Below, piece after piece: positions 1 through 33,824 of a stretch of 33,824 nucleotides of DNA. Position 1 is the first letter of the stretch; each line of letters opens with the position of its first letter. The stretch is from contig JAMPXO010000050.1 in NCBI GenBank assembly GCA_023701125.1, positions 1 through 33,824 on the forward strand. Direction: 5' to 3'. The notes beneath the pieces are model-generated. The model was not told the DNA's origin and ran no database searches. It saw only the letters and a list, made by a program, of their open reading frames with translations. Source of the stretch: Vicinamibacteria bacterium. GTDB lineage: Bacteria > Acidobacteriota > Vicinamibacteria > Fen-336. The translations under genes and the position numbers were made by a program.

Positions 1-1
1 G

Positions 2-334
2 TCGATCCCCGACTACCTGGCGCTCGTGGGCGACACGTCGGACGGCTTCCCCGGCCTCGCGGGCTGGGGACCCAAGTCGGCGGCGACCGCGCTGGCCCGC
101 TTCGGCCACCTCGAGGCCATTCCCGACGACCACCGCGCCTGGGACTTCAAGCTGGCCCGCGCCGAATCGCTCGCGGCGACGCTGACCCGCGACCGCGAGC
201 TGGCCGGACTGTTCAAGCGCCTCGCCACGCTGCGCACCGACGTCCCCGTGTTCGAGTCCGTCGACGAGCTGGCGTGGAGCGGCCCGACGTCGGACCTGTC
301 AGGACTTCGCCGCCGGCTCGAGGTCGAACGCTGA
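2..334 (+). CDS. 5'-3' exonuclease, C-terminal part (5' end outside window)
   Basis: This is the C-terminal 110 residues of a FEN/PolI-type 5'-3' exonuclease; the frame is open from the first bases of the window, so the start lies upstream. The visible part begins IPDYLALVGDTSDGFPG, which is the helix-three-turn-helix segment of the family, with the conserved GD..SD metal-binding aspartates followed by a G-W-G-P-K-(S/T)-A DNA-backbone-binding loop. No polymerase domain follows, so this is a stand-alone exonuclease rather than PolA. It would cleave flap or RNA-primer 5' ends in the cytoplasm. It is convergent with the MFS gene and the two share 36 bases at their 3' ends. Confidence 0.85.
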   Translation, partial: SIPDYLALVGDTSDGFPGLAGWGPKSAATALARFGHLEAIPDDHRAWDFKLARAESLAATLTRDRELAGLFKRLATLRTDVPVFESVDELAWSGPTSDLSGLRRRLEVER

Positions 335-1786
335 CGGGCCGGCCGCCGCGTCGAACGCCCCCTCGCTCCCCTTCCCCATCGCCAGCGCGAGCGCCAGGGC
401 GACGAGCCCGGCCGCCGCCACGAACGTGACCCGCATGCCCGCGGCGACGGCCTCGCGCGGGGCCGTCGAGACGTCGCTGGTGCCCGACGCCGCCGCGAAG
501 ATCGCCCCCATCGCGGAGGCGCCCGTGGTGAGTCCCAGGTTGCGCGACAGGATCAGCAGGCTCGACACCAGGCCCCGCCGTTCCGGCGCCAGGCCGGCCA
601 TGACGGCCGTGTTGTTGGCCGCCTGGAACAGGGCGTAGCCGGCGGTGACGACGACGATGGGCGCGAGGTAGCCCGCAGGGCCGAGCGCCGCCGGCAGCAC
701 CGAGACCAGCAGGCAACCGGCCCCGGCGACGGCGAGCCCGACCCGGGTCGTGCGGCGGGCGCCGTGGCGGTCCACGAGCCGGCCTGCCGGCACCCCGCAG
801 AGCGCCGCGACGAGCGGGCCGACCGCGAGCAGCAGCCCGACGCGAGCCGGGTCGAGGCCCAGCCCACGCCCCAGGTAGAACGGCCCGACCACCAGCGTCG
901 CCATCATCACCGTCGACACCAGCGCGCTGGTGGCGAGGCCCGCGCGCAATCCCGGATCGCGCAGCAGGGCCAGGCGGATCAGGGGTGTCGGCGTGCTCGC
1001 CTCGACCAGCGCGAACAGGCCGCCTGCGCAGGCGGCGGCCAGCAGCAGCGCCGCGTTGACCGGGCCGAAATGACCGCGTCCGGCCGTCATCGCGAAGGCG
1101 TAGGCCGCGAGCGTCAGCGCCAGCAGCAGGGTGCCGGCGGGGTCGAAAGCAGACGGGCGGGGCTTCGGCCGCGGAGCGTCGGCAGGCAGGTGCCGATGCG
1201 CGAGCAGCAAGGTCAACAGGCCCAGCGGCACGGTGGCGACGAAGAGCGCCCGCCAACCGAACCCGGCGATCAGCAGCCCGCCCAGCGAGGGACCGAGCGC
1301 CGTCCCCGCGGCGGACATGGTCCCCAGCAAGCCCATCGCACTTCCGGCGCGCGACCTCGGCACCGCCTCGCCGACCAGGGCCAGGGTCAGCGTCAGCATC
1401 GCGGCCGCGCCGAGGCCCTGCGCCGCGCGGGCCGCGATCAGCACGCCGAGGCTGGGCGCCAGACCGCCCAGCGCGGTGGCCAGCGTGAACCAGCCGAGCC
1501 CCGCCAGCAGCAACCGGCGCCGGCCCACGACATCGCCCAGCCGCCCGACGCCGACGATGGTGGCGGTGAGCGTCAGCAGATAGGCGAGCACGATCCACTG
1601 CACCTGCTGGAACGAGGCGCCGAACGCCAGCGCCAGCGTCGGCAGGGCCACGTTGGCGATGCTGCCGCCCAGCGAGGACAGCAACGCGGACAGCGCGAGG
1701 CCGGCCAGGCTCCACCGCGCCGCGGGCGCCCCTTCTTCGTTTCCAGCGGCTGCGTCGTCCGTCACGGCCTGAAGTGGTTTCGACAT
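299..1786 (-). CDS. MFS drug/metabolite exporter, DHA2 (EmrB/QacA) type
   Basis: A 495-residue, strongly hydrophobic inner-membrane protein. The N-terminal half carries the MFS motif A (GRLGDVVGRRR, about residue 82) and the antiporter motif C (AGTALGPSLGGLL, about residue 160), the signature of proton-coupled drug exporters. Length and the hydrophobic pattern fit the 14-helix DHA2 group. The ATG at 1786 is preceded by a 30-residue hydrophilic leader before helix 1; I see no clear Shine-Dalgarno, so the start is not certain. It is divergent from a LysR regulator 99 bases away, the usual arrangement for a regulator controlling an efflux gene. The substrate cannot be told from sequence. Confidence 0.88.
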   Translation of the reverse strand: MSKPLQAVTDDAAAGNEEGAPAARWSLAGLALSALLSSLGGSIANVALPTLALAFGASFQQVQWIVLAYLLTLTATIVGVGRLGDVVGRRRLLLAGLGWFTLATALGGLAPSLGVLIAARAAQGLGAAAMLTLTLALVGEAVPRSRAGSAMGLLGTMSAAGTALGPSLGGLLIAGFGWRALFVATVPLGLLTLLLAHRHLPADAPRPKPRPSAFDPAGTLLLALTLAAYAFAMTAGRGHFGPVNAALLLAAACAGGLFALVEASTPTPLIRLALLRDPGLRAGLATSALVSTVMMATLVVGPFYLGRGLGLDPARVGLLLAVGPLVAALCGVPAGRLVDRHGARRTTRVGLAVAGAGCLLVSVLPAALGPAGYLAPIVVVTAGYALFQAANNTAVMAGLAPERRGLVSSLLILSRNLGLTTGASAMGAIFAAASGTSDVSTAPREAVAAGMRVTFVAAAGLVALALALAMGKGSEGAFDAAAGPSAFDLEPAAKS

Positions 1787-1885
1787 GACGGCAAGGTAGG
1801 CCGTCGCGGGTCATGGCGGAAGAGTCACCATTTGCATTTCATTCGTGCGTTTGACGCCATGTCTCGACCATGGCACCGTGCAGGC
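1787..1885. promoter_or_regulatory. Divergent promoter/operator region between MFS exporter and LysR regulator
   Basis: This 99-base gap separates two divergent start codons and contains the only relatively AT-rich patch in the neighbourhood (about 1829-1845, tttgcatttcattcg). TCA-N10-TGA at 1839-1854 is a short interrupted dyad that could be part of a LysR binding site (LysR boxes are T-N11-A dyads). The assignment rests mainly on position; no confident -35/-10 pair was identified. Confidence 0.4.
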
Positions 1886-2818
1886 ATGTCCACCCCCGAT
1901 CTCAACCTGCTGGTGACGCTCGACGTGTTGCTCGCGGAGGGCAGCGTCGCGCGCGCCGCCCGCAGGTTGCAGCTCAGCCCGTCGGCGATGAGCCGGGCGC
2001 TGGCGCGACTGCGCGAGACGACGGGCGACCCGCTGCTGGTGCGGGCCGGGCGCGGCCTGGTGCCGACGCCGCGGGCAACCCTGCTCCGTGAACGGGTCGC
2101 CCAGGTCGTGCAGGACGCCCAGGCGGTGCTCCTCCCCGCGCAGCAGCCCGACCTGCAGCGGGTCGCCCGGACGTTCACGGTTCGGAGCAGCGAGGGCTTC
2201 GTCGAGAACTTCGGAGCCCGCCTCGTCGGCCGCCTCGCCACGGAGGCGCCCGGCGTCAGGCTTCACTTCGTGCAGAAGTCGAACAAGGACAGTGCCCCGC
2301 TGCGCGACGGCGCCGTGGACCTGGAGACGGGAGTCGTCGAGGAGGCGACGGGTCCGGAACTCAAGGAACAACCCCTGTTCCACGACCGCTTCGTCGGCGT
2401 CGTGCGGAGCGGCCACCCGCTGAGCCGGGGCGCGATCACGGCCGCTCGTTACGCCTCCGGAAGGCACGTCCTGGTCTCGCGAGGGGGGCGGGACCGGGGA
2501 CTGATCGACGACGCCCTGAAGCCGCTGCGGCTGACCCGCGAGATCGTCACCCTGGTCGGCGGCTTCGCGGGGGCGCTGGCTCTCGCCCGCGGCTCGGACC
2601 TGATCGCCAGCGTGCCGGAGCGGCACACCGCCGCCCTCCGCACCGGCCTGTTCAGCTTCGCGCTCCCGTTCGTGGTCCCGGAGATCCGGGTCTCGATGCT
2701 CTGGCACCCGCGGATGCATGCCGATCCGGTGCACCGCTGGTTGCGCGCCTGCGTGCGCGAGGTCTGTGCGGAGCCGCCCGCTTCCGCGCGTAGTGGCCGG
2801 GTCCGCCGCCCGCGCTGA
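1886..2818 (+). CDS. LysR-family transcriptional regulator
   Basis: A 310-residue regulator of normal LysR length. The N-terminus is a textbook LysR winged helix-turn-helix: DLNLLVTLDVLLAEGSVARA, then SPSAMSRALARLRE as recognition helix and GDPLLVR at the wing. The remainder is a periplasmic-binding-like effector domain with the usual FxxRFVGVVRxGHPL-type segment (here HDRFVGVVRSGHPL). The start chosen is the ATG at 1886, giving MSTPDLNLL; another in-frame ATG at 1859 would add nine residues not expected in the family. The open frame continues far upstream through antisense of the MFS gene but that part is not coding. It probably regulates the divergent exporter and itself. Confidence 0.9.
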   Translation: MSTPDLNLLVTLDVLLAEGSVARAARRLQLSPSAMSRALARLRETTGDPLLVRAGRGLVPTPRATLLRERVAQVVQDAQAVLLPAQQPDLQRVARTFTVRSSEGFVENFGARLVGRLATEAPGVRLHFVQKSNKDSAPLRDGAVDLETGVVEEATGPELKEQPLFHDRFVGVVRSGHPLSRGAITAARYASGRHVLVSRGGRDRGLIDDALKPLRLTREIVTLVGGFAGALALARGSDLIASVPERHTAALRTGLFSFALPFVVPEIRVSMLWHPRMHADPVHRWLRACVREVCAEPPASARSGRVRRPR

Positions 2819-2929
2819 CACCTCGTCGGAGCGCGAAGCGGCACCTCGGCTTGTGCAGTATTGCTGTACATTGGTCGAGTGACTCTGAACGGCTCGGGGC
2901 CCGCCGGACAGGGGTCCAGGGCCCGGGCG
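2819..2929. other. Intergenic gap between LysR and acyltransferase genes
   Basis: A 111-base gap. Around 2851-2876 (gtgcagtattgctgtacatt) base composition drops in G+C and includes the palindrome tgtaca, the likely site of a promoter for the downstream acyltransferase, but no properly spaced -35/-10 pair is evident. An in-frame GTG at 2879 and ATG at 2861 are alternative starts for the next gene. Confidence 0.3.
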
Positions 2930-4786
2930 ATGGCCGACATGCCCGCGCTCACCTCCTTGCGGGCGATCGCGGCCCTGCTGGTCGTGCTGTACCACTTCTC
3001 TCCGCATGGCCAGGGTCGCCTGGTCGAGATCGTGTGCGGCCAGGGGCACGTCGGCGTCACCGTCTTCTTCGTGCTCTCGGGCTTCCTGATCACGGCGCGG
3101 TACTACCCCGAGATCGAGCGGGGAGAGCACCGGCTCGGCGAGTACTTCGTGCGGCGAGCCGCCCGCATCCTGCCGCTCTACTTCTTCGTGCTGACGCTGT
3201 CGCACCTGATGACCAGGGGCACCCCGCCGCTGGGTGCCGTGCCCCTGGCCGAGTGGACCCTCACCCACGCCCTGTTCGGCTCGTCGCTCGAAGACCTGAC
3301 GGTGCTCACGTCGTGGTCGCTCACCCTGGAGGAGTGCTTCTACGCCTCCGCTCCCCTGGTCTTCCTGGCCCTGGCTCGCCTGAGCCGCGGGCTCGGGCCG
3401 GTCCGCGGCCCCGCGATCGGCCTCACGGGCGTGGCCGCAGGCCTGGGCCTGGTCGGGGCCGTGATCCTGCAGTTCTCCGTGCCGCTGGCGGCGGCCGACC
3501 TCAACTTCCTGGCCGACCCGCTGCTGCTGCGCTCGTTCACGATCTTCGGCCGCTACTTCGACTTCGCGCTCGGCACGGCCGCCGGCCTGCTGTTCCTGTC
3601 GGGCAAGGTGGAGGCCGTCTGGCGCGCGCCGCGGGGTGGGCTCTACTCGACGGTGCTGGCCCTCGCGGGGGCCGGCCTGCTGTTCACTGCCCAGGCGCTC
3701 ATGGTGCTCCAGTTGGCAGACCCCAACGCCCAATGGCGCTGGAACATGCTGGCGGCGGTCGGGTCCGCGGCCATCGTGCTGGCCCTCACCTGCGCACACG
3801 CTCCGCTGTCGAGGCTGCTGTCTGCGGCCGGGCTCGTCTACCTGGGGCGGACGTCCTACGCGCTGTATCTGATCCAGACCGGTCCGCTCGGCCACGAGCT
3901 GGTCTTCTGGCTGCTGCCCGGCGGCGACGGCGTCCACCTGATCGTGCTGTATCTGGGCCTGACCGCGATCAGCGCGCTGCTGTTCGAGCTGGTGGAAGAG
4001 CCGGCCCGCGAGACCGTGCTGGCGCTCTGGCGTCGCAAGCCCCTGCTCGAAGCGTTCCCGCGCGCCCGCCTGCGAGCCTTGTCGGTGGTGATCCTGCTCG
4101 GAGCCCTGGCCACCCAGCACGCCCTGTGGGCCGCGCACACGGTGGACGCGCCGACGGAAGCCGAGGTGGAACGAGTGCTCGGTCCCGGTTCCCGCTCCGT
4201 GCTACGGATGGAGATCGCGCGGACGACCGAGGGCGGCAAGGAGCCCAGGGTGCCGATCCCGCCCGACTGGCTGGAGGGCCGGCCCGGAAAGCAGCACGGA
4301 CCGACGTCCTTGCTGGTGTTCGCCGACGAGCGGCCGGTGCCCTTCCTCGGAACCGGAGAACCGGCCGACAGCCCACCGTCCGCCTGGTATCGGTGGCCGA
4401 GAGTTCCGTTCCTCAGCCTCGACGTGGATCTCCCCGCCCGGGTCACGGTCGTCGACCGCGATCTCCCGACGGCGCTCGCTCTCGCCGGGTCCCACTTCGC
4501 GGAGGCGCCCCTGCGGGCCGCTGCCCCGCTTCCGCTGCTGGGCCTGATCGGCCTGCTCTGGTGGCGGCGAGGGGGCGCGATCTGGGCTCCGCGTACCAGC
4601 CTCGCCGCGGCGGCCGGCCTCGTCTTCTTGTGGCTGGTCACCGCGGCCTACCAGCAGCCCTGGGCCCCGCTGCTGCTCCCGCTCGAGGTCCTGGCGATCA
4701 CCTGGCTGGCGGTCCCGAGCCGAGGTCGGACGCGCGGGGCGGCAGCGACTGCCGCGGCGCCTATCGCGCTCCCCGAGGCCGAGTGA
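2930..4786 (+). CDS. Acyltransferase-3 family integral membrane protein with C-terminal extension
   Basis: A 618-residue membrane protein. Residues 1-370 form an acyltransferase-3 (OafA/OafB/NodX) domain: helix 1 with the conserved LLVVLYHF histidine, the GHVGVTVFFVLSGFLIT loop, and RAARILPLYFFVLTLSH containing the family R-x10-H motif. These proteins move acyl groups across the inner membrane onto sugars or peptidoglycan. After it comes a roughly 130-residue soluble segment and a final pair of hydrophobic helices (about 525-590), which are not part of the standard domain and which I do not recognise. ATG 2930 is preferred because LTSLRAIAALLVV normally lies near the N-terminus. Its end overlaps the convergent SGNH lipoprotein gene by 26 bases. 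Confidence 0.85.
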   Translation: MADMPALTSLRAIAALLVVLYHFSPHGQGRLVEIVCGQGHVGVTVFFVLSGFLITARYYPEIERGEHRLGEYFVRRAARILPLYFFVLTLSHLMTRGTPPLGAVPLAEWTLTHALFGSSLEDLTVLTSWSLTLEECFYASAPLVFLALARLSRGLGPVRGPAIGLTGVAAGLGLVGAVILQFSVPLAAADLNFLADPLLLRSFTIFGRYFDFALGTAAGLLFLSGKVEAVWRAPRGGLYSTVLALAGAGLLFTAQALMVLQLADPNAQWRWNMLAAVGSAAIVLALTCAHAPLSRLLSAAGLVYLGRTSYALYLIQTGPLGHELVFWLLPGGDGVHLIVLYLGLTAISALLFELVEEPARETVLALWRRKPLLEAFPRARLRALSVVILLGALATQHALWAAHTVDAPTEAEVERVLGPGSRSVLRMEIARTTEGGKEPRVPIPPDWLEGRPGKQHGPTSLLVFADERPVPFLGTGEPADSPPSAWYRWPRVPFLSLDVDLPARVTVVDRDLPTALALAGSHFAEAPLRAAAPLPLLGLIGLLWWRRGGAIWAPRTSLAAAAGLVFLWLVTAAYQQPWAPLLLPLEVLAITWLAVPSRGRTRGAAATAAAPIALPEAE

Positions 4787-5774
4787 TCGCCTGGGCGAAA
4801 GCCGTGGCGATCCTCTCGTGGCCTTCGTCGTTGGGATGCAGGAAGTCGAAGAACAGCGGCGGCCACTGGGACTCCGGGCCGAAGGCGGTCCAGGCGTCGG
4901 CCAGCACGGCGCCTTCCTGGATCACCATCGGGCGGATCAACTCGTTCTGGATCTTCACCCAGTAGTTGCGATCCGCGACCCTGGGCGCGGTGGACGTCGG
5001 GTCGACCGGCACGATCGTCCCGACCACGGGCAGGCTGCCCGCGCCGCGGGCGCTGCGGATCATGTCGCGCAGGCTGGCGACCGTGAAACAGGCCTCCGGC
5101 GCCACGAAGGCGCAACGGTTCCAGTCGTTGACGCCGTACAGCACGAGCGTATAGGCCGGCCGCGCCTCGGCCAGGGAGTCCGGCAGCCGGCGCGCACCGT
5201 CCTCGCTGCGGCTGGCCCCGAGACCGTCCGCGATCACGGAGGCCTCGCCCCAGGCGGCCTTCAACTGCCGCTCGAGCAGGATCGGCCAGCCCTGGCGCAG
5301 CGTCGCACCCAGGCTCTCGGTGATGCTGTCCCCGAACGCGAGGTAGGTGTTGGGGTGGTTCCTCCCGGTCGGCAACACGGCCGGCACCGCGACCACCGTT
5401 CCGGCGGGCAAGGGCAGGGTCAGGCTGGGAAGGCGGCCCGGCTCGAACCAGGGGGGCAGTCCCTCGAGCGGCAGCGACAGGGTGGCGGACGGGCCCGGCA
5501 GCCCTGTGATCGTGAACTCGCCGCGCGCGTCCGCAGTCGCCGTCCGACCCGCGGCCGAGACCACCGCTCCCGGCAGCCTGACGCGCTCCTCGGCGTCCAG
5601 CGTGCCGCTGCCGTTCTGGTCATAGAAGACGACCCCGGTCACGGAGTGGGAGGCCGAGGCCCCCGTGTCGGGCGAAGCGGGCGACCCGCCGCAGCCGCTG
5701 GCCAGCAGCGACAGGGCGGCAGCGGCGATCGCGCCGGCGGCGGAGCAGGGGGCGCGGTCGGACTGAATCGCCAT
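4761..5774 (-). CDS. SGNH/GDSL-hydrolase lipoprotein with N-terminal SdrD-B-like domain
   Basis: A 337-residue predicted lipoprotein: N-terminal hydrophobic stretch ending in the lipobox LLASGC (lipidated Cys28). Residues 45-130 resemble a Cna/SdrD-B-type beta-sandwich repeat with a calcium-loop-like DQNGSGTLDAEE. The rest is an SGNH hydrolase: block I AFGDSIT with nucleophile Ser150, block II around DGLG, block III GVND (Asn216), block V DFLHPND with the Asp/His pair. Such enzymes add or remove O-acyl groups on glycans, outside the cytoplasm. A strong GGAGG sits four bases before the ATG. The convergent gene is an acyltransferase-3, so a shared glycan acylation role is plausible but inferred. 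Confidence 0.85.
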   Translation of the reverse strand: MAIQSDRAPCSAAGAIAAAALSLLASGCGGSPASPDTGASASHSVTGVVFYDQNGSGTLDAEERVRLPGAVVSAAGRTATADARGEFTITGLPGPSATLSLPLEGLPPWFEPGRLPSLTLPLPAGTVVAVPAVLPTGRNHPNTYLAFGDSITESLGATLRQGWPILLERQLKAAWGEASVIADGLGASRSEDGARRLPDSLAEARPAYTLVLYGVNDWNRCAFVAPEACFTVASLRDMIRSARGAGSLPVVGTIVPVDPTSTAPRVADRNYWVKIQNELIRPMVIQEGAVLADAWTAFGPESQWPPLFFDFLHPNDEGHERIATAFAQAITRPRGAR

Positions 5775-5860
5775 CTCGCCTCCCTGGATGCCCTCGAAAG
5801 GCGGATTCTATTCAGTTTCCCGAGCGGCGCGCGCCCCCTCCGCGCGAGGCGGCTGCGCAG

Positions 5861-6520
5861 CTACGCCATCGCCAGCAACTCGGCGACCGCCTTCTCGATG
5901 CCTTCCGCCGCTTCCGAGATCCGGCCCGCCAGCATGTAGGCCGGCGAGGTGATCAGCTTCCCCTCGCTGTCGATCGTCGTGGCGTCGACCGCGCAGTCGA
6001 CGTGACGGGCGCCCATGGCGGTCAGCGCCGCCGCGGTCGCCGCGTCGTTGCCGATCGTCAGCCTCGGCGACTCGGCGCCCAGGACCCCGGCGAGCACCGC
6101 GGGCGCGATGCAGACCGCCGCGACCGGCTTGCCCTGGGCGTGGACCTCGCGCACCAGCCGCGCCACGCCCGAGTCGACCTGGCAGTCCTTGCCCTTGACC
6201 GCGAAGTCGCACAGGTTCTTGGCCGCGCCGAAGCCGCCCGGCAGGATCAGGCCGTCGACCTGATCCGCCTCGACCTGCTTCACGTCCTGGATCTTCCCGC
6301 GCGCGATCCGGGCCGACTCGACGAGCACGTTGCGCTTCTCGCCCTCCGCGACCTGGCCGGTGAGGTGGTTGACGACGTGCATCTGGTCGACGTCGGGCGC
6401 GCAGATCACGGCCTCGGCCCCGCGCCGGTCGAGGGCCAGCAGCGTGATCACCGCCTCGTGGATCTCCGCGCCGTCGTAGACGCCGCAGCCCGAGAGAACG
6501 ACGGCGATCCTCTTTGCCAT
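5861..6520 (-). CDS. elbB: ElbB-like DJ-1/PfpI superfamily glyoxalase
   Basis: A 219-residue protein, close to the length of E. coli ElbB. It begins KRIAVVLSGCGVYDGAEIHE, the characteristic ElbB N-terminus, and has the DJ-1 nucleophile-elbow cysteine in AAVCIAPAVLAG, plus LILPGGFGAAKNL and TSPAYMLAGRISE near the end. The family is cytoplasmic and has reported glyoxalase-type activity; the physiological role is poorly settled. The ATG at 6520 is chosen over an in-frame ATG at 6541 because GAGGAG lies about ten bases before it and the MAKRIAVVLSG start fits the family. It is on the same strand as the upstream Ehr operon but 88 bases away, so co-transcription is possible but not clear. Confidence 0.92.
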   Translation of the reverse strand: MAKRIAVVLSGCGVYDGAEIHEAVITLLALDRRGAEAVICAPDVDQMHVVNHLTGQVAEGEKRNVLVESARIARGKIQDVKQVEADQVDGLILPGGFGAAKNLCDFAVKGKDCQVDSGVARLVREVHAQGKPVAAVCIAPAVLAGVLGAESPRLTIGNDAATAAALTAMGARHVDCAVDATTIDSEGKLITSPAYMLAGRISEAAEGIEKAVAELLAMA

Positions 6521-6608
6521 GGCTCTTGCGCTCCTCTCCATGATTCTGATCCCGGCCTTCGGCCCATCGCCATGGACCGTTTGATCCGGTGCGCGCGCAG
6601 AACCGAGG

Positions 6609-7457
6609 CTACCGGAGCGCCGCCGCCAGCCGAGCTTCGCGCCGGCCCATCGCCACCAGCAGGCCGTTCAGGATTGCCTGCGGGCGCGGCGGGCAGCCCG
6701 GGATGTAGACGTCTACCGGGACGACCTGGTCGACCGCGCCCACCGACGAGCAGGTGCCCTCGCCGAACAGGCCGCCGCTGCAGCCGCAGGCGCCGACTGC
6801 CACCACGATCCGCGGCTCCGGCGTCGCCTCGTACGTCCGGCGCAGCGCGATCTCCATGTTGCGGGTGACCGGGCCGGTGACCAGCAGCAGGTCGGCGTGA
6901 CGCGGGCTGGCGACGAAGTGGATGCCGAAGCGCTCGAGGTCGAACACGGGGTTGGCCGTGGCCGCGATCTCGAGTTCGCAGCCGTTGCAGCTCCCGGCGT
7001 CCACCTGGCGCACGTGCAGCGAGCGGCCGAGGCGGCCCTGGATGCGCTCGCGCAGCCGCGCGGCAGATTCGTCGAGGCTCGGCCCCGGCTGCGCCGCGAC
7101 GCCGCGGAACGTGGCCCGGCCGGCCTCGTCGACGTCGAACGAGGCCACGCGGGTGAGCTGGTCGCGGGTGTAGGCCGCGACCTCGTGGTCGTGTGCCTTC
7201 GAGATCGCCTGTTCAGGGCAGGCCGTCAGGCACTCGCGGCACTGGATGCAGGCGGCGTGCGACATCCGCAGCAGCTTCCGATCCGGTCCCGCCGGCGTGA
7301 GCTGGATCGCCCCCGTGGGGCACGCCGTCGCGCACTTGTCGCAGGCGATGCAGCGCGCGAAGTCGATCACTGGGAAGCCGAACGGCGGCGCCGCGGCGAA
7401 CGGGTCTTTCTCGGTCAGGATGCCCGTGCGCAGGCTCCGGGTCAGGATGCTCAACAT
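6609..7457 (-). CDS. Ehr/Hyf complex small subunit: HyfH-like ferredoxin fused to HyfI/NuoB-like subunit
   Basis: A 282-residue fusion. Residues 30-85 hold two classical [4Fe-4S] motifs, CIACDKCATACP (Cys36/39/42/46) and CIQCRECLTACP (Cys70/73/76/80), as in HyfH/NuoI. Residues 150-270 are a NuoB/HyfI-type small subunit with CNGC (157, 160), GACGC (224, 226) and IPGCPPRP (255), giving ligands for the terminal N2-like cluster. In hydrogenase-4 and complex I these are separate proteins. It would carry electrons along the cytoplasmic arm to the large-subunit active-site region. GGAGG five bases before the ATG supports the start; 25 bases separate it from the large-subunit gene. It is the last gene of the complex. 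Confidence 0.9.
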   Translation of the reverse strand: MLSILTRSLRTGILTEKDPFAAAPPFGFPVIDFARCIACDKCATACPTGAIQLTPAGPDRKLLRMSHAACIQCRECLTACPEQAISKAHDHEVAAYTRDQLTRVASFDVDEAGRATFRGVAAQPGPSLDESAARLRERIQGRLGRSLHVRQVDAGSCNGCELEIAATANPVFDLERFGIHFVASPRHADLLLVTGPVTRNMEIALRRTYEATPEPRIVVAVGACGCSGGLFGEGTCSSVGAVDQVVPVDVYIPGCPPRPQAILNGLLVAMGRREARLAAALR

Positions 7458-7482
7458 GCCGGCCTCCGGGAGAGCGGGCCCG

Positions 7483-9042
7483 TCATCGGTCGTTGCCCGC
7501 GTACGACAGATTGAAGCTCTTGTTGATGACCGGGAAGTCCGGGACGATGTTGCCGGGCACGGCGCGCACCAGCGCCGGCCAGTTCCGCGAGCTGGGATCG
7601 GTGACCTTCACGCGGTCGATGCCGCCGCGGGCGTCCGTGCGCACCCAGTGCAGGCACTCGCCGCGCCAGCCCTCCGCCCAGCCGAGCGCCGACGCTTCGG
7701 CCGGCAGGGCGTCGGGGAGCGGGCTCAGCAGCGCACCGTCGGGCAGGGCGTCCAGCACTTGCGCGAGCAGCGACAGCGACTGCTCCACCTCGCGCGCGCG
7801 GACCATCAACCGGGCGCGCACGTCGCCGACTTCTTCGACCGGCACCTCGAAACGCAGGCCGCGATAAGCGTCGTGCGGCTGGTCGCGGCGCAGGTCGAGG
7901 TCGAGCCCCGAGGCTCGCGCCGCCACCCCGACCACGCCCAGCTCGCGGGCCACCTGGGTCTCCAGCACGCCGGTGCCGTCGACGCGGTCGGTGAACGTGC
8001 CCGAGTCGATCAGCAGGCTCACCAGGTCCTTGAAGTCGCGGCCGAGCCGCGCCAACTGCGCCATCAGCTCCTTGCGGCTGCGCAACGTGAGGTCGCACTT
8101 CACGCCGCCCGCGGCGATCGTCCCGCGCAGCAGGCGCGAGCCGAACAACCGCTCGTGGGACCGCACCAGGTCCTCGCGGATCGCCTGGGCGCGGCTGGCG
8201 GGCACCGTGAAGGCGACGTCGGTGGCGATCGCGCCGACGTCCGCGACGTGGTTGTAGACGCGCTCGAGCTCGAGCAGCGCGACCCGCAGGTGGCGAGCGC
8301 GCGGCGGCGGCTCGACGCCCGCGAGGCGCTCGATCGCGTGGACCCAGGCCAGCGCGTGGCCCACGGCGGTATCACCCGAGATCGACTCGGCGAGGAACAG
8401 GCCGTGACGCCACGGCAGCCGCTCGAAGCGCTTCTCGATCCCCTTGTGCACGTAGAAGAGCCGCAGTTGCAGGTACAGCACGGGCTCGCCGGCGACGCCG
8501 AAGCGGAAGTGGCCGGGCTCGATGATGCCGGCGTGGACCGGGCCGACCGGGATGTGGAACACGCCCTCTCCGGTCACTGGCCGATAGGCGCGGTACTGCC
8601 CGCCCACCCGCGGCACGACACGCCGCTCGTCGAAGTCCTTGCGCAGCTCGAAGGCGCCCTCGGGCCAGTCGTCGTGCAGCGAGACGTGGTTGGGGTTCGG
8701 GTGCCCCGCGGGCACCGGGCCGAACGCGTCCATCACCTCGCGCTCGAACCAGTTGGCGGCCGGATGGCGGGCCGAGATCGACGGGAAGCCGGCGCCTGCC
8801 GGGACCACGGCCCACACTCGCACGAAGCCCGGCGGCTCGGCGCAGGCCCACAGGTGGTGGACCGCGGTGCGCCCCTCCCCTTCGTCCGTGCCGAACAGCG
8901 AGGCCAGGCGCAGCCCGGAGCCCGCCGCACGATCGGCGAGTGCGGGCAGCTCCGACAGCTCGGCCCGCACGACCCACTCGCCCGGCCGCTCCTCGACCAG
9001 GCCCTCGACGCCGAGGCGCTCGCGCCAGACCGCGGCGCTCAT
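7483..9042 (-). CDS. Ehr/Hyf complex large subunit (NuoC + NuoD/HyfG-like), lacking NiFe cysteines
   Basis: A 519-residue protein. Residues 1-145 are NuoC-like (NWFEREVMDAFG, then GHPNPNHVSLHDDWP and LRKDF); the rest is NuoD/HyfG/HycE-like (FHIPVGPVHAGIIEPGHF, YVHKGIEKRFE). Catalytic [NiFe] hydrogenases have a CxxC near the start and another at the end of this domain. Here the first site reads ESISGDTAVGH (220-229) and the last reads NKSFNLSYAGND: all four nickel-ligating cysteines are absent. It therefore cannot bind a [NiFe] centre and matches the Ehr class, where a quinone-like site is presumed. ATG 9042 overlaps the stop of the HyfF-like gene by four bases (ATGA). Confidence 0.9.
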   Translation of the reverse strand: MSAAVWRERLGVEGLVEERPGEWVVRAELSELPALADRAAGSGLRLASLFGTDEGEGRTAVHHLWACAEPPGFVRVWAVVPAGAGFPSISARHPAANWFEREVMDAFGPVPAGHPNPNHVSLHDDWPEGAFELRKDFDERRVVPRVGGQYRAYRPVTGEGVFHIPVGPVHAGIIEPGHFRFGVAGEPVLYLQLRLFYVHKGIEKRFERLPWRHGLFLAESISGDTAVGHALAWVHAIERLAGVEPPPRARHLRVALLELERVYNHVADVGAIATDVAFTVPASRAQAIREDLVRSHERLFGSRLLRGTIAAGGVKCDLTLRSRKELMAQLARLGRDFKDLVSLLIDSGTFTDRVDGTGVLETQVARELGVVGVAARASGLDLDLRRDQPHDAYRGLRFEVPVEEVGDVRARLMVRAREVEQSLSLLAQVLDALPDGALLSPLPDALPAEASALGWAEGWRGECLHWVRTDARGGIDRVKVTDPSSRNWPALVRAVPGNIVPDFPVINKSFNLSYAGNDR

Positions 9043-10523
9043 CGCCCGCCCTCGACCACCCGCGCCGCGGCGTGGATCAGCTCCAGCAGCCCCGGCGGAA
9101 GATAGAAGGCCGAGCCGACGGCCAGCACGGCCGCCAGCAGCATCGTCAGCGAGCCGAAGTCCATCTTCTCGACGTCGACCGGCCGTGCCGGCGCCGCGGG
9201 CTGCTCGCCCAGCACCAGACGGCCCGTCTGATACGCGAAGCCGCAGAACAGCAGCACCAGGCAACCGAGCAGGATCACGCTGGCCGCGAGATGCGGCCCG
9301 GCGAAGCCGGCCCTGAGGATGATCAGCTCGCTGAAGAACATGCCGAACGGCGGCGAGCCCGTCATGATCACCATCGCCAGCACGAACAGCGTGCTGGCCA
9401 CGGGCGTGCGGCCCAGCGTGCCCGGCCCGATCTGCTCGAAGTTCGACGACGAGTGGAGCTGAGCGAGGGTGCCGGCCGAGAAGAAGGCCAGCGGCTTGGC
9501 GATCGAGTGGTACGTGAGATGGAGCAGGGCCCCGAAGGTGGCCGCCTCGGCGCCGAGGCCGATGCCGATCGCCATGATCCCCACGTGCTCGACGCTCGAG
9601 TAGGCCAGCAGGCGCTTCAGGTTCCACTGGATCAGGATGAACGGCGTCGCGACCGCGACCGAGAGCAGGCCGAGCGCCAGCAGCAGGCGCGACGAGAAGC
9701 CCGGGCCCAGCGCGGCGTTGGCGATCGTGTGCACGCGCAGCAGGCAGTACAGCGCGCCGTTGAGCATGCCCACGGCCATCAGCACGCCGGCGGGCGACGG
9801 CGCCTCGCGATAGGCGTCGGGCTTCCACGTGTGCATCGGCGCCAGGCCGGCCTTGGTGCCGTAACCGACCAGCGCGAAGACCACGCCGAGCTTCAGCGTC
9901 AGCGGGTGCAACTGGCCCGCGACCTCGATCAGCCGCGTGACGTTGAGGCCGGCCATGCCCTCGCCCAGCACGCCGCGGCCCGCCGCGAACATCAGCACGG
10001 TGCCCAGCAGCGCGAAGGCGAGGCCGAGGCTGCCCAGCATCAGGAACTTCCAGGCGGCCTCCAGCGAGGTGTCGCGGTCGTGGAAGGCGACCAGGAAGAC
10101 GGAGGCGAGGGTCGTGACCTCGACCGCAATCCACAGGATGCCGAGGTTGTTGCAGACGGACACCAGCAGCATCGCGAACACGTAGAGCGGGACCAGCGCG
10201 TCGAACTCGCGGCGCTTCCAGGGTGTGAGCAGGCCGCGATCCTCGTTGCGGCGCAGGTAGGCGATGCCGTAGGCCCCCGACATCAGCCCCACCAGCGCCG
10301 ACAAGACGAGCACGAGCGCCGACAGCCCGTCGACGCGCAGCGCCTCGTCGAACGCGCCCGGCACCGCTCCCGCCAGGAACTGCGACGCCGTGCCCACGGC
10401 CAGCGCGAACGTCAGCGCCAGCCCGCCGACGAGGGCGATCTCCTTCCACCGGCGCGGCAGCGGCAACAGGCCCGCGAGCGCGGTCAGCAGCGGTACGGCC
10501 AGGGTCCACAACAGCAGGTTCAT
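9039..10523 (-). CDS. hyfF: HyfF-like antiporter-type proton-pumping membrane subunit
   Basis: A 494-residue multi-helix protein of the Mrp-antiporter/NuoN-NuoM superfamily, best matching HyfF of hydrogenase-4. Visible features are GYGTKAGLAPMHTWKPDAYREAPSP around residues 240-265 with the conserved discontinuous-helix lysine, NLKRLLAYSSVEHVG, and HSIAKPLAFFSAG with a second buried lysine. These charged residues form the ion channel in the family. The start ATG at 10523 gives a hydrophobic first helix right away. The stop overlaps the next gene by four bases and the preceding HyfE-like gene ends five bases upstream, so it is translated as part of the complex. Confidence 0.92.
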   Translation of the reverse strand: MNLLLWTLAVPLLTALAGLLPLPRRWKEIALVGGLALTFALAVGTASQFLAGAVPGAFDEALRVDGLSALVLVLSALVGLMSGAYGIAYLRRNEDRGLLTPWKRREFDALVPLYVFAMLLVSVCNNLGILWIAVEVTTLASVFLVAFHDRDTSLEAAWKFLMLGSLGLAFALLGTVLMFAAGRGVLGEGMAGLNVTRLIEVAGQLHPLTLKLGVVFALVGYGTKAGLAPMHTWKPDAYREAPSPAGVLMAVGMLNGALYCLLRVHTIANAALGPGFSSRLLLALGLLSVAVATPFILIQWNLKRLLAYSSVEHVGIMAIGIGLGAEAATFGALLHLTYHSIAKPLAFFSAGTLAQLHSSSNFEQIGPGTLGRTPVASTLFVLAMVIMTGSPPFGMFFSELIILRAGFAGPHLAASVILLGCLVLLFCGFAYQTGRLVLGEQPAAPARPVDVEKMDFGSLTMLLAAVLAVGSAFYLPPGLLELIHAAARVVEGGR

Positions 10524-10528
10524 CGGTC

Positions 10529-11176
10529 TCAGCCCTTCAGCTTCGAGAGGCGGCTGACGTCCATCGAGTCGAAGCGGTCGACGATGCGGTGGACCAGCAC
10601 CCCCAGCACCAGCACCGCCACGATGACGTCGAACGAGATGCCCAGCTCCACGATCAGCGGCATGCCGCTGGTGGCGCCCAGCGCCACCAGGAACACCGAG
10701 TTCTCGACCGTGAGCAGGGCCAGGATCTGGGTCACCGCCTTGCGCCGGGTGACCATCAGGAACAGGCCCATCAGCAGCATCGACAGCGAGACCCCGATCA
10801 CGTGATGGGCCGCGCCCTGCGCGCCGTCGGCCAGCCGCGTGCTGACGCGGTAGCCGACGACGGTCAGGCCGAGGCAGATCAGCAACGAGGAGGGCACGTT
10901 GAGGAACGGCTCGATCTCGCGGCGGATGCCGATGCGATCGATCACCCGCATCAGGAACCACGGGATCAGCAGCCCCTTCAACCCGATGGTCAGTGCCGCG
11001 CTGGCCAGCAGGTGGGCGTTGTGGCCGGCGAGGCCCATCACCAGCGCCACGCCGCCCAGCAGGACGGACTGGATCGCGTACAGCCGGATGGCCGTGAACA
11101 ACGCCTTCTGCCCGACCATCAGGTAGGCCGTCACCAGCATCCCGGCGGCGCAGAGGACGACCAGGTCCTGGCTCAT
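10529..11176 (-). CDS. hyfE: HyfE-like membrane subunit (NuoK-related)
   Basis: A 215-residue membrane protein, nearly identical in length to E. coli HyfE (216). It shows about six to seven hydrophobic helices, with LTIGLKGLLIPWFLMRVIDRIG, and ILALLTVENSVFLVALG carrying the NuoK-type glutamate in a membrane helix. HyfE proteins form part of the proton path linking the large subunit to the antiporter modules. ATG 11176 is eight bases after the HyfC-like stop; the frame is open further upstream but that region belongs to the HyfC gene in another frame. Confidence 0.92.
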   Translation of the reverse strand: MSQDLVVLCAAGMLVTAYLMVGQKALFTAIRLYAIQSVLLGGVALVMGLAGHNAHLLASAALTIGLKGLLIPWFLMRVIDRIGIRREIEPFLNVPSSLLICLGLTVVGYRVSTRLADGAQGAAHHVIGVSLSMLLMGLFLMVTRRKAVTQILALLTVENSVFLVALGATSGMPLIVELGISFDVIVAVLVLGVLVHRIVDRFDSMDVSRLSKLKG

Positions 11177-11184
11177 CGCGGCGC

Positions 11185-12126
11185 TCACAGGAAGCGCAGC
11201 GCCAGCGCCAGGAAGGCGAGGCCGAGCGAGGCCGACATCAGCTCCGGCACCCGGAACAGCCGCAGCTTGGCGTTGGTGACCTCGACCAGGGTGACGCCGA
11301 CCGACAGCAGGAACAGCTTGGCGAGGTACAGGCCCGTGGCGATCGCGAGCGCCGCGGCCCCGACGCCGGTCGCCAGGCCGAGCGGCAGGAACAGGTTGAC
11401 CAGCACGGTCATGAACAGCAGCTCCTTGAGGGCCGAGGCCCACTCGACCAGGGCGAGGTCGGCGCCGGAGTACTCGAGCACCATCGCCTCGTGGATCATC
11501 GTCAGCTCGAGGTGGGTGGCGGGGTTGTCGACGGGCACCCGGCCCGCCTCGGCGATCAGCACGATGAAGAGCGCGGCCGCGGCCAGCAGGTCGCTGGGGT
11601 GGGCGGAGAGCCCGCGGGCGGCGGTCGTGCGCACCAGGTCGCCGAGGTTGAGCGAACCGCCCCACAGCGCGACCGTGAACAGGCCGAGCATCAGCGCGGG
11701 CTCGGCCAGGGCAGAGACGGCCATCTCGCGGCTCGAGCCCATGCCGCCGAACGGGCTGCCCGTGTCGAGCGCGGCCGCCGCGAGGAAGAAGCGGCCCAGC
11801 GCCAGCAGGCCGACCAGCACCAGGATGCCGCCGGCCTCCTCGAGCGGCGCCCCGGCGACGATCACCGGCACCAGCGTGGTCGCCGCGACGGCGGTCGCGA
11901 AGTAGACGCGCGGGCCGGCGACGAACACCCAGCTCGACACGTCGGAGCGCACCGGCTCCTTGCCCAGCAGCTTGGCGAGGTCGTAGTAGCCCTGCAGCAG
12001 CGGCGGCCCCTGGCGGTTCTGGAACGCCGCCTTGAGCTTCTTGATGGTGCCGCGCAGCAGCGGCGCGAGGGCCAGCAGCACGGCGGCCTGCAGCAGGCCG
12101 AGACCGAAGGAGTCCACGAGGTTCAC
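11185..12126 (-). CDS. hyfC: HyfC-like membrane subunit (NuoH-related)
   Basis: A 313-residue NuoH/HyfC-family protein (E. coli HyfC about 315). It has the diagnostic QNRQGPPLLQGYYDLAKLL early on and the cytoplasmic loop AGRVPVDNPATHLELTMIHE with its conserved acidic residues, followed by VLEYSGADLALVEWA. In complex I this subunit forms the quinone chamber and the coupling point between redox and pump arms. The start is a GTG at 12126, overlapping the stop of the upstream HyfB-like gene (GTGA) and preceded by GGAGG seven bases away; no ATG fits. Confidence 0.93.
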   Translation of the reverse strand: MNLVDSFGLGLLQAAVLLALAPLLRGTIKKLKAAFQNRQGPPLLQGYYDLAKLLGKEPVRSDVSSWVFVAGPRVYFATAVAATTLVPVIVAGAPLEEAGGILVLVGLLALGRFFLAAAALDTGSPFGGMGSSREMAVSALAEPALMLGLFTVALWGGSLNLGDLVRTTAARGLSAHPSDLLAAAALFIVLIAEAGRVPVDNPATHLELTMIHEAMVLEYSGADLALVEWASALKELLFMTVLVNLFLPLGLATGVGAAALAIATGLYLAKLFLLSVGVTLVEVTNAKLRLFRVPELMSASLGLAFLALALRFL

Positions 12127-14159
12127 CGTCCACCTCCGAGCCAGATCAGGACGGCGATGCCGAGCACCAGCACGTAGGCCAGGTAGGCGTGCAGGCTGCC
12201 GGCCTGGATCACCCGCATCCGCTCCGCGGCCGCCATCACGCCGCGCATCAGCGGCTGGTAGATGAAGCGCTCGAAGGTGGGCTCGATGCCCGCCTGGTAC
12301 TTCACCTCGCTCGGGAAGTGCGGCTCCCCCACCAGCTCGACCTTGCGGGTCGGCCGGTACACCGAGCGGAAGACCATCATCAGCGGCTTGGCGAAGGCCG
12401 TCGCCGTGTACTCCGTGGCGGCGCTCAGCTCGCCGCCGCAGCCCCAGGTCGGCGCGGTGCGCACGGCGTACCCCGCCCGCCGCGACAGGCCGGCCGCCAG
12501 GCCCAGGCCCAGCAGCACCGCCACCGCCAGCGCCCAGGGCTCGAAGTGGTCGAAGTGGCCCGGCCCGGGCGAGAGCCGGAACGCCCCGCTCGCCCACTGC
12601 GCCCCTGGCGCGCTTTCTGTCAGCGACGCCGCGACGCCGAGGATCGGCTGCAGCACGAGGCCCGGGGCCACGCCGATCGTGATGCAGCCCGCGGCCAGCA
12701 CGGCCTGCGGCCACAGCATCGACCGTGGCGAGTCGTGGGCGAGCCGCGCGCCTTCACTGCGCGGCAAGGCGAGGAACGCGATGCCGAAGGCCTTCACGAA
12801 GGCCGTCGCCGCCAGCGCCGTGGTCAGCGCCAGCAGCGCGCCGGCCACCGGAAACACGAGCCGGCTCAGGTCCGGCGTCGCCTGGAACAGGAGCAGCAAC
12901 ACCTGGAACAGCAGCCACTCGCTGGCGAAGCCGTTGAGCAGCGGCAGCCCCGACAGGGCCGCGGCGCCGACGAGGAACAGCAGCGCGGTGCGCGGCATGC
13001 GCCGCACCAGCCCGCCCATCCGCTCCAGGTTGCGGGTGCCGGTCGCCATCACGACCCCGCCGGCGCCCAGGAACAGCAGACCCTTGAACAGCGCATGGTT
13101 GAGGGCGTGGAACAGCGACGCGGCGACGCCCAGCGCCGCCAGCTCGCCGCGGCCGGCCGCCTGCGCCATCATCCCGGCACCGAGGCCGAGCAGGATCACG
13201 CCGACGTTCTCGATCGTGCTGTACGCGAGCAGCCGCTTGAGGTCGACCTGGGCGAGCGCGTAGAGCACGCCCAGCACGGCCGTCAGCGCGCCGAGCGATG
13301 CGATCACCAGGCCCCACTCCCAGCGCGGCGTGCCGAGGCCGAAGGCGCACACCCGGAACAGGCCGTAGACGCCGGTCTTGACCAGCACCCCCGACATCAA
13401 CGCCGAGATGCTGGAGGGCGCGGCGGGATGGGCGTCGGGCAGCCACACGTGCAGCGGCACGGTGCCGGCCTTGACCCCGAAGCCGATCAGGAACAGCACG
13501 AACAGCAGGTCGCGCTGGCCGCCGAAGGCCAGCGCCCCGGACAGCACCGCCGTGAAGCTGATCGAGCCCGCCAGCGAGGCCAGCACGAAGAACCCGGCCA
13601 TCAGGCAGCCGGTGCCGACGTGCGACATCACGACGTAGGTGAACGCCGCGCGGCGGCTGTCGGATCGCTCGTGCTCGGTCGCCACCAATGCCGCCGAGCT
13701 GAGCGACATCAGCTCCCAGGCGAACAGGAAGGTCAGCACGTCGTCGGCCACGAAGACCAGCGCCATGGCCCCGACCAGCAGGTTGAAGCCCGCACCGAGC
13801 CACGCCGAACGGCGATCGAGCGGGCCGTGCCCCAGGTAGCCGAGGCTGTAGACCGCGATCGGGACGGCGAGCAGGCCGAGCACCAGCAGGAAGCCGGCGG
13901 ACAGCGGCGCGACCGCAAAAGACGCCGTGAAGCCGGAGGCCTGGTGGAAGAGCAGCGGCCCGCGCAGCGGCTCGCCGCTCGCCAGCACGATGACTGCCGC
14001 TGCAGTGGTCAGCGACGACGCCACGACGGCGCCCGTGAACGCCACCCGCCGACACCAGCGCGGCACCCGGAACAGCGCCAGCGCCGCGGCCGCAGCGCCC
14101 AGGTGCACGAGCAGGGCCAGCGGCACCAGGTTCTCCGACGCGGCCATCGACACGTCCAC
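12123..14159 (-). CDS. hyfB: HyfB-like antiporter-type pump subunit, copy 1
   Basis: A roughly 678-residue membrane protein of the HyfB/HycC/NuoL family (E. coli HyfB about 672). The buried ion-channel residues are present: Glu in FAWELMSLSS, Lys in FGVKAGTVPLHVWLP, Lys in HALFKGLLFLGAGG and Lys in AFVKAFGI. The C-terminal PTWGCGG plus EYTATAFAKPLM is a hallmark of hydrogenase-linked HyfB/HycC rather than true NuoL. GTG 14159 is chosen because GGAGGGG lies six bases before it and it overlaps closely with the upstream stop; an in-frame ATG at 14147 is the alternative. It is a tandem paralogue of the next gene upstream. Confidence 0.9.
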   Translation of the reverse strand: MDVSMAASENLVPLALLVHLGAAAAALALFRVPRWCRRVAFTGAVVASSLTTAAAVIVLASGEPLRGPLLFHQASGFTASFAVAPLSAGFLLVLGLLAVPIAVYSLGYLGHGPLDRRSAWLGAGFNLLVGAMALVFVADDVLTFLFAWELMSLSSAALVATEHERSDSRRAAFTYVVMSHVGTGCLMAGFFVLASLAGSISFTAVLSGALAFGGQRDLLFVLFLIGFGVKAGTVPLHVWLPDAHPAAPSSISALMSGVLVKTGVYGLFRVCAFGLGTPRWEWGLVIASLGALTAVLGVLYALAQVDLKRLLAYSTIENVGVILLGLGAGMMAQAAGRGELAALGVAASLFHALNHALFKGLLFLGAGGVVMATGTRNLERMGGLVRRMPRTALLFLVGAAALSGLPLLNGFASEWLLFQVLLLLFQATPDLSRLVFPVAGALLALTTALAATAFVKAFGIAFLALPRSEGARLAHDSPRSMLWPQAVLAAGCITIGVAPGLVLQPILGVAASLTESAPGAQWASGAFRLSPGPGHFDHFEPWALAVAVLLGLGLAAGLSRRAGYAVRTAPTWGCGGELSAATEYTATAFAKPLMMVFRSVYRPTRKVELVGEPHFPSEVKYQAGIEPTFERFIYQPLMRGVMAAAERMRVIQAGSLHAYLAYVLVLGIAVLIWLGGGR

Positions 14160-14161
14160 GC

Positions 14162-16195
14162 TCAGCCCCTCCACCACAAGAGCAACACCAGCCCCAGCAC
14201 CAGGGCGATCACATAGGCGAGGTAGGCGTGCAGGCTGCCGGCCTGGATCACCTTCATCCGCGAGGCGGCGTTCATCACCGCCCGCGCCAGCGGCGCGTAG
14301 AGGTAGCGCTCGAACGTGGGCTCGATCTCGGCCTCGTACTTCACCTCGGTCGGAAAGTGCGCCTCGCCCACCGTCTCGACCTTGCGGGTCGGCCGGTACA
14401 CCGCCGCGAAGATCAGCATCAGCGGCTTGGAGAACGCGGTCGCCGTGTACTCGGTGCGCGCGTCCAACTCGCCGCCGCAGCCCCAGGTCGGGGCCAACCG
14501 CACCGCGCGCCCCGCGACCCGCGCCAGGGCGAACGCCGCGGCCAGGCCGACGAGCAGTGCCAACGCCACCAGGGGCGGCACCAGGTGGTCGAAGTGCTCG
14601 GGCGGGGCGATCACGAACGCGCCGAGCACGAGCCCCGGCGGCGGCGTGACCCCGGGCAGCGAGCCCGTGACAGGGCCCAGCACGCGGAGTGCGAGCCCGG
14701 GTGCCAGGCCCAGCGCCACGCACGCGGCGGCCAGCGCCGCCTGCGGCGCGAGCATCGACCACGGCGACTCGTGGGCCGCGCGGGCGGCCTCGCTGCGTGG
14801 CAGGGCCAGGAACGTGATGCCGAACGCCTTCACGAAACACGCCGCCGCCAGCGCGCTGGTCAGCGCCAGCAGCGCGCCCGCCACCGGGAACAGGAAGCGC
14901 ACCAGCGCCTCCTGGCTGACCTGGAAACCGTAGAGGAAAGCCTGGAACAGCAGCCACTCGCTGGCGAAGCCGTTGAGCGGCGGTAGCGCCGAGATCGACG
15001 CCGCGCCGACCAGGAAGAACAGCGCCGTCCACGGCATGGCGCGGATCAGCCCGCCCATGTGCTCGATGTTGCGGGTGCCGGTCGCCATCACCACGCCGCC
15101 CGCGCCGAGGAACAGCAGGCCCTTGAACAGCGCGTGGTTGAGGACGTGGAACAGCGAGGCGGCGATGCCCAGCGCCGCCAGCTCGCCGCGGCCGGCGGAC
15201 AGCGCCATCATGCCGGCGCCGAGGCCGAGCAGGATGATGCCGACGTTCTCGATCGAGTGGTACGCCAGCAGCCGCTTGATGTCGTGCTGCATCAGCGCGT
15301 AGAGCACGCCGAGGATGGCCGAGGCGGCGCCGCACAGCAGGATCAGCACGCCCCACGACAACGAGGGCACGCCGAGCCCGAACGCGCACACCCGGTACAG
15401 GCCGTAGATGCCGGTCTTGATCAGCACCGCGGACATCAGCGCGGAGACCGCGGTCGGTGCGGCCGGGTGCGCCTCCGGCAACCAGACGTGCAACGGAATC
15501 ATGCCGGCCTTGACCCCGAAGCCCGCCAGGAACAGCAGGAAGACGCCGCTGCGTTCCGGCCCGGGTGGCAGCAGGTCGCCGGCCAGCAGTTGCGCGAACG
15601 CGAGCGAGGCGCTGCGTCGGGCCAGCAGCAGGAAGCCCGCGATCAGGCAGCCGGTCGCCAGGTGGGACAGGCCCAGGTACAGCAGGGCCGCACGCCGCGG
15701 CTGCGGGCGTTCGTGCTCCGTCGCCACCAGGGCCGTCGTGACCAGCGTCATCAGCTCCCAGGCGAACAGGAAGCCGATCACGCCATCGGCGACGAAGACC
15801 AGTTCGACCGCGCCCACCAGCGCGCACAACCCGACCCCCACGAAGCCCGAGCGACCGGCCGACGCGCCGTGCCCGAGGTAGGCCCGGCTGTACACGGCGA
15901 CCGGGATCGCGAGCACGGCCAGCACGAGCAGGAACCAGGCCGAGAGCCGGTCGACCGAGAAGCCGACGGCCAGCCCGGAGGCCGCGTGCCGCAGCAACGT
16001 CCCGCTCGGGCCCTGGCCGGTCGCCAGCACGGAAGCGGCGAGGCCGCCGGTGACCAGGGACGCGAGTGCCGAGCCCGCGAGCGCGATGTCCCGGCCGACG
16101 CCTGCACGTCGTGCGAAGGCCAACGCGACCGCGGCGCTGCCCAGCCGGATCGCCAGCGCGGCCGGCAGCGCCCAGCCGAGCCAGGAGTCAGGCAC
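14162..16195 (-). CDS. hyfB: HyfB-like antiporter-type pump subunit, copy 2
   Basis: A 677-residue protein closely related along its whole length to the adjacent HyfB-like copy, with the same channel residues (FAWELMTL, FGVKAGMIPLHVWLP, HALFKGLLFLGAGG, CFVKAFGI) and the same HyfB tail (PTWGCGG, EYTATAFSKPLM, AGSLHAYLAYV). It differs in the N-terminal helices and in the loop around residue 210. The start is GTG 16195, which overlaps the zinc-ribbon gene stop by eight bases. Hydrogenase-4 uses HyfB, HyfD and HyfF as three different pump subunits; here HyfD is missing and a second HyfB-like protein is present instead. Confidence 0.9.
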   Translation of the reverse strand: MPDSWLGWALPAALAIRLGSAAVALAFARRAGVGRDIALAGSALASLVTGGLAASVLATGQGPSGTLLRHAASGLAVGFSVDRLSAWFLLVLAVLAIPVAVYSRAYLGHGASAGRSGFVGVGLCALVGAVELVFVADGVIGFLFAWELMTLVTTALVATEHERPQPRRAALLYLGLSHLATGCLIAGFLLLARRSASLAFAQLLAGDLLPPGPERSGVFLLFLAGFGVKAGMIPLHVWLPEAHPAAPTAVSALMSAVLIKTGIYGLYRVCAFGLGVPSLSWGVLILLCGAASAILGVLYALMQHDIKRLLAYHSIENVGIILLGLGAGMMALSAGRGELAALGIAASLFHVLNHALFKGLLFLGAGGVVMATGTRNIEHMGGLIRAMPWTALFFLVGAASISALPPLNGFASEWLLFQAFLYGFQVSQEALVRFLFPVAGALLALTSALAAACFVKAFGITFLALPRSEAARAAHESPWSMLAPQAALAAACVALGLAPGLALRVLGPVTGSLPGVTPPPGLVLGAFVIAPPEHFDHLVPPLVALALLVGLAAAFALARVAGRAVRLAPTWGCGGELDARTEYTATAFSKPLMLIFAAVYRPTRKVETVGEAHFPTEVKYEAEIEPTFERYLYAPLARAVMNAASRMKVIQAGSLHAYLAYVIALVLGLVLLLWWRG

Positions 16196-16568
16196 GCGGC
16201 CTGCCGCCGACGCGTGGCCGCCGCGCCGGCTTGGGCGGCTTCTGCGGTGGGGGCGCCGGCTCCTCGACGGGGGCCTCGGGGATGTAGAGCAGGCGCTGAC
16301 AGTGCGGGCAGGTGTGGACTCCGGCCCGCAGCCGCGCGTGGCTCGCGAACATCGTCGGCAGCCGGATGTGGCAGCCCGAGCACGCGCCGTGCTCCAGCGC
16401 CACCAGCGGCGGCGTGTGCCCCACCTTCTGCAGCCAGTCGTATCGCTCCAGCAACCCGCGTGGCAGCTCGTGCTCGAGCGTCTCGTGGGTCACGCCCTGG
16501 CTGCCCGGAAGGTGCGCCAGGTGGCGCACCAGCAAGCCGACCTGGGCCGGCGTCGCATCGAACTTCAT
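16188..16568 (-). CDS. Small zinc-ribbon protein at head of Ehr operon
   Basis: A 126-residue cytoplasmic protein. The first 60 residues are predicted helical; then comes a C4 zinc ribbon, CSGCHIRLP followed about 18 residues later by CPHCQRLLYI, as in the C-terminal ribbon of DUF164/CT398-like proteins. A proline/arginine-rich basic tail follows. The CSGCH could be read as a haem c motif, but there is no signal peptide and the second CxxC pair fits zinc. The ATG overlaps the preceding receiver-like gene (ATGA). Its function is unknown; position suggests an accessory or assembly role for the complex, which is inference. Confidence 0.8.
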   Translation of the reverse strand: MKFDATPAQVGLLVRHLAHLPGSQGVTHETLEHELPRGLLERYDWLQKVGHTPPLVALEHGACSGCHIRLPTMFASHARLRAGVHTCPHCQRLLYIPEAPVEEPAPPPQKPPKPARRPRVGGRPRA

Positions 16569-16981
16569 CTCCGCCCTCGCGGCGCCACACTCTCCACGGC
16601 CTGGCGCAGGGCCCCGGGCGTCGACGGCCACGACAGGAACGCGGTCGCTCCGCTCTCGAACGCCTGCTTGAGATCCGGATCGGTCGGGGCGCGGCCGACG
16701 ACCACGACAGCCGTGCCCGGCGAGTGCTCGCGCACGCGCCGGAGCAGCAGCAGATCGCTGGCCGAGAAGGCGTGGGCCCCGACGATCACGGCGCACAGCC
16801 GCTCGTCGCCCAGCAGTGGAAGCACACCGTCGAGGCGGGCCACGTGCTGCGTGCGGTAGCCCTCGCGCTCCAGCTCGCCCTGCAAGTCGGGCGGCCCGGC
16901 CGGTGCACGGCCGACGAGCACGATCTGGTCGGGCAGGGAGAACGAAGGGGCCGCGCGCGCGGTGCCCTGAGGCGGCTTCAC
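16565..16981 (-). CDS. Degenerate receiver-domain (pseudo-receiver) protein
   Basis: A 138-residue protein with the alternating hydrophobic strand/helix pattern of a CheY-like receiver: IVLVGRAP (beta-1), CAVIVGAHAF (beta-3), GTAVVVVGRAPTD (beta-4), SGATAFLSWPSTPGALRQAV (beta-5/alpha-5). The acidic pocket of beta-1 (normally DD), the phospho-acceptor aspartate at the end of beta-3, and the lysine before proline in beta-5 (Trp118 here) are all absent, so it should not be phosphorylated in the usual way. The start is GTG 16981, the most upstream option; a GTG at 16921 is possible and would fit better if transcription starts near 16984. It is first in the Ehr operon. Confidence 0.72.
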   Translation of the reverse strand: MKPPQGTARAAPSFSLPDQIVLVGRAPAGPPDLQGELEREGYRTQHVARLDGVLPLLGDERLCAVIVGAHAFSASDLLLLRRVREHSPGTAVVVVGRAPTDPDLKQAFESGATAFLSWPSTPGALRQAVESVAPRGRR

Positions 16982-16992
16982 GGTGGTGCGCC

Positions 16993-17012
16993 TGTGCGAA
17001 GCTCGTGCCGAA
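16993..17012 (-). promoter_or_regulatory. Sigma-54 type -24/-12 promoter candidate
   Basis: Read on the minus strand this is TTCGGCACGAGCTTCGCACA. It has GG and GC dinucleotides exactly ten bases apart and matches the consensus TGGCACG-N4-TTGCW at 10 of 12 fixed positions. Predicted transcription start is about 16984, only a few bases before the annotated GTG at 16981, so either the message is nearly leaderless or the gene starts further in. The gene just upstream encodes a sigma-54 activator, which supports the call. Confidence 0.45.
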
Positions 17013-17067
17013 CCCGGAGAAGGTCCGCAAGGGACTCATCTACGGACAGTTGCGGGTGATCGCGCGA

Positions 17068-17085
17068 GAAGTCCGGGGGGACTTC
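17068..17085. other. Perfect hairpin, 7-bp stem and 4-base loop
   Basis: GAAGTCC, loop gggg, GGACTTC. It lies between the candidate activator sites and the candidate sigma-54 promoter. There is no T-run on either side, so it is not a convincing intrinsic terminator, though it could help end the upstream regulator transcript. Role unknown. Confidence 0.5.
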
Positions 17086-17096
17086 GGAGCCGGAAC

Positions 17097-17111
17097 GTGC
17101 CGAACCGGCAC
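17097..17111. promoter_or_regulatory. Candidate activator-binding site 1 (GTGCC-GAACC-GGCAC)
   Basis: Perfect inverted repeat; the outer bases extend it to CGTGCCG-aac-CGGCACG (17096-17112), a 7-bp arm with a 3-base spacer. Its centre (17104) is about 100 bases upstream of the sigma-54-like promoter, a usual distance for enhancer sites of NtrC-type activators. Binding protein inferred from the adjacent gene. Confidence 0.45.
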
Positions 17112-17137
17112 GCACGAGCCCGGCGCGGCCCCACTGA

Positions 17138-17152
17138 CTGCCGTTCTGGCAC
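17138..17152. promoter_or_regulatory. Candidate activator-binding site 2 (GTGCC-AGAAC-GGCAG)
   Basis: Read on the minus strand this repeats the GTGCC-N5-GGCA pattern of site 1 with one outer mismatch. Centres of the two sites are 41 bases apart, close to four helical turns, so both would face the same side of the DNA, as expected for cooperative enhancer-binding proteins. Confidence 0.4.
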
Positions 17153-17194
17153 GGTCTCACCACGGACAGCCCGCGAAGCGTGCCGAATCCGCGC

Positions 17195-18549
<1,355 letters not shown>

Positions 18550-18553
<4 letters not shown>

Positions 18554-19266
18554 GGCCGCGCGCCCTCACCTGGCGGGGGGAAGCACAGCGAGACCGTGGT
18601 CCCGGCCCCGGCCGCGCTCGCCACCTCGATCCGGCCGCCGTGGCGACGCACGACCTGCTCGACCAGCGGCAGGCCGAGCCCCGTACCGTCGGCACGGGTG
18701 GTGAAGAACGGGGTCAGCGCCCGGGCCTGCGTTTCGGCGCTCATGCCCTCGCCGTCGTCCACGACCGAGGCGCGCAGGCCACCGTCGACCTCCTCCGTCC
18801 GCAACACCACGCGGCCGCCGGCGGGCGTGGCCTGCAGCGCGTTCAGGACCAGGTTGAGGATCGCCTGCTTGAGCCCGAAGCCGTCGAGCCACGCCCGCTC
18901 CGGGCCGCGCAGGTCCAGCTCCAGCGCGACGCCGTTCTTGGCGCACTCGGGGCCGATGAAGCTGGCCAGTTCGCGGACCAGCGGCGCGACCGGCAGCCAC
19001 TCGGGCTCGCGCCGGGGCGGGCGCGCGAAGCGCAGGAACTCCGAGACGAAGTCGTCGAGCCGCTTCACCTCGCTCGCGATCTTGCCGAGCACCGTGAAGG
19101 CGTTCCCGCGGCCGTCCGGCACCAGCTCCTTCAGCTCCTGCTCGAGGATGCTGAGGTTGATCTGGACCGAGTTGAGCGGGTTGCGGATCTCGTGGGCGAC
19201 GCCGGCCGCGAGCGTCTCGACGAAATCGCGCTGCTCGTCCCCGCCGCCGCCCGGTGGCGACGTCAC
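18550..19266 (-). CDS. Short cytoplasmic histidine kinase without sensor domain
   Basis: A 238-residue NtrB-like kinase core. It has an H-box with phospho-accepting His25 (AGVAHEIRNPLNS), an N-box (LNLVLNALQA), G1 (VDDGEGMS), and F/G2 boxes (PFFTTRADGTGLGLPLVEQ). Only about 15 residues precede the H-box region, so there is no PAS, GAF or membrane sensor. The GTG start at 19266 overlaps the GGDEF/EAL gene stop (GTGA), and its own stop overlaps the response regulator start. It should phosphorylate that regulator; its input must come from another protein, possibly the co-translated membrane GGDEF/EAL protein (inference). Confidence 0.9.
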
Positions 19267-21302
19267 CGCTCCCCCGGCAGCAGCGACAGGCCGCTCGTCA
19301 CCAGCGCCGCGAACTCCTGCGGCGGCACGGCCTTGCTGACCAGGTAGCCCTGCACCGCGTCGCAGCCGTGGGAGCGCAGGTAGCGGAGCTGGGCCTCGTT
19401 CTCGACGCCCTCGGCCACCACCTGCAGCCGCAGCCCGTGGGACATCGCGATCACCGCCGCCGCGATCGCCGCCGCGTCTTCGCCGCGGTCGATCTCGCGC
19501 ACGAACGAGGCGTCGAGCTTGACCGCGTCGACCGGCAGCCGCCGCAGGTAGGACAGCGACGAGTAGCCGGTGCCGAAGTCGTCGATCGAGACCTTGATGC
19601 CGGCCGTGCGCAACGCGCGCAGCGTCTCCGCGGTGCGCTCGAAATCCTGCAGCGCGGTGCCCTCCGTGATCTCGACGCCGAGCCGGTACGGAGGCACCCC
19701 GTACTGTTCGAGCACCTCGCGCACGCGGGCCTCCAGCCCCGAGCGCTGGAGCTGGCGCGGCGACAGGTTCAGCGAGATGACGAGGCCTTCGGCCGCAGGC
19801 CCCAGCCCCGCGATGGCGCGAGCCGCCGCGTCGAGCATCCACGCGTCGAGGGCCAGGATCAGGTCGGATTCCTCGGCCAGCGGGATGAACTCCGAGGGCG
19901 TGTGGAAGCTGCCGTCGGGGGCGGGCCAGCGCACCAGCGCCTCGGCGCCCTGGGCGCGGCCGCTGCGCACGTCGACGATCGGCTGCAGGTACAGCTCGAT
20001 CTTGTCCTCCTCGATCGCGCGGCGCAGGCCCGCTTCCAGCGTCAGCCGCCGCACCTCGCGCGAGTTGACCCGCGACGTGTAGTGGCGGACGACGTCGCCG
20101 CCGACCCGCTGCGCGGCCCACGTCGCGGCCGTCGCGTTGCGCATCAGCACGTCCGCGGTCGCGCCGTCCCCCGGGAACAGGCCGACGCCGACCCGCGCGC
20201 TGAGCGCCACCTCGCCCGACGGCAGCGCGAACGGCCGGCCCAGCGCGTCGACCATCGCCACGCCGAGCCGGGTCGCCGTCTCGCGCTCGCTGACGCCGCG
20301 CAGCAGCACGGCGAACTCGTCGTCGCCGACGCGGGCGACCATGTCGCCCGCCCGCGCCCCGGCCTCCAGCCGCTGCGCCGCCAGCCCCCGCACCTGGTCC
20401 GCCGCGCCGCGGCCGAACGAGCTCTCCACCGAGCGCAGGCGCTCGATGCCCAGGTGCAACAGCGCGAAAGGCTCCGACGGGCCGCGCTCGATCCACTGCC
20501 GCAGCCGCGTCTCGAGCTGACGCCTGTTGGGCAGCCCGGTCGCCTCGTCGTGCAGGGGCGACGCCTCCGCCACTGCGTCCCCGGGCGCCTGCGCCGCCAG
20601 CGGTCCCGCGGCCGCGAGGCCCGCGCCCGCGAGCAGCATCGCCGCCAGGCCGATGCCGACGCCCGCGTCAACGGCCAGCGCGACCCCGCACAGCGCGACC
20701 AGCGGTCCCTCCACCGCCAGCAGGTTCAGGCGCAGCCCGCGCGCCCACGTCGGCTCGTCTCGCAGTCCACCGCGGCGCGCCTGCCACCCGGTCAGCACGG
20801 CCTCGGCCGCCACCGCACTGCCGATCCCGATCACGGCCGGCCCGTACCAGGGTTGCGCGCTCCCCACGGCCGCGCTCAGCGCCAGGCCGACGGCCCAGGC
20901 GACGAGCGCGGCGAGGATCAGGCCGTGGGAGACGATCGCCAGGCCCGCCACGGCCACCAGTTCCACGGCATGGCCCAGCAGGATCGACGCCCCCGCAGGC
21001 GCCAGCCCCACCAGCGTCAGCGCGGCGGCCGCCAGGCCGTCGACACGGCCGGCGCCGCGCAGGGCGACCAGCGCCGCCCCGGCCCCCAGCGCGGCGCCCC
21101 CACCCTGGCTGGCGCCGAGCAGGTTCAGCGCGGCGCCGAGCAGGCCGAGCCCGAGCGCCAGCGAGCGCCCCAGCGTCGACGCCGGGTCAGCGCCCGCGTG
21201 GCGGCCCCTGCCGAAGTCGTGGGCGGCCGTGCTGCTCGCTTCGTCCAGAGCCGTGTCCAAGGCCTTATCATCCCGCCTTTCCACGACTTCAGGGAGCTCC
21301 AT
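19263..21302 (-). CDS. Membrane GGDEF/EAL protein; probable c-di-GMP phosphodiesterase
   Basis: Up to 679 residues. The N-terminal third is a run of about six to eight hydrophobic helices. Then comes a GGDEF-type domain whose signature reads RVGDDEFAVLL (the second glycine replaced by Asp), suggesting poor or no cyclase activity. The EAL domain looks complete: AEALVRW, NLSPRQ, EITEGT, IDDFGTGYSSL, VKLDASF, AEGVE and QGYLVSKAV supply the metal and catalytic residues. So c-di-GMP hydrolysis is expected. The start is uncertain: ATG 21302 overlaps the divergent devB-like ATG and lacks a Shine-Dalgarno; a TTG at 21260 is an alternative. It overlaps the kinase gene downstream by four bases. Confidence 0.87.
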   Translation of the reverse strand: MELPEVVERRDDKALDTALDEASSTAAHDFGRGRHAGADPASTLGRSLALGLGLLGAALNLLGASQGGGAALGAGAALVALRGAGRVDGLAAAALTLVGLAPAGASILLGHAVELVAVAGLAIVSHGLILAALVAWAVGLALSAAVGSAQPWYGPAVIGIGSAVAAEAVLTGWQARRGGLRDEPTWARGLRLNLLAVEGPLVALCGVALAVDAGVGIGLAAMLLAGAGLAAAGPLAAQAPGDAVAEASPLHDEATGLPNRRQLETRLRQWIERGPSEPFALLHLGIERLRSVESSFGRGAADQVRGLAAQRLEAGARAGDMVARVGDDEFAVLLRGVSERETATRLGVAMVDALGRPFALPSGEVALSARVGVGLFPGDGATADVLMRNATAATWAAQRVGGDVVRHYTSRVNSREVRRLTLEAGLRRAIEEDKIELYLQPIVDVRSGRAQGAEALVRWPAPDGSFHTPSEFIPLAEESDLILALDAWMLDAAARAIAGLGPAAEGLVISLNLSPRQLQRSGLEARVREVLEQYGVPPYRLGVEITEGTALQDFERTAETLRALRTAGIKVSIDDFGTGYSSLSYLRRLPVDAVKLDASFVREIDRGEDAAAIAAAVIAMSHGLRLQVVAEGVENEAQLRYLRSHGCDAVQGYLVSKAVPPQEFAALVTSGLSLLPGER

Positions 21303-22152
21303 GAACCGACACTCGTTCGTGCTGTTGTGCTGCTCGCTGGCCGCCTGGCCCGCGCTCGCCGACGTGGCCGCGCGCGGCAGGCTGGAGCCTCGCAACGGCG
21401 CCCGTCGCGTCGCCGGGCCCGCGGAGATGGTGGCGGTCGTGGCTCGCCTGGACGTGGAGGAGGGCGACAACGTGCGCCGCGGGCAGGTGATTGCGGTGAC
21501 CGACACCTACGACGTGCGCGAAGCCGGCGTGGCCCGGCTGCGGGCGGCGATGACCGCCACCGAGGCCGCGATCGTCCGCTTTCGCGCAGACGCGGAGAAC
21601 GCGCGCCAGGAGGAGGCGCGGGCCACACAGCTCACGCGCGAGGGAGTCGGCCCCGCGTCCGAGGCCGAGCGCTGGCAGAAGCGGCGCGAGGCCGAGGACG
21701 CCGCGCTGGTCCAGGCCGAGGCCGACCTCGGCACCGCCCGCGCCGCGCTGCGGCTGGCGGAGACCGAGCGCGACCGCTCGCTGGTCCGCTCCCCGATCGA
21801 CGGAAAGGTGCTCCAGGTCCACGCGCGGCAGGGCGAGCGGGTGACGGAGCTGGGCATCGCCGAGATCGGCGAGACGGGGGCGATGTACGCGGTCGCCGAG
21901 GTCTACGAGACCGACGTCGCGAAGGTCAAGGTCGGCCAGCGCGCCGAGGTCAAGAGCCCGGCGCTGGCCCGGCCGCTGGGCGGCGTCGTCGAGCGCGTGG
22001 GGCTCAAGGTCGGGCGCCTGCACGCGGTCGGCGCCGACCCCGCCGCCCGCAACGACGCGCGCGCGGTCGAGGTCAAGATCCGCCTCGACGAGCCCGCGGC
22101 CGCCGCCGCCTTCACCGACCTCGAGGTCGAGATCCTGATCCGCGCCCGATGA
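21301..22152 (+). CDS. devB: HlyD/DevB-like periplasmic adaptor (membrane fusion protein) of ABC exporter
   Basis: A 283-residue adaptor. The N-terminus is a signal or anchor peptide (MNRHSFVLLCCSLAAWPALA), then a lipoyl-like half motif with EEGDNVRRGQVIA, a single alpha-helical hairpin of about 100 residues, the returning lipoyl half SLVRSPIDGKVLQVHARQGE, and a beta-barrel segment. DevB and MacA proteins are usually longer; this one has a shorter barrel and end. It would link the inner-membrane transporter to an outer-membrane channel. GGGAG five bases before the ATG supports the start. The stop overlaps the permease start (ATGA). Confidence 0.85.
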   Translation: MNRHSFVLLCCSLAAWPALADVAARGRLEPRNGARRVAGPAEMVAVVARLDVEEGDNVRRGQVIAVTDTYDVREAGVARLRAAMTATEAAIVRFRADAENARQEEARATQLTREGVGPASEAERWQKRREAEDAALVQAEADLGTARAALRLAETERDRSLVRSPIDGKVLQVHARQGERVTELGIAEIGETGAMYAVAEVYETDVAKVKVGQRAEVKSPALARPLGGVVERVGLKVGRLHAVGADPAARNDARAVEVKIRLDEPAAAAAFTDLEVEILIRAR

Positions 22153-23300
22153 GGGGCCCGTTCCGGCTGGCCTGGCGCCAGCTCACGCGCGAGAAGGTGC
22201 GCTTCGGCGTCGCGCTCTGCGGCGTCGCCTTCGCCGTGGTGCTGATGCTGATGCAGCTCGGCTTCCGCAGCGCGATGCTGCGCAGCTCATCCCGCTTCCA
22301 CGAGCGGCTTCAGGCCGACCTGGTGCTGATCTCGCCGCAGTCCCCGTACCTGATCCGGATGGCCAGCTTCCCGCGGCGCCGGCTGGACCAGGCCCTGGGC
22401 ACGCCAGGTGTCACTGCGGTCGCGCCCGTGTACGCGACGCTCGCGATCTGGAAGAACCCGCGCGACGGCGCCACCCGCACGGTGTTCCTGGCCGGCATCG
22501 ACCCCGACCGCAAGACGCTGGGCATGCCGGAGGTGGAGGCCCAGCTCGACATCCTGCGGCGACCCGAGCGCGCGCTGTTCGACCGCGCGGCGCGCAAGGA
22601 GTACGGCCCGGTGGCCGACTGGCTGCGCGAGGCGCCCGAGGCCGAGGTGGAGGTCAACGGCCGCCGGCTGTGGATCGGCGGCCAGTTCGTGATGGGCACT
22701 TCCTTCGGCATCGACGGCACGCTGATCACCAGCGACCGCAACTTCCTCGCGCTGACCGGCCACGAGCCGTCGCAGATCGAGATCGGGCTGATCCGGCTGG
22801 CGCCGGGAGCGGACGCCGCCGCCGTGCAGGCCGAGCTGCAGCGCGCGCTCGAGCACGACGTGCTGGTGCTGACCCGCGACGGTTATGCCGACCGCGAGCG
22901 CAACTACTGGAACTCGGTGACGCCGATCGGCTACATCCTCGGCCTCGGCGCGCTGATCGGTTTCGGCGTCGGCGCGGTGATCGTGTCGCAGATCCTGTTC
23001 GCCGACGTCTCCGACCACCTCGCGGAGTACGCCACGATGAAGGCGATGGGCTTCCGCAACCGCTACCTCGCGGGCGTGGTGCTGTCCGAGTCGCTGGTGC
23101 TGGCCGGGCTCGGCTACCTGCCCGGCCTCGCCATGGCCGCCTACCTGTACGGCGCGGCCGAGCGGGCGACGCGCCTGCCGATGGAGCTCACCGGCCCGAC
23201 GGCCGGGCTGGTCTTCGCCCTGACGCTCGGCATGTGCTGCCTGTCGGGGATGCTCGCGCTGCGCAAGCTCTCGGGCGCCGACCCCGCGGAGATTTTCTGA
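22149..23300 (+). CDS. devC: DevC-like ABC exporter permease
   Basis: A 383-residue permease of the MacB/FtsX-type fold and the usual DevC length. One N-terminal helix (about 20-42) is followed by a large periplasmic domain and three C-terminal helices. The stretch YWNSVTPIGYILGLGALIGF, then VSDHLAEYATMKAMGFRNRY, closely resembles cyanobacterial DevC, which exports glycolipids in heterocysts. Here the substrate is unknown; a lipid or glycolipid is a reasonable guess. The gene overlaps both neighbours in the exporter operon (ATGA with devB, TGATG with devA). Confidence 0.92.
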   Translation: MRGPFRLAWRQLTREKVRFGVALCGVAFAVVLMLMQLGFRSAMLRSSSRFHERLQADLVLISPQSPYLIRMASFPRRRLDQALGTPGVTAVAPVYATLAIWKNPRDGATRTVFLAGIDPDRKTLGMPEVEAQLDILRRPERALFDRAARKEYGPVADWLREAPEAEVEVNGRRLWIGGQFVMGTSFGIDGTLITSDRNFLALTGHEPSQIEIGLIRLAPGADAAAVQAELQRALEHDVLVLTRDGYADRERNYWNSVTPIGYILGLGALIGFGVGAVIVSQILFADVSDHLAEYATMKAMGFRNRYLAGVVLSESLVLAGLGYLPGLAMAAYLYGAAERATRLPMELTGPTAGLVFALTLGMCCLSGMLALRKLSGADPAEIF

Positions 23301-24667
23301 TGGCGGCGCCGCTGATCCCGGCCAAGGGCACGACCGCGGTGCCGCTGATCACCGCCCGCGCGGTCAGCCACTTCTACGGCCACGGCGCGCTGCGCAAGCA
23401 GATCCTCCACGACATCGACCTGGCGATCGAGCCGGGCGAGATCGTGATCATGACCGGGCCCTCCGGCTCCGGGAAGACCACGCTGCTGACGCTGATCGGC
23501 GCGCTGCGCTCGGCGCAGCAGGGCAGCCTGCAGGTGCTCGGCCACGAACTGCGCGACGCGGGCGAGGAGCAGTTGATCGCGGTGCGCCGCTCGATCGGCT
23601 ACATCTTCCAGTCCCACAACCTGATGCGCTCGCTGAACGCGCAGGAGAACGTCGAGCTGGGACTGGAGATCCAGCCGCTCTCGCCCGCGGAGCGCCGCGA
23701 GCGCGCCCGCGCGGCGCTGGAGTCGGTCGGCCTCGGCGACCGCCGCCATCACTTCCCCGACCAGATGTCCGGCGGGCAGAAGCAGCGGGTGGCGATCGCG
23801 CGCGCGCTGGCGCCGCGGCCGAAGCTGATCCTGGCCGACGAGCCGACCGCCTCGCTCGACAAGCAGTCGGGCCGCGACGTGGTCGACCTGATGAACGACC
23901 TCGCCCGTCGCCAGCGCTGCTCGGTGCTGCTGGTCACCCACGACAACCGCATCCTCGACATCGCCGACCGCATCGTCCACCTCGAGGACGGCCGGCTGCA
24001 GTCGTTCGCCGCGGCGGTCTCGACGGACGCCCAGCGCATGCTCGACGCGCTGGTCCACACGACCCGCGAGAACGACATCGCGGAGCGCGTCCAGGGCCTC
24101 GCGGACGAGGCCTTCGCCACCTTCCTGGCCCAGGTCACGCAGGAGTTCGAGCAGTTGCTGCGGGTGATGCAGCTCTCGGGCTCGGACGCGTTCGAGTCGA
24201 TGCTCGAGCAGGTGCTCGAGGCCTTCACGCTGCGCATCGGCCGGATGCTGAAGGCCGACCGGGCGACGCTGTTCGTCGTCGACCGCGAGCACGGCTTCCT
24301 GTGGTCCAAGGTCGCGGACCAGGCCGGGTTGATCAAGCTGGCCATCGGCCAGGGCATCGCCGGCCGGGTGGCCGCGACCGGCGAGGTGATGAACGTCGCC
24401 GATGCCTACCAGGAACCGCTGTTCAACCGCCGCATCGACGACGAGAGCGGGTATCGCACCCGGACGATGCTGTGCATGCCCGTCAAGGACGCGGCCGGCA
24501 CCACCTTCGCGGTGATGCAACTGCTCAACAAGGCCGACGGCGCGCTGTTCGACACGAACGACGAGAAACACTTCGCCCACGTCGCCGGCCGCATGGGCGT
24601 GATCCTGCAGGCGTGGGCGCAGATGGCGCGACGCGCCGTCGTCGAACCGCCGGAGGAGGCGGCCTGA
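23300..24667 (+). CDS. devA: DevA-like ABC exporter ATPase with C-terminal GAF domain
   Basis: A 455-residue fusion. Residues 15-240 are a DevA/MacB-type ATPase: Walker A GPSGSGKT (53-60), signature MSGGQKQR (156-163), Walker B ILADE (177-181), H-loop His214. Ordinary DevA ends near residue 235-240. Here a helical linker (240-300) leads into a GAF domain (about 300-445) with GIAGRVAATGEVMNVADAY and LLNKADGALFDTNDE, the latter resembling the NKFDE motif of cyclic-nucleotide-binding GAF domains in phosphodiesterases and cyanobacterial cyclases. Export may thus be gated by a small ligand (inference). It starts inside the devC stop (TGATG). Confidence 0.9.
   Translation: MAAPLIPAKGTTAVPLITARAVSHFYGHGALRKQILHDIDLAIEPGEIVIMTGPSGSGKTTLLTLIGALRSAQQGSLQVLGHELRDAGEEQLIAVRRSIGYIFQSHNLMRSLNAQENVELGLEIQPLSPAERRERARAALESVGLGDRRHHFPDQMSGGQKQRVAIARALAPRPKLILADEPTASLDKQSGRDVVDLMNDLARRQRCSVLLVTHDNRILDIADRIVHLEDGRLQSFAAAVSTDAQRMLDALVHTTRENDIAERVQGLADEAFATFLAQVTQEFEQLLRVMQLSGSDAFESMLEQVLEAFTLRIGRMLKADRATLFVVDREHGFLWSKVADQAGLIKLAIGQGIAGRVAATGEVMNVADAYQEPLFNRRIDDESGYRTRTMLCMPVKDAAGTTFAVMQLLNKADGALFDTNDEKHFAHVAGRMGVILQAWAQMARRAVVEPPEEAA
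24652..24659 (+). promoter_or_regulatory. Strong ribosome-binding site for prmC, pointing to a CTG start
   Basis: GGAGGAGG ends four bases before CTG at 24664. The CTG overlaps the devA stop as CTGA, the same 4-base coupling pattern seen as ATGA and GTGA elsewhere in the window. No in-frame ATG, GTG or TTG exists near the expected PrmC N-terminus other than a GTG at 24613 deep inside devA. Confidence 0.55.
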
Positions 24668-25527
24668 GCGCGGTCGAGCCCACAGCGGACACGGCGCTGC
24701 GGGAAGCCGTCGCGACGCTGCGCGCGGCCGGCGTGCGCGACGCCCCGTGGGACGCGGAGCTGCTGTTGCGCCACGTGCTCGGCTGGTCGCGCGCTGACGT
24801 GATCGCACGCGGCGCGGAGCCCCTGGCCGCGGCGGCAGCGGAGCGTTTGGCGGCTCTCGTCGCCCGCCGCGCGGCGCGGGTGCCGCTGCAGCACCTGACC
24901 GGCGGGCAGGCGTTCTGGCGCCACGAGTTCGCCGTCAGCCCCGCGGTGCTGATCCCGCGCCCGGAGACCGAGCTGCTGGTCGAGCGCGCTCTGGACCTGC
25001 TGGCGCCGACGGCGGCGGCGACCGTCGTCGACGTCGGCACCGGCAGTGGCTGCATTGCGCTCTCGATCGCCGCCGAGCGGGCGCAGGCTCGGGTGATCGG
25101 CATCGACCTCTCCGCGGTCGCCCTCGACATGGCGCGGCTCAACGCGCGGCGGCTCGCGCTGGAGCCGCGGGTGGAGTGGCGCGAAGGCGACCTGTTGGGG
25201 CCGGTCGTGGACTTGACCGGCCAGCTCGACCTCGTCGTCAGCAACCCGCCCTACGTCGACGCCGGTGACCCGCTCGAGCCCGAGGTCCGCGACCACGAGC
25301 CCGCGCTTGCGCTCTTTCCGCCGGGAGAGGGGCTCTCGGTCTACCGCCGGCTGTGGCCGCAGGCCGCGGCGGCACTGCGGCCGGGCGGATGGGCGCTGGT
25401 CGAGGTCGGCGCAGGTCAGGCCGGTGAGGTGGCTGCGCTCGCTGCCGCTGCCGGGCTCGACGAGGTCGCGACGTTCGCCGACCTGCAGGGCATCCCGCGC
25501 GTCGTGCAGGCTCGCCGCCCGCGCTGA
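24664..25527 (+). CDS. prmC: Peptide chain release factor glutamine methyltransferase PrmC (HemK)
   Basis: A 287-residue protein if the CTG at 24664 is used, the normal PrmC length. The N-terminal helical domain (to about 85) is followed by LIPRPETELLV, the SAM-binding VDVGTGSGCIALS (122-134), the acidic IGIDLS, and the catalytic NPPYVD (194-199), which holds the target glutamine. PrmC methylates the GGQ glutamine of release factors RF1 and RF2 in the cytoplasm. In many genomes it follows prfA; here it follows an exporter operon and is translationally coupled to devA. It ends nine bases from the convergent FHA gene. Confidence 0.93.
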   Translation: MSAVEPTADTALREAVATLRAAGVRDAPWDAELLLRHVLGWSRADVIARGAEPLAAAAAERLAALVARRAARVPLQHLTGGQAFWRHEFAVSPAVLIPRPETELLVERALDLLAPTAAATVVDVGTGSGCIALSIAAERAQARVIGIDLSAVALDMARLNARRLALEPRVEWREGDLLGPVVDLTGQLDLVVSNPPYVDAGDPLEPEVRDHEPALALFPPGEGLSVYRRLWPQAAAALRPGGWALVEVGAGQAGEVAALAAAAGLDEVATFADLQGIPRVVQARRPR

Positions 25528-25536
25528 GACGGCGCG

Positions 25537-26631
25537 CTACTCGCGGACGAAGCGGACCGTCAGCACCACGTCGCCGAACTCGACGCGGTCGCCATCGCGC
25601 AGCGCGGTCTCGGCCCCGCCGACGACGGCGCGCCCGTTGAGCCGCGCCGGGTGGGTCGCACCGAGGTCGGCGAGTGTCGCCTGCCGGCGGTCGGCGGCCA
25701 GCGTCAGCCGCGCGTGGCGTCGTGACACCGTCGGGTGGTCGAGGTGCAGCGCGGCGGTGCGCCCGATCTCGTGGGCGCCGGCCGCGGTGACCGCGAGGTA
25801 ACGGCCGCCGCCCTCGAGGCGCACCACCAGGATCCGGCGCGCGTCGCCGTCCTGCGGGCGCTCCGGCTGCTGGGCCTCCTCGCTCGCGGCCTCGAGCTTC
25901 GCCCGCCACTCGGCGTCGAAGCGGCGCACGATGGTCTGCTCGCCGTCCTCCATCGCAGGCGCCGAAGGCGCCACCGACGCGGCCGTGGCGATCCGGCCCG
26001 TCTCGATCCGGACCCGGTAGGCCACGACGCCGGCCAGGCCGATCTCGTCGCCGTCCCGCAGCCGCGCGCGGGCCACGGGACGCTCGTTGAGCGTGGTGCC
26101 GTTGGCCGAGCCCAGGTCCTCGACGTACACCGCCGCGGGCTGTCGCTCGACGCGCGCGTGCACCTTGGAGACCCGTTCGTGCTCGACCACCACGTTGCAA
26201 CTGCCCGCCGAGCGGCCCAGCGTCAGCTCGCCGGCCGAGATCTCGACCCGCGCAGGATCGGCGGTCGCGAGCGGCTCGAGCCAGGCCTGGACCACGCCCT
26301 CGAGCTCGATCCGCTCGGCGCTGCGCCCGGTCAGGAACAACAGGTCGACGCCCTTCGCCAGCGAGACGACGTCGAGATCCCGCAGCCGATGGCGGCGCGC
26401 GAGGCGGCCGTTGACGCGGGTACCGTTGGTGCTGCCGAGGTCCTCGACGAAGTGGCGACGCCCGTCCCACTGGATCCGCGCGTGCAGCCGCGAGATCTCG
26501 TCGAACGGCAGGCTCAGGCCGGCGGCGCGATCGCGACCGAGCGTGGTCTCGTCGGCCTCCAGCACCTGGGTACGGGGCGGTTCGCCAGGCAGCCGATAGC
26601 GCAGGAACGCGCGCGGCGTGGTCTCGCTCAC
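25537..26631 (-). CDS. Triple FHA-domain protein
   Basis: A 364-residue soluble protein with three forkhead-associated domains. FHA1 (about 20-105) has TLGRD, SRLHARI and DLGSTNGTRVNG; FHA2 (about 130-215) has TLGRS, SKVHARV and DLGSANGTTLNE; FHA3 (about 275-360) has EIGRT, SRRHARL but DLGATHPARLNG, lacking the usual NGT asparagine. FHA domains bind phosphothreonine peptides, so it should dock onto a Ser/Thr-phosphorylated partner; no kinase is visible in the window. No signal peptide. The GTG start overlaps the decahaem cytochrome stop (GTGA), placing it as the last gene of the redox operon. Confidence 0.9.
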   Translation of the reverse strand: MSETTPRAFLRYRLPGEPPRTQVLEADETTLGRDRAAGLSLPFDEISRLHARIQWDGRRHFVEDLGSTNGTRVNGRLARRHRLRDLDVVSLAKGVDLLFLTGRSAERIELEGVVQAWLEPLATADPARVEISAGELTLGRSAGSCNVVVEHERVSKVHARVERQPAAVYVEDLGSANGTTLNERPVARARLRDGDEIGLAGVVAYRVRIETGRIATAASVAPSAPAMEDGEQTIVRRFDAEWRAKLEAASEEAQQPERPQDGDARRILVVRLEGGGRYLAVTAAGAHEIGRTAALHLDHPTVSRRHARLTLAADRRQATLADLGATHPARLNGRAVVGGAETALRDGDRVEFGDVVLTVRFVRE

Positions 26632-28565
26632 CGCGCGCTCCCCGGGTGGTACGAGTGGCACTCGAGACAGGTGGCGCCGACGCCCGAGCGGCCGTGGCAA
26701 CGGGCGCAGCTCGCGATCGCAGGCAGGTGCAGGTCGTCGGCCTTCGCGCTCTTCTCGACCCCCGCGTGGCAGGTCGCGCAGCGGCCCGCGGCTGCGGCCG
26801 GCTCGCCCACCCAGGCGGCGACGTCGAGGTGGGGAGCGTGGACGAAGCGGGCGTGATCGAGCACGCCTGCCGCCGAGCGCACCTCGGGCAACGGCGCGGC
26901 CTCGGCGCCGGCCGGATGGCACTTGAGGCAGGGCGCCCACAGCGCCTTCAGCGCGCGCTCCACCTCCTCGCGCGGCCGCTCGGGCAACGGCGGCAGGCCG
27001 GGGTCCGTGGCCGCCAGCGCAGCGTCGATACGGGCCAGGCTGGCAGCGGCAGCAGGCGTCGCCAGCGATGGCCCGAGGCGGCTGGCCTCGGCCGCGCGCA
27101 CTCCGCTGTCGATCAGCCGCAGTTCGTCGCGCACGGCCGCGAGCGCCGCCTCGACCCTGCGACGGGACCGCTCGAGGCTTAGGTCCGCGTCGGGGTCGAC
27201 GCGAGCCACGCGGAGGCGTGCGATCAGCGTCTGCAACTCGGGGCCGAGATCGGGCCGCTCGCGGGCCAGGTCGCGGGCCAGCACCAGCAGCCCCTCGCGG
27301 GCGCGGTCCCGCTCGCCGCGATCATCCGCGTTGCTCGCGGTCCGCGCCGCCGCTTCCAGCTCGCGCACGGCGACCGCGCGGGCGGGATCGGCGGTCAACG
27401 CACGCAACGGCGCCTCCATCGCCCCCAGCGGCGCCCCGGCCACGGACGACGCGCGGGCGACCAGGCGCTGCTCGAGCGCGGCCGCCTCGCCGACCAGTTC
27501 CACCTCGCGAGCCCGCAGCTCTTCGGCCGACAGCGTCGCCGTGCCGTGTCCCGCCGCCAGCCGCTCGACCAGCGCGTCGCGGCGGGCGACGAGTTGCTGG
27601 CGCGCCTGCGCAAACACGGCAGGCTCCAGCCCGCGCGCCAGCCGGTCCCGGTTGGCGACCAGCCAGGCGTCGCGGTGCACGGCCCGGCGCAGCCGCACCT
27701 CGCCGAACTCGGTCGCGTCGAAACGGGCCGCCTCCAGCGCCGCGGCCTCGGCCTCCACCGCGGGCAGCCCGGGGCCGAGCACGCCCAGCGCCTGCAGCTC
27801 GCGGGGGCCGAGCACGAGGTCGGCAGCGATCTCGCGACTGCCGGCCTGCAGCTCGCGCTCGTGGCAGCGTGCGCAGTGGCGATCGAAGCTCGGCGCGCCG
27901 AAATCACGCGACGCGGCGTCGGGCTCGTGGCAGAACGCGCACACCGCCTCGCCCTTGGCCCGCGCGCCCAGCCCCTCGGCCGCGAACGCCTGCAGGCCGT
28001 CCGGGCGCAGGTGACGCTCGTGGTTGAAGGCCAGACCGGTGACCTCGGCCTGCTTGTCGCGCAGCGCCTGCAGCTCGGGATGGGCCGCGAAGCCCGAGAA
28101 GTGGCAGCGCGCGCAGTTGGCGTCGGCGACTGCGGACAGCTCGGCCGCACGACCGCGGTGCTCGATGTGACAGGTCGCGCACTCGGGTGCTGCGTGCCGC
28201 GCCGTCGTGCCCGCGGGGTCGCCGGCTCCGGCCCGCACGTGGTCGGCGTGGGTGAAGTCGCCGTCGGCCGTCGACGCGTGGCAGCGCACGCAGCGGGCGT
28301 CCGCCGCGCCGCGCGAGGAGAACGACGGGCTCGCCGAGTGGCACTGCCCGCAGGCGTCCTCGAACACCGCGTGGGAGGCGGCGACGCCGCCCGGGCTCGC
28401 GTGCTTGCGGGCGCGCCAGCCTTCCGGGGTCAGCAGCAGGGCGCAGCCGACGACGGCGACCAGCGCGAGGGCGAGCAGCGCCCGCCGGTAGACCCGGTTG
28501 ACGGGCGGCGGCGGCACCCAGTGCGGGCTGCGCGACGGCGTGCCGAACGGGACCTCGGGCGCCAT
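26628..28565 (-). CDS. Membrane-anchored decahaem cytochrome c with long haem-free insert
   Basis: A 645-residue protein. One N-terminal helix (about 28-45) anchors it, facing the periplasm. Ten CxxCH haem motifs are present: starting at Cys72, 92, 129, 151, 209 and 231, then at 546, 596, 620 and 633. Many free histidines (HADHV, NHERHL, HAPHLD) could be the second axial ligands. Between haems 6 and 7 lies a stretch of about 310 residues without haem, rich in Ala/Arg/Glu/Leu and probably helical. It would pass electrons in the periplasm. ATG 28565 is one base after the cytochrome b gene. Domain family beyond cytochrome c3/c7-like repeats is not clear. Confidence 0.88.
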   Translation of the reverse strand: MAPEVPFGTPSRSPHWVPPPPVNRVYRRALLALALVAVVGCALLLTPEGWRARKHASPGGVAASHAVFEDACGQCHSASPSFSSRGAADARCVRCHASTADGDFTHADHVRAGAGDPAGTTARHAAPECATCHIEHRGRAAELSAVADANCARCHFSGFAAHPELQALRDKQAEVTGLAFNHERHLRPDGLQAFAAEGLGARAKGEAVCAFCHEPDAASRDFGAPSFDRHCARCHERELQAGSREIAADLVLGPRELQALGVLGPGLPAVEAEAAALEAARFDATEFGEVRLRRAVHRDAWLVANRDRLARGLEPAVFAQARQQLVARRDALVERLAAGHGTATLSAEELRAREVELVGEAAALEQRLVARASSVAGAPLGAMEAPLRALTADPARAVAVRELEAAARTASNADDRGERDRAREGLLVLARDLARERPDLGPELQTLIARLRVARVDPDADLSLERSRRRVEAALAAVRDELRLIDSGVRAAEASRLGPSLATPAAAASLARIDAALAATDPGLPPLPERPREEVERALKALWAPCLKCHPAGAEAAPLPEVRSAAGVLDHARFVHAPHLDVAAWVGEPAAAAGRCATCHAGVEKSAKADDLHLPAIASCARCHGRSGVGATCLECHSYHPGSAR

Positions 28566-28566
28566 C

Positions 28567-29391
28567 TCAGTACACCAGGAAGCCGAGCACGTGGAGGACC
28601 AGCAGGCCGAGCAGCGCCGCGCCCGGGTACACGTGCCAGGCCAGCCAGGCGCGCAGCACGCGCTGCAGGCGCAGCTGGGCGTCGAGCTCCAGCTTCGTGG
28701 TGAACAGCACGATCAGGCGGTCGATCCGCTCGCGGTCCTCGGCCTCGACGAACGGAGCGAGCCGCCGCAGCGGGCTCAGGTCGTCTTCGCGACCGGCGCG
28801 CACGTCGATCAGGTAGCTCCAGCGCGGCTCGGGCCCGGCGAAGCGCGGGGCCAGCCGCTCTTCCCACAAGCCCTGCAGCGCCTCCCCCGCGCCCTCGATC
28901 GCCTGCTCGGCCTGGGTCCGGGTGTCGGCGACCAGGCCCGGAATGCGGTCGTGCATCGCGTACACGCGCAAGCCCTCGGCCGCTGCGGCGGGCAACGCCT
29001 TCTGGAGGAACGCGCCACCCAGGCCCGCGAGGGTCGTGAAGCCCGAGGCCAGCAGCAGGGCCCAGCCCATCTCCCCCGCCGGCCACGCGAAGCCGGCGTG
29101 GACCAGGGTCAGCACCATGCCGAGCAGGCCCAGGTAGACGTGGGCCTGGAACCAGTCCTCGGCGTTGCGCAGCGGCCGCGCCCGCGGCCGGCGCGCCGGA
29201 TAGGCCATCGCCACGACGAAGCAGACGGCGGCCGCGATGCCGAACACGAGGCCGAGACCCCGCTTCGGGCTCCACGGCGCCCGCAGCGTCGCCGCGACGA
29301 ACGCTCCCGCGCACAGGGCGCCGAGCACGGCCGTGGCCGCCAGCAGGTCGAGCCGCTTGGGGAACAGCCGCTTGCGGGTGGAAGCGCGCAT
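28567..29391 (-). CDS. Cytochrome b-like integral membrane subunit
   Basis: A 274-residue membrane protein with about five hydrophobic helices. Histidines placed as haem b ligands occur in QAHVYLGLLGMVLTLVHAGF (two His 14 residues apart) and in the final helix LAWHVYPGAALLGLLVLH (His pair 14 apart), a four-helix dihaem pattern. A soluble loop of about 85 residues separates helices 4 and 5. By position, between a cytoplasmic iron-sulphur protein and periplasmic cytochromes c, it should carry electrons across the membrane or exchange them with quinone. Not a close match to a named family that I can recall. ATG 29391 is three bases after the upstream stop. Confidence 0.75.
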   Translation of the reverse strand: MRASTRKRLFPKRLDLLAATAVLGALCAGAFVAATLRAPWSPKRGLGLVFGIAAAVCFVVAMAYPARRPRARPLRNAEDWFQAHVYLGLLGMVLTLVHAGFAWPAGEMGWALLLASGFTTLAGLGGAFLQKALPAAAAEGLRVYAMHDRIPGLVADTRTQAEQAIEGAGEALQGLWEERLAPRFAGPEPRWSYLIDVRAGREDDLSPLRRLAPFVEAEDRERIDRLIVLFTTKLELDAQLRLQRVLRAWLAWHVYPGAALLGLLVLHVLGFLVY

Positions 29392-29394
29392 CGC

Positions 29395-30849
29395 CTAGCC
29401 GAGCAGGGCCGCGACCCGGCCGAGGTCCTTGAAGGAGACGCGGGTGGCGCAGCCGTGGGGGCACATCTGCACGCAGGCCGGCCCTTCGGCGCGGCCGACG
29501 CAGAGGTCGCACTTGGTTGCCACCTCGACCGGCTTGCCGTCGGGCCGCAGCGTGCCCGGCTCGTGCATCGTGATGTTGCCCCACGGGCAGCGCTTGGCGC
29601 AGTTGCCGCAGCCGATGCAGGGCCGGGTCGCGTGGTCGACGGCGTTGATCGTCACCTCGAGGGTTCCGAGCTGCCGCGAGATGGCGCCCGTCGGGCAGTC
29701 GATCATGCACACCGGGTCGGTGCACTGGTAGCAGGCGGTGGCGATCAGCCAGTGGCGGTAGGTCGTGCCCTCGCGCAGGAAGCGCGGCACGCCGCCGTGG
29801 GTCGAGGCGCAGCCGCGGACGCACTCGTCGCACGAGGTGCAGGCGGCGAGGTCGACGAGCAGCACGCTCTCGCCGTGGATCAGGCCGGTGTCCATCGCCA
29901 TCTGCACGTGCTCGGCGGCCAGCGGGTCGTCGAGCACTGCGCCGCGGGCCTTCAGCCGCTCGATCGCGCCCTGCCACAGCGCGTCCTCGAAGGCGGCCGC
30001 GCCGGGCGCCGCGGCGCGCACGTCCTTCAGCTTGAGCCGGACCGCCTCGACGTGCTCGAGCGCCTGCAGCCGGAACGGCCAGGCCGCATCCTCCAGCACC
30101 GCGCCTTCGCCCGCGCAGTCGCCGGTGCGCAGGTAGGTCACCGCCAGGTCTGACGTGCCCGCGCGCACGCTCACCTTCACGTAACCGCCGCGCACGACGT
30201 AGAGGTGGGTCGCGGGCGCGCCCTCCTCCTCGATCACCGCGCCAGGCGCGAAGCTGCACAGCTCGGCCTTGTCCTTCAGCGCCTCCAGCGCGGCGTCCGG
30301 CAGCCCGGCGAAGACCGGGGCCTTGCCGAACAGCGCCTTCAGGGCGCGCTTGCGATAACGCTCGTCGAGGAACTTCTTCAGCTCCTTCGACGCCGCCAGC
30401 AGCATGCGCAGGCCGGGCACCTTGATGTGGAGCAGCTTCACCGCGCCACGCGCCCGCACGTCCGCCGAGGCCGGGTAACGGGTCAGCGCCGAGAGCTCGC
30501 CAAACAGCTCCCCGGGCCCGAGCACGACGAGTTCGTTCGTCTCCTCCGCGGGCCCGCCCCCAAACCCCGTCGGGCGACGCTCGCCCTCGGACAGGACGAT
30601 CTCGACCTCGCCGCCAACCACGAAGTAGGCCGTGTCCGAGTAGGCGCCGGCGCGCAGCACGAGCTCGCCCGGCGCGTAGTCGACGAAGTGGAGGTTGCGG
30701 CGGGCCTTGTCGAGCACCTTGGGCCGCACCTTCTCGGGCAGGCCCTGGAACAGCGAGAGCGGCAGCAGTTCCTCGAGCGGCGCGGGCACCATCAGGCGCA
30801 GGCGCTGTTCGTGGCGCGCCTTCAGCTCGTCGCGGCTGTCGGGGCTCAC
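29395..30849 (-). CDS. Double cyclic-nucleotide-binding-fold protein fused to four-cluster ferredoxin
   Basis: A 484-residue cytoplasmic protein. Two CNB-type beta-rolls (about 33-165 and 178-295) carry GELFGELSALTRYPASAD and GEGAVLEDAAWPFR; neither has the canonical PRxA arginine of cAMP-binding cassettes. The C-terminal part (335-470) is a DmsB/HybA-like ferredoxin with 16 cysteines in four sets: 337/340/343/347, 373/376/381/385, 411/414/417/421 and 447/450/459/463, enough for four [4Fe-4S] clusters. There is no helix-turn-helix. It looks like a ligand-gated electron-transfer subunit feeding the membrane cytochrome. The GTG start overlaps the upstream cytochrome stop (GTGA). Confidence 0.9.
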   Translation of the reverse strand: MSPDSRDELKARHEQRLRLMVPAPLEELLPLSLFQGLPEKVRPKVLDKARRNLHFVDYAPGELVLRAGAYSDTAYFVVGGEVEIVLSEGERRPTGFGGGPAEETNELVVLGPGELFGELSALTRYPASADVRARGAVKLLHIKVPGLRMLLAASKELKKFLDERYRKRALKALFGKAPVFAGLPDAALEALKDKAELCSFAPGAVIEEEGAPATHLYVVRGGYVKVSVRAGTSDLAVTYLRTGDCAGEGAVLEDAAWPFRLQALEHVEAVRLKLKDVRAAAPGAAAFEDALWQGAIERLKARGAVLDDPLAAEHVQMAMDTGLIHGESVLLVDLAACTSCDECVRGCASTHGGVPRFLREGTTYRHWLIATACYQCTDPVCMIDCPTGAISRQLGTLEVTINAVDHATRPCIGCGNCAKRCPWGNITMHEPGTLRPDGKPVEVATKCDLCVGRAEGPACVQMCPHGCATRVSFKDLGRVAALLG

Positions 30850-31973
30850 CGCTGGTCCCCCGTGTTGGGCGATGCGGAGGGCGCAGGCGACGGACCCGGC
30901 GCGGGCGTCGCCGCGGGCACCGGGCGCAGCGCCAGCGCCAGCAACTCGTCCTGCAACCGCAGCAGCTCGCTGTCGGCACCGGCGTACTCGCCGGGCGTGA
31001 AGCTCCGCCCGGCACCGGAACCCGACGGAGCTCGGCCCGCGCGGATCGCGTCCAGCAACAGCTTCAACGCCTCCTGGCGCAGCGCCAGCCGCGAGCGACT
31101 TGCGGCCGACTTCGCCGCTCCGGCCGCGGGCGACTGCGCCGCGCGCGCCGCCACGAACGGCGACGCCCCCGCGGGCGCAGCGGCGGGGCCCGCGTCGAAC
31201 GCGGGCAGGTCCAGTCCCCCGGCATCGGGCGCGGGCTCGGTGTAGTCGTCGGGCAGCGGCTGCGCGGCCGCCGGGTCGAGGCCGCGGCCCGCGGCGGCCG
31301 GCGCAGCGGCCGCGTCGACGGCACCCACGGGCCGCGGCTTCGGCGGCGGGATCTTCGCCACCTGGCGCGCCACGGCGGCACGGCCGAGGCGATCGATCTC
31401 GTTCATGTCGATCACGGTGCGCCGCTTCTCCCACACCCAGTGCTCGATCCTGGCGAGCGACGCCGCGACGTCGAACCTCTCGCCCGCCGGGTGGCCCGCG
31501 TCGCGGAAGTCGCCATCGGTCGTGACGTGACAACGCACGCAGACCTCGACGATGTTGGCCGGCTTGACGCGCAGGTCGGCCATGCCCAAGGCGACCGAGG
31601 CCTCGTACTGGTTGGGTTTCTGGTGCGGCTCGTTGTACCCCGAGCCCGGGCCGTGACAGCTCTCGCAGGAGACCCCCGCGCGCGGGCGACCGCGGACGAC
31701 GGTGCCGTGACAAGCGACGCAGCGCGGGTCGTCGGGGCGCACGCCCGCGAGCCGCGCGATCCTGATCGCCTCCGGCAGCCGCAGTTGCGCCAGGGTGTTG
31801 AAGTGGGCCTTCTTGCCCAGTTGCTCCACTTCCTTCTTCTGCCAGCGCTCCGCCTGCAACGAGTGGTTGTGGCAGCGGATGCACTCGGCCGGGCCCAGCA
31901 CGTCGGCCGCAAGCGACGGCACCGCCGGCAGCAGGAACGCGAGGGCCGCAGCCCGGCGCAGGAGAGGTCGCAT
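30846..31973 (-). CDS. Secreted tetrahaem cytochrome c (c554-like) with low-complexity tail
   Basis: A 375-residue periplasmic protein. Signal peptide MRPLLRRAAALAFLLPAVPSLAA is followed by four CxxCH motifs at Cys31, 85, 103 and 145; the pattern GPAECIRCH, HGTVV, CESCHGPG and VCVRCH resembles cytochrome c554-type tetrahaem proteins. The C-terminal half (about 205-375) has no haem, is rich in Ala, Pro, Gly and Asp, and includes an amphipathic stretch near 290-320. It would move electrons in the periplasm, receiving or donating to the membrane-bound decahaem protein. ATG 31973 is five bases downstream of the GlcG-domain gene stop. Confidence 0.88.
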   Translation of the reverse strand: MRPLLRRAAALAFLLPAVPSLAADVLGPAECIRCHNHSLQAERWQKKEVEQLGKKAHFNTLAQLRLPEAIRIARLAGVRPDDPRCVACHGTVVRGRPRAGVSCESCHGPGSGYNEPHQKPNQYEASVALGMADLRVKPANIVEVCVRCHVTTDGDFRDAGHPAGERFDVAASLARIEHWVWEKRRTVIDMNEIDRLGRAAVARQVAKIPPPKPRPVGAVDAAAAPAAAGRGLDPAAAQPLPDDYTEPAPDAGGLDLPAFDAGPAAAPAGASPFVAARAAQSPAAGAAKSAASRSRLALRQEALKLLLDAIRAGRAPSGSGAGRSFTPGEYAGADSELLRLQDELLALALRPVPAATPAPGPSPAPSASPNTGDQR

Positions 31974-31978
31974 CGCGC

Positions 31979-33721
31979 TCAAGGCTGCTCCGGGTTGCGC
32001 GGGAACTTCAGGTACGGCAGCCGTACGCGACGACCGTCGAGCGAGCGGATCTCGCTGTTGTCGACCCGCAGCGCGTCGGGCGGCTCGAAGCCCTGCGCCC
32101 CGCCGGCGGTGACCAGGTCGTTCTGCTCGACACCGTCGCCGGACACACCCAGGCCGCCGACCAGCCGGCCGGCCTTGAACAGCGGCGCCGAGCCCGGGAA
32201 CCAGGTGATGCCGTTCTGGTTGACGAACGTGCGATCGCCGCCGCGGCTCGGCCCCGGGCCCTCGGTGCAGGGGTTGAGCGTGTCGTAGACGAACAGCTCG
32301 AACCACGGCCCCGGCGTCTTCGGCGCATTGCGGTCGATGCCGGGCGGGAACAGCGGCTGGCCCCCGAAGGAAATCGTGCGCGAGGTCAGCGCCCAGCCCT
32401 GCCCGGCCGGCGGCTCGTCCCAGCCATAGCCGGCGCGCAGGGCGTAGCCACGCAACACCTCGTAGCCCTCGCGGGTCGAGAAGTAGTACGCGTTGCGGGC
32501 CTTGCTCGGCACCACGTCGACGGCGTCGAACAGCGCGTCGCCCATCCGGTACTCGGCCAGCACCTCGCCGCGCTGGTCGCTGACCGCGATGATGAAGCGC
32601 GGCGCCGCACCGCCATACGGCAGCCGCACCTGGGCGCGCGAGCGCTCGGCCTGGGCCACCGCCTGGTCGACGATGCGGCGCACGTCGACCACGTCGAGTC
32701 CGCCGGCCTCGGCGCTGCCGCGGGGCCCGATCAGGTAGCCCTCGGGTGCCTGCCGCCCGTCGCGCGGGGCGACGAGGTAGCTGCCGTCAGTGAAGCGGCC
32801 GGCCGCCGAGCCCGCGGGCCGCCGGTCGGGCGCCGCCTGCGTGAACGGCAGCCGGATGCCCTCGATGTAGATGGCGCCCGGCGGCGGAAGCGGGTTCGGC
32901 AGGTCGATGCCCGTGGTCAGGCCGCGGCCGGCGGAGAGCGCGGCGACCAGCGCCGCGAACTCCGCCCGCTCGCGGCTCACGCCCGCGACGCCGACGCCGC
33001 CGACGAGTTGCGCGCCGCGGTACAGCGGGATGCCGCCCGGGTTGATCGTCGCCTCGGCCCCGTTGTCGGTGTCGAACAGGTCGCGCTTGCCCGTCGTGAT
33101 GCCCAGCGACCAGATCGGCTGGCCGTCGAGGCCCACGATCGGTCCGCCGACCGCGCAGCCGCGGGTGTCGTCGGGCCGGCACGGCAACGGGCTCTCGCCG
33201 AACGTCCCGGCCAGCGAGCGCGGGCGCACGATCGGCGTGTTGAAGATCGCGTCGCCCGTGTCGTCGAGGGTGCAGCCGCGGTTGATGTTCTCGACGCCGT
33301 AGAGCGCGGCGTTGGGCGCATCGAAGATGCCCGGCGGGAAGTGGATGCCGCTGATGAAGCGCACCGTGCGCGACGCGAGCGGGGCCTGGTCGTTCGAGAA
33401 GTAGGCCGTGGTTCGCGCGAGCGAGACCGCGACGTCCGGCGAGCGCGGGTCCGCCTGCGGGCGAGCGTAGACGCCGAGGATGGTGCCCGCGCGGTCGACC
33501 ACCGCGACCGCCAGCGTCGGGTCGTCGAGGGCCTCGGCGGCGGCCCGCAGCACGGCCGCCACGTCGTCCGCGACCAGGATCGGCGCCGGCCCGCCCGGTC
33601 CCGCGGCGCGCGCGACGGCGGGCGCGCCGAGAGAGAACGATGGGCGGGGCGCTCCCCAGAGAACCCCGAGGGCGACCGTGACGGTGAGCAGGAGCGCGGC
33701 CGCGGAGATCGTCCTTCGCAT
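31979..33721 (-). CDS. Secreted protein with two GlcG/HbpS-type haem-binding domains
   Basis: A 580-residue exported protein with a signal peptide (MRRTISAAALLLTVTVALGV). Two GlcG/HbpS-fold (DUF336) domains are seen, about 55-300 and 345-570. Each has the typical pattern: AVAVVDRAGTILGVY / IIAVSDQRGEVLAEYRMGDA, a RTAYFSN / RNAYYFS segment, SRTVRFISG / SRTISFGGQ, and a closing GGVGVAGVSRE / GGLGVSGDGVEQND. HbpS-like proteins bind haem or act as redox sensors outside the cell. Insertions near the middle of each domain (NRGCTLDD, NPCTEGPG) have paired cysteines. The start at 33721 gives the signal peptide directly. It leads the redox operon. Confidence 0.85.
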   Translation of the reverse strand: MRRTISAAALLLTVTVALGVLWGAPRPSFSLGAPAVARAAGPGGPAPILVADDVAAVLRAAAEALDDPTLAVAVVDRAGTILGVYARPQADPRSPDVAVSLARTTAYFSNDQAPLASRTVRFISGIHFPPGIFDAPNAALYGVENINRGCTLDDTGDAIFNTPIVRPRSLAGTFGESPLPCRPDDTRGCAVGGPIVGLDGQPIWSLGITTGKRDLFDTDNGAEATINPGGIPLYRGAQLVGGVGVAGVSRERAEFAALVAALSAGRGLTTGIDLPNPLPPPGAIYIEGIRLPFTQAAPDRRPAGSAAGRFTDGSYLVAPRDGRQAPEGYLIGPRGSAEAGGLDVVDVRRIVDQAVAQAERSRAQVRLPYGGAAPRFIIAVSDQRGEVLAEYRMGDALFDAVDVVPSKARNAYYFSTREGYEVLRGYALRAGYGWDEPPAGQGWALTSRTISFGGQPLFPPGIDRNAPKTPGPWFELFVYDTLNPCTEGPGPSRGGDRTFVNQNGITWFPGSAPLFKAGRLVGGLGVSGDGVEQNDLVTAGGAQGFEPPDALRVDNSEIRSLDGRRVRLPYLKFPRNPEQP

Positions 33722-33753
33722 GGGCGCGGGATGATACTCTGCGCGCCTTCGCG
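33722..33753. promoter_or_regulatory. Short divergent gap at the head of the redox operon
   Basis: Only 32 bases separate the GlcG-domain gene from the divergent secreted-protein gene. The single AT-leaning patch, atgatact at 33731-33738, could supply a -10 element on either strand, but the space is too short for two full promoters, so promoters must reach into the flanking coding sequence. No clear Shine-Dalgarno is seen for either gene. Confidence 0.3.
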
Positions 33754-33824
33754 ATGCGGCTCCTCCCTGCACTTTCCCTGGTGCTCGCTGCCGCGGCAGC
33801 GGCCCCCGCCGCGCTCGGCTTCGA
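33754..33824 (+). CDS. N-terminus of an exported protein (3' end outside window)
   Basis: An open frame from ATG 33754 to the window edge encodes MRLLPALSLVLAAAAAAPAA, a plausible Sec signal peptide, then LGF. Only 23 residues are visible, so no function can be given. It is divergent from the redox operon. Rated cautiously because short Ala-rich frames are common in DNA of this composition. Confidence 0.5.
   Translation, partial: MRLLPALSLVLAAAAAAPAALGF

Follow-up and report, generated by a model that had tools for sequence, protein, structure and literature searches.

We describe here six closely packed genes from an Acidobacteriota bacterium that probably code for one half of a trans-envelope electron conduit, the half in the inner membrane and periplasm; the conduit as a whole would lead from the cytoplasm to the outer membrane or beyond. 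The genes lie on the minus strand at positions 25537–33721 of the window, by which we mean the whole stretch of 33,824 nucleotides that was analysed and which is the entire contig C199 of a draft genome (95% complete). In order, they encode a protein with two GlcG domains, a tetrahaem cytochrome c (c4), a CNB-CNB subunit with four [4Fe-4S] clusters, a dihaem-type b subunit, an anchored decahaem cytochrome c (c10) and a protein with three FHA domains. Electron transfer itself, the carrier order, the outward direction and a surface acceptor are what we infer from these parts. The initial annotation had described six genes joined by overlaps or gaps of at most five bases, and coordinates, strand and junctions all match this description: of the five junctions read 5' to 3', the first, third and fourth are gaps of 5, 3 and 1 bp, and the second and fifth are 4-bp overlaps. 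Because the neighbourhood is conserved across phyla, a chance array is excluded. Conserved ORFs that are opposite-strand shadows of high-GC genes were left out of the analysis. Elsewhere in the window, at 22670–24667, an ABC-transporter ATPase is encoded, the C-terminal part of which appears GAF-like by eye.

The six gene products

For five of the six genes the domain assignments are backed by Pfam, the exception being the b subunit. The first gene (31979–33721, minus strand, with its ATG at 33721) encodes a secreted double GlcG/HbpS-like protein of 580 aa with a hydrophobic, Sec-type N-terminal signal (Pfam HbpS-like, 1.4e-22); its Sphingobium homologue carries the RefSeq name 'heme-binding protein'. 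It is followed by c4 (30846–31973, minus strand, ATG at 31973), a predicted periplasmic, c554-like tetrahaem cytochrome c of 375 aa with a signal sequence and four CXXCH motifs, which matches Pfam Cytochrome_C554 at 5.8e-7 (C554/C7 range 6e-7 to 2e-6) and the cytochrome c-554 structure 1bvb at 1.6e-5 in phmmer. The third gene (29395–30849, minus strand, GTG start) encodes the FeS subunit of 484 aa, which has neither a signal nor a transmembrane (TM) segment and is predicted to be cytoplasmic; Pfam detects cNMP_binding over two stretches (3.6e-27) together with Fer4, and the FeS part is DmsB/HydN-like. What had initially been called a ferredoxin is indeed an FeS carrier, but one better described as a DmsB/HycB-type four-cluster subunit, with 16 Cys residues in four groups of four that are all invariant in the FeS alignment (A1). 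The c10 gene (26628–28565, minus strand) encodes a 645 aa cytochrome with a single N-terminal TM segment at residues 29–47, a long central insert and ten CXXCH motifs that are kept in 8/8 aligned homologues (Pfam c3/C7, 4e-8); it is predicted to be anchored in the membrane and to face the periplasm. The last gene (25537–26631, minus strand, GTG start) encodes the triple-FHA protein of 364 aa, predicted to be cytoplasmic, with no signal and no membrane helix (Pfam FHA, 6.4e-48, three stretches).

The b subunit (28567–29391, minus strand; 274 aa) has five predicted TM helices. No Pfam or NCBIfam family was found above cut-off, the best sub-threshold match being DUF4405 with 20.7 versus 26.7 bits, and the score against Pfam Ferric_reduct was 13.4 bits with a cut-off of 28. 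Four histidines, His84, His98, His253 and His267, are invariant or nearly so in TM helices down to about 20% identity. They form two pairs, each spaced by 14 residues, on two TM helices, which would suit two stacked b haems, and it is on these residues that our reading of the protein as a dihaem carrier rests. From the charged loops and a positive-inside topology, His84 and His253 would be located on the cytoplasmic side. An AF2 model was obtained with a pLDDT of 90.8; a Foldseek search with this model against the PDB returned nothing significant. With VIA-align, the top rows were unrelated helical bundles and the first dihaem match was cytochrome b561 (4o6y; Z 9.0, rmsd 3.5 over 136 aa), a weak match since helical bundles reach such a Z by chance. 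Assignment of the b subunit to a fold family was dropped, given the Foldseek result and a b561 Z value within the chance level of helical bundles.

It had been proposed that signalling domains are built into the conduit. This holds well for FHA1 and FHA2, which keep the canonical GR, S-R/K-x-HA and NGT motifs; FHA3 is partial and lacks NGT. It holds less well for the CNB domains, in both of which the phosphate-binding Arg is replaced in the window (GELSALTRYPASAD; GEGAVLEDAAWPFR), unlike in the Proteobacterial homologues; the residue is present in both domains of locus L052 and of Sphingobium. Cyclic-nucleotide control is therefore plausible as the ancestral state and doubtful here. Directly downstream of c10 on the Sphingobium plasmid pMSHV (L165, 16281–17129) lies a gene for a CpdA-like metallophosphoesterase/phosphodiesterase, for which the remaining loci yielded no relative at E 1e-8. 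Ser/Thr kinase genes are present in 11 of 69 loci, and in three of these they stand inside the gene set or immediately behind it (L040, 14004–15953; L058, 15331–16626; L067, 3760–5382), and such kinases are possible sources of the FHA ligands, although their position is only suggestive.

Extension beyond the contig end and distribution of the module

The six genes had been described as a six-gene redox conduit. They do appear to form one redox module, but the locus runs past the contig end. The last 71 bases of the window (33754–33824, plus strand; MRLLPALSLVLAAAAAAPAALGF) hold the first 23 codons of a divergent gene and match the start of a 710 aa outer-membrane barrel protein of sister genomes, where the gene is likewise divergent from GlcG. 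The start codons of the GlcG and barrel genes are separated by 32 bp (33722–33753), as they are in one sister genome; this spacing is unusually short for two promoters. On the sister contig, the barrel gene is followed by one for a 1262 aa protein with ten CXXCH motifs and an LVIVD repeat, and contig C149 of the own genome opens with the last 684 residues of this decahaem LVIVD protein. As C199 ends in the barrel and C149 starts in the decahaem protein, the assembly break must fall inside the neighbourhood. A search of the own genome with the sister barrel gave zero matches, as is expected if only the first 23 codons were assembled. A homologous barrel was modelled with moderate confidence (pLDDT 67) as an 18-stranded barrel with AlgE as the top match (E 1e-16), and the sister barrel matches no Pfam family. 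An outer-membrane beta-barrel is encoded together with multihaem c-type cytochromes in the neighbourhood, though judging from the model it is probably too narrow to enclose a decahaem protein in the manner of MtrB.

A scan of species genomes revealed full-length relatives across several phyla. Within the Acidobacteriota, the CNB-FeS protein was found in 41 of 396 genomes and 35 of 210 genera. Near the CNB-FeS gene in 69 non-redundant loci, many of them on truncated contigs, we found b in 61, c10 in 58, c4 in 37, the barrel in 29, GlcG in 25 and the decahaem protein in 24. FeS, b and c10 diverge in a correlated manner (r 0.855, 0.776 and 0.724; values reached in 0 of 500 permutations), part of which may come from shared species history. 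Named carriers include Acidobacteria, Nitrospirae, Calditrichia, Limnobacter, Rudaea, Dokdonella, Arenicella, SAR116 and Rhodospirillaceae, and on plasmid pMSHV of Sphingobium herbicidovorans the entire set is present in two gene blocks under generic gene names. The prediction of a conserved neighbourhood is thereby borne out across phyla; its expected home, chiefly the Myxococcota and Desulfobacterota, is not, the carriers belonging to the Acidobacteriota, Nitrospirota, Calditrichota and alpha-, beta- and gamma-Proteobacteria. A second Acidobacteriota layout (L148–L150, L156 and L157) comprises a pentahaem protein, a c4-like protein with eight CXXCH motifs, FeS, b, c10, FHA and TrxR-FHA, and lacks the barrel and the decahaem protein within the stretch. 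The own genome also holds a second, diverged FeS-b-c10-FHA copy (L018, C88:38000-56000, at 5446–9476), which is without c4, GlcG, barrel and decahaem protein and adjoins LytB-family and ACP-synthase III-like genes.

The same set of domains has been reshuffled in many fusions, which is the strongest evidence for a joint function. In 29 loci a TrxR-like FAD/NAD(P) domain is fused to the N terminus of CNB-CNB-FeS (detected by Pfam in one and by HMM in the rest). FHA is found N-terminal on c10 (FHA-TM-c10) in L052 and L033 and C-terminal on FeS in L058, and in L145 two polypeptides, CNB-CNB-FeS-b and FHA-TM-c8-TM-FeS-TrxR, hold nearly all parts. A tetrahaem domain precedes the barrel in L152 and L153 (first 2.5 kb), which recalls fused porin-cytochromes such as Cyc2. 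In L026, L030 and L040 a separate TrxR-FHA gene stands beside the operon, with a C-terminal [2Fe-2S] domain on its product in L030 (by Pfam) and in L040 (by sequence).

Proposed electron path and alternative readings

According to the model we favour, a cytoplasmic reductant would pass electrons to the four-cluster FeS subunit, from where they would cross the membrane through the two stacked haems of the b subunit, His84/His253 on the cytoplasmic and His98/His267 on the periplasmic side. The b haems would reduce the anchored decahaem c10, which in turn would reduce the tetrahaem c4, and c4 would deliver electrons to the outer membrane or past it, where the divergently encoded barrel and the large decahaem LVIVD protein would take over. 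The FHA domains may act through phosphothreonine, either in assembly or in gating of the complex, and the CNB domains may be ancestral cyclic-nucleotide gates that are apparently disabled in the own lineage. Since the cytoplasmic end of most relatives is a TrxR-like FAD/NAD(P) domain, the donor there is probably NAD(P)H. When a TrxR-FHA-[2Fe-2S] partner was sought in the own genome (draft, 95% complete), only weak local matches were obtained, and these were rejected as most likely being FHA domains; the own genome would then have to use another donor. The unbroken path from cytoplasm to periplasm that had been suggested is accordingly plausible in outline and incomplete at its cytoplasmic end, where the TrxR-like domain of the relatives was not found in this genome. 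A more far-reaching version of this model, which we put forward tentatively and regard as about as apt to fail as to hold, is that the module represents an undescribed family of trans-envelope oxidoreductases that are regulated and spread over several phyla, aerobes among them, carrying electrons from NAD(P)H through FeS and the dihaem b to the surface decahaem LVIVD protein, gated by phosphothreonine via FHA and, where CNB is intact, by cyclic nucleotides.

The missing TrxR partner in the own genome would also fit a complex coupled to quinones, along the lines of the Geobacter Cbc or CymA systems, in which menaquinol would be the redox partner of the b subunit and the FeS subunit would form a side branch or have a regulatory role. 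A dihaem b next to a multihaem c is indeed the layout of quinol : cytochrome c oxidoreductases such as CbcL (PMC6295460). However, CbcL has six helices of the HydC/FdnI type, whereas five are predicted for the b subunit, which also has a long insert on the cytoplasmic side; the best compact structural match of the b subunit, although weak, is cytochrome b561. Furthermore, in most relatives flavin/NAD(P) and FeS domains are fused to the subunits, and a purely quinol-driven enzyme needs neither. We therefore consider a quinone-linked complex a serious but rather unlikely alternative.

Much the same standing is given to a surface reductase that serves assimilation or detoxification instead of respiration: aerobic cells would spend NAD(P)H on reducing or releasing Fe(III), haem or extracellular organics, with GlcG binding haem or the substrate. 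The GlcG/HbpS-type protein with its RefSeq label of haem binding, the AlgE/OprD-like barrel and a gene named heme:hemopexin-binding protein adjoining a Sphingobium cluster are in agreement with this idea, as are the presence of the module in aerobes, for instance Sphingobium and Limnobacter, and that of haem-copper oxidases in the own genome. On the other hand, GlcG is found near the module in just 25 of the 69 loci, and large decahaem proteins typically go with electron export, so that we doubt this explanation to a similar degree. In favour of the outward conduit, MtrB/PioB-type porin genes are present in the own genome at two or three places (C218, C36 and C132; L167–L169), one of which may be divided between the ends of C36 and C132, and genes with ten CXXCH motifs lie near the porins on C218 and C132, which makes extracellular electron exchange plausible for this organism. 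It also has three haem-copper oxidase matches, and as relatives of the module occur in aerobic genera, respiration on minerals is not implied.

All carriers are in principle reversible, and inward transport has been proposed for Mto-type systems with similar parts (PMC6295460), so that extracellular donors might feed the FeS/FAD end in the cytoplasm. Passing electrons from haems of higher potential to NAD(P) costs energy, however, and no coupling subunit is visible, which makes the inward direction improbable. That the genes are co-transcribed without being related in function or forming a complex would be compatible with a module known from sequence alone, but is hardly credible in view of the recurrent fusions in varied combinations and the synteny across phyla.

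If the outward conduit that we propose is correct, a whole class of envelope electron conduits has gone unnamed, its parts being annotated piecemeal in many genomes, including those of culturable Sphingobium and Limnobacter, as 'hypothetical protein', 'cytochrome c3 family' or 'heme-binding protein'. Signalling domains would be physically joined to a transmembrane electron path, and electron transfer to the surface or the outside of the cell would extend to aerobic bacteria that are common in soil and sea. The existence of culturable carriers makes the module testable.

Comparison with known electron conduits

No complex of this composition was found in the open-access full-text literature, which is in line with the initial statement that none had been described. 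As far as can be tested from sequence, the module appears to be a widespread, undescribed variant of trans-envelope multihaem conduits. In freshwater Verrucomicrobia, clusters of unusual porins and multihaem cytochromes have been proposed to function in humic reduction; by their description, as far as it was available to us, they are set apart by porins with at least 20 transmembrane segments and octahaem partners, and that part of the description does not report CNB-FeS or FHA proteins (PMC5615132). With DmsB, NrfC and HycB the FeS subunit shares the 16-Cys four-cluster domain, but it has two CNB domains at its N terminus and its operon is without a molybdopterin catalytic partner. NADPH oxidases/ferric reductases and cytochrome b561 resemble the module in the flavin/NAD(P) input, which most relatives have, and in the two His pairs 14 residues apart; they differ in that the module places FeS between flavin and haem and has a multihaem cytochrome c as acceptor.

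At the outer membrane, the overall logic equals that of MtrCAB, Pcc and MtoAB, in which a barrel is encoded together with multihaem cytochromes. No MtrB/PioB-family barrel (PF11854) was found in the neighbourhood, however, and the PF11854 matches of the own genome lie on other contigs; the barrel of the module is modelled as 18-stranded and AlgE-like and has no Pfam family, and the decahaem protein is a 1262 aa LVIVD protein rather than MtrA or MtrC. At the inner membrane, the compositions of CbcL, CymA and ImcH differ from that of the module (PMC6295460). The likeness to the Geobacter Cbc quinone oxidoreductases that had been pointed out is one of logic; in the module, b and c10 are separate genes and b has five predicted helices. 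CbcL, MtoC and MtrH also join a dihaem b functionally to a multihaem c that feeds periplasmic carriers (PMC6295460), although each of them is a single polypeptide with an N-terminal multihaem c and a C-terminal six-TM HydC/FdnI-like b, which is not the case here. To this CbcL-type plan the module adds the CNB-CNB-FeS subunit, the FHA domains and, in its relatives, a flavin/NAD(P) domain.
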